Source: Phenylobacterium deserti
Lineage (GTDB): Bacteria; Pseudomonadota; Alphaproteobacteria; Caulobacterales; Caulobacteraceae
DNA length: 64,000 bases
NCBI GenBank assembly: GCA_945874825.1
Contig: CAMCIK010000009.1
Location: 1 to 64,000, forward strand
Direction: 5' to 3'
Shown here: positions 1 to 64,000 of the stretch, piece after piece
Numbering within the stretch: position 1 is the stretch's first letter
Layout of the letters: each line of letters begins with the position of its first letter
Made by a program: the position numbers and the translations under genes
The notes under the pieces: model-generated
Database searches by the model: none
Told to the model about the DNA's origin: nothing
Seen by the model: only the letters and a program-made list of their open reading frames with translations

Positions 1-699
1 ATGGTAGAGGTCGATGTACTCCAGGTAGTCCAGTTGCTGCAGGACAAAGTGGCTGGGGTCGTAGAGCAGGCAGGCCCGCGGGTGGTGATCCACCCTGTCC
101 CAGAACATCTCCACGGTCGCCCCGTCGAACAGGTCTTCGCTGGGATGCACCTCGTAGCAGAGGTCGACACCGGCCTCCTCGTAGGCGTCGAGGATCGGCC
201 GCCAGCGCCGGGCCAGCTCGTCGAAGGCCTCTTCCACCAGGCCGGCGGGACGCTGGGGATAGGGATAGAGATAGGGCCAGGCCAGGGAGCCCGAGAAGGT
301 GACGCTGGCGGGCAGGCCCATCCGGCGCGAGGCCTTGGCCCCCATCAGGACCTGGTCCACCGCCCAGGCCTGCCGGGCCGCGGGATTGCCGCGCACGGCG
401 GAGGGGACCCCGCCATCGAACATCTCGTCATAGGCTGGGTGGACCGCCACCAGCTGGCCCTGGCTGTGGGTGGACAGCTCCGAGACCTCCAGGCCGAGGT
501 CGGCCAGCCTGCCCTTGACCTCGTCGCAGTAGGCGTCGCTCTCGGCGGCGAGCTTCAGGTCAAACAGGCGGCGATCCCAGGTGGGGATCTGGACCCCCCG
601 ATAGCCCATGTCCGCCACCCACCGCCCGAGGGCGGGCAGGGTGTTGAACGGCGCCTCGTTCCCAGCGAACTGGGCGAGGAAAATCCCTGGTCCCTTCAT
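1..699 (-). CDS. Sugar phosphate isomerase/epimerase family protein (TIM barrel), 3' end outside window
   Basis: An open frame of 233 codons runs from ATG at 699 to the window edge without a stop. The start is preceded by a good GGGAG ribosome site. The protein reads like the xylose-isomerase-like TIM-barrel family: an MGYRGVQIP strand near residues 32-40, an ELSTHSQGQ strand near 74-82, a CYEVHPSEDLFDG metal-site segment near 182-194 and YDPSHF near 214. These supply the Glu/Asp/His ligands expected for a divalent metal. Family members isomerise or epimerise sugars or inositol derivatives; the substrate cannot be told here. It lies 70 bp downstream of kynB on the same strand and could share its transcript. 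The C-terminal part is outside the window. Confidence 0.8.
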   Translation of the reverse strand, partial: MKGPGIFLAQFAGNEAPFNTLPALGRWVADMGYRGVQIPTWDRRLFDLKLAAESDAYCDEVKGRLADLGLEVSELSTHSQGQLVAVHPAYDEMFDGGVPSAVRGNPAARQAWAVDQVLMGAKASRRMGLPASVTFSGSLAWPYLYPYPQRPAGLVEEAFDELARRWRPILDAYEEAGVDLCYEVHPSEDLFDGATVEMFWDRVDHHPRACLLYDPSHFVLQQLDYLEYIDLYH

Positions 700-769
700 G
701 GTCACTCCCCGATCTGTCATTGCTTCGCAGGCAAACTAGCACGCCCGGCGCGCAGGGCGAGGGGGGCCT

Positions 770-1420
770 TCAGAGGTCCCGCAGCACGGCCCGCACGGGC
801 GAGGCGTCGGCACCGGAAAGGCGCAGGGGCGGGGCGATCAGCTCGTATCGGCCGTCCGGGATCCCGTCGAGGACCAGGCCCTCAAGGACGGCCATGCGCC
901 ACCGGCCGAGGGCCTGGTGGCTGACGAGGTCCTTGGCGTCCTCCGGGTCCAGGGAGGGCCCGTCGATCCCCAGCAGGCAGACGCCGGCCCCGCCAAGGGC
1001 CTCCACCAGGTCCGGGGCGGGCGTGCGGAAGCGCTCTGGCCAGGCGTCATGGGGAAAGGCCTCGAAGGTGCGCAGCAGGACGCGGCGGGTTCCCGGCACC
1101 AGACGCGGCAGGACCTCTTCGGGGCCGATGCGGTCAGGCCCCTTCGTCACCGAGACCAGCTGGGCGGGCCCCAGGTAGGGGACGAGGTCCACCGCATCGA
1201 TGGCCGCGCCGGCAGGATCGAAGTGCAGGGGGGCGTCAGCGTGGGCACCGGAATGGGTCGACAGGGTCAGGCGCGAGACGTTCACCGGGCACCCGTCCGA
1301 CAACACCCAGGTCCGCTCCAGGCCGAAGGGCGTATCGCCGGGCCAGACCGGCAGGTCGGGCCGCAAGGACTGGGAGATATCGTAGAGCCGGCGGCCGGCT
1401 TCGTCCCGGGGCCCGATCAT
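770..1420 (-). CDS. kynB: Kynurenine formamidase (arylformamidase, cyclase family)
   Basis: This 216-residue protein has the metal-binding signature of the bacterial cyclase/kynurenine formamidase family, HSGAHADAPLHF, with His56, His60, Asp62 and His66. The N-terminal LYDISQSLRPDLPVWPGD segment is also typical of KynB. The enzyme hydrolyses N-formylkynurenine to kynurenine and formate in tryptophan breakdown and is cytosolic. The start codon overlaps the kynU stop in an ATGA (1417-1420), so the two are translationally coupled. The pairing with kynureninase makes the specific assignment strong. No tryptophan 2,3-dioxygenase gene is visible in this window. Confidence 0.93.
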   Translation of the reverse strand: MIGPRDEAGRRLYDISQSLRPDLPVWPGDTPFGLERTWVLSDGCPVNVSRLTLSTHSGAHADAPLHFDPAGAAIDAVDLVPYLGPAQLVSVTKGPDRIGPEEVLPRLVPGTRRVLLRTFEAFPHDAWPERFRTPAPDLVEALGGAGVCLLGIDGPSLDPEDAKDLVSHQALGRWRMAVLEGLVLDGIPDGRYELIAPPLRLSGADASPVRAVLRDL

Positions 1421-2700
1421 GTCACCCTCTGCTTGGCGGCGAAGGCGGGGTCGCGCCAGGCGCCGGTCTCCATCACCCGGGTGAAACGCTCCGCCGCCAC
1501 CCAGACGTCGGCCCGGCTCAGGAAGAGGGGCGAGAAGCCCAGCCGCATCAGATCCGGGGCGCGGAAGTCGCCGATCACGCCAGCGGCGATCAGGGCCTGC
1601 ACCACCGGATAGGCGTGGGGGTGGGCGAAGGACAGGTGGCCGCCTCTAGCCTCCGCGCGATCCGGGGAGACAAGGCGGAAGCCGTGGGCCAAGAGGGCGG
1701 GTCTCGCCCGGCGCTCGAAGAGGCTGGACAGAGCCCGCGACCGGGCCAGGAGGGCGGCGGGATCGAGGCCCTCGAAGACCTGCAGGGCGGCGTGCAGGGC
1801 GGTCAGGGACAGGATGGGCGGCGTTCCCGCCATCAGCCGGGCCGCCCCCGGGGCCGGGGCGTAGCCGGGCTCAAAGGCGAAGGGCCGGGCGTGCCCCATC
1901 CAGCCGGAGAGGGGACTGGCAAAGGCGGCGTGGTGACGGCGGGCCAGGAAGGCGAAGGCCGGGGCGCCCGGGCCGCCGTTCAGGTATTTGTAGCCGCAGC
2001 CCACCGCCATGTCCGCGCCGGCGGCGTTCAGGCCGACGGGCGCCAGGCCCGCCGTGTGGCTCAGGTCCCAGAGGGTCAGGACCCCCGCCTCCGAAGCCCG
2101 GCGGGTCAGGCCGGGCAGGTCCGCCAGGGCGCCGGTGCGGTAGTCAGCGTGGCTCATGAGCAGCAGGGCAACGTCGCCGGACAGGGCCTGCGGAAGCGCC
2201 TCCCTTGAAACGGTCTGTATGCGGATGTCTGGCCGGATCGCCGCCAGGCCCTGAAGCATGTAGCCGTCGGTGGGAAAATCGCCCTCGACCCCCAGTAGGA
2301 CCTTCCGGTCCGGCCTCAGGGCCAGGGCCCCGGCCGCCAGCTTGAACAGGTTGACCGAGACCGAGTCCGCGCAGGCGACTTCGTCGGGGTCGGCACCGAT
2401 CAGAGGGGCGATGCGGGCGGCGGTGCGGTCTGGCAGGCCGATCCAGTCGTCGGTGTTCCAGCCGCGCACGAGGGAGCGGCCCCACTCGGCCGCTGTCGCG
2501 CGGCGGACCGCCACCTCCGATGCCCGCGGCAGAGGTCCCAGGGAGTTTCCATCCAGGTAGATCACGCCGGCGGGCAGTCGGAAGCGCCGGGCCAGGGCCG
2601 ACAGCGGGTCGGCCCGGTCCCGTCGGCGGCAGGCGGCAAGGCTGTCCGGAACCGTCTCGGAGGCGAACTCTGGGGCGAACTCCGGGTCTGGCGCCATCAA
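1417..2700 (-). CDS. kynU: Kynureninase
   Basis: A 427-residue PLP enzyme of the aminotransferase V fold. Visible signatures are YLDGNSLG near residue 48, WDLSHTAG near 211 and GCGYKYLNGGPG, whose Lys238 is the expected PLP-binding lysine. Kynureninase cleaves kynurenine to anthranilate and alanine. The length matches the family (about 400-430). The gene overlaps kynB downstream (ATGA) and its start overlaps the stop of the upstream PHP-type gene (2697-2700), so all three are probably one transcript. The first two codons are both ATG, so the start could be one codon later. Confidence 0.95.
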   Translation of the reverse strand: MMAPDPEFAPEFASETVPDSLAACRRRDRADPLSALARRFRLPAGVIYLDGNSLGPLPRASEVAVRRATAAEWGRSLVRGWNTDDWIGLPDRTAARIAPLIGADPDEVACADSVSVNLFKLAAGALALRPDRKVLLGVEGDFPTDGYMLQGLAAIRPDIRIQTVSREALPQALSGDVALLLMSHADYRTGALADLPGLTRRASEAGVLTLWDLSHTAGLAPVGLNAAGADMAVGCGYKYLNGGPGAPAFAFLARRHHAAFASPLSGWMGHARPFAFEPGYAPAPGAARLMAGTPPILSLTALHAALQVFEGLDPAALLARSRALSSLFERRARPALLAHGFRLVSPDRAEARGGHLSFAHPHAYPVVQALIAAGVIGDFRAPDLMRLGFSPLFLSRADVWVAAERFTRVMETGAWRDPAFAAKQRVT

Positions 2701-4187
2701 CGGACCTTGATGAACACCGGGTTGGCATAGAACCAGAGGTCGTCCCAGGGGTTCTCGCCGGGAACGTCCATGGCGGGCTCGGCATCGCCCGTCCCGGTTC
2801 CCCGCAGGCGGATGTAGCCCGAGGCCTGGACGTTGCGCAGGGTCGTCGTCAGGGTGATGACCTCGCCCTCCCTTACCCAGTCGGCGGCGGTGAAACGGCG
2901 CTCCACCCGGGTGGTGGGGTTCTCGTCCGCCGAGCGGCCGGGCGCAGGGCCCGTCAGGTCGCCCCGGATCAGGTCGATGCGCTTCACCTCGGGCGAGCGA
3001 CCGCCGAAGTTCTCGCCGGCGGGATCCCGGACGCGCAGGGTGATGCGGACGTCCTGCCCGCGGGCCACCGTGACCTCGCCGCCAATGCCCGCCGCCGGTG
3101 CGCCCCGGGCCACAGGGCGGACCTCAAGGTCGACAGACGACACCAGGTCGCCGGTGGTCACGAAGACCCGGCCGCTGCGAAGGCCGTTCAGAATGTCGTC
3201 CGGGGACTTCCGTGCCAAGACATAGGTCTTGGCGTATTCGCCCGGCCAGAAGTCGATCCCGCCGTCGGTGTAGTGCCGGTGAGAGTCCGAGGTCGCCGTG
3301 ATCCACCAGCGGCGGCCCTCGCCCAGCATGGAGTCCCAGAAGCCGCCGACCCGGGCGGTCATCTGGTCGAAGCCGCCATAGGTGGGATGCTGGCGATAGG
3401 CGCCCCGGGCTTCACTGGTCCGCGGCGAGCCGTCGGGGTTCAGGGCGCCCGCCTGGTGCCCGGGCGCGCCCTCCATGCCGATGGCCACCTGGGGTGCCGC
3501 ATCATTCCAGTCCCGGAGTTCCGCCGGCGTCGTCTGGCCATACTGGCCAAGGCCCTTGGCTGACCGGGAAGGATGATGGGCGATCACGACCGGTGGACGG
3601 GGCAGGGCCTTCATGTAGGTCAGGGCCTCGACCATCCGGCTCACCTGGTCGCGGGCAGGATCAACCGGCCAGGCCTCGAACTTGTCGAAGCGGCGCTCGA
3701 GGTCCGTCAGGTCGTCGCGCTCCTGCGGCGTGTTAGGCACGATGATGCTGGAATGGTCAGCGCCGGGAGTGTTCAGCTCGAGGCCCAGGAAGAGGGCAAG
3801 GTCGGGGACTTCCCGGCGGGCCTTCAGCACCTCAGGATAGATCAGGTCGCGGCTGACCCGGGAGTGGTTGGGGCCGCCGTGGTCGGTGGCGGCCATCCAG
3901 GACAGGCCGTACTTCCGGGCCATGCGGGCATTGGTCGGGATGGTGTTGTTGGAGTCGCCGCCGACGACAGGCTCGGGCGCTTTTGCCGGGTCAGACGAGG
4001 GCTTCCAGTCGACGCTGAACTGGGAATGCACGTGGTGGTCGCCCGGCTGCCAGGCGCGGCCATCTTCATGCCCGCCGTGGGGCGCGCCGGTCTCGTGCGC
4101 GGGGGCGGTGCTCGCCAGGGCGAGGGCCGAGGCGGCGGCGAGGGCGAAGACGAGGCCGGGTCGGATCCGGAAGGTGGGGCTGGGCAT
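2697..4187 (-). CDS. Secreted PHP-domain metal-dependent hydrolase
   Basis: From the ATG at 4187 the protein is 496 residues. It begins with a signal peptide (basic start, a hydrophobic run LVFALAAASALALAS, then APAHE). Histidine-rich metal motifs follow in PHP order: GDHHVHSQFS, ATDHGGPNHS, ELNTPGADHS, IAHHPSRS and SDSHRHYTDGG. This resembles the PHP phosphoesterase/CehA-like hydrolases, so it is probably a periplasmic metal-dependent hydrolase of unknown substrate. A longer in-frame start at 4265 would bury the signal peptide, so 4187 is preferred. The stop overlaps the kynU start (ATGA), suggesting co-transcription, although a role in kynurenine metabolism is only an inference. Confidence 0.75.
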   Translation of the reverse strand: MPSPTFRIRPGLVFALAAASALALASTAPAHETGAPHGGHEDGRAWQPGDHHVHSQFSVDWKPSSDPAKAPEPVVGGDSNNTIPTNARMARKYGLSWMAATDHGGPNHSRVSRDLIYPEVLKARREVPDLALFLGLELNTPGADHSSIIVPNTPQERDDLTDLERRFDKFEAWPVDPARDQVSRMVEALTYMKALPRPPVVIAHHPSRSAKGLGQYGQTTPAELRDWNDAAPQVAIGMEGAPGHQAGALNPDGSPRTSEARGAYRQHPTYGGFDQMTARVGGFWDSMLGEGRRWWITATSDSHRHYTDGGIDFWPGEYAKTYVLARKSPDDILNGLRSGRVFVTTGDLVSSVDLEVRPVARGAPAAGIGGEVTVARGQDVRITLRVRDPAGENFGGRSPEVKRIDLIRGDLTGPAPGRSADENPTTRVERRFTAADWVREGEVITLTTTLRNVQASGYIRLRGTGTGDAEPAMDVPGENPWDDLWFYANPVFIKVR

Positions 4188-4332
4188 GGACAAACTCGGT
4201 TCTGGGCGCAGGAAGGACCCTGTCTGACCCGTTTCCGTGATGGTCCGGTGACGCACGCCTGTCAAACCGGACCTGTAAAGTGAATGCTTGCCTTGGCGGC
4301 GGCCCTGCTTAGTGATGGTGAAGGTTCAGTCA

Positions 4333-6066
4333 ATGGGAAGATCTCGGGTGCGCAACAGAAACTGGCTCGCGGTCCTGGCCGCAGTGACACTGGCGGCAGG
4401 CTGTGCGCCTCGCACGTCGGACGAGACGGCGGCCGTCTACACCGGCGGCGATATCCTGACCCTGGCGGGCGAGGCCCCGGCCTATGTCGAGGCCCTGGCG
4501 GTAAAGGACGGCAAGATCGTTGCTGCCGGAACCCAGGCGGAGGCGCGCAAGGCTGCGGGTCGGGGCGCCCGGACGGTCGACCTCAAGGGTGGCGTCCTGC
4601 TGCCGGGCTTCATCGACGCCCACAGCCACCTGCTCAACTATGCCGACAGCCTGGTCCAGGGCAATCTCAACCCGCCCCCCGTCGGCGGCGTCAGTTCGGT
4701 CGCCGACATCGTGGCCGAGCTTAAGCGGGTGAAGGAGTCCCTCAAGGCGGGCCCTGGCGTCCTCCTTGTGGGACAGGGATACGACCAGGACTTCCTGGCC
4801 GAGAAGCGCCACCCCACGGCGGCGGAACTGGACGCCGCCTTCCCGGACAACCCCGTGATCCTCGTTCACACCTCCGGGCACATGCTGGTCGCCAATTCGG
4901 CGGCGATCCGGAAGGCCGGCATCACCTCTGCGACGGCGGACCCGGTCGGCGGCGCCATCATCCGCAAGGCAGGCTCCCGGGAGCCGGAGGGCCTGTTCCA
5001 GGAAACCGCCATGCACCCCTTCATCCCGCAGGTACAGGCCCCGCGTCCGCGCGAACAGGATCTCGACCTGATCAAGCGGGCGGTCGAACACTATGCCGCC
5101 AACGGCTACACCACCGCGGCCGAAGGCCTGGTCATGCCGGACAAGATGCCCCTGCTCCAGGAGGCCGCCGACAAGGGGCTTCTGAAGATCGACGTGGAGG
5201 CCCTGCCCGCCTATCTCATGGCCGACCAGCTGGTGGGGACCGGCAAGCTCGCCTGGGGCGAGATGAAGAACGGGCTGAAGTGGGCCGGGATCAAGCTGGC
5301 AACGGACGGCTCGCCCCAGGGCAAGACCGCCTATCTGACTAAGGCCTACCTGACACCGGTTCCCGGCTGCAAGACGGACTGCCGGGGCTTCCCCAACATC
5401 CCCCAGGACGAAATGAACCGCCTCTTCGCCCTCGCCTACCGGAACGGCGTGCAGGTCTATTCGCACAGCAACGGGGATGCCTCGGTCGACATGATGATCG
5501 CGGCCCACCGCGCTGCAGAAAAGACCCTCGGCAAGGTGGATCCCAACCGCCGGACGGTGATCATACACTCGCAGATCATGCGGCCGGACCAGATGGCGGC
5601 CTACAAGGCCCTTGGCCTGCTGCCCAGCTTCTTCACCAACCACGTCTTCTACTGGGGCGACATCCACCTGGCCAACCTGGGCCCCCAGAGGGCGGCCTAT
5701 CTCAGCCCCCTGGCCAGCGCCTCCAAGGCCGGGGTCCGGGCCACCAACCACACCGACTCCATCGTCACCCCCCTGGACCCGATGTTCCTGGTCTGGACGG
5801 CGGTCAACCGGGTCAGCCGGTCGGGCAAGGTCCTGGGTCCGGATGAGCGGGTGACCCCCTACCAGGCCCTGAAGGCTATCACCCTCAACGGCGCCTACAC
5901 CTATTTCGAAGAGGCCTCTAAGGGCTCCCTCGAGGTGGGCAAGACGGCGGACCTGGTCGTCCTCGACCGCAATCCCCTGAAGGTGGAGGCGAACACCATC
6001 CGCGACATCCGCGTCGTGGAGACGGTCAAGTCGGGCAAGTCGGTCTACCGGGCGCCGAAGGGCTGA
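4333..6066 (+). CDS. Amidohydrolase family 3 (YtcJ-like) lipoprotein
   Basis: About 577 residues from ATG 4333, chosen because GAAGG sits about 8 bases upstream and because it gives a clean lipoprotein signal ending in LAAGC (Cys24). Two in-frame ATGs upstream (4288, 4315) are less likely. The body is a metal-dependent amidohydrolase: VLLPGFIDAHSHL supplies the HxH pair, VYSHSNGD and IIHSQ lie mid-protein, and a TNHTDS segment lies near the end. A C-terminal GKTADLVVLDRNP strand is typical of YtcJ/N-substituted formamide deformylase-like enzymes. It likely hydrolyses a C-N bond at the cell envelope; the substrate is unknown. It converges on polA across a shared hairpin. Confidence 0.85.
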   Translation: MGRSRVRNRNWLAVLAAVTLAAGCAPRTSDETAAVYTGGDILTLAGEAPAYVEALAVKDGKIVAAGTQAEARKAAGRGARTVDLKGGVLLPGFIDAHSHLLNYADSLVQGNLNPPPVGGVSSVADIVAELKRVKESLKAGPGVLLVGQGYDQDFLAEKRHPTAAELDAAFPDNPVILVHTSGHMLVANSAAIRKAGITSATADPVGGAIIRKAGSREPEGLFQETAMHPFIPQVQAPRPREQDLDLIKRAVEHYAANGYTTAAEGLVMPDKMPLLQEAADKGLLKIDVEALPAYLMADQLVGTGKLAWGEMKNGLKWAGIKLATDGSPQGKTAYLTKAYLTPVPGCKTDCRGFPNIPQDEMNRLFALAYRNGVQVYSHSNGDASVDMMIAAHRAAEKTLGKVDPNRRTVIIHSQIMRPDQMAAYKALGLLPSFFTNHVFYWGDIHLANLGPQRAAYLSPLASASKAGVRATNHTDSIVTPLDPMFLVWTAVNRVSRSGKVLGPDERVTPYQALKAITLNGAYTYFEEASKGSLEVGKTADLVVLDRNPLKVEANTIRDIRVVETVKSGKSVYRAPKG

Positions 6067-6075
6067 TCCCTTCGG
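6055..6075. terminator. Bidirectional hairpin between the amidohydrolase gene and polA
   Basis: A perfect 8-bp stem (CCGAAGGG / CCCTTCGG) encloses a 5-nt loop that holds the TGA stop of the amidohydrolase gene. It lies exactly between two convergent genes, so it plausibly terminates both. There is no clear U-tract on either side. Confidence 0.6.
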
Positions 6076-6078
6076 TCG

Positions 6079-8859
6079 TCAGTGCGCGTCGTCCCAGTTG
6101 GCGGCGGCGCGCACGTCGACCACCAGGGGGACGCTGAGCGCCACGGCTGGCAAGGGCGCCGCCGACATCACCCGGCGGATGACCTCCGAGGCGGTCGCGG
6201 CCTCGGCCTCGGGTGACTCGAAGATGAGTTCGTCGTGCACCTGGAGCAGCATGCGGGTCTTCAGGCCGGCGGCGGCGAGGGCTTCGGGCATGCGGATCAT
6301 GGCCCGGCGGATGATGTCCGCAGAGGCGCCCTGCAGGGGGGCGTTGATCGCTGCCCGGTCGCCAAAGGCCCGCTCAGCCTGGCTGCGGGCCTGGACAGCG
6401 GGAATGTGGACCCGCCGTCCGAACAGGGTGGTCACATAGCCCTGTCGCCGGGCGGCCTCCTTGGCCTGGTCCATGTAGGCGCGGATGCCGGGGAAGCGCT
6501 CGAAATAGGTGCGGATATAGTCGGCCGCCTCCTCCCTCGGGATCGACAGCTGGGCGGCGAGGCCAAAGGCGGAAATGCCATAGACAATGCCGAAGTTGAT
6601 CGCCTTGGCACGCCGGCGGATCTCGGCGGGCATGCCCTCGCTGGGAACCCCGAAGACCTCGGAGGCGGTCATGGCGTGGATGTCCAGGCCCTGGGCGAAG
6701 GCAGCCTTCAGCTGGGGGATATCGCCCACATGGGCCAGTAGCCTCAGCTCGATCTGGCTGTAGTCGGCGCTGATCAGGACATTTCCCGGCTCGGCCACGA
6801 AGGCCTGCCGGATCTTGCGGCCCTCCTCCGTCCGGACGGGGATGTTCTGCAGGTTGGGGTCCGTTGAAGAGAGCCGGCCGGTGGTGGTCGAGGCCATGGC
6901 GTAGGAGGTGTGCACCCGTCCGGTGGCCGGCGCGATGGCCGCCGCCAGGGCGTCGGTATAGGTGCCCTTCAGTTTGGACAGCTGGCGCCAGTCGAGCAGG
7001 ACCCTCGGCAGGGCGTGCCCCTCGGCAGCCAGCTCCTCAAGCACCGAGGCGTCTGTGCCCTGGGCGCCAGTGGCAGTGGTCCGGCGGGACTCCAGGCCCA
7101 TCTGGCCATAGAGGACCTCGCCCACCTGCTTGGGGCTGCCCAGGTTAAAGGGGTGGCCCGCCAGGCGGTGCGCCTCGACCTCGAACTCGCCCATCCGGAC
7201 GGAAAAATCGTTGGACAGCCTGCGCAGCCGGTCGGGATCGACCCGGACCCCGGCGTTCTCCATGTCCGCCAGGACCGGCGGCAGGGGACGCTCCAGGGTC
7301 TCATACACGGTCAGGAGGCCCTCCCGGGACAGCCGCGGGCGCAGGACCCGGTAGAGCCGGAGGGTCACGTCGGCATCCTCGGCGGCGTAGGCGGTCGCCG
7401 GTTCGAGCGCCACGTGGCGGAAGCTCTTCTGGGCCTTGCCCGTCCCTGCCACCTGCTTGAAGGGGATGGGGCTGTGGCCCAGGTGCAGGCGCGACAGGTC
7501 ATCCATGCCGTGCCCGTGGAGCCCACCCTCCAGGACATAGCTGATCAGCATGGTGTCCTCGATGGGCGCCACGCGGATGCCGTAGCGGGACAGGACGCCG
7601 AGGTCGTACTTGGCGTTCTGCGCCACCTTCAGCACCGAAGGGGCCTCGAGCAGGGGGCGCAGGCGGTCGATCGCCGCCGCCAGGGGGATCTGGGTCAGGT
7701 CCTCCGGGGCGTCGAGGGCGAGGCCCGCCTCGGCCTCGTGGGCCAAGGGAATGTAACAGGCCTCGCCGGGGCCCACCGCCAGGGAGACCCCCACCAGCCC
7801 GGCCGTGGCCGAGCCCAGGGCGTCGGTCTCGGTGTCGAAGGCGATGACTCCGGCCGCCTGGGCGCGCGCGATCCAGACATCCAGGGTCGCAAGGTCCCGG
7901 ACACAGGCATAGGCGGCCACATCCACGGGCTCGGCGGCGGCGGTCTGGTCTTCAGGGCCCTGGGCCTTGGCGGCCAGGTGCGCCCCGGCCACCCGCCGGC
8001 CCAGGGTGTTGAGCTCCATCTCCTGCAGGAAGGCGGCGAGGGCGTCGGGGTCGGGATCGGCCACCGCCAGTTCCTCGAGGGCCGAGGGCAGGGGCGCCTG
8101 GTCGTCCAGCTGGACGAGCTGGCGGGACAGGCGGATCTGGTCGGCGAACTCCAGGAGGATCTGGCGGCGCTTCTCCTGGCGGATCTCCCCGGCCCGGGCG
8201 AGCAGGGTCTCCAGGTCGCCGTACTCGTTGATCAGCAGGGCCGCGGTCTTCACCCCGATGCCCGGGGCGCCGGGGACATTGTCCACCGGGTCGCCGCACA
8301 GGGCCTGGACCTCCACCACCTTGTCAGGAAGGACGCCGAACTTCTCGACCACCTGTTCCGGCCCGATCCGGAGGTTTTTCATGGTGTCGAGCATGGTGAC
8401 GCGCTCGCCCACCAGCTGCATCAGGTCCTTGTCGGAGGAGATGATGGTGACCTCGCCGCCCGCCTCGCGGACCAGGCGGGCATAGGCGGCGATCAGGTCG
8501 TCGGCCTCGAAGCCTGGCTGCTCCAGGGCGTGGACGCCGAAGGCCCGGGTCGCCTCCCGCACCAGGGGGAACTGGGGCACCAGGTCCTCGGGGGCTGGCG
8601 GGCGGTGGGCCTTGTACTCGGGATAGATATCGTTGCGGAAGGTCTTCCCGGAATGGTCGAAGATCACTGCCAGGTGGGTCGGGGCGTCGGGCTGGGCCTT
8701 CATGTCCACCAGCAGCTTCCACAACATGTTGCAGAAGCCGGAGACCGCGCCGATCGGCAGGCCGTCGGACTTTCGGGTCAGGGGCGGCAGGGCATGGAAG
8801 GCCCGGAAAATGAAGCCGGAGCCGTCGATCAGGTAGACGCGGAGGGGGGTGTCGCTCAT
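6079..8859 (-). CDS. polA: DNA polymerase I
   Basis: A 926-residue protein from ATG 8859, preferred over the ATG at 8868 because AGGA lies 8 bases upstream. The three PolA domains appear in order. The 5'-3' exonuclease has LIDGSGFIFRAFHALP at the start and GIGVKTAA later. The 3'-5' proofreading domain has AFDTETDALGS and NAKYDLGVLSRYG, with YAAEDAD as the third motif, so it looks catalytically complete. The polymerase domain has motif A SADYSQIELR, motif B RRAKAINFGIVYG and motif C LQVHDELIFE. It acts in lagging-strand maturation and repair. Length and motifs are standard for alphaproteobacteria. Confidence 0.97.
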   Translation of the reverse strand: MSDTPLRVYLIDGSGFIFRAFHALPPLTRKSDGLPIGAVSGFCNMLWKLLVDMKAQPDAPTHLAVIFDHSGKTFRNDIYPEYKAHRPPAPEDLVPQFPLVREATRAFGVHALEQPGFEADDLIAAYARLVREAGGEVTIISSDKDLMQLVGERVTMLDTMKNLRIGPEQVVEKFGVLPDKVVEVQALCGDPVDNVPGAPGIGVKTAALLINEYGDLETLLARAGEIRQEKRRQILLEFADQIRLSRQLVQLDDQAPLPSALEELAVADPDPDALAAFLQEMELNTLGRRVAGAHLAAKAQGPEDQTAAAEPVDVAAYACVRDLATLDVWIARAQAAGVIAFDTETDALGSATAGLVGVSLAVGPGEACYIPLAHEAEAGLALDAPEDLTQIPLAAAIDRLRPLLEAPSVLKVAQNAKYDLGVLSRYGIRVAPIEDTMLISYVLEGGLHGHGMDDLSRLHLGHSPIPFKQVAGTGKAQKSFRHVALEPATAYAAEDADVTLRLYRVLRPRLSREGLLTVYETLERPLPPVLADMENAGVRVDPDRLRRLSNDFSVRMGEFEVEAHRLAGHPFNLGSPKQVGEVLYGQMGLESRRTTATGAQGTDASVLEELAAEGHALPRVLLDWRQLSKLKGTYTDALAAAIAPATGRVHTSYAMASTTTGRLSSTDPNLQNIPVRTEEGRKIRQAFVAEPGNVLISADYSQIELRLLAHVGDIPQLKAAFAQGLDIHAMTASEVFGVPSEGMPAEIRRRAKAINFGIVYGISAFGLAAQLSIPREEAADYIRTYFERFPGIRAYMDQAKEAARRQGYVTTLFGRRVHIPAVQARSQAERAFGDRAAINAPLQGASADIIRRAMIRMPEALAAAGLKTRMLLQVHDELIFESPEAEAATASEVIRRVMSAAPLPAVALSVPLVVDVRAAANWDDAH

Positions 8860-8910
8860 GGGCGCCATCCTAGAGGGCGGCGAGGGGGCGGTCGATCCTC
8901 GGTTGGACGG

Positions 8911-9150
8911 TCAGTGGCCGCCCGAGACCTCGTAGACACCGGGCGCTCCGTCGCCATGACCATCGTCATGGACAAAGCGCCGGTCGCAATAAGGGCAGTC
9001 CACCGTCCCGTCGACGCCCAGGTCGAGAAAGACGCGGGGATGCCCCAGGGCGCCGCCGACCCCGTCGCAGGCCACACGGTGGGCGTGGACCCTGACGATC
9101 TCGGGCTGGGGCCCGGCGGGGGGTGTGGAAGGTTCGGTCTTGCGGGCCAT
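8911..9150 (-). CDS. Small zinc-finger protein (CHCC type)
   Basis: From ATG 9150, which has AAGGAG nine bases upstream, the protein is 79 residues. It contains VACDGVGGALGHPRVFLDL followed by VDCPYCDRRF, which together give the Cys-His-Cys-Cys zinc-ribbon arrangement of the zf-CHCC family (related to the NDUFS6 zinc domain). Members are short, and some are linked to respiratory complex I. The exact role here cannot be seen. It stands alone upstream of polA and divergent from the ABC ATPase gene. A longer GTG start at 9168 is possible but would cover the ribosome site. Confidence 0.8.
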   Translation of the reverse strand: MARKTEPSTPPAGPQPEIVRVHAHRVACDGVGGALGHPRVFLDLGVDGTVDCPYCDRRFVHDDGHGDGAPGVYEVSGGH

Positions 9151-9254
9151 GGAAGCGGTCTCCTTCACCGGGGACGCTTGGCGGCGGCCCGGGCAGGCTC
9201 TAGGTATGCGAGCCCGCCTTTCGTCGTCAATGCGCCGAGGCCCTGGAGGTCGCC

Positions 9255-10205
9255 ATGAGCCTGCCTGACTACGCCATCGAGGCGCGCAACGTGGTCAAGA
9301 CCTATGCGGCGACCAAGACCACGCCCCAGATGCAGGCCCTCAAGGGCATCGACCTCCTGGTGCCCCGTGGATCCATATTCGGCCTGCTGGGTCCGAACGG
9401 CGCTGGAAAGTCGACCTTCATCAACATCCTCGCCGGCCTGGTGCGCAAGACCTCAGGAACGGTGGAGATCTGGGGTCGGGACATCGACAAGCGCCCCAGA
9501 GACGCCCGGGCGGCTATCGGCGTGGTGCCCCAGGAGATCGCCGCCGACCCCTTCTTCACGCCCCGGGAATCCCTTGAGGTCCAGGCTGGCATGTACGGCG
9601 TGCCCCCCAAGGAACGGCGCTCCATGGAGCTGCTGACCGCCCTCGGCCTGGCCGACAAGGCCGAGGCCTATGTCCGCCAGCTGTCCGGCGGCATGAAGCG
9701 CCGCCTGATGGTGGCCAAGGCCATGACCCACAACCCGCCTGTCCTTATCCTCGACGAGCCCACAGCGGGGGTCGACGTCGAGCTCCGTCGCCAGCTCTGG
9801 CGCTATGTGGTCGAGCTCAACCGGAAGGGCGTGACCATCGTCCTGACCACTCACTACCTAGAAGAGGCCCAGGAGCTCTGCGACCGGATCGCCATCATCA
9901 ACCGGGGCGAGGTGGTGGCCTGCGAGGCGACCTCCGACCTCCTGGGCCAGATTGACACCCGGGCGGTGGTGGTGACCCCGGAGGTCCCAGTCGAGGCCGC
10001 CCCGTCCCTGCCCGGCTTAGAGACCCGCCTGCGTCCCGGGGGCGCCTTCGCGGTGACCTACCGGACCGGCGAGTCCAGCGTCGAGCAGGTCCTGGCCGCG
10101 GTCCGTGCCGCCGGCCTGTCCGTCCGCGACGTCACCACCGAAGACCCCAGCCTCGAAGATGTCTTCGTCGCCCTCACCTATGGCGCAGCGGATCGCGCCG
10201 GCTGA
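9255..10205 (+). CDS. ABC transporter ATP-binding protein, YadG-like, without adjacent permease
   Basis: A 316-residue ABC ATPase with a GGAGG ribosome site. Visible are Walker A GPNGAGKST, signature LSGGMKRRLM, Walker B LILDEPTAGVD and the H-loop LTTHYLEEA. The order and wording closely resemble E. coli YadG (ABC-2 type export), including a PQE Q-loop and an ELRR segment after Walker B. YadG-type genes normally sit beside a YadH permease, but here the next genes encode a PliI-like protein and an enoyl-CoA hydratase. The ATPase must pair with a permease elsewhere or be a leftover. It is cytosolic and membrane-associated when assembled. Confidence 0.9.
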   Translation: MSLPDYAIEARNVVKTYAATKTTPQMQALKGIDLLVPRGSIFGLLGPNGAGKSTFINILAGLVRKTSGTVEIWGRDIDKRPRDARAAIGVVPQEIAADPFFTPRESLEVQAGMYGVPPKERRSMELLTALGLADKAEAYVRQLSGGMKRRLMVAKAMTHNPPVLILDEPTAGVDVELRRQLWRYVVELNRKGVTIVLTTHYLEEAQELCDRIAIINRGEVVACEATSDLLGQIDTRAVVVTPEVPVEAAPSLPGLETRLRPGGAFAVTYRTGESSVEQVLAAVRAAGLSVRDVTTEDPSLEDVFVALTYGAADRAG

Positions 10206-10224
10206 TCCTCAGGAGATCTCCCAG

Positions 10225-10677
10225 ATGCTCAAGCTCGCCGTCTTCACTGCCACCCTGGCCCTCGCCGCCCCCGCCGTCGCCGCCGACGTCAACCGGATCG
10301 TCCTGAACGGCTCGGATGCGACCCTGGGGGTCAATGCCGTGGCTGACGAGGGCGAGGGCGAGCCGCGCAGCATCGGCAGTTACGCCCTGCGCCTGTACAA
10401 GTCCGGCGACCCGTCCCTTCCCTTCGACGGCTTCCTGGCCGGCGTGGTCCGGCCCCGGGACGGGACCCTGGAGGCACTGAAGTTCGCCGACCTCAACCGG
10501 GACGGAAAGAACGAGATCATCGTCGTCGTCCGCTCGGCGGGGACCGGCGGCTACCTCTCCGCCGACGCCTTCCGGGTACAAAGGGGCGTTCCGGTGCTTG
10601 TCAGCTCGAAGTCCGGCCTGGCGGCCAACGCCGACCCGGTCGCCGAGCTGTCGGGCGGCCGCGCGAGCCAGAAGTAG
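10225..10677 (+). CDS. PliI-like periplasmic lysozyme inhibitor (I-type)
   Basis: A 150-residue protein from ATG 10225, with AGGAGA upstream; it begins 19 bases after the ABC ATPase stop. A clear signal peptide (LKLAVFTATLALAAPAVA, then AD) sends it to the periplasm. The core SIGSYALRLYKSGDP, VVRPRDG, FADLNRDGKNEII and VRSAGTGGYLSADAF matches, from memory, the PliI family of inhibitors of invertebrate-type lysozymes, where short SGxY-like loops plug the lysozyme active site. In a free-living bacterium this would protect peptidoglycan from animal lysozymes. Function is inferred from family resemblance. Confidence 0.6.
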   Translation: MLKLAVFTATLALAAPAVAADVNRIVLNGSDATLGVNAVADEGEGEPRSIGSYALRLYKSGDPSLPFDGFLAGVVRPRDGTLEALKFADLNRDGKNEIIVVVRSAGTGGYLSADAFRVQRGVPVLVSSKSGLAANADPVAELSGGRASQK

Positions 10678-10680
10678 GAC

Positions 10681-11478
10681 CTACTTCCCCTTGAAGACCG
10701 GCGGACGCTTCTCGAAGAAGGCCTGGCGGGCCTCCTTGGCGTCCTCGCTGGCGAAGGCGATGCGGATGTTCGAGACCTCGTAGCGCAGCTGCACCTCGGG
10801 ATCGGGGGTCTCGTAGGACTTGACCATGCCGCGCTTGAGCAGGCGCAGGGTGATGGGCGACCAGGCGCAAAGGCTCTGGCAGTAGGCGGCGAAGCGCTCC
10901 TGGAAGTCGGCGTCGGCCACGGCCTCGCCCGCCAGCCCCCAGGCGACCGCCTCCTCGCCGGTCACCGTCCGGTTCTCCATCATGAAGCGCATGGCGCGCT
11001 CATACCCCATGGCCTGGGGCAGGGTGATGGTCAGGCCCGCGTCCGGCGAGCCGCCAATCCGGGTATAGCCCGCCATCAGCCGCGCGGAATGGGCGACCAG
11101 GCGCACGTCGCAGGCCATGGCCAGGCCCAGCCCTGCCCCCACGGCCACCCCGTTGATCCCGCCCACCACCGGCTTGTCGCAGGTCTTTCGCAGGGTCAGG
11201 ACGAACTGCCCCACCCAGCCGATGTCGTCCAGCTGGGCGGCCTGGGGCGTCAGGGGCGTGTAGGGCTTGGCGCCCGGCGTCAGGTCGAGGCCCGCGCAGA
11301 AGGCATCGCCGGTCCCGGTCAGGCCCACCACCCAGACATTGTCATCAGCGGCGGCCTCGCGCACCGCCTGGATCACGCCCCAGGCGAGCTCCAGGGAGAT
11401 GGCGTTCTTCTTCTCGGGACGGTTGAGGGTGATGATCCGGACGTGGCCTTCGTCGCGGACGGTGACGGGATCGCTCAA
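10681..11478 (-). CDS. Enoyl-CoA hydratase/isomerase family protein
   Basis: A 265-residue crotonase-fold protein. It starts at TTG 11478, with GGAG about 8 bases upstream and no better ATG nearby. Typical features are LNRPEKKNAIS near residue 17, the oxyanion-hole region DAFCAGLDL near 58 and GGINGVAVGAGLGLAMACDVRL near 104, then GGSPDAGLTITLPQAMG. It probably hydrates or isomerises an acyl-CoA, but the crotonase family is broad and the substrate is unknown. It lies downstream of the kinase-like, NTF2-like and FAD genes on the same strand with a 32-bp gap, and so may belong to that operon. Confidence 0.85.
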   Translation of the reverse strand: MSDPVTVRDEGHVRIITLNRPEKKNAISLELAWGVIQAVREAAADDNVWVVGLTGTGDAFCAGLDLTPGAKPYTPLTPQAAQLDDIGWVGQFVLTLRKTCDKPVVGGINGVAVGAGLGLAMACDVRLVAHSARLMAGYTRIGGSPDAGLTITLPQAMGYERAMRFMMENRTVTGEEAVAWGLAGEAVADADFQERFAAYCQSLCAWSPITLRLLKRGMVKSYETPDPEVQLRYEVSNIRIAFASEDAKEARQAFFEKRPPVFKGK

Positions 11479-11510
11479 GGGGAAAACTCCGGTCTGGATG
11501 GGCGGCAGGG

Positions 11511-12584
11511 TCAGTCGCTGAGGGCGCCGTGCTCGATCATGTGATCGGCGGCGCTGCCCAGCATCTGGATGAACATGTCGTCACCCCGGGCCGTGCGGGT
11601 CACGACCATGGCGGCGAAGAAGGCGGTCAGGAACAACAGGTAGGCGCCCTGGCCGTAGTGCCGGCGCAGGTCGGCCTTTTCGTAACCCGTGACGCCATTG
11701 GCCTTCAGGGTGTCGAGGTAGAGGTCCAGCAGGGCTGGCTCGTGGGCCCGGCGGTCCTCACCCGGAAGGGCGCCGGCCAGGAAGTAGGCCAGGTCCGTGG
11801 GGCCTGCGCCGTAGGCGAAGGACTGCCAGTCCAGGACGGTCACCGGATAGCCCCCTGCCGCCGTGGCGAACATCATGTTGTCGGGCCGGAAGTCGTTGTG
11901 GGTCAGGCAGCGGGGACCGTCATGCCTCTGGCCCAGCCAGGTGTAGCGGGTGGAGATCCAGTCCCCGACCTCGACCCATTCCGGCTTCAGGCGATCAGCG
12001 TAGCGGTCCTTGAAGCCCATCCAGAGCATGGCCACGGCGCCGTCGTCCACCGGGCCTGCCTGAGCGGCTTTCGAACCCGACACCCAGGGCAGGTCATCCA
12101 GGCCGTCGTCCCCCCAGTGAGAGGCGTGCAGGCGGGCCGCCTCCACCGTGACCAGGCGGGCCTGGTCAAGGGTGACTCCGCGCAGTTGGTCACCCTGGTC
12201 GGCGGGCGCCAGGTCCTCCATCATCAGGACAAAGTTGCTGGTCGCCTCGTCCACGTCGGTGAACCAGCAGCGGGGCGTATGGACCAGGGCCTTGGGTGCC
12301 AGGTGCTGGTAGAAGCGCACCTCTCGCAGGTAGTTGCCCAGGGCCACGCCGGTGGCGCGGCTCTCCGGCCCTGCGGCGGGGAACTTGCCGACCAGGGAGT
12401 CCGGCGCCCCTTCGCCCCGGCGGGCATAGTCCAGCGTGAAACGGACACTGTCGCCGATCTGGCCCGTGCCCACCGAACGGGCGGTGAAGCTGCGCACCTC
12501 GGCGTCCACCCCGCCGGCGGCGAGGACGCCGGTCAGCCAGGGGGCGTCGATGTCGCCGGGCTCGCGGATGTCGGGACGGGTCAT
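11511..12584 (-). CDS. CHK/aminoglycoside-phosphotransferase-like kinase
   Basis: A 357-residue protein from ATG 12584, whose start overlaps the stop of the NTF2-like gene (12581-12584). It has a protein-kinase-like fold of the APH/ecdysteroid-kinase group. FVLMMEDL is the hinge region, LTHNDFRPDNMMF carries the catalytic Asp with the downstream Asn, and TVLDWQSF carries the metal-binding Asp. Relatives phosphorylate small hydroxylated molecules, including ecdysteroids, aminoglycosides and possibly hydroxyacyl-CoAs in ACAD10-type proteins. Its coupling to a FAD oxidoreductase and an NTF2-like protein hints at modification of a hydrophobic small molecule; the substrate is unknown. Confidence 0.8.
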   Translation of the reverse strand: MTRPDIREPGDIDAPWLTGVLAAGGVDAEVRSFTARSVGTGQIGDSVRFTLDYARRGEGAPDSLVGKFPAAGPESRATGVALGNYLREVRFYQHLAPKALVHTPRCWFTDVDEATSNFVLMMEDLAPADQGDQLRGVTLDQARLVTVEAARLHASHWGDDGLDDLPWVSGSKAAQAGPVDDGAVAMLWMGFKDRYADRLKPEWVEVGDWISTRYTWLGQRHDGPRCLTHNDFRPDNMMFATAAGGYPVTVLDWQSFAYGAGPTDLAYFLAGALPGEDRRAHEPALLDLYLDTLKANGVTGYEKADLRRHYGQGAYLLFLTAFFAAMVVTRTARGDDMFIQMLGSAADHMIEHGALSD

Positions 12585-12940
12585 GGGAGGGTGTGCACGT
12601 AGACTTCGTTGAGGGTGATGCGGTCGCCGTCCAGGAGGACCAGGTCGAAGCCCCGCATCCGGCCCAGGGACCCTCCCTCGCCGATCTCGCAGTACCAGCG
12701 GCCGCAGAAGCCGCCGGGGATCGGCCAGACCTCGTCGGGCGTGTAGGTCATGGGCGGCGTGGCGGCGAACAGGCCCGTCAGGTAGGCCCGGAGGGCGTCG
12801 TTGCCCCTCAGGCCCGCCACGGTCTGGGCGTCGTGGTAGGTGCAGTCGTCGGCATAGAAGCCGCACAGCCGATCCACGTCCTTGTCCGTCCAGGCCTTCA
12901 GCCAGTCGGCGTTGTAGGCGGCGATGTCGGTCACGCTCAT
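12581..12940 (-). CDS. NTF2-like / SnoaL-like protein
   Basis: A 119-residue cone-fold protein. Family hallmarks are AYNADWLKAWTDKDVDRL at the N-terminus, FYADDCTYHDAQ, and a tryptophan-rich C-terminal sheet (WPIPGGFCGRWYCEIGEGG). Such proteins act as isomerases, cyclases or binding subunits, or have unknown function; no catalytic set can be assigned with confidence here. Both ends overlap neighbours by ATGA: its start with the FAD oxidoreductase stop (12937-12940) and its stop with the kinase start (12581-12584). This indicates a tightly coupled three-gene unit. Confidence 0.8.
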   Translation of the reverse strand: MSVTDIAAYNADWLKAWTDKDVDRLCGFYADDCTYHDAQTVAGLRGNDALRAYLTGLFAATPPMTYTPDEVWPIPGGFCGRWYCEIGEGGSLGRMRGFDLVLLDGDRITLNEVYVHTLP

Positions 12941-14196
12941 GCGGCGGCCCCGGAAGGGCCCAGGACGCGCGCGCGGTGGGCCTCGGTGAAGAGTTCGGCG
13001 GGGACGGTCTCGGGCCCGGCCATGACGGCGAAGGCGTGGGCCTTGAGGCTCGGATCGATCTGGGCCCGGTCGTGGAGGTCCTTGCGGCGCGCGGCGGCCT
13101 CGGGGCCAAACTCCATGTCCAGGGCCGCCTGGATCCGGGCGGTGAACCGGAGGCGCCGCATCCGCTCGGCCCGCTCGGCGGCGTAGGAGGAGAAGTCGGG
13201 GACCCGTCCGGCCGGAACCGACTTCAACAGGTCGGTCACGATCCGCACGTCCCGGTAGGTGATGGATATGCCCAGGCCGATGATCGGGTCGTTCCACCCC
13301 GCCGCGTCCCCCACCAGGACGGCGCCCATGGCGAAGGGCTGGTCCGTCCAGGAATCGGCGTTGATGACGGCGCCCACCGGCCCGGCGGGGCGCCCCGCCA
13401 CCAGCCTTGCATTGCCCGGGCTGCAGGAGACGGCGAAGGCGTCCAGGAACCGCCGGGCGCCGTCCGGGCCCTGGAAACGCTTTTGCTGGTCGAGGGGGAA
13501 GCCGCCATAGACGCGCACCCGGCCCTGCCCCTGCGGGAAGGCCAGGAAGCCGAAGTCGCCCTCGGTGCCGATGGCCTGGGTGTCCTCGGGCCAGCCCTCG
13601 ACCCCCTCCACCAGCAGGCCGGCGAACCAGTGGTGGGGGGTATCCTGGTGCAGGGGAATGCCCGCCGCCTGCCGCACCGCCGACGTCCGGCCGTCGGCGC
13701 CCACCACCAGGGGGGCGCGGGCCAGCAGGACCTCGCCGGACTCCTCGAAGGTCACGCAGGGATCGCTCCCGGTCCGGATCCCGGTCACCGCCACGCCCCG
13801 GCGGGCGTCGGCGCCGGCGGCCTTCGCGGCGTCGAAGAGGGTCTGGCAGTGGATGGGATGTCGCAGGCAGAGCGGTCCCGCCACGCCGGGGGCGAAGATG
13901 TCGAGGGGAAGGGGCGAGGCCTCGGCCGCCCCGGGCGACAGGGTCTCGTCGTAGGTGACGTGGCGACCCAGGTGATGGCCGCCCGCCGCCATGAGCAGGT
14001 CGTAGAGGCCAAGGTTCCGGGTCTCGACCACGCCCCAGGGGGCGATCCACTCGCCGCGCACCCGGTCGACATAGGTCTCGGTCTGCTCAAGCAGCAGCAC
14101 CCGGCTCCCGGCGCGGGCCATGACGGTCGACAGCGCCCCGCCGCCGATCCCGCCGCCCACCACGATCAGGTCGTAGTCACCGATCTCCCGGGTCAT
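12937..14196 (-). CDS. FAD-dependent oxidoreductase (UbiH/geranylgeranyl-reductase-like)
   Basis: A 419-residue flavoprotein. The N-terminal Rossmann motif DLIVVGGGIGGGALS binds the ADP part of FAD. LVVGADGRTSAVR (near 165) is the DG motif, and VLVGDAAGWNDPIIGLG (near 285) is the GD motif of class A flavin monooxygenases and related reductases. It probably hydroxylates or reduces a lipophilic substrate with NAD(P)H. It is first of an overlapping run with the NTF2-like and kinase-like genes. The substrate is unknown; no known pathway was recognised for this trio. Confidence 0.85.
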   Translation of the reverse strand: MTREIGDYDLIVVGGGIGGGALSTVMARAGSRVLLLEQTETYVDRVRGEWIAPWGVVETRNLGLYDLLMAAGGHHLGRHVTYDETLSPGAAEASPLPLDIFAPGVAGPLCLRHPIHCQTLFDAAKAAGADARRGVAVTGIRTGSDPCVTFEESGEVLLARAPLVVGADGRTSAVRQAAGIPLHQDTPHHWFAGLLVEGVEGWPEDTQAIGTEGDFGFLAFPQGQGRVRVYGGFPLDQQKRFQGPDGARRFLDAFAVSCSPGNARLVAGRPAGPVGAVINADSWTDQPFAMGAVLVGDAAGWNDPIIGLGISITYRDVRIVTDLLKSVPAGRVPDFSSYAAERAERMRRLRFTARIQAALDMEFGPEAAARRKDLHDRAQIDPSLKAHAFAVMAGPETVPAELFTEAHRARVLGPSGAAA

Positions 14197-14295
14197 GCCC
14201 TCTCCTCCCGCGCGGCCTGCGCCGCGTCTGCTTCGTGACCTTCATATGAAAGCCCGGCGGCGGCGGGCGCAAGACCCCGGCGACGGCGTCAGGGC

Positions 14296-14982
14296 TCAGG
14301 CCTCGCCGGCGATGGACCCAAGGCGGTTAAGCCGGGTCGCAAGATGGCGTCGGAAGGGCTCCGAGGCGTCCGCTGCAAATGCGAGATAGACACCTGAGAG
14401 GGCGATGCGCCTGAACTCCGAGAGACTCAGCCGCCGGCGACTCCAGTCGCGGGAAGCCGACCGGTAGGTGCGGAAAATGTGCTCGCCGATGAGGCGGGCT
14501 GGGATGCGGCCCTCCAGGAGGCCCGCGGCCTGGGCGGCCAGCGCCGCCTTCTCCTGCATGGCCGATGCGCGTTCTCCCAGTCGGTCCCAGTCTGGCCCCC
14601 TGGCGTCACGGTCGAGGGCGTCGATCGCCAGAAGGGCGGCGCGATGAAACTCCGGTGCGCGCTCGAACGCCGATATGGCGCCGCAAATCACGGCTTCAGC
14701 TCGCTCAAGGGGCCGCACTTCGGCAATGGCCTCCAGGGCGCCCTCGATTTCGACGACCAGCTCGGTCGTGAGTTCAAGAAGGACCTGCGACTTGCCGCCG
14801 ACCAGGTTGTAGATTGTCGGGACGGTCACGCCGGCGCGCGATGCAAGTCGCCTCAGACTCATCTCCTCAGACCCTCCGGCTGCGAGGAGGGCGCGGGCCT
14901 CAGCAAGGATTCGATCGCGCCTGTCGGCCTTGGTTTCTCTGCCCTGGACCATGGGTGACGCCTGCATCGGGGGTTTGCTCAT
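14296..14982 (-). CDS. TetR family transcriptional regulator
   Basis: A 228-residue protein with an N-terminal helix-turn-helix typical of TetR: RDRILAEARALLAAGG, then MSLRRLASRAGVTVPTIYNLVGGKSQVLLEL. The C-terminal ligand domain is not recognisable. The start is uncertain among ATGs at 14982, 14967 and 14952, none with a strong ribosome site. It is divergent from the Rieske oxygenase gene, and the 101-bp gap carries a perfect 17-bp palindrome (15046-15062). The usual inference is that it represses the oxygenase gene, and perhaps itself, until a substrate binds. Confidence 0.88.
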   Translation of the reverse strand: MSKPPMQASPMVQGRETKADRRDRILAEARALLAAGGSEEMSLRRLASRAGVTVPTIYNLVGGKSQVLLELTTELVVEIEGALEAIAEVRPLERAEAVICGAISAFERAPEFHRAALLAIDALDRDARGPDWDRLGERASAMQEKAALAAQAAGLLEGRIPARLIGEHIFRTYRSASRDWSRRRLSLSEFRRIALSGVYLAFAADASEPFRRHLATRLNRLGSIAGEA

Positions 14983-15008
14983 TGTGAACGCGGCGCTCCG
15001 AGAGGGAA

Positions 15009-15025
15009 TTTTTACACTTTACAAG
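15009..15025. promoter_or_regulatory. Possible second, degenerate operator copy
   Basis: TTTTTACACTTTACAAG aligns to the palindrome at 15046-15062 with most bases conserved in the left half and end. The two copies start 37 bp apart. It may be a weaker TetR site covering the regulator's own promoter. This is inference by eye. Confidence 0.3.
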
Positions 15026-15045
15026 AGTCCGCCCCCCGATCTAGG

Positions 15046-15062
15046 TTTTAACAGTGTTAAAA
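15046..15062. promoter_or_regulatory. Palindrome between TetR and Rieske oxygenase genes (likely TetR operator)
   Basis: TTTTAACAGTGTTAAAA is a perfect inverted repeat of two 8-bp arms around a central G. It sits 22 bp before the oxygenase start and 64 bp from the TetR start. Its AT-rich make-up stands out. Position and symmetry fit a TetR-dimer operator overlapping the oxygenase promoter. Confidence 0.6.
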
Positions 15063-15083
15063 ATAATCTGAGGGATCCTTTCG

Positions 15084-16268
15084 ATGAGGCGCGACGAACA
15101 GGTTCGGGTCATCCGTCGACTGATGGACCACCTTGATCACCAGACCAATGTGGACGCTGGACGGATCGCCCAGGTCCCGGTTTCCGTCTACACAGACCCT
15201 GAGCGCGCTGAGCTGGAGTGGCGGCGTTTCTTCCGCAACCACCCTCAGGTGCTGGGGCTGTCGGGCGATCTGCCCGGGCCGAACAGCTTCTTCACCTCCA
15301 GCGACCTGGGCGCACCGATACTGTGCACCAGGGACAAGCACGGCGTCTTCCACGCCTTCCTCAACGTTTGCCGCCATCGGGGCGTGATTATCGAAACCGC
15401 CGACCGCGGTTCCCGGAGAACATTCACCTGCCCCTTCCACGCCTGGACCTACGACACGACCGGCCGTCTGGTGGCGATCCCGAGACAGGATCACTTCGGG
15501 TCGGTCGACTGCACCGATCGTGGGCTTGTCTCTCTGCCGGCGGTCGAGAAGCACGGCTTTCTATGGGTCAATGCCGACAGGGAGGGCAGAATCGACATCG
15601 ACGGCCTGCTAGGGCCCGAACTGTCGGACGAGCTGGACGCCTGGGGCCTTGGCGACTGCATCCGAACCGGCGAGGCAACCTTCCCGCACGCGTGCAACTG
15701 GAAACTCGCCAACGACACCTACGGGGAGACCTATCACTTCGAAACCCTGCACCGGAATACGCTGGCGAATGGCTTTTACGGGAATGTTCAGACCTACGAC
15801 ACCTATGGCGTGAACCATCGGATGGGCCTGTGCATGCGCAGGATCGACGAGATGCGCAGCGAACCGGAGTCGGCCTGGCGCGTCCTGCGCGGCGCTCTGC
15901 CCGTCTACTTCCTCTTCCCCAATATCCAGCTGATCATGACGGGCGAGGGGCCTATCCTGGTCCGCCTCTACCCTGAAGGCGTCAATCCGCATCAGAGCCG
16001 GTCCGAGATCAATTGGTACGTGTTCCCGGAGGACAGGCGTCCGGCGCCGACCGAGGGGGCCCGGGAGCCTCTGGGCAGCCGCATGCAGGCCTTCGCCGGA
16101 ATCATCCAAGCGGAAGATTATGTCGCCGCCGCCAGCAGCCACCTCGGGGCGGTTTCGGGCGCGCAGTCGCATGTGGTCTTCGGGCGCAATGAACCGGCGC
16201 TCCATCACTATCACTCGGTCTTCAACGCCGCCCTCGGCCTCCCGCCCATCGAGACCTTCAGAACCTAG
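15084..16268 (+). CDS. Rieske non-heme iron oxygenase, large (alpha) subunit
   Basis: A 394-residue protein with AGGGAT upstream of ATG 15084. The Rieske [2Fe-2S] motif is complete: Cys96-x-His98 in CRHRGV and Cys116-x2-His119 in CPFHAW. The catalytic domain shows NWKLANDTYGETYHFETLH, with Asp211, His218 and His223 as the expected bridging Asp and iron ligands. It should hydroxylate or demethylate an aromatic or alicyclic compound. No beta subunit, ferredoxin or reductase gene is adjacent, so electrons must come from shared partners. The divergent TetR gene probably controls it. The substrate cannot be deduced. Confidence 0.9.
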   Translation: MRRDEQVRVIRRLMDHLDHQTNVDAGRIAQVPVSVYTDPERAELEWRRFFRNHPQVLGLSGDLPGPNSFFTSSDLGAPILCTRDKHGVFHAFLNVCRHRGVIIETADRGSRRTFTCPFHAWTYDTTGRLVAIPRQDHFGSVDCTDRGLVSLPAVEKHGFLWVNADREGRIDIDGLLGPELSDELDAWGLGDCIRTGEATFPHACNWKLANDTYGETYHFETLHRNTLANGFYGNVQTYDTYGVNHRMGLCMRRIDEMRSEPESAWRVLRGALPVYFLFPNIQLIMTGEGPILVRLYPEGVNPHQSRSEINWYVFPEDRRPAPTEGAREPLGSRMQAFAGIIQAEDYVAAASSHLGAVSGAQSHVVFGRNEPALHHYHSVFNAALGLPPIETFRT

Positions 16269-16431
16269 CCGACGCCAAGCCCGCCCCCACCGGCCCGGCA
16301 TCTGCGGGGATTCTCGAGGCGCCCTGACGGGGCCTCGGGGATGCGGATCGCGCGGGGCCACTTCATGACCGTCACAGCAAAACCCGGCCGGGGCGGGCGC
16401 AAAACGTCCCCGACGTCGCCGGGCCTCGGTC

Positions 16432-16884
16432 TCAGGCCTCGCCCGAGATCGCCAGGGCGAGATAGTCGAGGGCCAGGACGTAGCCATGCACCCCGAGGCC
16501 GGCGATCACCCCGGTCACCCCCGCGCTCATGATGGAGTGTCCGCGCCAATCGGCCTCCACCGTGCGCTTGTGGATGTTGGAGATGTGCACCTCCACCACC
16601 GGGCCTTCGCACATTTTCAGGGCGTCCAGCACCGGGGCCGAGAAGTGGCTGAAGCCTGCCGGGTTGATCACCAGGCCGGCATCCTTCCGGGCGGCCTGGA
16701 TCCAGTCGATCATCTCGTATTCGCGGTTGGTCTGCCGGAAGTCGAGGTCGAAGCCATGCCGGCCGGCGGCGGCGGCACACAGGGCCTCCACGTCGGCCAG
16801 GGTGCGTGAGCCATAGAGATGCGGCTCCCGCTGGCCCAGAAGGTTCAGGTTCGGACCGTTAAGCACATGGACCCGGCGGCTCAT
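16432..16884 (-). CDS. aroQ: Type II 3-dehydroquinate dehydratase
   Basis: A 150-residue protein of the dodecameric type II dehydroquinase family, which converts 3-dehydroquinate to 3-dehydroshikimate. LNGPNLNLLGQREPHLYG carries the catalytic Arg and Tyr, INPAGFSHFS carries the Asn/His substrate site and EVHISNIHKR the second His. Several usual residues differ (REYEMIDWI where the family often has a GELVDWI-like segment; GFSHFS where it often has AYTHTS), so this may be a divergent or catabolic paralogue. It stands alone; accB/accC, common neighbours of aroQ in proteobacteria, are not next to it. It is convergent with the Rieske oxygenase gene. Confidence 0.85.
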   Translation of the reverse strand: MSRRVHVLNGPNLNLLGQREPHLYGSRTLADVEALCAAAAGRHGFDLDFRQTNREYEMIDWIQAARKDAGLVINPAGFSHFSAPVLDALKMCEGPVVEVHISNIHKRTVEADWRGHSIMSAGVTGVIAGLGVHGYVLALDYLALAISGEA

Positions 16885-17032
16885 GGCACCCTCCCGCGAC
16901 AGACACCGCCCGGCGGAGGCGGCGAAAAGGCCTTAGCCCCTTGCGGGGCGGATGTGAACCGGGGGCGCTGAGGCCCCAGCCCGGCGCACCTGCGAGACCG
17001 GATGTCGGGAGGGGCAAGGCAAGGACGTGAAC

Positions 17033-17081
17033 CTAGACCTGGAAGGCGCAGCCTTGGGGACCAGCTGGGCTCCAAGTCTAG
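17033..17081. repeat. Inverted repeat upstream of the proteorhodopsin gene
   Basis: The arms CTAGACCTGGA (17033-17043) and TCCAAGTCTAG (17071-17081) are inverted with one mismatch, across a 27-bp spacer that itself contains AAGGC-GCA-GCCTT. It lies 66 bp before the TTG start. It could be a regulator site or a structured leader; nothing in the sequence decides which. Confidence 0.4.
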
Positions 17082-17147
17082 ACAGGTTCGGGATTTCGAA
17101 TTACGGCTAGGGTGCCAAAACTGTAACTCATAATCTGGGAGGCTAAA

Positions 17148-17933
17148 TTGCCGAAACTACGTCTAAAGTGGCTGTCGCTGGGGGTAAGCCTTGCTTTCCT
17201 GCCTGCGCTTGCACATGCAGCCACAGAGAACCTCGATCCAAACGACTATGTTGGTATTTCGTTCTGGCTGATCTCCATGGCGCTTGTCGCGTCCACCGCA
17301 TTCTTCTTCCTTGAGACCCAGCGGGTTGCCGGGAAGTGGAAGACCTCGCTTACCGTGTCGGGTCTCGTGACCCTGGTGGCAGCGGTTCACTATTTCTACA
17401 TGCGGGACATCTGGGTTGCGACCGGCGAAACGCCAACCGTCTATCGCTATATCGACTGGTTGATCACCGTTCCGCTGCTCATGATCGAGTTCTACCTGAT
17501 CCTGGCCGCGATCACGAAAGTCCCCGCCGGCGTTTTCTGGCGCCTGCTCGTTGGTACCTTCGTCATGCTCGTTGGCGGCTATGTCGGTGAAGCCGGTTAT
17601 GTCGGCGTATGGCCCGCGTTTATCGTGGGTATGCTCGGCTGGGCCTACATCCTCTATGAAGTATTCCTGGGCCAGGCCGGAAAGATCAACGCTGCCGAAG
17701 CTCCGGAGTCGGTTCAATCGGCCTTCAAGCTGATGCGCTGGATCGTGACTTTCGGATGGGCGATCTATCCGATCGGCTACTTCGTGGGCTACCTGATGGG
17801 TCAAGACCCGTCCAACAGCTCCGCCGCGCTCAACCTGATCTACAACCTCGCGGACGTCGTGAACAAGATTGCCTTCGGTGTGATCATCTGGACGGTTGCG
17901 ACCTCCGAAACGGACCGCGCTTACGTGAAGTAG
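17148..17933 (+). CDS. Proteorhodopsin, light-driven proton pump (green-type)
   Basis: A 261-residue protein with a TTG start behind a strong GGGAGG site, a signal peptide (ending AHA, residue 24) and seven hydrophobic helices. Helix C reads RYIDWLITVPLLMIEFYLIL: Asp103 is the proton acceptor, Thr107 is conserved and Glu114 is the donor, giving the DTE pump signature. The tuning residue equivalent to GPR position 105 is Leu111, indicating green absorption. His81 (equivalent to His75), Asp236 and the retinal lysine Lys240 (LADVVNK) are present. Phe158 in WPAF sits where xanthorhodopsin has the fenestration glycine, so carotenoid antenna binding is unlikely. No retinal-forming blh or crt gene is nearby. 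Confidence 0.97.
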   Translation: MPKLRLKWLSLGVSLAFLPALAHAATENLDPNDYVGISFWLISMALVASTAFFFLETQRVAGKWKTSLTVSGLVTLVAAVHYFYMRDIWVATGETPTVYRYIDWLITVPLLMIEFYLILAAITKVPAGVFWRLLVGTFVMLVGGYVGEAGYVGVWPAFIVGMLGWAYILYEVFLGQAGKINAAEAPESVQSAFKLMRWIVTFGWAIYPIGYFVGYLMGQDPSNSSAALNLIYNLADVVNKIAFGVIIWTVATSETDRAYVK

Positions 17934-18006
17934 GTCTCTTCGGGAAAGGGATGCGAAGGTGCGGTTCGAAAGCGCCGCCCCTCAAAACCAGCCCGATCAA
18001 GTCTTT

Positions 18007-18031
18007 GGGTCCCGCCTTCGTGGCGGGACCC
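18007..18031 (+). terminator. Hairpin terminator after proteorhodopsin
   Basis: A perfect 10-bp GC-rich stem (GGGTCCCGCC / GGCGGGACCC) encloses the loop TTCGT, 73 bp past the rhodopsin stop. It is followed by CATATACTGATTT rather than a U-run, so it may be a rho-assisted or 3'-stabilising hairpin. Confidence 0.7.
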
Positions 18032-18053
18032 ATATACTGATTTAGAAGAAGGC

Positions 18054-18173
18054 GTGGCGGGCCGTTTGTCGGCAAAGCCATTTCACGTCACCCTCCTTGA
18101 AGCCGTCCGTTTGGATCTCAAGCCCGAGGTCGAGGAGCTTGAGAGCTTGGGGATGGCCGTCCAGGGCCCCTGA
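18054..18173 (+). CDS. Possible 39-residue small protein or gene remnant
   Basis: In the 360-bp interval between rhodopsin and the TonB receptor, a short frame runs from GTG 18054 (AGAAGG just upstream) to TGA 18171-18173. The product contains KPFHVTLLEAVRLDLKPEVE, which reads like real protein rather than noise, but I do not recognise it. It could be a small protein or the 3' end of a lost gene. The rest of the interval (18174-18293) shows nothing beyond the receptor's ribosome site. Confidence 0.3.
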   Translation: MAGRLSAKPFHVTLLEAVRLDLKPEVEELESLGMAVQGP

Positions 18174-18293
18174 CAAGCCCCGACCAGACACCTTGCTCAC
18201 GCCGGCGCGACACGCTCGCGGGCCGTCCGGTCGGCGGCCCTTCGACAAGACTCGCAGGCTCGTGCGACCCCGTCTCTTAAATGAGGACTACCC

Positions 18294-20663
18294 ATGTTGC
18301 TTCAGGCCTTTCGTGCAAACCGGAAATCCACCCCCATCGCCCTGAAGTCGGCGATCATGGCGGGGGTTTCCGCCTGGTCTCTGATGGCTGCGGCCGCCCA
18401 GGCCCAGGGGCGCGTACCCGACACAGGGTTTCTGGTCCCTGAGATCATTGTCACCGCCCAAAAGCGGGAAGAAAACGCCAACACCGTGCCCATGTCGATC
18501 ACGGCTGTGACCGGCGAACAGCTTGTACGCACCGGTGTCAAAGAGGTCCGCGACCTGACCAAGGTCTCGCCGGGCTTCAGCTATGCCGACTCCTACGTGG
18601 GCTCGCCGATCTATACCCTTCGGGGCATCGGCTTCAGCGACATCAGCCTGGGGGGCCGATCCACCGTCAGCCTCTATCTCGATCAGGCTCCGATCCCTTT
18701 CGCGATTGAGGGGCGGGGGGTCATGATGGACCTTGAGCGCGTCGAAGTGCTGAAGGGGCCCCAGGGCACATTGTTCGGCCAGAACGCCACGGGCGGTGCG
18801 ATCAACTTCATTGCGGCAAAGCCCACCCCGGGCTTCGCGGCCGGCATTGGTGCCAGCTATGGAAGCTTCAATGCGCTGGACCTGACAGGTTTCGTCAGCG
18901 GGCCTCTGTCAGAGACGGTGGGCGTACGCCTGGCCGTTCAGGCCATCAGGTCGGATCCCTGGCAGAGGGGCTACACCACGACCGGGGAAAACGGGGCCGA
19001 CGATCTTCAAAGCGCACGCCTGACGGTAGCTTGGGAACCCACGGCCCAGCTGAAGGTTCAGGTGAGCCTCAACGGTTCAATCGACAAGTCCGAGGGTCAG
19101 GCCGGCCAACTGATCGGCATAAGCCCAGCCCTGCCGGGCGCAGCGCCCTTTGTTCCGGGGCTCCTGACCTACCCACTGGCTCCGGCCACGTCCCGGGCGG
19201 CGGATTTCAATCCCGGGGTAGACTACGGCAAAGACAACCGGTTTCGTCAGATTTCGGCGCGTGTCGATTATCAGTTCTCCAACGGGATTATCCTGACCTC
19301 GATCACGAGCGGTAGCCGCTTCGACCAGGACCAGTTGCTGGATATTGACGGCACCACGCTGTCCAACTTCAGTCGCGACACAACAGGTAAAATTGAGTCC
19401 TTCTCTGAGGAACTTCGGATCTCCGGGGATCTGAACGGAAATCTGAAATACACGCTCGGGGCAAACTACTCGGCTGACGACGTCAGGGAATTCAGTCTGA
19501 ATGATTTCTCTCAAAGCAGTCAGGCGCTTTTGTTCACGGGATTTGGGCTCCCGGCCCTGAAGGGATTTGGCGACTCCAATAATCAGAAGACGGATACGCA
19601 GGCCATATTTGCCAGCGTCGACTACGCGATAAACGAAGACGTCAATCTGACGGGCGGGGTGCGCTATACCCGGTCGAATAATGATTTTGAGGGGTGCACG
19701 TCGGATCCGGGAGATGGCAGCAGTTCGGCGGTCTTTGGTCCCTTCTGGAACTCGTTCCGGGCCCAGATGGGAATGCCCCCAAACCCGCCGATCGCGAAGG
19801 GTGGGTGCATAACGGCCAATGCCGAGATCGCCCCTGAACTGGTGGTGGACAGTCTGAATGAGACCAATGTCGCCTGGCGGGTCGGCGCGGAATGGACGCC
19901 GCGCGAGCGGACCCTGCTCTATGCCAATGTCAGCAAGGGCTATAAGGCCGGTGGCTTTCCGTCGCTGGGAGGGACGTCGGCAAGCCAGTATCAGCCGGCA
20001 ACCCAGGAGTCCGTTCTGGCCTATGAGGCGGGCTTCAAGACCACCACGACCAATCGCAGGCTGCACATCGACGGTGCCCTTTTCTACTATGACTATCAGG
20101 ACAAGCAGATCCTGGGGCGCGTGCTGGACCCCCTGTTTGGCCCCCTGCTGCAGATGATCAATGTGCCGAAGTCCAGGGTCGCGGGCGCTGAGCTTCAGGC
20201 CAGCTGGTTCCCCCTCGAGGGACTGAGTGTCACCACCGGCGTGTCCTACGTCGACTCTGAAGTGCTTGATGACTTCGTGAACTACAATCCGGACGGGGTC
20301 CTGACCAATCTGGGTGGGGAAGCGTTTCCCAACACGCCCAAATGGCACGCTGTTGCCGATATCAACTATGTCTGGCCGATCGGCGGTCGTCTCAATGGCT
20401 TTGTCGGCGGCGGGGTAAACTATCAGGGCGAGACCAATAGCCAGCTGGGCGAGCTGCCGTCACTCAATGTGAAGGCCTATACCCTTGTTGACCTCCGTGC
20501 CGGCGTCGAAAGCCAGACCGGGAACTGGCGCCTGTGGGCCTGGGGCCGGAATGTCGGGGATGTCTACTACTGGACCGCCGCCAACCGTAACCTCGATACC
20601 ACCGTGCGGTTTACCGGCCGTCCGGCGACCTACGGCGTTTCGGTCGGCTACCGGTTCCAGTAG
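18294..20663 (+). CDS. TonB-dependent receptor
   Basis: A 789-residue outer-membrane receptor with GAGG before ATG 18294. It has a signal peptide ending AAAAQAQ and a TonB box EIIVTAQKREE near residue 50. The plug domain includes YTLRGIGF and VEVLKGPQGTLFGQNATGGAINF. The C-terminus is aromatic (VGYRFQ), as in a beta-barrel end. Members import siderophores, vitamins, sugars or other large molecules using TonB energy. No neighbouring inner-membrane transporter indicates the cargo. It lies 360 bp downstream of proteorhodopsin; a link between light energy and TonB-driven uptake is attractive but unproven. Confidence 0.93.
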   Translation: MLLQAFRANRKSTPIALKSAIMAGVSAWSLMAAAAQAQGRVPDTGFLVPEIIVTAQKREENANTVPMSITAVTGEQLVRTGVKEVRDLTKVSPGFSYADSYVGSPIYTLRGIGFSDISLGGRSTVSLYLDQAPIPFAIEGRGVMMDLERVEVLKGPQGTLFGQNATGGAINFIAAKPTPGFAAGIGASYGSFNALDLTGFVSGPLSETVGVRLAVQAIRSDPWQRGYTTTGENGADDLQSARLTVAWEPTAQLKVQVSLNGSIDKSEGQAGQLIGISPALPGAAPFVPGLLTYPLAPATSRAADFNPGVDYGKDNRFRQISARVDYQFSNGIILTSITSGSRFDQDQLLDIDGTTLSNFSRDTTGKIESFSEELRISGDLNGNLKYTLGANYSADDVREFSLNDFSQSSQALLFTGFGLPALKGFGDSNNQKTDTQAIFASVDYAINEDVNLTGGVRYTRSNNDFEGCTSDPGDGSSSAVFGPFWNSFRAQMGMPPNPPIAKGGCITANAEIAPELVVDSLNETNVAWRVGAEWTPRERTLLYANVSKGYKAGGFPSLGGTSASQYQPATQESVLAYEAGFKTTTTNRRLHIDGALFYYDYQDKQILGRVLDPLFGPLLQMINVPKSRVAGAELQASWFPLEGLSVTTGVSYVDSEVLDDFVNYNPDGVLTNLGGEAFPNTPKWHAVADINYVWPIGGRLNGFVGGGVNYQGETNSQLGELPSLNVKAYTLVDLRAGVESQTGNWRLWAWGRNVGDVYYWTAANRNLDTTVRFTGRPATYGVSVGYRFQ

Positions 20664-20765
20664 GGGCCAGCCAATCCGGGCGGGCCTTACCGGAATGCGG
20701 GGGCGGCTCGAAAGGCAGCGTCCCTCTGGAAAGCGGCCGATGGGCGCGAGATCATTGGAACGGCT

Positions 20766-20817
20766 CGATACCTGCGGGCGGACACCCTGGGATGACGCCT
20801 CCGCCACGCAGGTATCG
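20766..20817. terminator. Long hairpin between the TonB receptor gene and mscL
   Basis: Arm CGATACCTGCGGGCGGA (20766-20782) pairs with 20800-20817 over 17 bp with a single bulged A at 20806; the loop is 17 nt. It lies between convergent genes and ends 8 bp from the mscL stop, so it probably terminates both. Its length is unusual for a simple terminator. Confidence 0.55.
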
Positions 20818-20825
20818 GGTTTCGG

Positions 20826-21257
20826 TCAGCGCTTCTCTGCGCGGAGCGAGTCGCGGATTTCGGTCAGCAGGGCCTCAGAGGGGGTCGGGCCCGGCGCCGG
20901 GACTTCAGCGGGCTTCATCAGCTTGTTGGCCACACGGACCAGCTGGAAGATCACGAAGGCAATGATCAGGAAATTGATCAAGACGGTCGCGAAATTGCCA
21001 AAGCCAAGCATGGGCACACCGGCAGCCTTCAAGGCTGCGTAGTCGGTCAAGGAACCCGTGTAGGCTTCAGGGACTTTGCCGAGGATCATGAAGTGGCTCG
21101 AGAAGTCGACACCACCGGTGATTGCGCCGATGACCGGCATGATCAGATCATCGGTCAGCGAGGTCACGATCTTGCCGAAGGCCGCGCCGATGATGACGGC
21201 GACAGCCAGATCGAGGACGTTGCCGCGGGAGATAAAGGCTTTGAATTCCTGGAACAT
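20826..21257 (-). CDS. mscL: Large-conductance mechanosensitive channel
   Basis: A 143-residue protein from ATG 21257, which has AGGAG seven bases upstream; an ATG at 21263 sits too close to that site, and the longer frame to 21347 is unneeded. It begins [21 protein letters not shown], the standard MscL start, with TM1 [20 protein letters not shown], a periplasmic loop and TM2 [21 protein letters not shown] charged C-terminal helix follows ([11 protein letters not shown]). It opens under membrane tension to release solutes on osmotic downshock and is located in the inner membrane. It is the last recognisable resident gene before the island. Confidence 0.96.
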
Positions 21258-21410
21258 TCGCATTCTCCTGTCAGCGCTCAGACCTACGGGTGAGCACCAT
21301 TGAAATGAGCGCCATGGGCCAGCCGACTTAAAGGCGGATCGGGTCATGACTATGGGCGATCAGGTTCGTGCCCAATCAACCGCTGCCGTATCTACCCGTC
21401 GATGAAATTT

Positions 21411-21563
21411 TTACCAGTCGATAAGCTTGGCGAATTTGTCCGGCGACGGCAGGGGGGTGTTGCGCCGGGCCGTGATCGACGGCTCCGAGGGAATGTCCTT
21501 ACCGACTGCGCTGTCGAAGGGTGCCCACGTGAACGCGATGAGAGACACCGCAAGGGCCGCCAT
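21411..21563 (-). other. Unassigned sequence left of the island, with a 50-residue frame
   Basis: The interval 21258-21697 holds no recognisable gene. On the minus strand a short frame from ATG 21563 to TAA 21411 gives a hydrophobic start (AALAVSLIAFTWAPF) followed by a polar tail ending PSPDKFAKLIDW. This could be a signal-peptide fragment of a lost secreted protein. It carries on into the broken GNAT repeat in another frame. I cannot name it. Confidence 0.25.
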
Positions 21564-21697
21564 CTGTTCGTTCGTAACGAGGCGCCTGCTTGGCTGGGCC
21601 GTCCTCGGTCGGGTCGGAGCGCGTAAGCTCCGTGAGGGAGGCCCGCCCTGCCTGCGTCCGAACTGGAATCCACTGAGCTTGCCCAAAAAGAGCACAG

Positions 21698-22072
21698 GTA
21701 GTTGGGATCGCCTGTGAGGATGCAGCCTCGCGCCTCTCGGTCCGAGAGCCAACGCTTGGCCTCGGCGATGAGGGCACCACCGACGCCCTGTCGCTGCAGC
21801 GCCGGCTCCACCGAGATGGGGCCCAGCCCGAACCACCCCGCCTCACCGCTCTCGTGGGTGACCGGGGAGAGGGCGACGTGACCGACGACTTCGCCCTGGT
21901 GTTCCGCCACGAGCGACAGGCTGAGCGCGCCCAGGTCGCGCAGGATGCTGATCAAATCCTGCTCGTTACCAGCGGCGAAGCGCATGGGCGCGAAGGCCCT
22001 GCGGGTCAGATCGTAGATGGCGGGATGATCTGTCTCGACCTCAGGCCGGATCCGGATCGCCGGGGGCTTCAT
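21698..22072 (-). pseudogene. Truncated GNAT acetyltransferase (left copy)
   Basis: The start codon at 22072 and about 124 codons match the intact GNAT gene at 28755-29264 almost residue for residue (RPEVETDHPAIYDLTRRAFA; GWFGLGPISVEP). The match stops at GDPNY, after base 21698. Beyond that, the frame runs on into unrelated sequence to 21392, so the last 45 or so residues of the real protein are missing. Part of the acetyl-CoA-binding fold is lost, and the native promoter region is replaced by island sequence. A functional product is unlikely. Confidence 0.88.
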
Positions 22073-22080
22073 GTCTGGAA
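21698..22080. repeat. Direct repeat, left copy, 383 bp
   Basis: Bases 21698-22080 match 28890-29272 in the same orientation over the full 383 bp with no indel and about 12 substitutions counted by eye (about 97% identity). It begins inside the GNAT gene (GTAGTTGGG) and ends just past its start codon. It bounds the phosphate/polyphosphate island on the left. Confidence 0.9.
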
Positions 22081-22126
22081 TTGTGCAATCCCTTTCTGAG
22101 CAACGCCACTGTAGACCATCGGAGTC

Positions 22127-23464
22127 CTACCAGCGGACTTGTCCAAACAGGCCCACTTCGTCGTATGTGCCGTCGATCGATCCACCAATGGGACCGTTGC
22201 TGGTCGAAAGCGTACCGCCGTTGACCTTTTCACGTTTGTAGACCAAGGCGAAATCGACAATCTGTGTCGGGCTGAACTGCACGCCAATATTTCCATAATC
22301 ACCCGTCTCGGATGGCAGGCCATCCCGGCTTGGCCTCATATGGTCATACCGTCCGAACACGCTCCACTTCGGTGCCGGACGAACCGAACTGAAGATCGAA
22401 TAGCCGGTGGCCTTGTCGGGGGTCGGGACGGTGACCTGCTTAAAGTTTCTGGCCTGAAAAAATTCACCACCGACCATAAACATAGGGTCTTGATAGGCAA
22501 CGAGAGCCGATACCCGGTTCGCAGTATTGTACGTTTCGGTCCCGAACGTGTCCTTGGCGAGATTTCCTGAATAGCCGCCTAACCCCAGGGTGAAACCCTT
22601 GTACTGGGCTGAGACTCGCCCCTCGTAATCGACAGATTGAGAGAATTTGGGTTGGCGGTAGCCGCCGCCGTTGATGGCGGATGCCTGATAGCTGACGATG
22701 CCGCCAGCAAGCGTCCCCATCACATGCAGGCCCCAGTCAGACGATGTCGCGAAAGAGGTGCGATCAGCGATCGTGTTTTCGATGTGCCGATAGCCGTAGA
22801 TGTTTTCGACAAAGGGAACCCAGGACGTGTCGGCCGCGCCAATGCGAACGATAAAAGCAGGATCAAGTTTGGCTTCAAGATAGGCTTTTTTGATGTAGAG
22901 GCCGTTACCAACTATGTTTCCATCGTTTGGTCCGACAACGGGTGCCACATCAGTTGTAATATTGGCAGTATAAATGTCATTAAACTTGTGGTCTATTCCA
23001 ATATAGACGCGTTTTATAAAAAATCCTTCGCCTTTTTCAGTTCTTTCTCCATCAACTTCGCGCTCAATAGTACTCATATTATAGTAAATTCGCCCACTTA
23101 TCTTCGTCTCATCATACCATTTGGCCGGGGCTTTCGGCGGATTCGCTGACGCGGTTTCGATCTTCTCCAGCGATGGGTCGCCCTGCGCGACGACCGCGGC
23201 AGACCCGGCAGCAACCGCTGCTGGGCCCACCGCGACGACAGCTGGGGCCCTTGCCGTTGCAGCCGCAGGCGCTGTCGTGGCACGCGTCGCCGCATCCTGC
23301 GCATCGAGACGCGCCGTAAGGGCCGCGATCTGTTCCTTGAGCAGGCGAATTTCCTCGGCCTGCTGAGCGGCCGCGTCTTTCGGAGCCGCGGTGGCCAAGG
23401 CTGGCACCGCAACCAGACCCATTGTGAGGGCTGCGCTGGCCAAAAGCCTGGTCTCGATCCTCAT
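22127..23464 (-). CDS. OprO/OprP-type phosphate-selective porin
   Basis: A 445-residue outer-membrane protein from ATG 23464. The signal peptide runs through LLASAALTMGLVAVPALATA; it is followed by a short coiled coil (AEEIRLLKEQIAALTARLDAQ) and an Ala-rich linker, then a beta-barrel with alternating aromatic strands such as KISGRIYYNM and FFIKRVYIGIDHKF, ending FGQVRW. This is the architecture of the phosphate/pyrophosphate-selective porin family. It should let phosphate or polyphosphate through the outer membrane, which fits the PPK2 and PiT genes next door. Codons around 22900-23100 are markedly AT-rich compared with flanking chromosomal genes. Confidence 0.8.
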   Translation of the reverse strand: MRIETRLLASAALTMGLVAVPALATAAPKDAAAQQAEEIRLLKEQIAALTARLDAQDAATRATTAPAAATARAPAVVAVGPAAVAAGSAAVVAQGDPSLEKIETASANPPKAPAKWYDETKISGRIYYNMSTIEREVDGERTEKGEGFFIKRVYIGIDHKFNDIYTANITTDVAPVVGPNDGNIVGNGLYIKKAYLEAKLDPAFIVRIGAADTSWVPFVENIYGYRHIENTIADRTSFATSSDWGLHVMGTLAGGIVSYQASAINGGGYRQPKFSQSVDYEGRVSAQYKGFTLGLGGYSGNLAKDTFGTETYNTANRVSALVAYQDPMFMVGGEFFQARNFKQVTVPTPDKATGYSIFSSVRPAPKWSVFGRYDHMRPSRDGLPSETGDYGNIGVQFSPTQIVDFALVYKREKVNGGTLSTSNGPIGGSIDGTYDEVGLFGQVRW

Positions 23465-23582
23465 GCTGAAACCCGCTTTCCGGTTTGGGGCCGCTAGGCT
23501 AGGCCGAGCCAAGGCGACCCAGCAAAAGCCAAGCGCCAATACTGTCATCGGACGATCAAACATTCCATTATACTATAGTTTT

Positions 23583-24506
23583 TCAGTAACGCCGCGGGAC
23601 GTACAGATCGGGGGGTACAGGATGGCGGACATAGCCTTCGTGACGTTCGCGCTCGGGCAAGACAATCTCGGGCTGTTCGATATCCTCATAAGGGATTTGA
23701 TCGAGCAGATGCGAAATGCAGTTCAAACGCGCGCGCTTCTTGTCGTCACCATCCACGACCCACCAGCGGGCCTCGGGGATATGGGTACGCTGGAACATCT
23801 CCTCCTTGGCAGCGGTATAATCCTCCCAGCGCCGGCGGGACTCCAGATCCATCGGCGACAGCTTCCACTGCTTGAGCGGATCGTGGATGCGCATGTTGAA
23901 TCGGAATTCCTGCTCTTCGTCACTGATCGAAAACCAGTATTTGATTAGCACAATCCCCGATCGAACCAGCATTCGTTCGAATTCAGTCACATCGTTGAAG
24001 AAGTCTTCAACTTGCGTCGGCGAGGCAAATCCCATGACCCGCTCTACACCGGCACGGTTGTACCAACTGCGGTCGAACAGCACGATTTCACCCGCGGAAG
24101 GCAGGTGTGCGACATAGCGCTGGAAATACCATTGGGTTCGCTCGCGTTCACTGGGTGCCGGGAGGGCGACGACGCGTGCCACGCGCGGGTTGAGGCGTTG
24201 GGTGATCCGCTTGATCGACCCACCCTTACCTGCCGAATCCCGGCCTTCAAATAGGACCAGGACCTTCAGTCCTTTGGACTGTACCCAGCTCTGCAAGCGC
24301 ACCAGTTCGTGTTGTAGCCGAAACAGTTCCTTGAAGTAGCCCTGCCGAGCCTTCGCCTGGGCCTCGGGGTCGGCGGCCATGTCATCGAGCAACCCCGACA
24401 TGCGTTCGTCGTCGAACTCAAGCTCAAGTTCCTCGTCGAAACTGTCGGCAACCTCGGCTTTTACGCGGGCCAGCATCGCAGCGTGTTCGGCATCATCCTC
24501 GGTCAT
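23583..24506 (-). CDS. ppk2: Polyphosphate kinase 2
   Basis: A 307-residue protein from ATG 24506, which has GAGG five bases upstream. After an acidic N-terminal stretch (DEELELEFDDERM) comes the PPK2 core: Walker A VLFEGRDSAGKGG, PSERERTQWYFQRYVAHLPSAGE, the Walker B and lid region LFDRSWYNRAGVERVMGF, and WYNR/RWEDY segments. Single-domain PPK2 enzymes use polyphosphate to phosphorylate ADP or GDP (class I) or AMP (class II). The class cannot be fixed by eye, though the length fits class I. It lies between the porin and ZntB/CorA-like genes on one strand, suggesting an operon for phosphate acquisition and polyphosphate use. Confidence 0.95.
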   Translation of the reverse strand: MTEDDAEHAAMLARVKAEVADSFDEELELEFDDERMSGLLDDMAADPEAQAKARQGYFKELFRLQHELVRLQSWVQSKGLKVLVLFEGRDSAGKGGSIKRITQRLNPRVARVVALPAPSERERTQWYFQRYVAHLPSAGEIVLFDRSWYNRAGVERVMGFASPTQVEDFFNDVTEFERMLVRSGIVLIKYWFSISDEEQEFRFNMRIHDPLKQWKLSPMDLESRRRWEDYTAAKEEMFQRTHIPEARWWVVDGDDKKRARLNCISHLLDQIPYEDIEQPEIVLPERERHEGYVRHPVPPDLYVPRRY

Positions 24507-24548
24507 GGCATCCTCGCAAGCTTTGTGAAATCCGGGCAAGAGTGGCGC

Positions 24549-25568
24549 TCAACGTCCATTGCGAAAATAGCCACGTCGAAAAAGCCAGGCGACGGCGGCA
24601 ACGGTCGCCAGGATCATCACGCAAGTGACCCAAATGGTGCCAACGTTGTCGTCAACCCATGCCAATCCACCTGTATTCATTCCGAAAAAGCTCGTAACGA
24701 GCGTAGGTGGTAGCAATACGACATTCATCATCGACAGAACGTACAAATTCTGGTCAGTACGGCGCGCGGTCTGCATATCGATTTCTTCGCGTACCTGCTG
24801 TAGGTTTTGGTGAACTTCTGCCGCGTCGCCATCAAGAGCGGCAATTTTTTGAGCCGTTTTATTCACGATTGGCCGAATGGCCTCGGGTAAGTGGTCATCG
24901 AGTTCGAGCCTGAGCAAGATGGATCGCAGGCCAAGGAGTTGGCGATGCAGCGTGGCCGCGCGCCGCCTATCGTCCGCAACGACGCGGGGGTCGGGCATGG
25001 TTCCAAAATCGATCAGGGCGTCTTCGGCAACCCGGACAATAGTCGCCAGATCGCGCGCAACGGTTTTTGACACCTCGATCAGCGCGCTGAACACCAGGTC
25101 CAGCGCCGCAGGTGCGCCAGCAGGCACGGCACCAGCCTGGATGCGGCGCAGGATCACGTCGGGGCAAAGAAGCAGATTTCGCCCCGCGGTGACCATCAAC
25201 TGAGGGGCGAGGAGAAAGATCAAAACGCCCGTTCGCGTCGGCCGACCTTCACCGAACTCGCGTTCGAAATCATGGACGGCGAATGCCAGGGTATCGCCGG
25301 CCCGCCGCACATGTTGATGTCCGTCGCCGTCAAGGAGCATGTCGGCGATGTCACCTTCGACGGCCGGCAGGTCGTCGATCCAGCGCCGCGCCGCCGGATT
25401 CAAAAGGTCCATATGAACCCAGCGGAAAGCGTCGGGTTCGGCTGGGCAATCAAGGTCGGCGAGGGTTACCGGAGTGGACTTGCCATCACAGAAATCAAAT
25501 GCCCAGACCATTCCTGTCAGGGATCCCGGAGTGCCACGATCGATCACCGTTGTGCTGGCACCGAGCAT
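24549..25568 (-). CDS. CorA/ZntB-family metal ion transporter
   Basis: From ATG 25568 the protein is 339 residues, close to the usual ZntB length; the frame extends upstream to 25736 but would overlap the PiT gene. A long cytosolic domain (WVHMDLLNPAARRWI; EVHQNLQQVREEIDMQTARRTDQ) leads to two C-terminal membrane helices. The pore signature GMNTGGLAW follows TLVTSFF. The GMN motif marks the CorA superfamily; the TGG extension is more like ZntB, a zinc transporter, than Mg-specific CorA. Metal choice is uncertain. A divalent cation carrier beside PPK2 and PiT may serve metal-phosphate balance. Confidence 0.88.
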   Translation of the reverse strand: MLGASTTVIDRGTPGSLTGMVWAFDFCDGKSTPVTLADLDCPAEPDAFRWVHMDLLNPAARRWIDDLPAVEGDIADMLLDGDGHQHVRRAGDTLAFAVHDFEREFGEGRPTRTGVLIFLLAPQLMVTAGRNLLLCPDVILRRIQAGAVPAGAPAALDLVFSALIEVSKTVARDLATIVRVAEDALIDFGTMPDPRVVADDRRRAATLHRQLLGLRSILLRLELDDHLPEAIRPIVNKTAQKIAALDGDAAEVHQNLQQVREEIDMQTARRTDQNLYVLSMMNVVLLPPTLVTSFFGMNTGGLAWVDDNVGTIWVTCVMILATVAAVAWLFRRGYFRNGR

Positions 25569-25663
25569 TGCACTGTCTTGTCTTGCAGTGGCCTGATCCT
25601 CCGGGCTTTGGGTCCGGATTGGATCCTGCGCGCCGAGTGGCCTCCGGGACACAAACCTTCTCC

Positions 25664-27286
25664 TCAGCCGATTTGCGAGAACAGCCAGTAGAGGCTTCCT
25701 GACAGCAGCATCGCCGCCGGCAGCGTCAGAACCCACGCCAAAGCCAGGCTGCGGATTGTCGACATTTGCAGCCCCGACCCATTGGCCGCCATGGTGCCGG
25801 CGATACCTGATGAGAGGACGTGGGTGGTCGAAACTGGCAGCCCCAGGCCATCAGCAACGCCGATCATGCCAGCGGCGACAATTTCGGCTGAGGCACCCTG
25901 GGCATATGTCAGGTGGGTCTTACCGATCTTCTCGCCGACGGTGACCACAATCCGCTTCCAGCCGACCATTGTGCCAAGCCCAAGGGCGATGGCGATGGCG
26001 ACCTTCACCCAGGTCGGGATGAAGTGGGTCGCGGCGTCGATACCGGACTTGAAATCTTTCACAGCGGCTTGGCCCGCAGCATCTAGATTGAGGTTACCGG
26101 TTTTCTTCAGCACTCGCAGCGCTTCGGAGGCGATGTACAGCGAGCTGCGCAGGTCAGCGATCTTATCGTTCGGAATGGCTTCGACCGTACCGAAGCGAGT
26201 CGTCTGTTGGCCGATGTCCTCGATCATCGCCGCCAGCGCAGGGAGGGTTTGCGGGGTGAGCGTGCGCGTTTGCAAATAAGTTGTCACGGTTTCCTGCGGC
26301 GGTTCGACCACCACAACGCCCTTGCCCAGGGCTCGGACGGCCGTCGCTGCCTTGTTTGCGGTCGCTTCGAAACCGGCGATCGCCGCGGGTGGCATATCCC
26401 GGCTGATGGCATAGGCCGCGGGGGCCACACCGATCAGGATCAGCATAATCAGTCCCATACCCTTCTGGCCATCGTTGGAGCCATGAAAGAAGGACACCAG
26501 CGTGCAGGTAAAGATCAGAAGGCTGCGGATCCACAGCGGCGGCGGAGCCTTGCCAACCGGGGCCTGGTAGAGCGCCGGGGCTTTGACGACCGATTTCAAG
26601 ATCAGCAGCAAGGCAGCGGCGGCGACAAACCCCATGATGGGTGAAATGAGCAGGGATAGGCCGATTTCTCGAGCCTTCCCCCAATCGACGCCCGATGTAC
26701 CCTGTCCATAGTGCATCAGCTGGTTGGCAATGCCCACCCCGATGATCGAGCCGATCAGCGTATGCGACGACGAGGCGGGCAGGCCGAGCCACCAGGTGCC
26801 GACATTCCAGATCACTGCGCCAACCAGCAGCGCAAAGACCATGGCAAAACCCGCACCCGAGTCGGCCTGAAGGATGAGTTCGACCGGCAACAGCGAAACG
26901 ATGCCGAAAGCGACCGCACCTGACGCAAACAGCACCCCGAGGAAGTTCCACAACCCCGACCAGACCACCGCAACCGTCGGGGGCAAGGCATGGGTGTAGA
27001 TCACCGTCGCAACGGCGTTGGCGGTATCGTGAAATCCATTGACGAATTCAAAGCCGAGCGCGACCAGCAGGGCAATGCCCAGGAGCAGTACCGCGCCCGA
27101 CGCAAGCCCGCTGACGCCAGCACCGGCGAGGTCTTGCGAGACACTCCAGGCGACGAAACCAAGCCCGGCTAGCAGCAGCCCAAGGAAGGCAAATGTCCCG
27201 ACTCGCCCCATCCCCTTATCGAGATCGGGCCGACCCTCAGACATTCCGGGGTCGATATACCCAAGGTTTATATCTGCAGTTGACAT
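25664..27286 (-). CDS. PiT family inorganic phosphate transporter
   Basis: A 540-residue membrane protein with GGAGA upstream of ATG 27286. The duplicated PiT signatures are clear: GFEFVNGFHDTANAVATVIYT near residue 78 and YAQGASAEIVAAGMIGVADGLGLPVSTTH in the C-terminal half. A second GSNDGQKGMG segment and about ten hydrophobic helices are present. A hydrophilic stretch (LTPQTLPALAAMIEDIGQQ) divides the two halves. It couples phosphate, often as a metal-phosphate complex, to H+ or Na+. It is upstream of the zntB-like, ppk2 and porin genes on the same strand, giving a coherent phosphate uptake and storage cassette. Confidence 0.95.
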   Translation of the reverse strand: MSTADINLGYIDPGMSEGRPDLDKGMGRVGTFAFLGLLLAGLGFVAWSVSQDLAGAGVSGLASGAVLLLGIALLVALGFEFVNGFHDTANAVATVIYTHALPPTVAVVWSGLWNFLGVLFASGAVAFGIVSLLPVELILQADSGAGFAMVFALLVGAVIWNVGTWWLGLPASSSHTLIGSIIGVGIANQLMHYGQGTSGVDWGKAREIGLSLLISPIMGFVAAAALLLILKSVVKAPALYQAPVGKAPPPLWIRSLLIFTCTLVSFFHGSNDGQKGMGLIMLILIGVAPAAYAISRDMPPAAIAGFEATANKAATAVRALGKGVVVVEPPQETVTTYLQTRTLTPQTLPALAAMIEDIGQQTTRFGTVEAIPNDKIADLRSSLYIASEALRVLKKTGNLNLDAAGQAAVKDFKSGIDAATHFIPTWVKVAIAIALGLGTMVGWKRIVVTVGEKIGKTHLTYAQGASAEIVAAGMIGVADGLGLPVSTTHVLSSGIAGTMAANGSGLQMSTIRSLALAWVLTLPAAMLLSGSLYWLFSQIG

Positions 27287-27479
27287 GACTTGATCTCCAG
27301 ACTGCGACGATTGCTTGGTTTTTTTTACAGTCCGTTTGTGACACCCCGTTTGCGTTCCTTGGTAACTGTCCTCGCGCGGTATTCTGTTGGTGGGGAGGCT
27401 TGGGGCGGGGCGGGGCCTTGCGCGGCTTCGCCAAGCTCAGCCTGCGCAGATCTCCGAATCTAACCAGACGCAACCCGCG

Positions 27480-28562
27480 CTAATCGCGCTCGCCGACCCT
27501 CGCCGCCGTCGGCGGCTCGTCGCTGTCCTGCGTCATCGCTGCGACCAGCCGGGCATAGTTGAATGTCGATCGACTGCCGATGTCGTCACCATGCTTGCCG
27601 AGCCATTCGTCGGCCGCCGCACGCCCGAGCGCCTTCAACTTGATCAGGAACGCCTTTTCGGCGAGCAGCTTCGAGGAGGGCGGGAAGCGGCCAAGCTCGT
27701 CATCGCCATGTATCATGTGGAGGTTGATGCGCGGGTGGAGGTCGCCCGAAAGCTCACCCTTGTCGATCAGCCGGTTGCGTTCGCCGATGAAGCGCAATTC
27801 GCTGACGAGACTGGCGTTGAAGGTGATTTCGTTCAACCGGTCCGCGATTTCGTGCGCGGTCCGCGGTATCTCGTTGCGCACAATCGGGTTCAACTGGACG
27901 ATCAGGGCGTCACTGCACCCGGTGGCCCGGCTCATCGGCTCCAAAGCCGGGTTGGCGATATAGCCGCCGTCCCAATAACCTTCGCCGTCGATGATCGGCG
28001 TGTGGAACAGATACGGCAGGCACCCCGATGCCAGCACCATGTCGACGGTCAGTTCGTGCTCGCGAAAGCACCTGAGCCCACCGGTGGCCACATGGGTGGT
28101 GTTGATGAACAGCTTGACCTTGCGGCTTTTGCGGACGCGCTCGAAATCGATCAGTGCGTTCAACGCATCGCGCAGCGGGTTGAGCTCGAACGGGTTGGCG
28201 ACGTAGGGCGAAATCATCCGCGAGATCGCCAGGCTCATCTGGTACATCGGCGAGAAATTCAGCGAATAATCGTCGGTCTGCTGCTGCCAGAGCGTGCGCT
28301 GGAACGGCGACATCCGCGCAGCTGCATCGCCAATTCCGAGCCAGAAATGGTCGAGCTGCGCCCGGGCATGCGCGGCGTCGCCCTCCATCAGGCCTTCGCC
28401 GCAGACCACGGCATTCATTGCGCCGGCGCTTGTGCCGCTGATGGCGGCGATTTCGATGTCGTCTTCCTCGAGCAGGCGGTCGAGGACACCCCAGGTGAAG
28501 GCGCCGTGGCTACCGCCGCCCTGCAAGGCCAGGTTGATCTGCCGCTTTGTCTTCTTTGCCAT
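27480..28562 (-). CDS. Patatin-like phospholipase
   Basis: A 360-residue protein from ATG 28562, with AAGGA eight bases upstream. The patatin features are the oxyanion motif ALQGGGSHGAF, the nucleophile GTSAGAM (G-x-S-x-G) and the catalytic Asp in YWDGGYIANP. There is no signal peptide or membrane helix, so it is likely a cytosolic acyl hydrolase. Patatin-like genes in alphaproteobacteria often precede 3-hydroxybutyrate dehydrogenase, and a stump of that gene lies just upstream here, suggesting a link to polyhydroxybutyrate or lipid turnover in the donor genome. About 190 bp without a gene separates it from the PiT gene. Confidence 0.92.
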   Translation of the reverse strand: MAKKTKRQINLALQGGGSHGAFTWGVLDRLLEEDDIEIAAISGTSAGAMNAVVCGEGLMEGDAAHARAQLDHFWLGIGDAAARMSPFQRTLWQQQTDDYSLNFSPMYQMSLAISRMISPYVANPFELNPLRDALNALIDFERVRKSRKVKLFINTTHVATGGLRCFREHELTVDMVLASGCLPYLFHTPIIDGEGYWDGGYIANPALEPMSRATGCSDALIVQLNPIVRNEIPRTAHEIADRLNEITFNASLVSELRFIGERNRLIDKGELSGDLHPRINLHMIHGDDELGRFPPSSKLLAEKAFLIKLKALGRAAADEWLGKHGDDIGSRSTFNYARLVAAMTQDSDEPPTAARVGERD

Positions 28563-28593
28563 CTTTGCTTCCTTGCTCGGTGCGCGTGGGGTT

Positions 28594-28695
28594 CTAATGC
28601 GCCGTCCAGCCACCGTCGACGGGAATATTGGCACCGGTCAACTGCGCCATAGCCTCCGAACACAGGAACACCGCGAGGGCGGCGAACAAGAGCGC
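28594..28695 (-). pseudogene. 3' fragment of 3-hydroxybutyrate dehydrogenase
   Basis: About 34 codons ending at TAG 28594 read FLCSEAMAQLTGANIPVDGGW then TAH, the standard C-terminus of short-chain dehydrogenases of the 3-hydroxybutyrate dehydrogenase type (FLCS-D/E-A...TG-x3-PVDGGWTA). The upstream two-thirds, including the NAD-binding site, are absent; sequence beyond about 28695 belongs to another context. The fragment marks where the island was cut on its right side. Confidence 0.7.
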
Positions 28696-28754
28696 CGGTT
28701 CCCGATGGGGGGGCGGAGGTGTCTGCTTCCCGGCAGGCTCGGCGCGGCACCCGC

Positions 28755-29264
28755 TCAGGCGTGAAAGGCCGGGTGAAAGCGGAACCGACCGGCCGGGAGG
28801 GTGCCCGCCAGGGACAGGACCATGAAGTACTCCGGTGGCTCAGCCTCCGGCGCGTGCTGCGGCGCGGGCAGGAACCCATGCCGGGGATAGTAGTTGGGAT
28901 CGCCTGTGAGGATGCAGCCTCGCGCCTCTCGGTCCGAGAGCCAACGCCTGGCCTCGGCGATGAGGGCGCCGCCGACGCCCTGTCGCTGCAGCGCCGGCTC
29001 CACCGAGATGGGGCCCAGCCCGAACCACCCCGCCTCACCGCGCTCGTGGGTGACCGGGGAGAGGGCGACGTGCCCCACGACCTCGCCCTGGTGTTCCGCC
29101 ACGAGTGACAGGCTGAGCGCGCCCAGGTCGCGCAGGATGCTGATCAAATCCTGCTCGTTACCAGCGGCAAAGCGCATGGGCGCGAAGGCCCGGCGGGTCA
29201 GATCGTAGATGGCGGGATGATCTGTATCGACCTCAGGCCGGATCCGGATCGCCGGGGGCTTCAT
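28755..29264 (-). CDS. GNAT family N-acetyltransferase (intact copy)
   Basis: A 169-residue acetyltransferase. After an N-terminal strand (IRIRPEVDTDHPAIYDLTRRAF), SLVAEHQGEVVGHVALSPV forms the central sheet. LGPISVEPALQRQGVGGALI carries the Q-x2-G-x-G/A acetyl-CoA loop, and GDPNYYPRHGFLPA completes the fold as in YhbS-like N-acetyltransferases. The substrate is unknown. It is complete here, whereas the copy at 21698-22072 lacks the last third. It lies 33 bp from tRNA-Thr. The start, with no strong ribosome site, is the same ATG as in the left copy. Confidence 0.92.
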   Translation of the reverse strand: MKPPAIRIRPEVDTDHPAIYDLTRRAFAPMRFAAGNEQDLISILRDLGALSLSLVAEHQGEVVGHVALSPVTHERGEAGWFGLGPISVEPALQRQGVGGALIAEARRWLSDREARGCILTGDPNYYPRHGFLPAPQHAPEAEPPEYFMVLSLAGTLPAGRFRFHPAFHA

Positions 29265-29272
29265 GTCCGGAA
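28890..29272. repeat. Direct repeat, right copy, 383 bp
   Basis: This is the right partner of 21698-22080, same orientation and same length, lying within the intact GNAT gene and 8 bp beyond its start. The substitutions are spread along the repeat, with some silent, so the duplication is not brand new. Confidence 0.9.
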
Positions 29273-29297
29273 CTCCGCAGCGCTGGACCGGGGAAGA

Positions 29298-29373
29298 TGG
29301 TGCCGCCTAGGTGACTCGAACACCTGACCTACGCATTACGAATGCGCCGCTCTACCGGCTGAGCTAAGGCGGC
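29298..29373 (-). tRNA. tRNA-Thr (anticodon CGT)
   Basis: The minus strand folds into a full cloverleaf. The acceptor stem is GCCGCCT/AGGCGGC, the D arm GCTC-AGCCGGTA-GAGC, the anticodon stem GCGCA/TGCGT with loop TTCGTAA, and the T arm AGGTG-TTCGAGT-CACCT; discriminator A is followed by an encoded CCA. Loop positions 34-36 are CGT, which reads the Thr codon ACG. It sits directly right of the island but the direct repeats do not include it. Confidence 0.96.
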
Positions 29374-29410
29374 CCAAGGGCCTGTCGGGCGCGGGGCCCG
29401 CGGACGGGGC

Positions 29411-30925
29411 CTACTTAGCGTCTCGCGGCGGTCTCGCCAAGCGGCGACGCACGGGCGGGGGGACAGGCGGGGGTGGAGCAGCATCAGACTCGTCGTCTTC
29501 CTCGCCCTGCAGGCCCTCGCCGATGGGGAAGGGCACCGAAGCCTCGAAGCCGGAGAGGTCCTGCTCGGCATAGGACATGGGCAGGTCCGGCAGGTCCGAC
29601 AGGCCGGGCTCGCGCCGCTCGTGCCGGGGATGGATGAGGTCGCCGGTCTCAGCAAAGCTGACGGCCAGGCGAGCCCAGTCGGCGGGCTGGTAGGCGAAGG
29701 CCCGGCCCTCGGGGTCGAGGTCCGACCAGTCCGCCTCGCCCGGCGCCGTCAGGCCCCGGGCCCGCCAGAGCCGGGCCTCGTCGGGACGCCCTGCGGCGAA
29801 GGCGGCGCGGGCCAGGAGGCCGGCGATCCGGGCGGTCAGGGGCTCGGCCTCCAGGCCCCGGCCCAGCTCCGCCGCCCGGGCAGCGTCACCGGCGGTGAGG
29901 GCCGCCTCGACGGAGAGGACGCGCGACTCCCGGGCGCCAGGATTGAGGGCGGCGAGGGCGGACAGGCGGGCGGCCCGCTCGCGCGGGGTTTCCTGGGTCT
30001 TCAGGTCGCGCAGGGCCAGCCAGAGGGCGGGGTGCGGGGCGGCCTTCCAGGCGGCCTCGATCACCTGGGTAGCGCGGCCAGCCTTGCCCTGGGCGGACAG
30101 GAGCCGGGCGGCCATGACCACGCCGGGGGCGAAGCCAGGCTGGAGGCGGGCGGCCTCCAGGGCATAGTCGGCGGCGCGACTGCGGGCCCGGGCATCGCCG
30201 GTCAGGTCCAGCTGGGCGGCGGAGGCGGCGAGCAGGGCCGCCCGGCCCCGCTCGGCCACGTCGGGGCTGACGATGCGACGGTCCTGGCCGGTCTTGAGGA
30301 GGTCGCGGGCCGCCTCCCAGTCGCCGGCCTCGAGGTGGGCCTCCAGCAGCAGGCGCCAGGCCCAGCGGGCGGTACGCGCCAGGGCGAAGGCAGCCTCGGC
30401 TTGCTGTACGGCGCCGGCCCGATCGCCCCGGGCAAGGGCCAGGCTGGTCAGGCCCCGGCGGGCCGCAAGGCGCAGGTCCGGGAAGGCAAGCATGCCGGTC
30501 CAGGCGACTTCCGCCGCGACGGGGTCTTCCGCGGCCTCGGCGGCGCGGGCCGAGAGCAGGCGCGCCAGGGCGGGTGCCTCCACGGCGAGGTCGTTGGCCT
30601 TGGCGGCCAGCCTGAGGGCCTCGGCACCGTCGCCGGCAGCTACGGCGGTGAAGCCCCGGGTGAGGACCTCGATCTCCTGCCGGCGGCGGGACTCGGCCCG
30701 GGCAGCGGCGGCCCGGCGCGGCGTCTCGGCGACCCAGAGGAGGAGCCGCCAGGCGGCGAAGGCGAGGAAGGACGCCAGCAGGACCAGGACGATGAGGGCG
30801 GTGGCGGTCAAGTCCGCCCGCCAGCCCAGCCAGACGATGGCCACCCGGCCGGATTCCCCGGCGAGGCCGAGGGCCAGGGCGGCGGCGAGGGCGACGAGGA
30901 CGAGGAAGAGACCCGTGCGGATCAT
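29411..30925 (-). CDS. hemY: HemY-like membrane/TPR protein
   Basis: A 504-residue protein. Two N-terminal membrane helices (LFLVLVALAAALALGLA; ATALIVLVLLASFLAFAAW) match the HemY_N domain, followed by alanine-rich TPR-like repeats (ALARGDRAGAVQQAEAAFALA and similar) and a proline/arginine-rich tail. HemY (not the oxidase of the same name) is an inner-membrane protein associated with heme synthesis clusters, perhaps as a scaffold. The ATGA overlap with the COG4223 gene at 30922-30925 makes it last of hemC-hemD-COG4223-hemY. Confidence 0.88.
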   Translation of the reverse strand: MIRTGLFLVLVALAAALALGLAGESGRVAIVWLGWRADLTATALIVLVLLASFLAFAAWRLLLWVAETPRRAAAARAESRRRQEIEVLTRGFTAVAAGDGAEALRLAAKANDLAVEAPALARLLSARAAEAAEDPVAAEVAWTGMLAFPDLRLAARRGLTSLALARGDRAGAVQQAEAAFALARTARWAWRLLLEAHLEAGDWEAARDLLKTGQDRRIVSPDVAERGRAALLAASAAQLDLTGDARARSRAADYALEAARLQPGFAPGVVMAARLLSAQGKAGRATQVIEAAWKAAPHPALWLALRDLKTQETPRERAARLSALAALNPGARESRVLSVEAALTAGDAARAAELGRGLEAEPLTARIAGLLARAAFAAGRPDEARLWRARGLTAPGEADWSDLDPEGRAFAYQPADWARLAVSFAETGDLIHPRHERREPGLSDLPDLPMSYAEQDLSGFEASVPFPIGEGLQGEEDDESDAAPPPPVPPPVRRRLARPPRDAK

Positions 30926-31752
30926 GGGGCGGTCTCCTCAAGCCGGGCGAGGTCGCGCAGGGCGTGCTCGGACAGGGCGGCGGCCTGGCGGTCGAGGCGG
31001 GCCCGGGTCTGGGCGCGGTCCCACCAGGGGCGCAGGGCGTCCTGGGCGGCGGGGGGCAGGGCCGCGAGGCTGGTCAGGGCCGCTTCCAGGTCGCCTTCGT
31101 TCAGCTGGGCCTCAGCGCGGGCCAGGCGCGCATCGGTGCCGTCCCCCGCCAGACGGCCCACCGGCCGCACGACAATGACCCGCGACAGGCCTGCCAGGAG
31201 GCGGTCTCCCAGACCCGCTGTCTCGCCCGGGCGGCGGGCGGCGGCGGCAGCCAGGGCAGCGAAGTCGGGAAAGTCCCGGGCCAGGGCCGCGCGGCTGGGG
31301 ACGCCTGTGGCCGCCACGGCGGCGAAGCCGGACAGGTCGATGCCGGCGGGGGCCTGGGCCGCCACAGCGGCCAGTTCCCCGGTGAAGGGCCGTGAGGTCT
31401 GGGCGGCGGACATCAGAGCCGCAGCCGCCAGGGCCGACCGGGCCGAGGCCACCGTGCGCGTGCGGCCGGCTTCCAGGTCGTCGAGGCGGGCCTCGAGGCG
31501 GACAAGGTCCCCGGCCGGGGGCGGCGGGACGGCGGGCGCCGGAAGGTCGACGGTACGCGGCGGCGGCGCCGGGAGAATGGCGCTGGGCGCTCCGCGGCCC
31601 GGGTCCAGGGGTGCGGGCAGGCCAGGGCCGAATCGGATGAAGGCGGCGCCGGCAAGGATGGCGACCGCCCCGAAGGCGATCAGGGCCCAGAACAGCCGTC
31701 CGGCGAGGGAGGGCGCTCGGGGCGACGGCGGGGGGGCGGGCGTCTCGGTCAT
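30922..31752 (-). CDS. COG4223 family (mitofilin/HemX-like) membrane protein
   Basis: A 276-residue protein with a proline-rich cytosolic start, one membrane helix (LFWALIAFGAVAILAGAAFI) and a large Ala-rich helical periplasmic domain (RLEARLDDLEAGRT; ARAEAQLNEGDLEAALTSLAAL). The position between hemD and hemY and the layout match the COG4223 family related to mitofilin and HemX. It is probably an envelope scaffold; no enzymatic motif is visible. Both ends overlap neighbours by ATGA (31749-31752 with hemD; 30922-30925 with hemY). Confidence 0.8.
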   Translation of the reverse strand: MTETPAPPPSPRAPSLAGRLFWALIAFGAVAILAGAAFIRFGPGLPAPLDPGRGAPSAILPAPPPRTVDLPAPAVPPPPAGDLVRLEARLDDLEAGRTRTVASARSALAAAALMSAAQTSRPFTGELAAVAAQAPAGIDLSGFAAVAATGVPSRAALARDFPDFAALAAAAARRPGETAGLGDRLLAGLSRVIVVRPVGRLAGDGTDARLARAEAQLNEGDLEAALTSLAALPPAAQDALRPWWDRAQTRARLDRQAAALSEHALRDLARLEETAP

Positions 31753-32459
31753 CGCAGGGAGGCTAGCAGATTTATGAGGTCGGTTTCGAGGGGTGAAGCG
31801 GGCGCCACCATTCCCGCGAGATCCAGGCTCCCCAGGGGAGCCAGGCAGGCCGGCGAGAGACCGACCACCCGGGGCCCGGGACCCGGCCGTCCGCGCAGGA
31901 GACCAGCCCGGATCCGCGCCGCCCGGGGCGACTGGACGAGGATGCTTTCCGCCCCGAGGGCCTCCTGCAAACGGGCGGGGGCGGGGCGGGTCTCCCGGGC
32001 GGCATAGACGGCGAGCCGCCGGGCCGGCCGGCCGGCGGCGGTCAGGCGTCCGACGAGGTCGCCGGCAGGCTCCAGGGCGCCGGCGTGGACGATCTCTGCG
32101 GTGCCAGGGGCCGCCAACAGGTCCCGGGCCAAGGCCTCAACGTCGCCGCCCCCGGCGACCACGTCGACAAAGCCCGCCTGGCGGGCCGCCCCGGCCGTGG
32201 CGGCGCCCACGCACCAGACCTTCAGGTCCCGGCGCGGGGTCAGGCGGGCAAAGGCCCGGACGCCGTTGGCGGAGGTGAAGGCCAGGACGGCGGAGGGCGG
32301 GAGGGCATCAAGGGCCGGAGAGGCGTCCGCCAGGTCGGCGGTCTCGAGCAGTGGCGTGACCAGGGGGACGAGGCCAGCGGCCTCCACCCGGCGCGCGGTG
32401 GCGGAGGCGCCCGGTTCGGCGCGGGTGATCCAGACCCGGGGTGCGGCGGTGGGGCTCAT
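31749..32459 (-). CDS. hemD: Uroporphyrinogen-III synthase
   Basis: About 236 residues from ATG 32459 (an ATG at 32474 is an alternative). The protein has the poorly conserved but recognisable HemD layout: [22 protein letters not shown] at the start, [13 protein letters not shown] near residue 55, then [16 protein letters not shown] and [11 protein letters not shown] in the second half. It cyclises hydroxymethylbilane to uroporphyrinogen III with inversion of ring D. It lies between hemC (34-bp gap) and the COG4223 gene, the usual alphaproteobacterial order, which supports the call more than sequence alone. Confidence 0.9.
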
Positions 32460-32493
32460 CCTGGAGGCGAGCATGCGCGCCTGCGCCGGGGAA

Positions 32494-33474
32494 TCAATCC
32501 GGAAGGAGGATGAGGGCGCCGCCATCGGACTGGATCCGGCGGCCAAGCTCCAGGCCCAGGGCCGCAGCGGCGACGGGGCCGGCCCATGCCGTGACGCGCC
32601 CCTCGCCCCGGAACCGGTGGACGCCATCGGGGGACAGGGCCTCGACAGTCAGGACAAGGTCGTCACCCTCGATGAGGGCGTAAGCGCCGATGGCGGTACG
32701 GCAACTACCCTCCAGTGCGGCCATGGCGCCCCGTTCAGAGGACACAGCCAGGGCCGTCGGGGCATGACGCAGGGCCGCCAGCCAGGGAAGGTCGCGATCG
32801 GCCTCCCGGGTCTGGATGGCAAGGGCGCCCTGCCCCGGGGCCGGCGGGGAGTGCCGGGGATCGATGAAGCTGCGGGGCAGGTCACCCAGGCCCAGGCGGT
32901 TCAGGCCCGAGGCCGCCAAGAGGATGGCGTCGGCCTCGCCGGCCCTGAGCTTCTCCAGCCGGGTGTCGACATTGCCCCGGAGCATGCGGACATCGAGGTC
33001 GGGCCGCAGGTTCAGGCATTGGGCCTGCCGGCGAAGCGAGGCCGTGCCCAGGCGGGCGCCCTGTGGCAGGTCTTCCAGCCGTTCGGCGATGAGGCTGAGG
33101 AAGGCGTCCCGCGGATCCTCGCGCTCGGGGATGGCCGCCAGGACCAGGCCCTCGGGAGAGGCGACGGGCATGTCCTTGAGCGAATGGATGGCGCAGTCGA
33201 TCTGGCCGTCGAGCAGGGCCTCCTCGATCTCCTTGGTGAAGAGACCCTTGCCACCGATTTCCAGGAGGCGGCGGTCCTGGACCCGGTCGCCCGTTGTGGT
33301 GATGACCACCAGGGGGGCGACCCGGTCGGCGTCCTCGGGGGGGGCACCGAGGGCGGCGGCGATCCGCCTCTGCATCTGCCTCGCCTGGGCGAGGGAAAGC
33401 TTGGAGCCGCGGGCCCCGATCCGGACAGGCTGTTGCGCACGCACGACGGGAGGGCTACCTCGGCTGGAACTCAC
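32494..33474 (-). CDS. hemC: Hydroxymethylbilane synthase (porphobilinogen deaminase)
   Basis: A 326-residue protein starting at GTG 33474 (an in-frame GTG at 33444 is possible). Motifs include [58 protein letters not shown] and [23 protein letters not shown] contains the cysteine that carries the dipyrromethane cofactor. It joins four porphobilinogens into hydroxymethylbilane. It heads the hemC-hemD-COG4223-hemY unit and is divergent from tsaD across about 70 bp. Confidence 0.97.
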
Positions 33475-33546
33475 TCCGGACCGGCCCTACAGGAGCCGCG
33501 CCGGGGCCGCAACCCGGACCCCCGCCCCCTCATGTCACCGCCCCGC

Positions 33547-34632
33547 ATGACCGACCTGATCGTCCTTGGCGTCGAGACGAGCTGCGACGAGACTGCTGCC
33601 GCGGTCGTGCGGCTGTCTGCGGCGGGCGAGGTTTGCGTCCTGTCGTCTGTGGTTGGCCTGCAGACGGAGCAGCATGCGCCCTTCGGGGGCGTGGTTCCGG
33701 AGATCGCCGCCCGGGCCCATGTCGAGGCCATTGATGGCGTCGCCGCCGAGGCCATGGCCCGGGCCGGGATCCGTTGGGAGGAGGTCTCGGGCGTGGCCGC
33801 CACGGCGGGTCCTGGCCTGATCGGCGGGGTGATGGTGGGCCTCGCCTTTGGCAAGGCCGTGGCCCTGGCCCGGGGCCTGCCCCTGGTGGCCGTGAACCAC
33901 CTGGAGGGACACGCAGTCTCGGCCCGGCTGGGTGCGCAGATCGACTATCCCTTCCTGCTCCTCCTGGTCTCAGGCGGTCACTGCCAGCTGCTGCGGGTGG
34001 ACGGGATCGGTGCCTGTACCCGCCTGGGCTCGACCATCGATGACGCGGCGGGGGAGGCTTTCGACAAGATCGCCAAGTCCCTGGGCCTGCCCTTTCCCGG
34101 CGGTCCGGCCCTGGAGCGGCTGGCAGCTTCCGGTGACCCAGGTGCCTTTGACCTGCCCCGGGCCCTCCTCGGCCGGCCGGGCTGTGACTTTTCCTTCTCA
34201 GGACTCAAGACTGCGGCGGCGCGTCTGGCCGCAACCTGCAGCGAAGCCTCGCGGGCCGACCTCGCCGCCGCCGTCCAGTCGGCCATCGCCCGCCAGCTGG
34301 CCGACCGCACCCGCCGGGCCATGACGACCTGCGCTGAGGACCTGCCCCCGGGCGAGCGGCGGTTCGTGGTCGCCGGCGGGGTGGCGGCCAACGGCGCGGT
34401 GCGCTCGGCCCTGCAGGACCTCGCCTCGGAACTCGGCTGGAGCTTCCACGCTCCGCCGCTGGCCTATTGTACGGACAACGCCGCCATGATTGCCCTGGCC
34501 GGCGCCGAGCGACTGGCCCTGGGCCTGACCGATCCCCTGTCCGCCCCGGCCCGCCCCCGCTGGCCCCTCGATCCGGCGGCGGCGGCGGCGCGGCCCACAC
34601 ACCTTCCCGGCCGAAAGGGAGCCAAGGCATGA
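33547..34632 (+). CDS. tsaD: tRNA N6-adenosine threonylcarbamoyltransferase
   Basis: A 361-residue protein from ATG 33547 (ATG 33532 is equally possible; neither has a good ribosome site). It starts [15 protein letters not shown], the ASKHA phosphate-1 loop. [11 protein letters not shown] supplies the metal-binding His118 and His122, VSGGHCQLL is the phosphate-2 region, and GVAANGAVR and [10 protein letters not shown] complete it. TsaD adds the t6A modification at position 37 of ANN-decoding tRNAs together with TsaB and TsaE. Its stop overlaps the gpsA start (ATGA), a common alphaproteobacterial pairing. Confidence 0.97.
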
Positions 34633-35630
34633 GCGAGACCTTCCGGACGGTCGGCGTGATCGGCGCCGGTGCCTGGGGCACGGCCCTGGCCCTGGTCTGC
34701 GCCCGGGCGGGCCTGGACGTCGCCCTCTACGCCCGGGAGCCCGAGGTGGCAGAGGACGTCAATGTCCGCCGGGAGAACCGGGCCTTTCTGCCCGGCATCG
34801 CCCTGGACCCCGGGGTCCAAGCCGTGTCGCAGCCCCAGGACCTGGCGGGGCGGGACCTTTATCTGAACGTAACGCCGGCCCAGCACCTGCGCTCGAGCCT
34901 GCGCGCCTTCGCCCCCATCGTCTCTGCCGGAACGCCCATGGTCCTGTGCGCCAAGGGGATAGAGCAGGGCTCCCTGAAGCTCATGACCGAGGTCCTGGCC
35001 GAGACCCTGCCGGATGTACGGCCGGCAGTCCTGTCGGGGCCCTCCTTCGCCGCCGAGGTGGCCCGGGGCCTGCCGACCGCCGTCACCCTGGCCTGCCCGG
35101 ACGAAGCCCTGGGCACGGCCCTGGCCCGGGCCGTGGCCGGACCCGGCTTCCGGCCCTACGCCGCCACCGACATGGTGGGGGCGGAGGTCGGCGGGGCGGT
35201 GAAGAATGTCCTGGCCATCGCCTGCGGGGTGTCTGAGGGGAGAGGCCTGGGCCGCTCGGCCCATGCCGCCCTCATCACCCGGGGCTTCGCCGAACTGACC
35301 CGGATGGCCGTGGCCCTGGGCGGCCGCGCCGAGACCGTCGCCGGCCTCTGCGGCCTGGGCGACCTGGTCCTCACCTGCTCTTCGCCCCAGTCCCGGAACA
35401 TGAGCGTCGGCCTGGCCCTCGGCCAGGGCCAATCCCTCGAAGCCGCGCTGGCTGGCAAGGTCTCCGTGGCCGAAGGGGTCGCCTCCGCCCCCGCCGTTCG
35501 CGAACTGGCCGCCCGGATCGGGGTCGAGGCGCCCATCTGCGAGGCCGTCGCCGCCATCCTCGCCGGCGAGGTCGGGGTCGAGGCGGCCATCACCGGCCTC
35601 CTCTCCCGCCCCCTCAAATCCGAACGCTGA
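34629..35630 (+). CDS. gpsA: Glycerol-3-phosphate dehydrogenase [NAD(P)+]
   Basis: A 333-residue protein with GGGAG seven bases before ATG 34629. The N-terminal [14 protein letters not shown] binds NAD(P), LCAKGIE and [19 protein letters not shown] are family signatures, and [16 protein letters not shown] contains the catalytic Lys. The C-terminal [19 protein letters not shown] is also typical. It reduces dihydroxyacetone phosphate to sn-glycerol 3-phosphate for phospholipid synthesis. It is translationally coupled to tsaD. Confidence 0.97.
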
Positions 35631-35650
35631 ACCCTGAAAGGAACCGCGCC

Positions 35651-35935
35651 ATGGGCCTCTATGTCCTGGTCTGCAACGACAAGCCGAACAGCCTGGAGCT
35701 CAGGCTGGCGAACCGCGAGGCCCACCTGGACTATGCCCGGGGCTTCGCCGGCCGCCTGAAGGTGGCTGGCCCCCTGCTGGACGAGGCCGGCAACATGGCC
35801 GGATCGCTCCTGATCCTGGAAGCCGACAGCCTGGAGGACGCCCGGGGCTTCAACCTGGCCGATCCCTACCAGACGGCCGGCCTGTTCGCCTCGGTCCAGG
35901 TGACGGCCTTCAAGGCGAGCATCGGCACCCTCTGA
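35651..35935 (+). CDS. YciI-like protein
   Basis: A 94-residue protein with AAAGGA upstream. It shows the YciI ferredoxin-like fold: YVLVCNDKP start, NREAHLDYARGF with the conserved His, AGPLLDEAGNMAGSLLILEADSLEDA, then FNLADPYQTAGLFASVQV. The conserved His/Asp pair of this family is present, but the reaction of most members is unknown. It is coupled to gpsA upstream (20-bp gap) and overlaps the mini-Rieske start by one base (TGATG at 35933-35937). Confidence 0.88.
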   Translation: MGLYVLVCNDKPNSLELRLANREAHLDYARGFAGRLKVAGPLLDEAGNMAGSLLILEADSLEDARGFNLADPYQTAGLFASVQVTAFKASIGTL

Positions 35936-36303
35936 TGCGGCCCCCGCAGGCGGACAATCCGGCGGCGCCACAGCCGGGAACCCGGCTCTGCGCTCTGAAC
36001 GAGCTGGCCGACCCGGGTGCCCGCGGTTTCCGCTTCCGGGCCGGAGACGCCCTGTTCGCGGCCTTCCTGGTGCGCGAGGGCGCCGAGGTGCGGGGTTGGG
36101 TCGATTCCTGCCCCCACAACGGCTGGCCCCTGGCGGTGATGGACGACCGCTACCTCACCCGGACGGGGGACCGGATCCTTTGCGCCGCCCACGGCGCCGT
36201 CTTCCGCCTGGAGGATGGGGTCTGCACCGCCGGGCCCTGCGCCGGCGAGCGCCTGACGCCCTGGCCCGTCGCCGTGCGCTCGGGTTGGGTAGAGACCGCC
36301 TGA
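35935..36303 (+). CDS. Small Rieske [2Fe-2S] ferredoxin-like protein
   Basis: A 122-residue protein with the Rieske cluster motif CPHNGWPL (Cys-x-His) and CAAHGAVF (Cys-x2-His), about 36 residues apart because of an insert (MDDRYLTRTGDRI). There is no catalytic oxygenase domain or membrane anchor, so it is probably a soluble electron carrier or sensor. It starts one base inside the YciI-like stop codon, the last gene of the tsaD-gpsA-yciI-rieske run. The function is unknown; supplying electrons to an oxygenase such as that at 15084 is speculative. Confidence 0.85.
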   Translation: MRPPQADNPAAPQPGTRLCALNELADPGARGFRFRAGDALFAAFLVREGAEVRGWVDSCPHNGWPLAVMDDRYLTRTGDRILCAAHGAVFRLEDGVCTAGPCAGERLTPWPVAVRSGWVETA

Positions 36304-36313
36304 GCCCTCAGGC

Positions 36314-37060
36314 CTAGGGCGAGACCTCGGCGGCGAAGGCGGCGACCTCCTTCACGAGGCCCTCGGCGGCCAGTTTCACGAGTTCACCTCCCTTTTCGGG
36401 CGTCGCCTGGGCCGGGTCCGACCCCATCCGGCCGTCCGGAAAGCGGGCGCGGAAGTCCGCCGCCTCGCGGATCGGGCCGGTGGGGGCGATGGGTGGGGCG
36501 TAGTCCGCACGCTTGATGGCGTCCGGATAGGCCCACTGGGTCACGGCGATCTCGGAGGGCGTGGCGTGGCTGCCGTGGCCCGTGGGGAACTGCCGGCTCG
36601 CCAGGGCGTTGACCCCGGGCAGGTCCCACCAGTTGCGCAGCTTCAGGGAAAAGCCCCGCGGTCGCTGCGCAAAACTGGCCTCGGCATAGAGTTCCGAGAA
36701 GGCCGCCTCGATGGAGGCGACATTTCCGCCATGGCCGTTCAGGAAATAGATCCGGGTGAAGCCGTGGACGGCCAGGCTCCGGCACCAGTCACCGATCGCC
36801 GCAATGAAGGTGCTGGGCCTCAGGGAGATGGTGCCGGGGAAGCCCAGGTGATGCTGGGCCATGCCGATATTGAAGGTCGGGGCGACCAGGAGGTCGGCGC
36901 CCTTCTGGGCCTCCTGGGCGATGATCTCCGGGCAGAGCCAGTCCGTTCCGAGGAGACCGGTGGGGCCATGCTGCTCGTTGGAGCCAATCGGGACGACGAT
37001 CGCCGTGGAACGCTTCAGCTGGGCCTCGATCTCAGGCCAGGTCGACAGGTGCAGCAGCAT
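36314..37060 (-). CDS. Creatininase family amidohydrolase
   Basis: A 248-residue protein with the creatininase metal motifs: [17 protein letters not shown] (Glu/His/Asp ligands), FLNGHGGN and [12 protein letters not shown]. Family members hydrolyse cyclic amides such as creatinine, or process related intermediates in cofactor (MftE, ArfB-like) pathways. The context does not indicate which. It is convergent with the mini-Rieske gene over 10 bp and divergent from acs. Confidence 0.9.
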
Positions 37061-37202
37061 GGGGATCTCCGGAGCGGGTGGAGACAGGCTAGCAACGGGC
37101 GCGCAGGACGCAAGGCGGCGTGAAAATCCGAGGTCGGCCGCTTCCCCCCGCCGCGCCGTCGCACTACTAGCTTTCCAGCTATGGCCGCGAGGGAGGCAGG
37201 GC

Positions 37203-39140
<1,938 letters not shown>

Positions 39141-39147
39141 GGCCGGC

Positions 39148-40164
39148 TTGGACCCCGCCCTCCCGGCGGCCCTGCGGGTCGCGATCGACCAGCGCCTGGA
39201 GGGTCGGGCGCGGGAGGGCCTGGCGCGCCGGGCCAGCGCCCTCTCTGAGGGGTACCGCAAGGGCAGGGCGTCCTCGGCCCTTGTCCACGGCGCGGAGGAC
39301 GCCCTTGCCTACGCCCTCACCCGGACCCCGGCCACCTACGCTGCCGTGCGCCGGGCCCTGGAGGAGACCTGCGCCCTCGATCCCGGATTCCGTCCTTCGA
39401 GCCTGCTGGACGCCGGAGCCGGTCCGGGAGGCGCAGGCTGGGCGGCACTCGACGCCTTCCCCGGCATCTCGGAGGTCACCCGGCTCGACCATAACCTGGC
39501 CTTCCTCGACCTCGCCGGGGCGCTCGCTTCGGAAGGCCCGGAGCCCCTGGCCGGAGCCCGGCGCCTGCAGGCAGACCTTGGGGCCGGCGAGCTACCTGCA
39601 GAGTCCCGGGCCGACCTGGTGATCGCCGCCTACGCCCTGACCGAGATCGCGCCCGGCACCCTGCCCGGCGCCATCAGCCGGCTGTGGGGGGCCACCAGGT
39701 CCCGGATCCTCATTGTCGAGCCCGGAACGCCGGAGGGCTGGCGCCGGGGGCTGGAAGTCCGCCAGGAACTGGTTGCCCTGGGTGCCCGAATCCTGGGGCC
39801 ATGCCCGCACGCGGGGCACTGCCCGATCTCGGCGCCCGACTGGTGCCACTTCTCCCAGCGCCTGCCCCGAAGCCGGGACCACCGGCGCGCCAAGGGGGGT
39901 GAAGCACCCTTCGAGGACGAGAAGTTCTTCTGGATCGCCGCTGCGCGCGCCGGACAGTACTCGCCGGCACCACCGGTCTCCCGCGTGATCGCGCCGCCGC
40001 GGACCAGCAAGGCCGGGGTGCGCCTGCGGCTCTGCCGGCCTGACGGCACCGTCGCGGATGTCGACTTCGCCCGGCGCGACCGGGCGGCCCTTGCGAAGGT
40101 ACGGCGGTTGGACTGGGGCGATGCCCTGCCCGAAGACGGCCCGCCTGAAGTTGGGGGTCAGTAG
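39148..40164 (+). CDS. Rsm22-type SAM-dependent methyltransferase
   Basis: A 338-residue protein with a probable TTG start at 39148, just after the acs stop. The frame's earlier ATG at 39058 lies inside acs. LLDAGAGPGGAGWAALDAF is the SAM-binding motif, and ILIVEPGTPEGWR lies on the strand after it. A cysteine-rich GPCPHAGHCPI then DWCHFSQR matches the Rsm22 family, whose Cys residues bind an Fe-S cluster. Rsm22 proteins associate with the small ribosomal subunit in mitochondria; bacterial homologues are poorly studied. It overlaps the small gene on the other strand by 7 bp. Confidence 0.82.
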   Translation: MDPALPAALRVAIDQRLEGRAREGLARRASALSEGYRKGRASSALVHGAEDALAYALTRTPATYAAVRRALEETCALDPGFRPSSLLDAGAGPGGAGWAALDAFPGISEVTRLDHNLAFLDLAGALASEGPEPLAGARRLQADLGAGELPAESRADLVIAAYALTEIAPGTLPGAISRLWGATRSRILIVEPGTPEGWRRGLEVRQELVALGARILGPCPHAGHCPISAPDWCHFSQRLPRSRDHRRAKGGEAPFEDEKFFWIAAARAGQYSPAPPVSRVIAPPRTSKAGVRLRLCRPDGTVADVDFARRDRAALAKVRRLDWGDALPEDGPPEVGGQ

Positions 40165-40541
40165 GGCGGCGGCTGGGTCGTGGCCGAGTCCGTGCCCTGG
40201 ATCAGGTCACCCACTGCGTCCTGGCCGGCCGGGGAATTGCTCGACGGCGCAGGGGCCGGGTCCTCGGTCACGGGCTTGGGCTTGTTTTCCGCCTTCGGGG
40301 CCTCAGTCTTCGGGGGCTCCGGCTCCGGGTCAGGCTCTGGAGGCGGCGGAAGGTCGGTGGGCAAGGGGGTCACCTCGGGGGCGACGATGGCCGGGGCCGA
40401 TGCGGCCGGGGCCGAGGGGGCGTCTCCGGGCAGGTAGGCGACGTCCCGCGCGCCGAGCACGCCGGAAACGAAGCCTGCCAGGGCCATCAGGGCGATCACA
40501 AAGAAAGCGATCTTCCTGAGATTGCGGGACATGGACCACAT
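40158..40541 (-). CDS. Small membrane-anchored Pro/Glu-rich protein
   Basis: A 127-residue protein (or 124 from the ATG at 40532). One N-terminal hydrophobic segment (IAFFVIALMALAGFVSGVLG) is followed by a periplasmic tail rich in Pro, Glu, Ala and Lys (PPPEPDPEPEPPK). No known domain was recognised. It overlaps the methyltransferase 3' end convergently and lies upstream of, and divergent from, ftsK. Such tails often span the periplasm or bind partners loosely; no specific role can be assigned. Confidence 0.6.
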   Translation of the reverse strand: MWSMSRNLRKIAFFVIALMALAGFVSGVLGARDVAYLPGDAPSAPAASAPAIVAPEVTPLPTDLPPPPEPDPEPEPPKTEAPKAENKPKPVTEDPAPAPSSNSPAGQDAVGDLIQGTDSATTQPPPY

Positions 40542-40605
40542 GCGCCCATTCCTAGAGGGTTTCGTTGGGGTTGCAAACGGGAGAGGCTGGCCTGTCGCGA
40601 CCTGG

Positions 40606-40620
40606 GTAAACGCCTCTTAA
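40606..40620. promoter_or_regulatory. CtrA-box-like sequence upstream of ftsK
   Basis: GTAA-N7-TTAA differs by one base from the CtrA consensus TTAA-N7-TTAA and sits 48 bp before the ftsK start. CtrA controls cell-cycle and division genes in Caulobacterales, so the position makes sense. A single-site match by eye is weak evidence. Confidence 0.35.
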
Positions 40621-40668
40621 CCCTCTTGGGTCCAGAGTGCCGCGGAATCATCGCGGGAGCGGACCGGC

Positions 40669-43062
40669 ATGGCGCGGGCGGCGCGGAAACGGGGCATAGA
40701 CAGAGGGTTTGAGATCGCTGGCGCGGTCTGGGCGCATCCCTTTGCGGCCCGGGCGCGCGGCGGACTTGTCGCCCTTTCGGGGGCGGCCCTGGCGGCGGCG
40801 CTCGTCACCTGGAAGGTCGCGGACCCCAGCCTTAACGCGTCTGCAGGCACCATTCCCGGGAATGTCCTGGGAGGCGCCGGTGCGGTCCTCTCAGACCTCC
40901 TGTTTCAGACCCTGGGCCTGCCGGCGGCCCTGATCGCTCTGCTCATGGTGGTCCTTGGCCTCTCCAGGCTGGCCGGTCCAGATCCCGACGCCAGCCGGCG
41001 CGGCCTGCGCCTCCGGGCGCTCGGCGGGATCCTGGCCCTGTCCGGTGTCGCGGCCCTTCTGGCCTGGCCCCGGGCACCTTCGGCCTGGCCCCTGGCCGGG
41101 GGCCTGGGGGGACTGGCGGGCGATGGTCTCCTGGGCCTCGGCGGCGGTGCCCTGGGCGAGGCGGGCGTCCCCTTCGGCCGGGGCCTGACCGCAGCCCTGC
41201 TGGGGGCCCTCGGGCTCTGGGGACTCGCCTACGCCCTGGCCCTGCCCAAGCTCGATATGCGGGGAGCCCTGGCCAGGCTGGTCGGCTGGATGCGAAGCCG
41301 CGCCCTGACCTCGGCGGTGCGCTCGCCCTTCGCGCCCGAACCTGAGGCTGAACCTGCGCCGTCGACACGGAGTGCAAGGAGCCGGTCCCGGAAGGTAGAC
41401 TTGCAGGCCGAGCCAGACCTCGAAGGCGAGGTCGGCCCGGACGGGCTTGCGACCTTCGGCGCCGAGGATGGCGGCGCGCCGGTCGCCATCCGTGCCCCCA
41501 AGTCGTCGCGGGATTCCGCTCGGGAGACCCGGGAGTCCCAGGGGGTCCTGGACTTCGTCCGGGGTGAGGGCTTCGTCCTTCCCGACCTGTCCATGCTCGC
41601 GCGCTCGGCCCCGCGCGCGGCCCAGTTCGACGAGACGGCCCTGCGCCAGAACGCCCAGCTCCTCGAAGGGGTCCTGGCCGAGTTCGGCGTCCGGGGGCAG
41701 ATCGACCAGATCCGGCCCGGGCCGGTGGTCACCCTTTACGAACTGGTCCCTGCCCCCGGCGTGAAATCGGCGCGGGTGGTGGCCCTGGCCGACGACATCG
41801 CACGCTCCATGTCCGTCGCCGCCTGCCGGGTCGCCGTGGTGCCGGGACGCAACGCCATAGGTATCGAACTGCCCAACGCCCGGCGCGAGACGGTCTACCT
41901 GCGCGACCTCCTGTCCAGTTCCGAATACGAGAAGACCGGTCACGCCCTGCCCATGGCCCTGGGCGAGAACATCGGTGGCGAGCCCTACATCGCTGACCTG
42001 GCCAAGATGCCCCACCTGCTGATTGCCGGCACGACCGGCTCGGGCAAGTCGGTGGGGGTCAATGCCATGATCCTGTCGATCCTCTACCGCCTTCCACCCG
42101 AGGCCTGCCGGTTCATCATGATCGATCCCAAGATGCTGGAGCTCAGCGTCTACGATGGGATCCCGCATCTGCTGGCCCCGGTGGTCACAGACCCGAAAAA
42201 GGCCATCGTCGCCCTGAAGTGGACGGTCCGGGAAATGGAGGATCGCTACCGCCTGATGTCCAAGATCGGCGTGCGCAATGTCGCCTCCTACAACGATCGC
42301 GCGCGGGAGGCGGCGGCCCGGGGCGAGCACTTCGAGCGTACGGTCCAGACCGGTTTCGACGACCAGGGCCGGCCCGTCTACGAGAGCGAGCGGATTGATC
42401 CGCGACCCATGCCCTACCTGGTGGTGGTGATCGACGAGGTCGCGGACCTGATGATGGTGGCGGGCAAGGACGTGGAGGGTGCGGTGCAGAGGCTGGCGCA
42501 GATGGCGCGGGCGGCCGGCATCCACCTGGTCATGGCAACGCAGAGGCCCTCGGTGGACGTCATCACCGGCACCATCAAGGCCAACTTCCCGACCCGGATC
42601 TCCTTCCAGGTCACCTCTCGGATCGATTCCAGGACCATCCTCGGCGAGCAGGGCGCAGAGCAGCTGCTGGGCCAGGGCGACATGCTCTACATGGCCGGCG
42701 GTGGCCGCATCACCCGCCTGCACGGCCCCTTTGTCTCCGACGGCGAGGTGGAGGCCGTGGCCCGCTTCCTGCGCGAACAGGGCCAGCCCCAGTATCTGGA
42801 GGAGGTCACCGCTGGCGGGGACGACGAGGACGGCGGAGGCGACTTCGGCGAGGGTGACGGCGGGTCTGGCGACGATCTCTATGACCGCGCCGTCGCCGTG
42901 GTCACCCGAGACGGGAAGGCCTCGACCTCCTATGTCCAGCGCCGGCTGCAGATTGGCTACAACCGGGCGGCCTCCCTGATCGAGCGCATGGAGAAGGAGG
43001 GCGTGGTCAGCCCCGCCAATCATTCGGGCAAGCGTGAAATCCTCGCATCGCCGCCGCCCTAG
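40669..43062 (+). CDS. ftsK: DNA translocase FtsK
   Basis: A 797-residue protein with GGGAG upstream. The N-terminus has four membrane helices between residues about 25 and 190 (for example [16 protein letters not shown]). A charged linker follows, then the RecA-like motor with Walker [12 protein letters not shown] near residue 452 and Walker [15 protein letters not shown]. The C-terminal winged-helix gamma domain ([34 protein letters not shown]) reads KOPS sequences. FtsK pumps DNA through the division septum and activates XerCD at dif. The full-length layout is standard for alphaproteobacteria. Confidence 0.97.
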
Positions 43063-43123
43063 GACCCCAACCCGACCCCGACCGGGTTCCAGGCTGACGG
43101 GGGCCGGGCCCAGGCCGGGCTGG

Positions 43124-43144
43124 GGCGCCTGCCTCGCAGGTGCC
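43124..43144 (+). terminator. Hairpin after ftsK
   Basis: GGCGCCTGC pairs with GCAGGTGCC (one G-U) around a CTC loop, 62 bp past the ftsK stop and before lolA. It could terminate or attenuate ftsK transcription; there is no T-tract. Confidence 0.4.
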
Positions 43145-43205
43145 GTAATTCCGGGGCATTGACCCCGTTGGCGGCCTGGCGCATTCCGGCCCCTGGAGAC
43201 ACCTC

Positions 43206-43841
43206 ATGCCAACACGCCGCATCGCCCTGGCGGGCCTGGCCACCGTCATCGCCGCACCCGCCGCCGCCGCCGCCGCGCCGACCCTGGGCGCAGCGGAGCG
43301 GGACCTCGCGGCCCGGGCCGCTGCCTGGCTCGAGGACCTGAAGGAGGCCAGGGGCGACTTCATCCAGACCGATTCCCGGGGCCGGGTCAGCCGGGGCGAG
43401 GTCTTCATCCGCCGGCCGGGCAAGGCCCGCTTCGCCTACGCCCCGCCCGCGTCCCTGCTGGTGGTGGCGGACGGTACCAATGTCACGGTGGCCGATCCGC
43501 GACTGAAGACCTTCGAGCGTTACCCCCTGGTCGCCACGCCCCTGTCCCTCTTCCTCTCGCGGCGGATCCGCCTGGAGGGCGACACCCAGGTGACAGCGGT
43601 GAGGCGCAATGAGCAGGGCTTCGAGGTGACGGCCCGGGACAGCCGCCGACAGGCAGAGGGCCGCATCGCCCTGGCCTTCTCCGACCCTCCCCTTGTCCTC
43701 ACCGGCTGGACGGTGACCGACGCCCAGGGTCGGTCGACCCGGGTCGAGCTGAAGGACTTCCGGAAGGTCAGCGGTTTGCCGGCCAGCCTCTTCACCATCA
43801 AGGATCCGCGGCCCCAGGCACCGGGTCGCGGGAAGATGTGA
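43206..43841 (+). CDS. lolA: Outer-membrane lipoprotein carrier LolA
   Basis: A 211-residue periplasmic protein. The signal peptide (RRIALAGLATVIAAPAAAAA) is followed by the LolA fold: ARAAAWLEDLKEARGDFIQTD, then RGEVFIRRPGKARFAYAPP, DPRLKTFERYPLVATPLSLFL and a C-terminal GLPASLFTIKDP. It chaperones lipoproteins from LolCDE across the periplasm to the outer membrane. Alphaproteobacteria lacking LolB often have LolA of this type. It lies between ftsK and xth, as in Caulobacter relatives. Confidence 0.9.
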   Translation: MPTRRIALAGLATVIAAPAAAAAAPTLGAAERDLAARAAAWLEDLKEARGDFIQTDSRGRVSRGEVFIRRPGKARFAYAPPASLLVVADGTNVTVADPRLKTFERYPLVATPLSLFLSRRIRLEGDTQVTAVRRNEQGFEVTARDSRRQAEGRIALAFSDPPLVLTGWTVTDAQGRSTRVELKDFRKVSGLPASLFTIKDPRPQAPGRGKM

Positions 43842-43877
43842 CCTATTCGTCACATACAACAGAAATAGCCCTCAAAC

Positions 43878-44015
43878 TTGACAAATCTAGCAGAAGTTGC
43901 GCTGATGCAACTCATGGGCCTGGTGCATCCGGGCCTGCGGTCTCCGGACATCATCCCCTTCCGGTAGCTGCACGAGAGAGATAACTACGCCCGGACGGCT
44001 CGCGCCTCCGGGCGT
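43878..44015 (+). ncRNA. Possible small RNA or leader between lolA and xth
   Basis: TTGACA (43878-43883) and GCTGAT (43901-43906) are spaced 17 bp apart like a sigma-70 promoter. About 80 bp later, ACGCCCGG (43987-43994) and CCGGGCGT (44008-44015) form a perfect 8-bp stem followed by GTCTTTCT. A transcript of about 100 nt ending there would stop before xth. Upstream, ATGTGAC-N6-GTCACAT (43836-43855) is another palindrome. No RNA family was recognised; this could simply be the xth leader. Confidence 0.3.
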
Positions 44016-44044
44016 GTCTTTCTGGGCCGGACGGGGAAACCGCC

Positions 44045-44848
44045 ATGCGCCTGAGACTCGCCACCTGGAATGTCAACTCTGTCCGCCTCCGCGCCGAGCA
44101 GGTGACGCGGTTCGCCCGCGAGCAGGACCCGGACGTCCTGTGCCTGCAGGAGATCAAGTGCAGGGAGGGAGAATTCCCCCGGGCCGAGTTCGAAGCTGCC
44201 GGCTACCCGCACATGCGCATCAGCGGCCAGAAGGGCTCGCACGGGGTGGCCATCGTCTCGCGGCTTCCCCTCGAGGGCGCCCCCGCCCTGGAACTCTGCC
44301 GCGAAGGCCATGCCCGGGTTGTCGGGGCCAGGGTGTCGGGGATCGAGGTCCAGAACTTCTACATCCCGGCGGGGGGCGACACGCCCGACCCAGAGACCAA
44401 CCCGAAGTTCGCGCACAAGCTGGATTTCTTCGCCCGCCTGACCGCCGAGGCCCGCCTCCGGAACCCGGCCGACGCCCTGGTGATCACCGGCGACCTGAAC
44501 GTCGCCCCCGGGGAGAACGACGTCTGGAGCCACCGCCAGATGCTGAAGGTGGTCAGCCATACGTCCATCGAGATCGAGGCCATGGCGGCCCTGCGCGAGG
44601 CCGGCGGCTTCACAGACCTGGTGCGCGAGGCTGTCCCCGAGACAGAGAAGCTGTTTTCCTGGTGGAGCTATCGCGCCGCTGACTTCCGCGCCTCGAACCG
44701 CGGCCTGAGGCTGGACCACATCTGGATCTCCCCCGGCCTGCGGGGTCCTGCCCTGGCGGACGGTGCCAGCGCCCGGGTTCACGACGAGGTCCGGGCCTGG
44801 GAGCGCCCCAGCGACCACGCGCCGGTCACGGCGGACTTCAGGATCTAG
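44045..44848 (+). CDS. xth: Exodeoxyribonuclease III (AP endonuclease)
   Basis: A 267-residue member of the exonuclease III family. Catalytic segments are ATWNVNSVRLR, CLQEIKCR (metal-binding Glu), GDLNVAPGENDVW (catalytic Asp and Asn), RLDHIWIS and ERPSDHAPV (catalytic His). It cuts DNA at abasic sites and trims 3' blocks during base-excision repair. Length is usual. It is convergent with the cenR-like gene. Confidence 0.95.
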   Translation: MRLRLATWNVNSVRLRAEQVTRFAREQDPDVLCLQEIKCREGEFPRAEFEAAGYPHMRISGQKGSHGVAIVSRLPLEGAPALELCREGHARVVGARVSGIEVQNFYIPAGGDTPDPETNPKFAHKLDFFARLTAEARLRNPADALVITGDLNVAPGENDVWSHRQMLKVVSHTSIEIEAMAALREAGGFTDLVREAVPETEKLFSWWSYRAADFRASNRGLRLDHIWISPGLRGPALADGASARVHDEVRAWERPSDHAPVTADFRI

Positions 44849-44873
44849 AACCGGAACCGGATCCTGGCGGCGG

Positions 44874-45560
44874 TCAGGGTGCCAGCCGGTATCCGCCGCC
44901 CTCGGTCAGTAGGAGCCGGCCGCCGGCGGGGTCTGACTCGATCTTCTGGCGCAGCCGGTAGACATGGGTCTCGAGGGTGTGGGTTGTCACACCGGCGTTG
45001 TAGCCCCAGACCTCGGCCAGCAGCTCTTCCCGCGCCACCGACTTGTCGCCGGCGCGGTAGAGATATTTCAGGATGTTGGTTTCCTTTTCGGTGAGTCGCA
45101 CCTTCCGCCCCGAGCTGTCCACGAGGACCTTGGCTGCCGGCCGGAACTCGTAAGGGCCGAGCCGGAAGACGGCGCCCTCGGAATGCTCATGACTGCGAAG
45201 CTGGGCGCGGATCCGGGCCTGCAGGACAGCCAGGCGGAAGGGCTTGGTGACATAGTCGTTGGCCCCGGCGTCCAGCCCGCCCACCATGTCCGTCTCGGCG
45301 TCAGCCGCGGTCAGCATGATCACCGGACAGGCGACCTGTTGCGCGCGGAGCTCCCGGCACACCTCCCGGCCGTTGGTATCCGGAAGGTCGACGTCCAGGA
45401 GGATGATGTCCGGACGGGCCGCTAGGGCCGCGAGAATGCCCGCGGCGCCGGTGGCCGCCTGGACGACCTCGAAGTCACCACCGGAGGCGAGGAGGTCGGC
45501 GAGCTCGGTCCTGAGCTCGTCATTGTCGTCGATGATCAGCAGGGTCTTGGGTTGAGCCAT
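44874..45560 (-). CDS. cenR: OmpR-family response regulator, CenR orthologue
   Basis: A 228-residue protein from ATG 45560 (an ATG at 45572 adds four residues). The receiver domain has IIDDNDELR (acidic pocket), the phosphorylated Asp in ILLDVDLPDT, the Thr of MLTAADAE and the Lys of YVTKPF. The C-terminal winged helix shows RLTEKETNILKYLYRA and THTLETHVYRLRQKIE. From memory, the Caulobacter essential cell-envelope regulator CenR lies at this position, about eight genes before parB. It controls envelope integrity genes with the kinase CenK, which is not in this window. Confidence 0.82.
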   Translation of the reverse strand: MAQPKTLLIIDDNDELRTELADLLASGGDFEVVQAATGAAGILAALAARPDIILLDVDLPDTNGREVCRELRAQQVACPVIMLTAADAETDMVGGLDAGANDYVTKPFRLAVLQARIRAQLRSHEHSEGAVFRLGPYEFRPAAKVLVDSSGRKVRLTEKETNILKYLYRAGDKSVAREELLAEVWGYNAGVTTHTLETHVYRLRQKIESDPAGGRLLLTEGGGYRLAP

Positions 45561-45653
45561 GAGCCGGAACATGCACCCTGAGGGCGGGCCCCGCCAAGGG
45601 TCCAGTTGAAGACGGCCCTTCGAAGAGTCGGAGCGGTAGTGGAGACAGACGAA

Positions 45654-46172
45654 ATGATCTTCTCGGCGACCTCGGACGGAAGCCTCGAGATCGGCGGCAG
45701 GCGGGTGCGTTGCGCCCTGGGCCGGTCCGGGGTCCTTCCGGCGGCGGACAAGCGCGAGGGTGACGGCGCCTCGCCCCTGGGCGTCTGGCCCCTCCGGAAG
45801 GTCCTCTACCGGCCCGACCGCGAGCCGGCACCGAAGACCCGCCTGCCCGTCCAGGCGCTGACGCCGGCGGACGGCTGGTGCGATGCCCCCGGGGACCCAG
45901 CCTACAACCGCCCCGTCCGCCTGCCCTATCCCGCCAGCGCGGAGACCCTTTGGAGGGAGGACAGGGTTTATGACCTGATCGTGGTCCTGGGCCACAACGA
46001 CGATCCGCCCGTCAGCCCGATGGGGTCGGCCATCTTCCTGCACCTGGCCCAGCCGGACGGGTCGCCGACGGCCGGATGCGTCGCCGTGCGGCGGGAGGAC
46101 CTGCTGGACCTCCTGTCCCGGGCGGGGCCGGAGGACGCCCTTGCGATCCTTCCCGGCGGCTTCCAGCCCTAG
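45654..46172 (+). CDS. L,D-transpeptidase family protein (YkuD domain)
   Basis: About 172 residues from ATG 45654, with GGAG nine bases upstream; a GTG at 45639 is an alternative. The YkuD catalytic region is present: IFLHLAQPDG with His near 129 and SPTAGCVAV with the nucleophilic Cys near 142. There is no signal peptide, which is unusual for a peptidoglycan enzyme; many alphaproteobacterial short YkuD proteins lack one and their function is unclear. It would form or cut L,D-crosslinks if exported. It is divergent from cenR and overlaps yggS convergently by four bases. Confidence 0.82.
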   Translation: MIFSATSDGSLEIGGRRVRCALGRSGVLPAADKREGDGASPLGVWPLRKVLYRPDREPAPKTRLPVQALTPADGWCDAPGDPAYNRPVRLPYPASAETLWREDRVYDLIVVLGHNDDPPVSPMGSAIFLHLAQPDGSPTAGCVAVRREDLLDLLSRAGPEDALAILPGGFQP

Positions 46173-46822
46173 TTCCGGGCACCGAAGAGGGCTGAGCCCA
46201 CCCGGACATTGGTGGCACCAAAGGCGATGGCGGTCTCGAAGTCATCGCTCATGCCCATGGACAGGACGGGAAGGCCGTTGCGGGCCGCGATCCGGGCCAG
46301 CAGGCCGAAATGGGGACCCGCCGGTTCGCCCACCGGAGGAATGCACATCAGCCCCTCCACCGGCAGGGCAAGGTCACCGCGGACCCGGTCGAGGAAGGCG
46401 TCGGCGTCGGCCGGGAACACCCCGGCCTTCTGGGGCTCTTCACCGGTATTCACCTGGACCAGGAGGCGTGGCAGTCGCCCGGTCCTCTGGGCTGCAGCGA
46501 CAAGAGCCAGGGCCATCCGGTCCCGGTCGAGGCTCTCGATGACGTCGAAGAGGGCCGCGGCGGCCTCGGCCTTGTTGGTCTGGAGAGGCCCGATCAGCCG
46601 CAGCTCAAGCCCCTCCCGGCGGCCGGTCCAGCGGGCCTCGGCCTCCTGGACGCGATTCTCACCGAAGACCCTGTGCCCAGCGGCAACCACGGGAGCGATG
46701 GCCTCCCAGGGCTGCTGCTTGGAAACGGCGGTCAGGGTGACGCAGCCGGCCGGGCGGGTAGCGGCCTGCTCGGCGGCGACGATTCGGGCTAGGATGGCGT
46801 CGAGCGAGGGGGACACAGGCAT
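46169..46822 (-). CDS. YggS family pyridoxal-phosphate homeostasis protein
   Basis: A 217-residue protein from ATG 46822; a longer frame exists but lacks the family start. It has TLTAVSKQQPWEAI with the PLP-binding Lys, FGENRVQEAEARW, RLIGPLQTNKAEAA, LLVQVNTGEEPQKAG, GLMCIPP and LSMGMSDDFETAI...VRVGSALFG. YggS proteins bind PLP and keep vitamin B6 and amino-acid pools balanced; no catalytic activity is known. It is convergent with the L,D-transpeptidase gene. Confidence 0.93.
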   Translation of the reverse strand: MPVSPSLDAILARIVAAEQAATRPAGCVTLTAVSKQQPWEAIAPVVAAGHRVFGENRVQEAEARWTGRREGLELRLIGPLQTNKAEAAAALFDVIESLDRDRMALALVAAAQRTGRLPRLLVQVNTGEEPQKAGVFPADADAFLDRVRGDLALPVEGLMCIPPVGEPAGPHFGLLARIAARNGLPVLSMGMSDDFETAIAFGATNVRVGSALFGARN

Positions 46823-46907
46823 TTCCGGTTTCTGGACCGTCGGGCGGACCGCCGCATACCTAGGCCGGAGGCGGGGCGGGGGAAAGGCCCTGCCGCCGCC
46901 CCTCCTG

Positions 46908-47423
46908 GTGTTCACCGACCCGGGCCGGACGCCGGATCCTGTCGCCCTCGCCCGCCGGCTGCCCCGTGGGACGGGCCTGGTCTACCGGGCCTTTGGCGCG
47001 CCGGACCGGCTGGAGATCGCACGCGCCCTGGCGGCCGTTGCCCGGCGCCGGGGCCTGGTCTTGCTGGTAGGGGCTGACGCCGGACTGGCCGCACGGTCGG
47101 GCGCGGCGGGGCTACACCTTCCCGAGCGCCTCGCGGGCAGGGCCCCGAGCCTGAGGAAACCGGGCTGGCTGATCACGGCCGCCGCCCATTCCCCGCGGGC
47201 AGCGCGGCGGTCGGGAATTGACGCCTTCGTCCTGTCGGCGGTGTTCCCGTCGGCCTCGCCTTCAGCCGGCGCGCCCCTCGGGACCCTGCGCTTCGCGGCG
47301 CGGGTGAGGGCCGCCTCGGCGCCCGCCTATGCCCTCGGCGGAGTCGATGACACAACGGCGGGACGCCTGCGCATGACGGGCGCGGCGGGACTTGCAGGGG
47401 TCGGGTTCAGTCTCAGAACTTGA
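46908..47423 (+). CDS. Thiamine-phosphate synthase-like protein
   Basis: The coding part reads LVFTDPGRTPDPVALARRLP, LVLLVGADAGLAARSGAAGLHLPE, LITAAAHSPRAARRSGIDAFVLSAVFPSAS and a C-terminal AYALGGVDD and GLAGVG, which follow the ThiE TIM-barrel layout in shortened form. The start is uncertain: GTG 46908 lacks a ribosome site, and the frame is open back to ATG 46794, which would overlap the yggS start. Metal and pyrophosphate residues of true ThiE are only partly visible, so it may be a ThiE/TenI-like paralogue. Its stop overlaps the ntrZ 3' end. Confidence 0.65.
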   Translation: MFTDPGRTPDPVALARRLPRGTGLVYRAFGAPDRLEIARALAAVARRRGLVLLVGADAGLAARSGAAGLHLPERLAGRAPSLRKPGWLITAAAHSPRAARRSGIDAFVLSAVFPSASPSAGAPLGTLRFAARVRAASAPAYALGGVDDTTAGRLRMTGAAGLAGVGFSLRT

Positions 47424-47820
47424 AGGCAGTCTCGAGCCGGACCCGGGGGGCCGGCTGTTGCGGGGTGATCTTGCGCATGGCCTCAGGCTGGCCGGCCTGG
47501 TCACCCATGGACACCGCCCCACCGATCCTCAGGGCCGGTGAGACCCGGTAATAGGCCCCGGCCTTTACGTCCGCCCACTCAGCATCGCGGGTCGGAGCGG
47601 TCTGAACGTTGAAGGTCATGCCCCAGCGACCCTTGCGGGCGTCCCAGGTCAGGGAGTTTCCGCCCACGGAAGACGCGGACTGGTCCACCCGGACGGTGAA
47701 GTCGTCGGCCTTGCGCGCCGGCTCCGCATGCGCGATCGACGCCGCGCCGGCCAGGAAAGCCCCGGCGGCGAGCGAAGCGCAGGTGCGCAGGAGGGTCGCA
47801 CGAGAAGACATCATCACCAT
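47413..47820 (-). CDS. ntrZ: NtrZ-like periplasmic regulatory protein
   Basis: A 135-residue protein with a signal peptide (LLRTCASLAAGAFLAGAASIAHA, then EPAR) and a small beta-rich body: LTWDARKGRWGMTFNV, WADVKAGAYYRVSPALRIGGAV, and a C-terminal VRLETAFKF resembling a barrel strand. From memory this matches Caulobacter NtrZ, a periplasmic inhibitor of the NtrY sensor kinase, encoded at this genome position. The start could be any of three clustered ATGs (47820, 47814, 47811). It is convergent with the thiE-like gene by an 11-bp overlap. Confidence 0.72.
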   Translation of the reverse strand: MVMMSSRATLLRTCASLAAGAFLAGAASIAHAEPARKADDFTVRVDQSASSVGGNSLTWDARKGRWGMTFNVQTAPTRDAEWADVKAGAYYRVSPALRIGGAVSMGDQAGQPEAMRKITPQQPAPRVRLETAFKF

Positions 47821-47961
47821 TCTGGCTGTCTGGCAGCCGATTGCGCCGGGAAAAGGGCGAAGCTCACGCTTAAGGGCTCGGGATCGGTGGGGTCAACCTC
47901 GGTAAAGGTCCGGGGGCCCGAATCCCCGCCCACCTGTGGCGGCGGGGTCACGCGATTCCTG

Positions 47962-47989
47962 TTTGGCACCCGTCCCGGCGTTGATATAG
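47962..47989 (+). promoter_or_regulatory. Sigma-70-like promoter for DUF3576-leuS-lptE-holA
   Basis: TTGGCA (47962-47967) and TATAGA (47984-47989) are separated by 16 bp, 69 bp upstream of the DUF3576 start. This is one of the clearest -35/-10 pairs in the window, upstream of a run of same-strand genes that includes leuS, lptE and holA. Confidence 0.55.
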
Positions 47990-48057
47990 AGGGCGCGGCG
48001 CGGGGTGGCGCCGGTTCGCACCGCGGGGTGCGGGCCCTGAAGTGTGGAGCGGTGCGG

Positions 48058-48564
48058 ATGCCGTCTGAAACCGGAGTCCTGAAGAAGAGCCTGCGGGTGG
48101 GTCTGGCGATTCTCGCCGCCGCCTCGCTCGCCGCCTGCGCGTCGAATAGCGCTCCGAAGACCTTCGATGGCCAGGAGCCCCAGGGCTTCAACCCGTTCAG
48201 CGTCTTCGAGGGCGGCTCCGGGGGGGGCGACCGACCGGCCGTCTCCGTCAACGGCTATCTGTGGCGTGCGGCCTTGGACACCCTGTCCTTCATGCCCCTG
48301 TCCTCCGCCGATCCCTACGGCGGCGTGATCATCACAGACTGGTACGTCAATCCCGAGAAGCCCGACGAGCGCTTCAAGGCGACGGTCTACATCCTCGACA
48401 GTCGGCTTCGCGCCGATGGCCTGAACGTGGCCATCTTCCGGCAGGTCCGCGACGCGAAGGGGACCTGGACCGAGGCCCAGGTGAACGCCCAGACCGAGGT
48501 GGACGTCGAGAACGCGATACTTACACGGGCCCGGCAGGTGCGACTTTCGAGCGCGCCGGGCTGA
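48058..48564 (+). CDS. DUF3576 family lipoprotein
   Basis: A 168-residue protein from ATG 48058, with GGAG eight bases upstream. The N-terminus is a lipoprotein signal (VGLAILAAASLAAC). The DUF3576 core follows: FNPFSVFEGG, VSVNGYLWRAALDTLSFMPLSSADPYGGVIITDWY, then ERFKATVYILDSRLRADGLNVAIFRQ. The family is widespread in alphaproteobacteria, often next to leuS and lptE, suggesting an outer-membrane assembly role, but none is proven. It heads the leuS-lptE-holA run. Confidence 0.88.
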   Translation: MPSETGVLKKSLRVGLAILAAASLAACASNSAPKTFDGQEPQGFNPFSVFEGGSGGGDRPAVSVNGYLWRAALDTLSFMPLSSADPYGGVIITDWYVNPEKPDERFKATVYILDSRLRADGLNVAIFRQVRDAKGTWTEAQVNAQTEVDVENAILTRARQVRLSSAPG

Positions 48565-48695
48565 ACGCCGGACCTGTTCTGGCGTCGCCCACCGAACCTG
48601 ACCGGCGAAACCTGGCGGGCCTGAGGGGTCGAAGGGGATCGCCGGAGCGCCCCTCCCGGAGCCTTCCGGGGCCCTCCTTGACCTGATCCGACGGT

Positions 48696-51284
48696 ATGTC
48701 CGCCATGGCCAGATACAATCCCAAAGACACCGAGCCCAGGTGGAGACGCGCCTGGGAGACCGCAGACGCATTTCGCGCAGGCCCACCGGATCCCGCACGA
48801 CCCAAGTACTACGTCCTCGAGATGTTCCCCTACCCGTCGGGTCGGCTGCACATGGGCCATGTGCGCAACTACGCCCTTGGCGACGTCATTGCGCGGTACA
48901 AGCGCGCCCGGGGCTTCAATGTCCTTCACCCCATGGGCTGGGACGCCTTTGGCCTGCCCGCCGAGAACGCGGCCATGGAGCGCGGCGTCGACCCCAAGGC
49001 CTGGACCTACGACAACATCAGCCGGATGCGGGACGAGCTGAAGGAGCTTGGCCTGTCCATTGACTGGTCGCGGGAGTTCGCGACCTGCGACGTGGGCTAT
49101 TATGGACGCCAACAGGCCTGGTTCCTGGACCTGTTCGAGAAGGGGCTGGTCTATCGCAAGGAGAGCGTGGTCAACTGGGACCCGGTGGACCAGACGGTCC
49201 TCGCCAACGAGCAGGTCATCGACGGCCGGGGCTGGCGATCCGGCGCAGTCGTGGAGAAGCGCCGGCTCAGCCAGTGGTTCCTGCGGATCACAGATTACGC
49301 CGACGCCCTGACCGACGACCTGAAGACCCTTGAGCGCTGGCCCGAGAAGGTCCGGGTCATGCAGGAGAACTGGATTGGCCGCTCGCGGGGGGCCCGCTTC
49401 GCCTTCCGCTTCACCGATCCCGCGCGAACGGATGGGTTGGAGGTCTATACGACCCGACCCGACACCCTGTTCGGGGCCGCCTTTGTGGGCGTGGCCGCCG
49501 ACCATCCCCTGGCGGCGGAAGTCGCGGCGGCCAGCCCCGAAGCGGCGGCCTTCGTCGACGCCTGCCGGCGCGGGGCGGTGTCAGAGGCCGAGATCGAAAC
49601 CGCCGAGAAACTGGGCTTTGATACGGGCCTGCGGGTCCGCCACCCCTTCGACCCCGACCAGGAACTGCCAGTCTGGATCGCCAACTTCATCCTGATGGAC
49701 TACGGCACGGGTGCCATCTTCGGCTGCCCGGCCCATGACCAGCGTGACCTGGACTTCGCCCGGAAGTATGGCCTGCCGGTCCGACCGGTCGTCCTGCCCC
49801 CGGGGGCGGACCCGGCGGCCTTCGAGGTTGGCGAGGGGGCCTGGACCGGACCGGGGGCCCTGTTCAACTCCGGATTCCTCGATGGCCTGGACATCGAATC
49901 CGCCAAGGCGGCGGCCATCGCCCGGCTGGAGGCGGATGGCGCCGGCGAAGGTGCCACGGTCTTCCGCCTGAGGGACTGGGGCGTCTCGCGCCAGCGAGCC
50001 TGGGGATGTCCGATTCCGGTCATCCACTGTGGGGCCTGCGGCGTAGTGGCGGCACCCCGGGAAAGCCTGCCCGTCGCCCACCCCGCGGACATCGTCTTCG
50101 GCAAGACCGGCAATGCCCTCGACCGCCATCCCACCTGGAAGCATGTCGCCTGCCCCGCCTGTAGCGGCCCGGCGCAGAGGGAAACCGACACCCTCGACAC
50201 CTTTGTGGATTCCTCCTGGTACTTCGCCCGGTTCACCGATGTCGAGGCCACCGAGCCGATCCAGCGTCAGGCGGCGGACTACTGGCTGCCTGTGGACCAG
50301 TACATCGGCGGGATCGAGCACGCGGTCCTTCACCTCCTCTATGCAAGGTTCGTCACCAAGGCCCTGGCCGATGCCGGCTACCTGTCGGTCCGCGAGCCCT
50401 TCGACGGCCTGTTCACGCAAGGGATGGTGACCCACGAGACCTACCGCCTCCAGAGCGGCGAATGGGTGGAGCCCGGCGAGGTGGCCATCGAGACCGAGGA
50501 CCGGACACGACGGGCCCGCCTCCTGTCCAACGGCACGCCCGTGGTCATCGGCGACCCTGAGAAGATGTCCAAGTCCAAGAAGAACACCGTGTCCCCCGGG
50601 GAGATCTTCGAGGTCTATGGGGTCGACGCCGCGCGCCTGTTCGTGCTGTCCGACTCGCCTCCGGAACGGGACGCCCAATGGTCCAACGCCGGGGTCGAAG
50701 GTGCCTGGCGGTTCGTCAACCGGGTCTGGGCCGAATTCGACAGCCAGCCAGCCGGCCCGCACGCAGCCGATCCAGCCCACCCCGGGGCCGAGGCGCTGCG
50801 CCGGGCGACCCACCGCCTGACCCGGGCGGTGACCGAGGCCATCGAGACCTTCCGGTTCAATTCCGGGATCGCCCGCCTCTACGAATTCCTCAACCTCCTG
50901 AAGGAGCACAAGGCCGAGGGCGCAGAAACCGCGATCCTGGCCGAACGGGCTGCGGCCCTGTCGACCTTCGCCCGGCTCATCGCCCCCTTTACCCCACACC
51001 TGGCCGAGGAGTGCTGGGCCCGCGTCGGTGGCGAGGGCATGGTGGTTTTCGCACCCTGGCCCGCCTTCGACGAGGCCCTCACCCGGGAGGCCGAGCTCAC
51101 CCTGCCGGTTCAGGTCAATGGCAAGCGGCGCTGGGAGATCCGGGCGTTGGCTGGCGCGGATCCGGCCGAGGTCGAGAAGTTGGTGCTTGACGACCCGGAG
51201 ACCGCCCGGCGTCTTGAGGGGCTGAACATCCGCAAGGTGATTGTGGTGAAGGACCGTATCGTCAACATCGTGGCGGCCCCGTGA
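48696..51284 (+). CDS. leuS: Leucyl-tRNA synthetase
   Basis: An 862-residue class I synthetase. The HIGH motif appears as HMGH in [16 protein letters not shown] near residue 53, the CP1 editing domain has [14 protein letters not shown], and KMSKSKKN is near residue 623. The C-terminal anticodon-binding and Leu-specific domains end in [12 protein letters not shown]. It charges tRNA-Leu and proofreads mischarged residues. ATG 48705 is a possible alternative start. The stop overlaps the lptE GTG start (GTGA, 51281-51284). Confidence 0.98.
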
Positions 51285-51778
51285 GGGCGGGCCCAGCCCT
51301 TGCGGGCCTGGCCGGAGCCCTCTGCCTGGGCCTGGCCGGCTGCGGCTTTACGCCCCTTTACGCCAGCCCGGAGATCGGTCCGGCCCTCGCCGCCGTCGAG
51401 GTCACCACACCCGAAGGCCGGGCCGGTGCCCTCCTGCGCGAGCAGCTGGACGACGCCCTCGGCCATCGGGCCTCCCTGCCGCCCGCCTACCGACTGGACG
51501 TGGCCCTCTCCGAGCTCCGGTATCCCCGGGGCGTGCGGGTGGACAATGTCGCCACGCGGTATGAATACGTCCTGACTGCCGCCTACACCCTCACCGCCTC
51601 TTCGGGGGGAGAGCCGCTGAAGACCGGCACGGTCCGGGTCGAGCTGACCTACGACTCGGCGGACCAGCCCTATGCCTCGGTCATCGCCCAGCAGGACGCC
51701 CAGGCCCGGGGGGCGCAGGAGGCGGCCCGCCGGATCCAGGTCGAGCTGTCCAGCTTCCTGGCCAGCCAGCGGTCCTGA
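51281..51778 (+). CDS. lptE: LPS assembly lipoprotein LptE
   Basis: A 165-residue lipoprotein starting at GTG 51281, inside the leuS stop. The signal [13 protein letters not shown] is followed by GFTPLYA, a hallmark of LptE. The rest fits the fold: [37 protein letters not shown] and a long C-terminal helix ([23 protein letters not shown]). LptE plugs the LptD barrel and helps insert LPS in the outer membrane. The leuS-lptE-holA order is conserved in proteobacteria. Confidence 0.93.
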
Positions 51779-51783
51779 ACGGG

Positions 51784-52836
51784 GTGATCCTCAGCCGCCG
51801 TCCCGACCTCGAGCGCTTCCTGGCCCGGCCAGACCCCGGGATCCGGGCGGCCGTGATCTACGGGCGGGACCTCGGCGTGGTCCGGGAACGGGCCGCACAG
51901 TTGGCGAAACAGGTCACCGAGGACCCCGACGATCCGTTCAATGTTGCCCTCCTGACCGAGGGCGACCTGGCCGGGGATGACGCCCGCCTCGAGGGCGAGC
52001 TGGCCGCTCAGTCCCTGATGGGCGGGCGAAGGCTGGTGCGCCTTAGGCTGGGCGGGGAGCGGGCAGCGAGTGAGAAGCTCGCGGTGGAGGCCCTGTCCCG
52101 CCTCCTGGCCGGGGAGCTGAACCCCGACGCCTTCCTTCTGGTCGAAGCCGGGGCGCTGGGCCGGGATTCAGCCCTCCGGAAGGCCGCCGAGAAGGCGCCG
52201 GCCTGTGCCGTCATCCCTTGCTACGAGGACGAGGTGGGTGATGTCGCCCGGATGACACGGGAGGCCCTGGCCAAGGATGGGGTGGGCCTCAACGCTGAGG
52301 CGCTCGCCCTCTTCGTCGGAAGGCTACCCCACGAGCGCGGCGTGGCCCGGCGGGAGATCGAGCGCCTCGCCCTCTTCCTGGGCCCCGGGTCTGGGGTGAC
52401 AGCGGGACCCAAGGACCTGGACGCCTTCCTGGGCGTCGAGCCTGAGGCCTCCCTAGCCGGAGCAGCCTCAGACGCCTTTGGCGGGAGGCTGGCCGAGGCC
52501 CAGGCGGGCCTGAGACGGGCAGCGCTGGAGGGGCTTTCGGGTCCTGGTGCGGTCCGGGCACTCGGCATGCACCTGGGAAAGCTCCGGCGTACCCTTACCC
52601 TCGCCCGAAACGGGGCCGGTCTTCAGGAGGCGGCCAAGGCCTCGGGGGTTTTCTGGAAGGACGAACGCGAGTTCCTGCGCCAGGCGAGGTCCTGGAGCCT
52701 GGAGACCCTCGACGGTGTCCAGGGCGATATCCTGGCTGCGGACCGGGCCTGCAAGACCGCCCGGGCACCGGACGTCCTCATCACCGAGAGGCTGGCCCTT
52801 CAGATCGCCGCAAGGGCCAGGCGAATCGGGCTCTAG
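51784..52836 (+). CDS. holA: DNA polymerase III delta subunit
   Basis: A 350-residue protein starting at GTG 51784, five bases after lptE. It has the delta-subunit layout: AVIYGRDLGVVRERAAQLAKQV at the start, LAAQSLMGGRRLVRLR, LNPDAFLLVEAGALGRDSALRK, ACAVIPCYEDE, then GVARREIERLALFLG and a helical C-terminal collar (EFLRQARSW; AADRACKTA). Delta opens the beta clamp during loading. Confidence 0.93.
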   Translation: MILSRRPDLERFLARPDPGIRAAVIYGRDLGVVRERAAQLAKQVTEDPDDPFNVALLTEGDLAGDDARLEGELAAQSLMGGRRLVRLRLGGERAASEKLAVEALSRLLAGELNPDAFLLVEAGALGRDSALRKAAEKAPACAVIPCYEDEVGDVARMTREALAKDGVGLNAEALALFVGRLPHERGVARREIERLALFLGPGSGVTAGPKDLDAFLGVEPEASLAGAASDAFGGRLAEAQAGLRRAALEGLSGPGAVRALGMHLGKLRRTLTLARNGAGLQEAAKASGVFWKDEREFLRQARSWSLETLDGVQGDILAADRACKTARAPDVLITERLALQIAARARRIGL

Positions 52837-52860
52837 ATCATAACGTCCGTCTACTGACGC

Positions 52861-53589
52861 TTAGCCGGCGATCACAATGCGGTAGCCCGCGTCGTAGGCG
52901 TCGAGGCCCTTCAACCCGGCGAAGCGCCGTTCCCAGGCACCAGAATCCAAGTCTGAGCGGAGACGCTCCAGTCCGGCGAGCGGATCGCCGAGGGCGCGGA
53001 ACGAGGAGCTGCCCGAGCGTAGGCGCGGGTCAAGATAGGCCTCAGGGCGACGCCAGTAGGCGTAGAGAAGCCCGTCTACGCAGTCATGGGGGATCTCCAG
53101 GGGCTCGAGGCGAACCGAACCGAGGGCCGCCGTGTAATCGGTAAGGGCTGGCATTTGTGCCTCGTCGAGGGCCGCCAGTTCGGGAAGATAGTCGGTCAGC
53201 CAGGGCCGGGCGCGGGGATCAAAGGTCAGGATGACGATCCGGCCCCGAGTCACCCGCCTCAGCTCGCGAAGACCGGCAACGGGATCGGGCCAGTGGTGCA
53301 CGGTCAGCACGGCGAGCGCAGCCTCGAAGGCCCCATCGACGAAGGGTAGGTGCGCCGCCACCGCTTGGATCGTGGGTGCGGCACCCTGCGGGCGTTGACG
53401 GATCATCTCCCGGGAAGGCTCAACGGCGACGACCCGCCGGTCTTGCGGCTCGTAGTTTCCCGTCCCCGCCCCAATGTTCAGTAGGCTGGCCGACGGGCCC
53501 AGGGCGGCAGCCAGCCGGGCAGCGATCCGGGGGTCCGGGCGCCTGAGGCCGGCGTAGCCGTCTCCGATCTGGTCATAGAGGGCGGTCAT
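52861..53589 (-). CDS. Class I SAM-dependent methyltransferase
   Basis: A 242-residue protein. LLNIGAGTGNYEP is the SAM-binding motif I, VVAVEPSREMI motif II and AALAVLTVHHWPDPVAGLRELRRV motifs IV-V, as in UbiE-like small-molecule methyltransferases. The C-terminal part (PHDCVDGLLYAYWRRPEAYLD) is less conserved. It sits between holA and parB, where Caulobacter relatives usually have nothing, so it may be a local insertion. Substrate unknown. Confidence 0.85.
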   Translation of the reverse strand: MTALYDQIGDGYAGLRRPDPRIAARLAAALGPSASLLNIGAGTGNYEPQDRRVVAVEPSREMIRQRPQGAAPTIQAVAAHLPFVDGAFEAALAVLTVHHWPDPVAGLRELRRVTRGRIVILTFDPRARPWLTDYLPELAALDEAQMPALTDYTAALGSVRLEPLEIPHDCVDGLLYAYWRRPEAYLDPRLRSGSSSFRALGDPLAGLERLRSDLDSGAWERRFAGLKGLDAYDAGYRIVIAG

Positions 53590-53618
53590 GGGCAGGGGTC
53601 CGCGAGAAGGCCGCGGGT

Positions 53619-54485
53619 CTAGCGGCGCGAGAGCCGCCGGCAGATTTCGTCGAGTTGCTCGAGGGTCGTGTACCGGATCTGTACCTCGCCGTGTCCGTCC
53701 CGGTCGGAGATTTCCACCCGAAGGCCCAGGGCGGCGGACAGGTCCGCCTCGAGGGCGGCTGTGTCCGCATCCTTTCTACCCGTCTTCCGACGTGTCGAGG
53801 CCCCCGGGGATCCGGGCTCCTGGAGGCGGCGGACCAGGGCCTCGGTATCGCGCACCGACAAGCCCCGTTCAATCACCTGACGGGCGGTCGCCAGGACGTC
53901 CGGAGCCCCGAGCAGAGCACGGGCATGTCCAGCGGTCAGCTCTGCCTCCGCCAGCCTGAGCTGGACTTCGGCCGGCAGGGCGAGCAGCCGTACGGCATTG
54001 GCCACGTGCGGGCGGCTCTTGCCCATGGCCTCGGCCACCTCGGCCTGGGTGCGGCCATACTGTTCGATCAGCCTCTGATAGCCCGCCGCCTCCTCGATCG
54101 GGGTCAGGGACTCGCGCTGGACGTTCTCGGCGATGGCCGCCTCGAGCTGGGCGAGGTCCGTCATTTGACGGATCAGGGCGGGAATGGCGTGGAGCCCGGC
54201 CCTCTGGGAGGCCAGCCAGCGCCTCTCGCCAGCAATCAGCTCGTAGTGATCCTGCCTGGAAGGATGGGGCCGCACGAGGATTGGCTGGAGTACGCCGCTG
54301 TCCCGGATGGACTCCGCCAGACCTTCCAACTCCTCCGCGGCGAACCGGGAGCGCGGCTGGCCCTCGAACCGGTGAATCCGGTCGAGGGGGATCTCGCTGA
54401 CGCTGCCGGGAGGCGGTGGTGGTGGCGGCGCCGCCTCTCCGAGAAGGGCCGAGAGACCCCGTCCAAGTCCGCGCTTTTCCGCCAT
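53619..54485 (-). CDS. parB: Chromosome partitioning protein ParB
   Basis: A 288-residue protein. The N-terminal KRGLGRGLSALLG binds ParA. The CTPase/parS-binding domain has HYELIAGERRWLAS with GERR, and ENVQRESLTPIEEAAGYQRL; the helix-turn-helix reads RTQAEVAEAMGKSRPHVANAVRLL, then LTAGHARALLG. A C-terminal dimerisation segment ends EQLDEICRRLSRR. ParB loads on parS, slides as a CTP-dependent clamp and, with ParA, segregates origins. It lies 10 bp after parA. Confidence 0.97.
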   Translation of the reverse strand: MAEKRGLGRGLSALLGEAAPPPPPPPGSVSEIPLDRIHRFEGQPRSRFAAEELEGLAESIRDSGVLQPILVRPHPSRQDHYELIAGERRWLASQRAGLHAIPALIRQMTDLAQLEAAIAENVQRESLTPIEEAAGYQRLIEQYGRTQAEVAEAMGKSRPHVANAVRLLALPAEVQLRLAEAELTAGHARALLGAPDVLATARQVIERGLSVRDTEALVRRLQEPGSPGASTRRKTGRKDADTAALEADLSAALGLRVEISDRDGHGEVQIRYTTLEQLDEICRRLSRR

Positions 54486-54495
54486 CCGGGCCTCC

Positions 54496-55350
54496 TCAGG
54501 CCGCCTCGCGCCGGGCGCGTTCGCGCTGGACGACCTCGCGCGCCAGCCTCAGATAGGCCTGGCTGCCGGCACAGTTGATGTCATAGACCAGCACCGGCTT
54601 GCCGAAGGATGGAGCCTCGGAAACCCGGACGTTTCGGGGGATAACCGTCTGGTAAACAGTCTCACCAAAATGGCTCCTCACATCGCCGGCCACCTGTTCC
54701 GATAAGCGGTTGCGGCGGTCGAACATGGTCAGCACCACACCCTGGATTTCAAGCCGGGGGTTCAGGCTACCGCGTACCAGGTCCACAGTGCGCATCAGCT
54801 GGCTCAGGCCTTCCAGGGCGAAGAACTCACACTGCATGGGAACGAGTACCGCATCGGCCGCCGCCATGGCGTTGACGGTGAGCAGGTTGAGCGAGGGCGG
54901 GCAGTCAATCAGCACATAGGTATACCGCCCCGAAGCCCGCACCGCCTCAAGGGCGTCGCGCAGGCGGAAGGAACGGCGGGCCTCCCGTCCAAGCTCGATC
55001 TCCACGCCAGAAAGATCAGGGTCGGCGGGCGCCAGGTCCAGGCCCGGCAAGCGGGTCGGGGTGACGGCGTCGAGGAGGGGGCTGGCACCCATCAGCACAT
55101 CGTAGAGGGTGATGCGGCGCTCGGCGCGCGGCACGCCCAAGCCCGTCGACGCGTTGCCCTGGGGGTCGGAGTCGATGAGGAGGACGCGCTCGCCTACGGC
55201 AGCGAGGGCGGTGCCCAGGTTGATGGCCGTTGTGGTCTTACCCACCCCGCCCTTCTGATTGGCGACGACGAGGACGCGGAGGGGACGGACGGCTTCAGCG
55301 ACGGGGGGCACGACCGGAACTCCGGATACGAAGGATGCGGCCTCGATCAT
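54496..55350 (-). CDS. parA: Chromosome partitioning ATPase ParA
   Basis: A 284-residue deviant Walker ATPase. NQKGGVGKTTTAINLG holds Lys33 and Lys38, LLIDSDPQGNASTGLG is the A' motif, and YVLIDCPPSLNLLTVNAM the Walker B region. The start is uncertain: ATG 55350 overlaps rsmG by 56 bp, while GTG 55311, with GGAG eight bases upstream, overlaps by 17 bp and gives a length closer to other ParA proteins. It moves ParB-parS complexes along the nucleoid. Confidence 0.96.
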   Translation of the reverse strand: MIEAASFVSGVPVVPPVAEAVRPLRVLVVANQKGGVGKTTTAINLGTALAAVGERVLLIDSDPQGNASTGLGVPRAERRITLYDVLMGASPLLDAVTPTRLPGLDLAPADPDLSGVEIELGREARRSFRLRDALEAVRASGRYTYVLIDCPPSLNLLTVNAMAAADAVLVPMQCEFFALEGLSQLMRTVDLVRGSLNPRLEIQGVVLTMFDRRNRLSEQVAGDVRSHFGETVYQTVIPRNVRVSEAPSFGKPVLVYDINCAGSQAYLRLAREVVQRERARREAA

Positions 55351-55922
55351 CGCTCAGACTGGGCAGGATATCCACCTCAAAATCCCATGATCTTGTGGCA
55401 TCTTCAATTTCAGCCACAACATCTTGACCTTTGAGGAACAATGCCCCCGCCCCTCTCCGGAAGTAGGGCCGGGCGTAGCCAAGCAGCCGCACCAGGGGCG
55501 CGCAAGCCCTCGAGGTGACAATATCCACAGACAGGTCAAGCGCTTCGGCCCGGGCGTTGTGGACGGTCGCGGGCAGACCGAGCTCCTCTGTCACAGCCTC
55601 GAGGAAACGGCAGCGTTTGGCCATGCTTTCAACCAGGTGGACGTGAAAGCCCGGGCGATCCCGGTTGAGTATGGCCAGGACGGCGCCGGGAAGACCCGCT
55701 CCTGTTCCCAGGTCCGCCCAGGTCATGGCCTCAGGCGCGAGGGGGAGAAGTTGGGCCGAGTCCAGGGCATGCCGGGACCAGAAGGTGGAAAGGGTGGCAG
55801 GGCCCACCAGGTTCATCCTCTGGTTCCAGTCCTCAAGCCGGGCCCGATAGATCTCCAGATCCGCCAGGGCGCGGTCATCGGCGCCCGTCAGGGCGGCGAA
55901 AGCCTCTGGGGTCAGGGGGGTA

Positions 55923-55945
<23 letters not shown>
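55295..55945 (-). CDS. rsmG: 16S rRNA (guanine527-N7)-methyltransferase
   Basis: A 216-residue protein of the GidB family: [17 protein letters not shown] at the N-terminus, [17 protein letters not shown] as SAM motif [32 protein letters not shown] and FLKGQDV. It methylates G527 of 16S rRNA. It overlaps mnmG upstream (23 bp) and parA downstream, the standard mnmG-rsmG-parA-parB order near origins. Confidence 0.97.
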
Positions 55946-57767
<1,822 letters not shown>

Positions 57768-57826
57768 GCGCTCTTCCCGCTTCTGAAGGTCCCGGAAGCG
57801 GCGACGTCCTACACCAGATCGGCCGG

Positions 57827-57842
57827 GGTTTCACGTGAAACA
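57827..57842. promoter_or_regulatory. parS site between mnmE and mnmG
   Basis: GGTTTCACGTGAAACA, identical to the site in mnmG, lies in the 77-bp gap between the mnmE stop (57845) and the mnmG start (57767). Confidence 0.93.
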
Positions 57843-57844
57843 GA

Positions 57845-59188
57845 TCACTTGCCGATACAGAAGGTCGAGAAGATCCGGTCCAGGACGTCCTCGGGACCGA
57901 TGCGCCCCGTGATTCGGTCCAGGGCGCGCGCGGCCAGGCGGACGTCCTCGGCAGCCAGTTCCGGGGCGTCTGAAAGGGCGCGCGCGCTCTCGAGGCGCTC
58001 AATAGCCTCAGAGAGCAGGGCCGCATGCCGCAGGCGCGTGGCCGCAGGGGGCTCCGATGCCCCAAGGGCCGCGACGACCCGCTCGGCAAGCGCGGCCTCG
58101 AGGGCCGAGACGTCTTCGGGCCGATGGGCGCTGAGCCTGTGGGCCTCCAGCCCAAGGGCGGCAGCCTCTGTGAGGGCCCGGCCTAGAGCGTCGCCCGGTG
58201 ACAGATCCGCCTTGCTGACGAGGCAGAAGTCCCCGGCCCTCAGGACATCCGGCGGCGCCGCGCCAGCAGCGGCATCCCCAGCCCCGTCCACGACCCAGAG
58301 CCTGAGATCGGCCGTGGCGGCGCGCAGGCGGGCCCGCCGGACCCCCTCGACCTCAACCTCGTCCTGCGCCTCGCGAAGGCCCGCCGTGTCCGCCAGGACC
58401 ACCTTGTACCCCGCCAGGCGGAGAGCAACCTCGATGATGTCCCGGGTGGTTCCCGGTGTCGGCGTGACGATCGCCGCCTCTCGCCGGGCGAGGGCGTTGA
58501 GAAGGGTGCTCTTCCCGGCGTTGGGGACGCCCAGAAGAGCAATCGAGAAGCCATCGCGGATCTGCTCCGCCCGCCGAACGCCGGCGACGGCCCCAGAGAG
58601 CGCTACGATCAGTCGGTCCAAGACTGGCCGCGCCCTACGTGCAAGATCGTCGGGAAGGTCCTCATCCGGAAAGTCGACCGCAGCCTCGAAAAAGGCAAGG
58701 GCCTCCACAAGGTCGGCGCGCCACAGGTCCCGGGCCCTGCCCAAGGCCCCGTCGAGCTGGGCAAGGGCCTGGCGCCTCTGGGCCTCTGTCTCGGCGTCAA
58801 TCAGGTCCGCAACACCTTCGGCCTGGGCGAGGTCGAGCCGGCCGTTCTCGAAGGCGCGGCGGGTGAACTCGCCCGGCTCCGCAAGGCGTAGGCCAAGGGC
58901 GGCGAGGGCCTGGAGGACCGAGGCGACGACGGCGCCGCCACCGTGCAGGTGCAGCTCTGCACTATCTTCGCCCGTATAGCTCCCGGGGGCCGGAAACCAG
59001 AGTACGAGACCCTCATCGAGAACTTCGCCATTTCCAGCCCACAGCTTGCGCAGGGAAGCCTGTCGCGGCTGTGGCAAGCGCCCGGAGAGCGCGCGCACCG
59101 CCTCCAGCGTCCCGGGTCCGGACAGGCGCACCACGGCCACCGCGGCGCGTCCTGGCGCGGTCGCGGGGGCGAAGATGGTATCGGTCAT
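57845..59188 (-). CDS. mnmE: tRNA modification GTPase MnmE
   Basis: A 447-residue protein. The N-terminal folate-binding domain starts [21 protein letters not shown] and continues [16 protein letters not shown]. The helical domain holds a G domain with [14 protein letters not shown] (G1), TPGTTRD (G2) and [13 protein letters not shown] (G3). It ends CIGK, the conserved C-terminal Cys-I-G-K with the functional Cys. It partners MnmG. Its start overlaps the DUF6489 stop by ATGA (59185-59188). Confidence 0.97.
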
Positions 59189-59436
59189 CTCGGCTGGGCG
59201 GTGCCCGCGCCCAGGCCTGCCGCCTGGGTCATCAGCTTTGCGAACTGTTCCTGCGCGCCAGTCCCAAAGCTCATCCAGCTCTTCATCAGCTCGTCGGGGG
59301 ACAGCATCGACATGTTGGCAGTCATCCGCGCCTGCATTTCCTCGACCATCCGCGCATTCAGCACGGTCACGTCGGGCAGGCCCAGGAAGGCCCGGGCCTC
59401 GACGGGAGAGCAGTCAATCTCAACGGTGATCTTCAT
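59185..59436 (-). CDS. Small DUF6489-like protein
   Basis: An 83-residue protein reading [22 protein letters not shown], then [36 protein letters not shown]. The layout, a short strand-like start then helices, and the fixed position before mnmE match a small conserved alphaproteobacterial family (DUF6489, from memory). It is probably cytosolic with no catalytic motif. Function unknown; translational coupling to mnmE suggests joint expression. Confidence 0.75.
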
Positions 59437-59552
59437 GGCGGAGCCTCCGATGCCGCCGTTAGGATAGCGCGGCCTGCGGGGATCGCAAAACCGCCTTCCG
59501 CCCGGGTGACGGCGGGCTTAAGTTTCGGGGCAGGCCGTCCAGGAGAAAACCG

Positions 59553-59624
59553 ATGGAAGTGACACATCAAATCGAGGAGGCCCGCGCACTGTCCTGCCTC
59601 CGCGCCCGTCTCGGAGAGGCCTGA
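59553..59624 (+). CDS. Possible 23-residue leader peptide before the quinone oxidoreductase gene
   Basis: ATG 59553 has an exemplary AGGAG seven bases upstream and a 24-codon frame ending TGA 59622-59624, three bases before the oxidoreductase start. The GGAGAGG site for the next gene lies inside its last codons. The peptide (EVTHQIEEARALSCLRARLG) matches nothing known. It could couple translation; it could also be chance. Confidence 0.4.
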   Translation: MEVTHQIEEARALSCLRARLGEA

Positions 59625-59627
59625 CCC

Positions 59628-60599
59628 ATGCGCGCCATCCGCTTCACAGCCGCTGGTGGTCCCGATGTCCTGGACCTCGTAGAGCTCCCCGACCCCCAAC
59701 CCGGCCCGGGACAGATCCTGGTCCGGCAGGTGGCCATCGGCGTCAACTACATCGATACCTACCACCGCTCCGGGCTCTATCCCCTCAGCCTGCCCTCCGG
59801 ACTGGGGATGGAAGGTGCCGGCGAGGTCGTCGCCGCCGGCGCGGGCGTAGAGCGTTTCGGCCCGGGCGACCGGGTCGCCTTCGCCTCCGGCCCCATCGGC
59901 GCCTATTCCGACCTCCACCTTGTGGACGCCCGTCGGGCTGTGAGGATTCCCGAGGGCGTGGATGAACGTACGGCAGCCGCCGCCCTTCTGAAGGGCATGA
60001 CGGCGGAGTTCCTGCTACTGCGCTGCCGGCCCCTGCGCGCCGGGGAACCGGTGCTCATCCATGCAGCTGCGGGTGGTGTGGGACAGATCCTGGTGCAGTG
60101 GGCCCGGGCCCTGGGCGCCGAAGTGATCGCCACCGCTGGCAGCCCCGCCAAGGCCGATCGGGTGCGGGCACTGGGCGCACATCACGTGATCCTCTACGGC
60201 GAACGGGACGTGGCCGCCGAGGTCCACCGCATCACAGGTGGCGCAGGCGTGCCCGTCGCCTACGACTCGGTCGGGGCCTCCACATTCGAGGGAACCCTGG
60301 CCAGCCTAGCGCGGCGGGGTAGTTTCGTCAGCTTCGGCAATGCCTCGGGATCGCCGCCCGCCGTTGAGCCGGCGCGGCTCATGCGGATGGGCTCCCTGTT
60401 CTTCACCCGCCCGACGCTGGGGGACTATGTCTCCACGACGGAGGAGCTGGACGCGAGCGCCGCCGCCGTCTTCAGTCGGATCCGCACCGGGGAGATCTCC
60501 ATCGAGATCGGCCAGACCTTCCCCCTCAGCCAGGCCCGGACCGCCCATGAGGCCCTCGAGTCCCGCCAGACGGTGGGCTCGACCCTGCTCATCCCCTGA
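59628..60599 (+). CDS. NADPH:quinone oxidoreductase (zeta-crystallin type)
   Basis: A 323-residue member of the medium-chain dehydrogenase family without zinc ligands. GVNYIDTYHRSGLYPLSLPSG is the quinone reductase signature, LIHAAAGGVGQILVQWARA the NADPH-binding loop, and YDSVGASTFEGTL follows. It resembles QorA, which reduces quinones one electron at a time. It is convergent with rho; a parS site lies in the 49-bp gap between them. Confidence 0.9.
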   Translation: MRAIRFTAAGGPDVLDLVELPDPQPGPGQILVRQVAIGVNYIDTYHRSGLYPLSLPSGLGMEGAGEVVAAGAGVERFGPGDRVAFASGPIGAYSDLHLVDARRAVRIPEGVDERTAAAALLKGMTAEFLLLRCRPLRAGEPVLIHAAAGGVGQILVQWARALGAEVIATAGSPAKADRVRALGAHHVILYGERDVAAEVHRITGGAGVPVAYDSVGASTFEGTLASLARRGSFVSFGNASGSPPAVEPARLMRMGSLFFTRPTLGDYVSTTEELDASAAAVFSRIRTGEISIEIGQTFPLSQARTAHEALESRQTVGSTLLIP

Positions 60600-60617
60600 G
60601 TGGGAACGCGCAACCGG

Positions 60618-60633
60618 TGTTTCACGTGAAACG
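60618..60633. promoter_or_regulatory. parS site between the quinone oxidoreductase gene and rho
   Basis: TGTTTCACGTGAAACG matches consensus in 15 of 16 bases. Flanking ACCGG and CCGGT extend the symmetry to about 26 bp, so it can also form a hairpin between convergent genes. Confidence 0.93.
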
Positions 60634-60648
60634 CCGGTCTGCGGTGCG

Positions 60649-62049
60649 TCAGGTGTTCATGGACTGGAAGAAGTCGTCGTTGTTCTTCGACTGACGCAGC
60701 TTATCGAGCAGGAACTCGATGGCGTCCTGGGCACCCATGGGCGCGAGAATCCGACGCAGGACGTGGGTCTTGGTCAACTGCCCAGGCGGCGTGATCAGCT
60801 CGTCCTTCCGGGTACCGGACTTCAGGATGTCGATGGCGGGATAGATGCGCTTGTCTGCCACCTTGCGGTCCAGAACGATTTCCGAGTTTCCGGTACCCTT
60901 GAACTCTTCAAAAATCACCTCGTCCATCCGGCTACCGGTGTCGATCAGGGCCGTTGAGATGATAGTCAGCGAGCCTCCTTCCTCGATGTTCCGCGCCGCG
61001 CCGAAGAAGCGCTTGGGCCGCTGGAGGGCGTTGGCGTCCACACCGCCCGTCAGCACCTTGCCCGAGGATGGCACCGTGGTGTTGTAGGCCCGGCCGAGGC
61101 GGGTGATGTTGTCGAGCAGTATGACCACATCCCGCTTGTGCTCGACGAGGCGCTTGGCCTTCTCGATCACCATCTCGGCCACCTGGACGTGCCGCTGGGC
61201 GGGCTCGTCGAAGGTTGAGGCAATGACCTCGCCCTTCACCGTGCGCTGCATGTCGGTGACTTCCTCGGGGCGCTCGTCCACCAGTAGGACGATGAGGTAG
61301 CATTCCGGGTGGTTGGCCGCGATCGCCTTGGCGATGTTCTGCATCATGATCGTCTTGCCGACCCGGGGCGGGGCGACGATGAGGCAGCGCTGGCCCTTGC
61401 CCAGGGGGGCGACGATGTCGATGACCCGGCCTGAACGGTCCTTCAGCGTCGGGTCCTCCATCTCCATCCTCAGCCGCTCCTGCGGGTAGAGGGGGGTCAG
61501 GTTGTCGAACAGGACCTTGTGACGGACGTTCTCCGGGGGCTCGAAGTTGATCTGGTCCACCTTGACCAGGGCGAAATAGCGCTCACCCTCCCGAGGGGCT
61601 CGCACGCCCCCGTCGACCGTGTCGCCGGTGCGAAGGCCGAACTTCCGGATCTGGGAGGGGCTGACATAGATGTCGTCGGGGCCGGGAAGATAGTTGGCCT
61701 CCGGGGACCGCAGGAAGCCGAAGCCATCGGGCAGGACCTCCATGGTGCCGGAGCCTGAGATTTCAACGCCCTCCTCGGCCAGAACCTTGAGGATGGCGAA
61801 CATCATGTCCTGCTTGCGCATGGAGTTCGCGTTCTCGATCTCCAACGTCTCGGCAAAGGACAGCAGGTCCGCGGGGGATTTATCCTTCAGCTCCTGAAGC
61901 GACATGCGCGTCAGGCCCATGGCGGCGATGGCCTGTGCGGCCTGGGTGGGTTCATCGTCCTCGGCGGAGCCGGGGTCCGCGTCAAGCGAGGCGTCCTCGA
62001 TGGCTTCAACCAGGTCGGCGGGGTCGGTGGAAAGGGTGTCTTCAGACAT
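60649..62049 (-). CDS. rho: Transcription termination factor Rho
   Basis: A 466-residue protein from ATG 62049; an open frame upstream to 62238 has no Rho character. After an acidic N-terminal extension ([21 protein letters not shown]) comes the RNA-binding domain ([42 protein letters not shown]) and the motor with Walker [12 protein letters not shown] near residue 228, [24 protein letters not shown] and the Q/R loops ([20 protein letters not shown]). The 262 bp upstream holds no other gene and may be an autoregulatory leader. Confidence 0.98.
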
Positions 62050-62311
62050 GATGCGCAGTCCTGACGGCGCCAGGCGTCTCCGCCGGCAACAGGGGATCCT
62101 AAGCGGTATCGCCCAGGTCCGTTCCAATGTTTTCGTTCCGGCAGCTCTCGCCAATCCCTGGGATGGCGCGTGAGACCGGCAAGAGGCGGGGACACCCGGC
62201 CCCGGTCGGGGCGGAGGGAGACGGGTCAGCCGAACCACAGCAGGGGCGTCGGGTCAAGCCTGGTGGCCGGCCCGCCGGGTATTTGAAAGGTATTCTGCCG
62301 CGCGACGGGCT

Positions 62312-62767
62312 CTAGCGACCGAATTCCAGGGTAACTGCCAGCACCATGACAATGGCGGCCAGGAAGGGAAGTTCGTTCGTAGCCCGCCAGAACCGGTTCG
62401 ACCGGGTGTTGGTTCCGGCGACGAAGCGCTTTTGCGCGGCGCCCAGGAAGTGATGCCAGCCGATCAGGAAGACGACCCCGGCCAGCTTCACCAGCATCCA
62501 GCCCTCGAGCAGGGAGCCCCACCCGCCCAACCTCTGTGTGGCGTTCACCCAGATGAGTCCCAAGCCTAGCAGCAGGGAGGCGATCATCGCTGGCCCCATG
62601 ATGATCCTGTAGAGCTTGAGCTCCATGGTTTGGAAGGTCAGGTCCATCTCCGACCCCGGCGTCGCGTTCGTGTGATAGGCGAAGAGCCGCGGCAGGTACA
62701 ACAGACCGGCCATCCAGGCGATAACCGCAAGGATGTGGAGCCCGCGAAGCAGGTCGTAGAGGTTCAT
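62312..62767 (-). CDS. hemJ: Protoporphyrinogen IX oxidase HemJ
   Basis: A 151-residue membrane protein from ATG 62767, starting NLYDLLRGLHILAVIAWMAGLLYLP with the conserved His and Trp. It has four helices; YHTNA, LKLYRIIMGPAMIASLLLGLGL, LVKLAGVVFLIGWHHFL and RATNELPFLAAIVMVLAV are family segments. HemJ oxidises protoporphyrinogen IX in most alphaproteobacteria lacking HemG or HemY-type oxidase. It overlaps the hemH stop by four bases (62764-62767). Confidence 0.93.
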   Translation of the reverse strand: MNLYDLLRGLHILAVIAWMAGLLYLPRLFAYHTNATPGSEMDLTFQTMELKLYRIIMGPAMIASLLLGLGLIWVNATQRLGGWGSLLEGWMLVKLAGVVFLIGWHHFLGAAQKRFVAGTNTRSNRFWRATNELPFLAAIVMVLAVTLEFGR

Positions 62768-63810
62768 CGACGGCGCTTCTTTCCCGTCTGTCCGACCGGG
62801 CACCGCTTGCAGGACGGCGGGCAGGTCCAACCTCCGTCCGGCGCGGGACCCGAACTGCGGCCGAGAGCCCTGTCCACGGCGCCGCCAAGTGCGCCTATGA
62901 AGTCCACGTCGACACTCGGTGTCGCGGCCCGGATCCAGACCGGACAGCCGGCCTCGTGGGCCAGCTCGGCATACTCATGGTCCAACTCGACCAGGGTCTC
63001 CACATGCTCGGAGACAAAGGCGATCGGCGAAACGATCACACCCCGGCCTTCTGCGCCCGCCCTGCGGATCTCGTCGTCCGTGGGCGGGCCGATCCATTTC
63101 AAGGGCCCGACCCGGCTCTGGTAGCTGATTCGCCAGTCCGGCAGCTCTGGAAGCCGCGCAGCGACCGCTGCCGCCGTCGCCTCGATCTGGACCTGGTAGG
63201 GGTCACCGCCCGCCACGATCGTCTCCGGCAGCCCATGGGCGGAGAACAGGAGCCGCAGGCCTTCCGGCCGGCCTCCCGCCTCCCAGGCGGACCGAATGGC
63301 CCGGGCGTGGGCCTCGACCAGGCCCTCGACGGTGGGATAGCAGCAGACCGTGCGTGTCCGGCCCGGCCCACGGTAGGCGCGCTCCCAGTCGGACAGGGAC
63401 GATTCCGACGTGGTACTCGAGTACTGCGGATACAGGGGGAGGAGCACGATTTCGTCTGGGTTCCAGGCCGCAACAGCCTGCGCGGTCTCGGCGGCGAACG
63501 GCTTCCAGTAGCGCATGGCGATGAAGACCCGACTCTCCCTGCCGGGTTCGCTCCGGTTCAGTTCCGCTTCCAGGGCCTCGGCCTGCCGGCGGGTCTCCGG
63601 AAGGAGTGGAGAGCCCCCACCCATGATGGCATAGTTGGCCCGGGCACCCTTGGCGCGCGTGGCGGAGATGAAAGCGGCCAGGGGATAACGGATAGGTGCC
63701 GGAGCGCCGATGATCGCCTTGTCCCGGAACAGGTTGAACAGGAAAGGCCGAACGGCGTCCGGACCGTCCGGGCCCCCGAGGTTGAAGAGGACGACGGCGA
63801 GGCGGCTCAT
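62764..63810 (-). CDS. hemH: Ferrochelatase with C-terminal Cys cluster motif
   Basis: A 348-residue protein. VVLFNLGGPDGPDAVRPFL starts it, then LLPLYPQYSSTTSESS, LLFSAHGLPETIVAGGDPY with the catalytic His, SYQSRVGPLKWIGP and VSPIAFVSEHVETLVELDHEY with the catalytic Glu. The C-terminus has Cys330, Cys334 and Cys337, and an internal Cys156-Cys157 pair, as needed for the [2Fe-2S] cluster known from Caulobacter ferrochelatase. It inserts iron into protoporphyrin IX. It overlaps hemE (ATGA 63807-63810) and hemJ. Confidence 0.97.
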   Translation of the reverse strand: MSRLAVVLFNLGGPDGPDAVRPFLFNLFRDKAIIGAPAPIRYPLAAFISATRAKGARANYAIMGGGSPLLPETRRQAEALEAELNRSEPGRESRVFIAMRYWKPFAAETAQAVAAWNPDEIVLLPLYPQYSSTTSESSLSDWERAYRGPGRTRTVCCYPTVEGLVEAHARAIRSAWEAGGRPEGLRLLFSAHGLPETIVAGGDPYQVQIEATAAAVAARLPELPDWRISYQSRVGPLKWIGPPTDDEIRRAGAEGRGVIVSPIAFVSEHVETLVELDHEYAELAHEAGCPVWIRAATPSVDVDFIGALGGAVDRALGRSSGPAPDGGWTCPPSCKRCPVGQTGKKRRR

Positions 63811-64000
63811 TTCCCGGTGATCCTTCGGACAGCACGTTCGATGTTGGTGACGGGGGTATCTGGCAGGACGCCATGCCCGAGATTGAAGATGTAGGGACCC
63901 GGCGACCAGGCCTCGATAAGGGTATCGATCCGGGCGTCCATGGCATCACCGCCAACGCGCAGAAGAAGATTGTCGAGGGCGCCTTGGATGGTCTTGCCCC
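63807..64000 (-). CDS. hemE: Uroporphyrinogen decarboxylase, C-terminal end (5' end outside window)
   Basis: The last 64 codons are present. GALDNLLLRVGGDAMDARID is followed by PGPYIFNLGHGVLPDTPV, the conserved HemE C-terminus (FNLGHG), and the stop overlaps the hemH start. The enzyme decarboxylates uroporphyrinogen III to coproporphyrinogen III. In Caulobacter, hemE borders the replication origin, so the origin probably lies just right of this window. Confidence 0.95.
   Translation of the reverse strand, partial: GKTIQGALDNLLLRVGGDAMDARIDTLIEAWSPGPYIFNLGHGVLPDTPVTNIERAVRRITGK

Follow-up and report, generated by a model that had tools for sequence, protein, structure and literature searches.

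Genomic islands that target tRNA genes carry an integrase, adjoin a tRNA gene, duplicate the tRNA end and have a GC content below that of their flanks. Homology-facilitated illegitimate recombination displays short microhomology at the non-homologous junction. Recombination of this type, leaving displaced genes behind, has been proposed for the T6SS immunity arrays of V. cholerae (PMC5361080), and displacement of rhs C-terminal sequences has been proposed to proceed through circular intermediates (PMC2935791). The locus described here is from a 64,000-nt stretch of Phenylobacterium deserti contig CAMCIK010000009.1 (the window), and shows an event of an ordinary kind that is unusually well documented. 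A working and a broken GNAT acetyltransferase gene surround a group of phosphate genes, most likely because relatives exchanged DNA there by homologous recombination, rather than through insertion of a mobile element.

Pairwise alignment of the left repeat (21698-22080, minus strand) with the right repeat (28890-29272, minus strand) is gap-free, with 371 of 383 positions identical; the original prediction had placed the repeats here, with about 12 differences and no indels. Eleven of the 12 differences are in coding sequence (8 synonymous and 3 nonsynonymous codons) and one is upstream of the start codon. Dating of the left copy's loss of function by codon changes was dropped, there being only 11 coding differences. 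No further direct repeat of similar size was reported in a scan of 15-36 kb. The source assembly is fragmented (103 contigs), and a chimera between strains might be considered as the origin of the pair. However, the longest exact run shared by the repeats is 70 bp, and each junction is found again in a separate assembly, the left in relative G044 and the right in G106; a chimera is extremely improbable.

The left repeat holds 125 codons of GNAT plus 8 nt, as determined by alignment and BLAST; after codon 125 the sequence is unrelated and the 3′ end of the gene is missing. The GNAT gene on the right (28755-29264, minus strand; PF00583, 40.7 bits) is intact and encodes 169 aa, as predicted. It is separated from a tRNA-Thr(CGT) gene (29298-29373, minus strand; ARAGORN, Rfam) by a full 33-nt spacer, as in G106 and G107. 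The 47 nt downstream of this gene (28708-28754, minus strand) are homologous by BLAST to the GNAT-TonB spacer of G107, which is free of the phosphate genes (G107 query 1-702 corresponds to window 29408-28708). The right edge of the left repeat (22080) coincides with the porin/8-nt/GNAT junction of G044. The right copy represents the resident GNAT, and the left copy a displaced one. In G044 the displaced GNAT retains its full length (518-nt match) and is interrupted by stops at codons 38 and 115. Thus 383 bp is not the original repeat length, and the left edge at 21698 stems from a later, secondary truncation adjoining mscL and a fragment of an SDR gene.

The five genes between the repeats all lie on the minus strand, in agreement with the original prediction. 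They encode a patatin-like phospholipase (27480-28634; PF01734), a PiT-type phosphate transporter (25664-27286; PF01384, 284.9 bits), a CorA-like Mg2+ transporter (24549-25736; PF01544, 123.1 bits), polyphosphate kinase 2 (PPK2, 23583-24539; PF03976, and TIGR03707 over cut-off) and an outer-membrane, porin-like protein (22127-23563), an ORF whose name is from sequence reading only and for which searches of Pfam, NCBIfam and PDB sequences gave no hit. Judged by its gene families, the cassette looks like one for phosphate, polyphosphate and Mg2+ handling. GC3 is 0.60-0.82 in the cassette genes versus 0.85-0.93 in five chosen flank genes. Next to the right copy, alignments show the C-terminal relic of an SDR (3-hydroxybutyrate dehydrogenase-like) gene at 28594-28690 (minus strand, approximate edges), with a junction common to G106; the full-length SDR of G044 matches TIGR01963 over cut-off (357.8 bits). 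A second SDR-like fragment (21545-21600, minus strand) adjoins the left repeat and aligns at 86% to the SDR region of G044.

The accessory region continues to the left with an MscL mechanosensitive channel gene (20826-21347, minus strand; PF01741), which alignment does not place at the corresponding position in G044, G106 or G107, a TonB-dependent receptor gene (18294-20663, plus strand; PF00593/PF07715), which is found in all three, and a proteorhodopsin-like bacterial rhodopsin gene (17148-17933, plus strand; PF01036, 154.5 bits). Among the papers available, a literature search found none joining Phenylobacterium, genomic island and rhodopsin. The region extends as far as 16884, the edge of an aroQ-like gene (16432-16884, minus strand; name from reading), and the unit proposed originally, 21698-29272, is too short. 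The tRNA-Thr gene, the SDR relic by the right copy and the left edge at aroQ had been overlooked.

The tRNA-Thr gene and aroQ are fixed edges of a variable spot. A full tRNA-Thr adjoins GNAT in 8 of 10 relatives; of the other two, G052 has a partial tRNA copy and G044 has the cassette in between. The aroQ-like gene shows 93-98% identity in the same 10 relatives, on a second contig in G106, G107 and G044. GNAT and aroQ are 11.9 kb apart in the window; in 3 of 11 clade genomes (G052, G103 and G078) the interval is an 85-bp gap, and the other 8 have insertions. This pair of core genes encloses different gene content in different relatives, and the interval is a variable spot. Probably it is an integrase-free one in this Phenylobacterium clade.

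GNAT sequence is repeated in two further relatives, around different cargo. In G077, a 280-column repeat (271 identical) reaches from the 3′ end of GNAT to the 5′ end of aroQ, with copies 3.9 kb apart. In G076, a 300-column repeat holds the 3′ part of GNAT plus about 30 nt of the downstream sequence, with copies 14.2 kb apart; the first register of the repeat finder gave 91% over 300 nt, and the 287/300 identity is with ends set by eye. Transposition was rejected because the repeats differ in length in the three genomes (383, about 300 and about 280 bp), rather than being a short target duplication of fixed length.

A site-specific integrase element could have delivered the cassette to tRNA-Thr, with later loss of the integrase. 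Within the genus, the tRNA gene seems to be a target of integrases, as in G052 the full tRNA lies 11.4 kb from a 45-bp copy of its 3′ end, and the interval holds an ORF that resembles a tyrosine recombinase (a label from reading). In G044, the cassette begins 6 nt past the tRNA. However, the other edge is without a copy of the tRNA 3′ end in both the window and G044; the search that finds the 45-bp copy in G052 returns no second copy in the window. A PF00589 (tyrosine integrase) profile search gave 3 hits in the genome and none on the window's contig, and the repeats of the three genomes differ in content as well as length. An integrase-driven tRNA island was rejected in the absence of an integrase gene on the contig and of a duplicated tRNA 3′ end as att site, and the version with a lost integrase is quite improbable. 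The original claim of no integrase or transposase holds for the integrase; for transposases it was judged only from 9 Pfam-scanned window proteins, none of which matched.

The states of the locus in relatives bear on its history. G107 has the order tRNA-GNAT-TonB receptor, with one GNAT and no cassette. G044 has the cassette between the tRNA and its one, displaced GNAT pseudogene; BLAST finds only 8 and 6 nt of the 33-nt spacer at the two edges of that cassette, whereas the right copy of the window keeps the spacer in full. G106 has the GNAT/SDR-relic junction of the window's right side with only part of the cassette, the PiT to porin genes being absent. The window combines the left junction of G044 with the right junction of G106. 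None of the 10 relatives examined has both GNAT copies with the same genes between them. These key relatives are metagenome assemblies, with contamination of 6% (G106), 4% (G107) and 2% (G044), and the two TonB contigs of G107 overlap at only 93.9%. Genome searches scored the best 5, 2 or 8 candidates per genome, so that an absence in such a search carries little weight by itself; BLAST was also used for a direct comparison of the window and 14 loci from relatives. Beyond the repeats reported above, the direct comparison gave only three short matches (24-48 bp, E 0.003-0.004), taken as chance.

The region beside the right repeat is a mosaic. At sites where G044 and G106 differ, the window in 27480-28570 agrees with G044 at 53, with G106 at 14 and with neither at 4, and in 28571-28689 it agrees with G044 at 1, with G106 at 17 and with neither at 1. 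None of 5000 shuffles reached this split, with sites treated as independent, and site patterns put the breakpoint near the patatin 5′ end, at 28503-28527. Recombination has taken place in or beside the flanking genes, as the patatin/SDR relic mosaic shows. Across the four species the core flanks are 93.9-95.3% identical; identity is 97% between the window and G044 cassettes (93.0 to 99.8% per 400 bp) and 97-98% between the window and G106 GNAT. The window is not G106-like throughout, the TonB end of G106 being 96% identical to it and the rhodopsin-aroQ part only 92%. In a GNAT tree the left, right and G106 copies form one group, with support of 90/99, below the program's mark of 95, and with the order inside the group not settled. 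The body of the left GNAT is 98.2% identical to G106 and 86.4% to G044, yet its 5′ junction resembles that of G044; to explain this, either gene conversion or a rapid decay of the pseudogene in G044 is required.

The history we favor, as the probable one, has three steps, all at an integrase-free spot. In the first, a state displayed by G044, a low-GC cassette of SDR-patatin-PiT-CorA-PPK2-porin would have entered the 33-nt tRNA-Thr/GNAT spacer, pushing GNAT off the tRNA, after which it would decay. In the second, suggested by the junctions, the cassette-bearing chromosome would recombine with a cassette-free tRNA-GNAT-TonB allele. One side would be joined by homology, in GNAT, which is common to both sides, or in the tRNA and adjoining core. 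The other side would have no long homology, passing about 47 nt beyond the GNAT stop into the SDR gene and cutting it to a relic; this GNAT/SDR junction is present in the window and G106, and the parental sequences are too diverged to define microhomology. The product would hold a never-interrupted GNAT at the right and the displaced GNAT at the left, and therefore a direct repeat. In the third, the left copy would lose its 3′ end beside mscL and the SDR fragment, leaving 383 bp. Exchange would continue later, as suggested by the patatin breakpoint and shared GNAT tracts. There is good support for integrase-free recombination between alleles, and the original suggestion of integration or duplication by homologous recombination is supported by the one-GNAT state of G107, the displaced GNAT of G044 and the window mosaic.

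The SDR fragments downstream of both GNAT copies would also suit a tandem duplication within a single lineage that later lost most of one of the two units. However, a copy of a cassette-bearing allele would not have the uninterrupted 33-nt spacer of the right copy, and no second cassette was returned among the best 2 of 58 candidates scored in the genome; such a duplication is very unlikely. A Campbell-type single crossover of a circle with the cassette and a GNAT copy would give two full GNAT genes at once, with later losses producing the G044, G106 and window states. G077 and G076 show the same topology with other cargo, and the same step is proposed in the rhs literature, in the available part of PMC2935791. 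Against this, G044 would need to have lost the right GNAT independently, through a deletion with its ends inside the 33-nt spacer, and the SDR would need a truncation of its own; of 400 plasmid records with a match to parts of the cassette, none covers 80% of it. Circle integration is thus somewhat unlikely, and a plasmid origin was rejected on the same search; the PiT region is part of each of the 10 plasmid matches listed, and 3 of these also take in PPK2, with about 70% identity. A gene transfer agent carrier was also rejected, as GTA_TIM is not found in the 93.7% complete genome and is present in a Caulobacter control, although import from elsewhere may have occurred.

The excision originally suggested for the segment is the weaker reading. 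Judged by the sequence, a crossover between the two repeats would remove the sole GNAT 3′ end from the chromosome, so that a truncated GNAT stays behind, and none of the states found in relatives would be recreated. An island may thus be flanked by a long direct repeat and still not be an excisable element. A rather doubtful extension is that the GNAT gene next to tRNA-Thr serves as a portable homology arm, whereby GNAT-bearing cargo fragments might circulate among these Phenylobacterium and integrate repeatedly by host recombination alone, each leaving a GNAT-containing direct repeat (window, G076 and G077), as a RecA-driven island system without integrase. The genome has a ComEC-family gene, but so do 10 of 14 control genomes, and the gene is therefore no proof of competence. 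With three GNAT-containing repeats in one clade, integrase-free insertion is directly testable. The intermediate states in separate species show how nutrient genes can build up at one chromosomal position with no mobile element involved.

Like tRNA-targeted islands, the locus adjoins a tRNA gene and has a GC content below its flanks, but the window has neither an integrase nor a duplicated tRNA end. It shares with homologous-recombination hotspots, in the available accounts, fixed core genes around variable content, no integrase found at the spot and a mosaic flank. However, the hotspot model in those accounts is a double crossover, one in each flank, whereas here one junction is probably non-homologous and a relic of the anchor gene is kept as a direct repeat. 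The rhs displacement in the available part of PMC2935791 is similar in that insertions recur at one gene and older fragments are shifted downstream, and it fits G076 and G077 best; rhs has identical core sequences and a C-terminal tip as cargo, whereas the cargo here is unrelated between species. The V. cholerae T6SS arrays, as far as the available part of PMC5361080 describes them, have one homologous anchor, one illegitimate junction and a displaced resident gene that is kept, as is proposed for the present locus. They differ in that here the anchor is GNAT beside a tRNA, the cargo is for nutrient handling and the history comes from four genomes.

The repeat at 28890-29272 aligns with that at 21698-22080 without gaps and with 371 of 383 positions identical; the longest exact run common to both is 70 bp. 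Eleven of the differences fall in codons (8 synonymous, 3 not) and one lies upstream. An intact GNAT gene of 169 aa (28755..29264) contains the right repeat, and the left GNAT stops after codon 125. Between the repeats are five genes on the minus strand, for a patatin, a PiT phosphate transporter, CorA, PPK2 and an outer-membrane-like protein. The original prediction of an island at 21698..29272 thus described the repeats, the truncated and intact copies and the single gene orientation correctly. The outer-membrane-like protein (22127-23563, 478 aa, here termed the porin) has no match in Pfam, NCBIfam or PDB sequences. An mscL gene and an SDR fragment (20826-21697) adjoin the left repeat on its left side, and are absent from that place in the relatives G044, G106 and G107. 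Short matches to the mscL region occur at other places in G052, G053, G075 and G078.

Both GNAT copies together with the cassette genes of the window are found in none of 10 relatives in the genus, so that two copies around the same genes, a state that would argue against the predicted island if all sisters had it, are not common to them. In G107 the order is tRNA-GNAT-about 95 bp-TonB receptor, without the cassette. In G044, which is 97% identical to the window across 6.56 kb, the cassette sits between tRNA-Thr and GNAT, in the order tRNA-SDR (full)-patatin-PiT-CorA-PPK2-porin-GNAT-TonB, and the GNAT retains its full length, with early stops at codons 38 and 115. G106 displays tRNA-GNAT-SDR relic-patatin-TonB, with PiT to porin missing. 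The left copy of the window has the same porin/8-nt/GNAT junction as G044, and the right copy the same GNAT/47-nt/SDR-relic junction as G106.

These junctions also bear on the direction of events. Of the 33-nt spacer between tRNA and GNAT, BLAST alignments show no more than 8 nt at one cassette edge of G044 and 6 nt at the other, as expected for insertion into the spacer. In the window, 33 nt separate the intact GNAT from tRNA-Thr(CGT) (29298-29373) upstream of it, and the whole spacer is kept; the right copy thus derives from an allele in which this spacer was never interrupted. Past the 3′ end of this GNAT, 47 nt of the spacer that separates GNAT from TonB in the cassette-free allele are retained, and the SDR relic follows. 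The simplest reading, which we infer from sequence and did not observe, is that the cassette would have inserted into the tRNA-GNAT spacer, as in G044, and that a cassette-bearing and a cassette-free allele would then have recombined, with one junction non-homologous.

Mosaic ancestry was assayed at sites in 27480-28689 where G044 and G106 differ. From 27480 to 28570 the window sides with G044 at 53 sites, with G106 at 14 and with neither at 4; from 28571 to 28689 the counts are 1, 17 and 1. The best split, at 28503 to 28527, leaves 14 misfits among 85 sites, a value reached by none of 5000 shuffles. In the six pairs among the window, G106, G044 and G107, identity over some 2.1 kb of core flank is 93.9-95.3%. 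Both the cassette, at 97% to G044, and the GNAT copies, at 97-98% to G106, thus exceed this background identity. Over 1552 bp the TonB end matches G106 at 96.2%. The aroQ-rhodopsin part is only 91.7% identical to G106 (2899 bp), close to the values for G044 (91.0%, 3891 bp) and G107 (89.7%, 4301 bp).

The body of the left GNAT counts against recombination of two alleles, since it is G106-like despite its G044-like upstream junction. The G044 pseudogene and G106 differ at 52 sites; of these, the left GNAT body sides with G106 at 48, with G044 at 3 and with neither at 1, and the right GNAT gives identical counts. The two-allele reading would need either conversion of the left copy by the right one or a fast decay of the pseudogene in G044. 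Where the left and right copies differ (12 positions), the left agrees with G106 at 8 and the right at 4; at 6 of those 8 the right copy carries the G107 letter, a further sign of exchange.

Excision by recombination between the repeats, also part of the original prediction, is possible but not supported. It would leave the tRNA followed by the truncated left copy, with the GNAT 3′ end on the circle, breaking the chromosomal gene, and the product resembles the state of no relative.

The aroQ-like gene is at 16432-16884. The GNAT-aroQ gap is 85 bp in G052, G103 and G078, and thus 16.9 to 28.75 kb of the window is all accessory. GC per kb is 0.73-0.78 at 29-32 kb, about 0.54-0.66 at 17-29 kb, and about 0.66-0.74 again left of 15 kb. 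The genes right of the tRNA (29500-32500) have an unusually high GC of about 0.74-0.80 in 500-bp windows. The rhodopsin and TonB-receptor genes (17148-20663) are co-directional, are inserted a few nt from the GNAT stop, and are common to the window, G044, G106 and G107.

The assembly that holds the window (on contig C9) has 2.56 Mb in 103 contigs. The left-repeat region was searched against 101 genomes of the genus, and 32 gave some match. GNAT at an identity of at least 76% is found in 11 of the 101, the window's own included; the same 11 have aroQ at 93-100%, the next best being 75%. The seven closest named loci are all from MAGs, and the names of some isolates, Erken and Loclat for example, hint at lakes. 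The GNAT-aroQ interval is empty in 3 of the 11 genomes and has insertions in 8: about 1.1 kb in G109, 2.1 kb in G075, 4.0 kb in G077, 14.3 kb in G076, and inserts with the TonB receptor and rhodopsin in G107, G106, G044 and the window. The interval spans two contigs each in G106 and G044, with exact overlaps of 132 and 149 bp. The G107 pair overlaps in TonB ends (L051 5453-5796 and L032 2903-3246) that are only 93.9% identical, suggesting a second TonB copy or mixed strains.

In 8 of the 10 relatives a full tRNA-Thr is the direct neighbor of GNAT. In G052, GNAT adjoins a 45-bp copy of the tRNA 3′ end, and an element with a tyrosine-recombinase-like ORF (so labeled from sequence reading) separates this copy from the full tRNA, 11.4 kb off. 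Partial tRNA-Thr copies of 45-52 bp are present besides the full-length match in G052 (L034 14734-18595), G051, G102, G043, G048 and G088. Judged from these copies, the 3′ end of tRNA-Thr(CGT) resembles an att site in the genus.

Repeats are also found in two other relatives. G077 has a repeat of 280 columns (271 identical), made up of the end of GNAT and the start of aroQ, which flanks an unrelated insert, with intact GNAT and intact aroQ at the outer sides. In G076 the GNAT 3′ part is repeated over 300 columns (287 identical), with copies 14.2 kb apart; the GNAT of this genome is split across two contigs with 109 bp of exact overlap. Both have the form that a single-crossover insertion would give. 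Direct BLAST of 14 loci from the 10 relatives gave no further GNAT or aroQ repeats. The repeated part in G076 (L041 1668-2004 and 15863-16269) includes a stretch resembling the G077 GNAT, and the GNAT 5′ half is 95.8% identical to G109; this composition may be a further sign of interspecies exchange.

A ComEC-family gene was found in the genome and likewise in 10 of 14 control genomes, and thus its presence does not demonstrate competence. Merodiploids made by transformation are reported in pneumococcus (PMC3784515), and there are descriptions of hotspots that lack mobile elements and recombine at the core genes on their flanks (PMC5635113). Displacement that leaves relics has been attributed to homology-facilitated illegitimate recombination, as proposed for the T6SS loci of V. 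cholerae (PMC5361080), and to circular intermediates, as proposed for rhs genes (PMC2935791). The locus described here is a new and well-resolved case of this kind.
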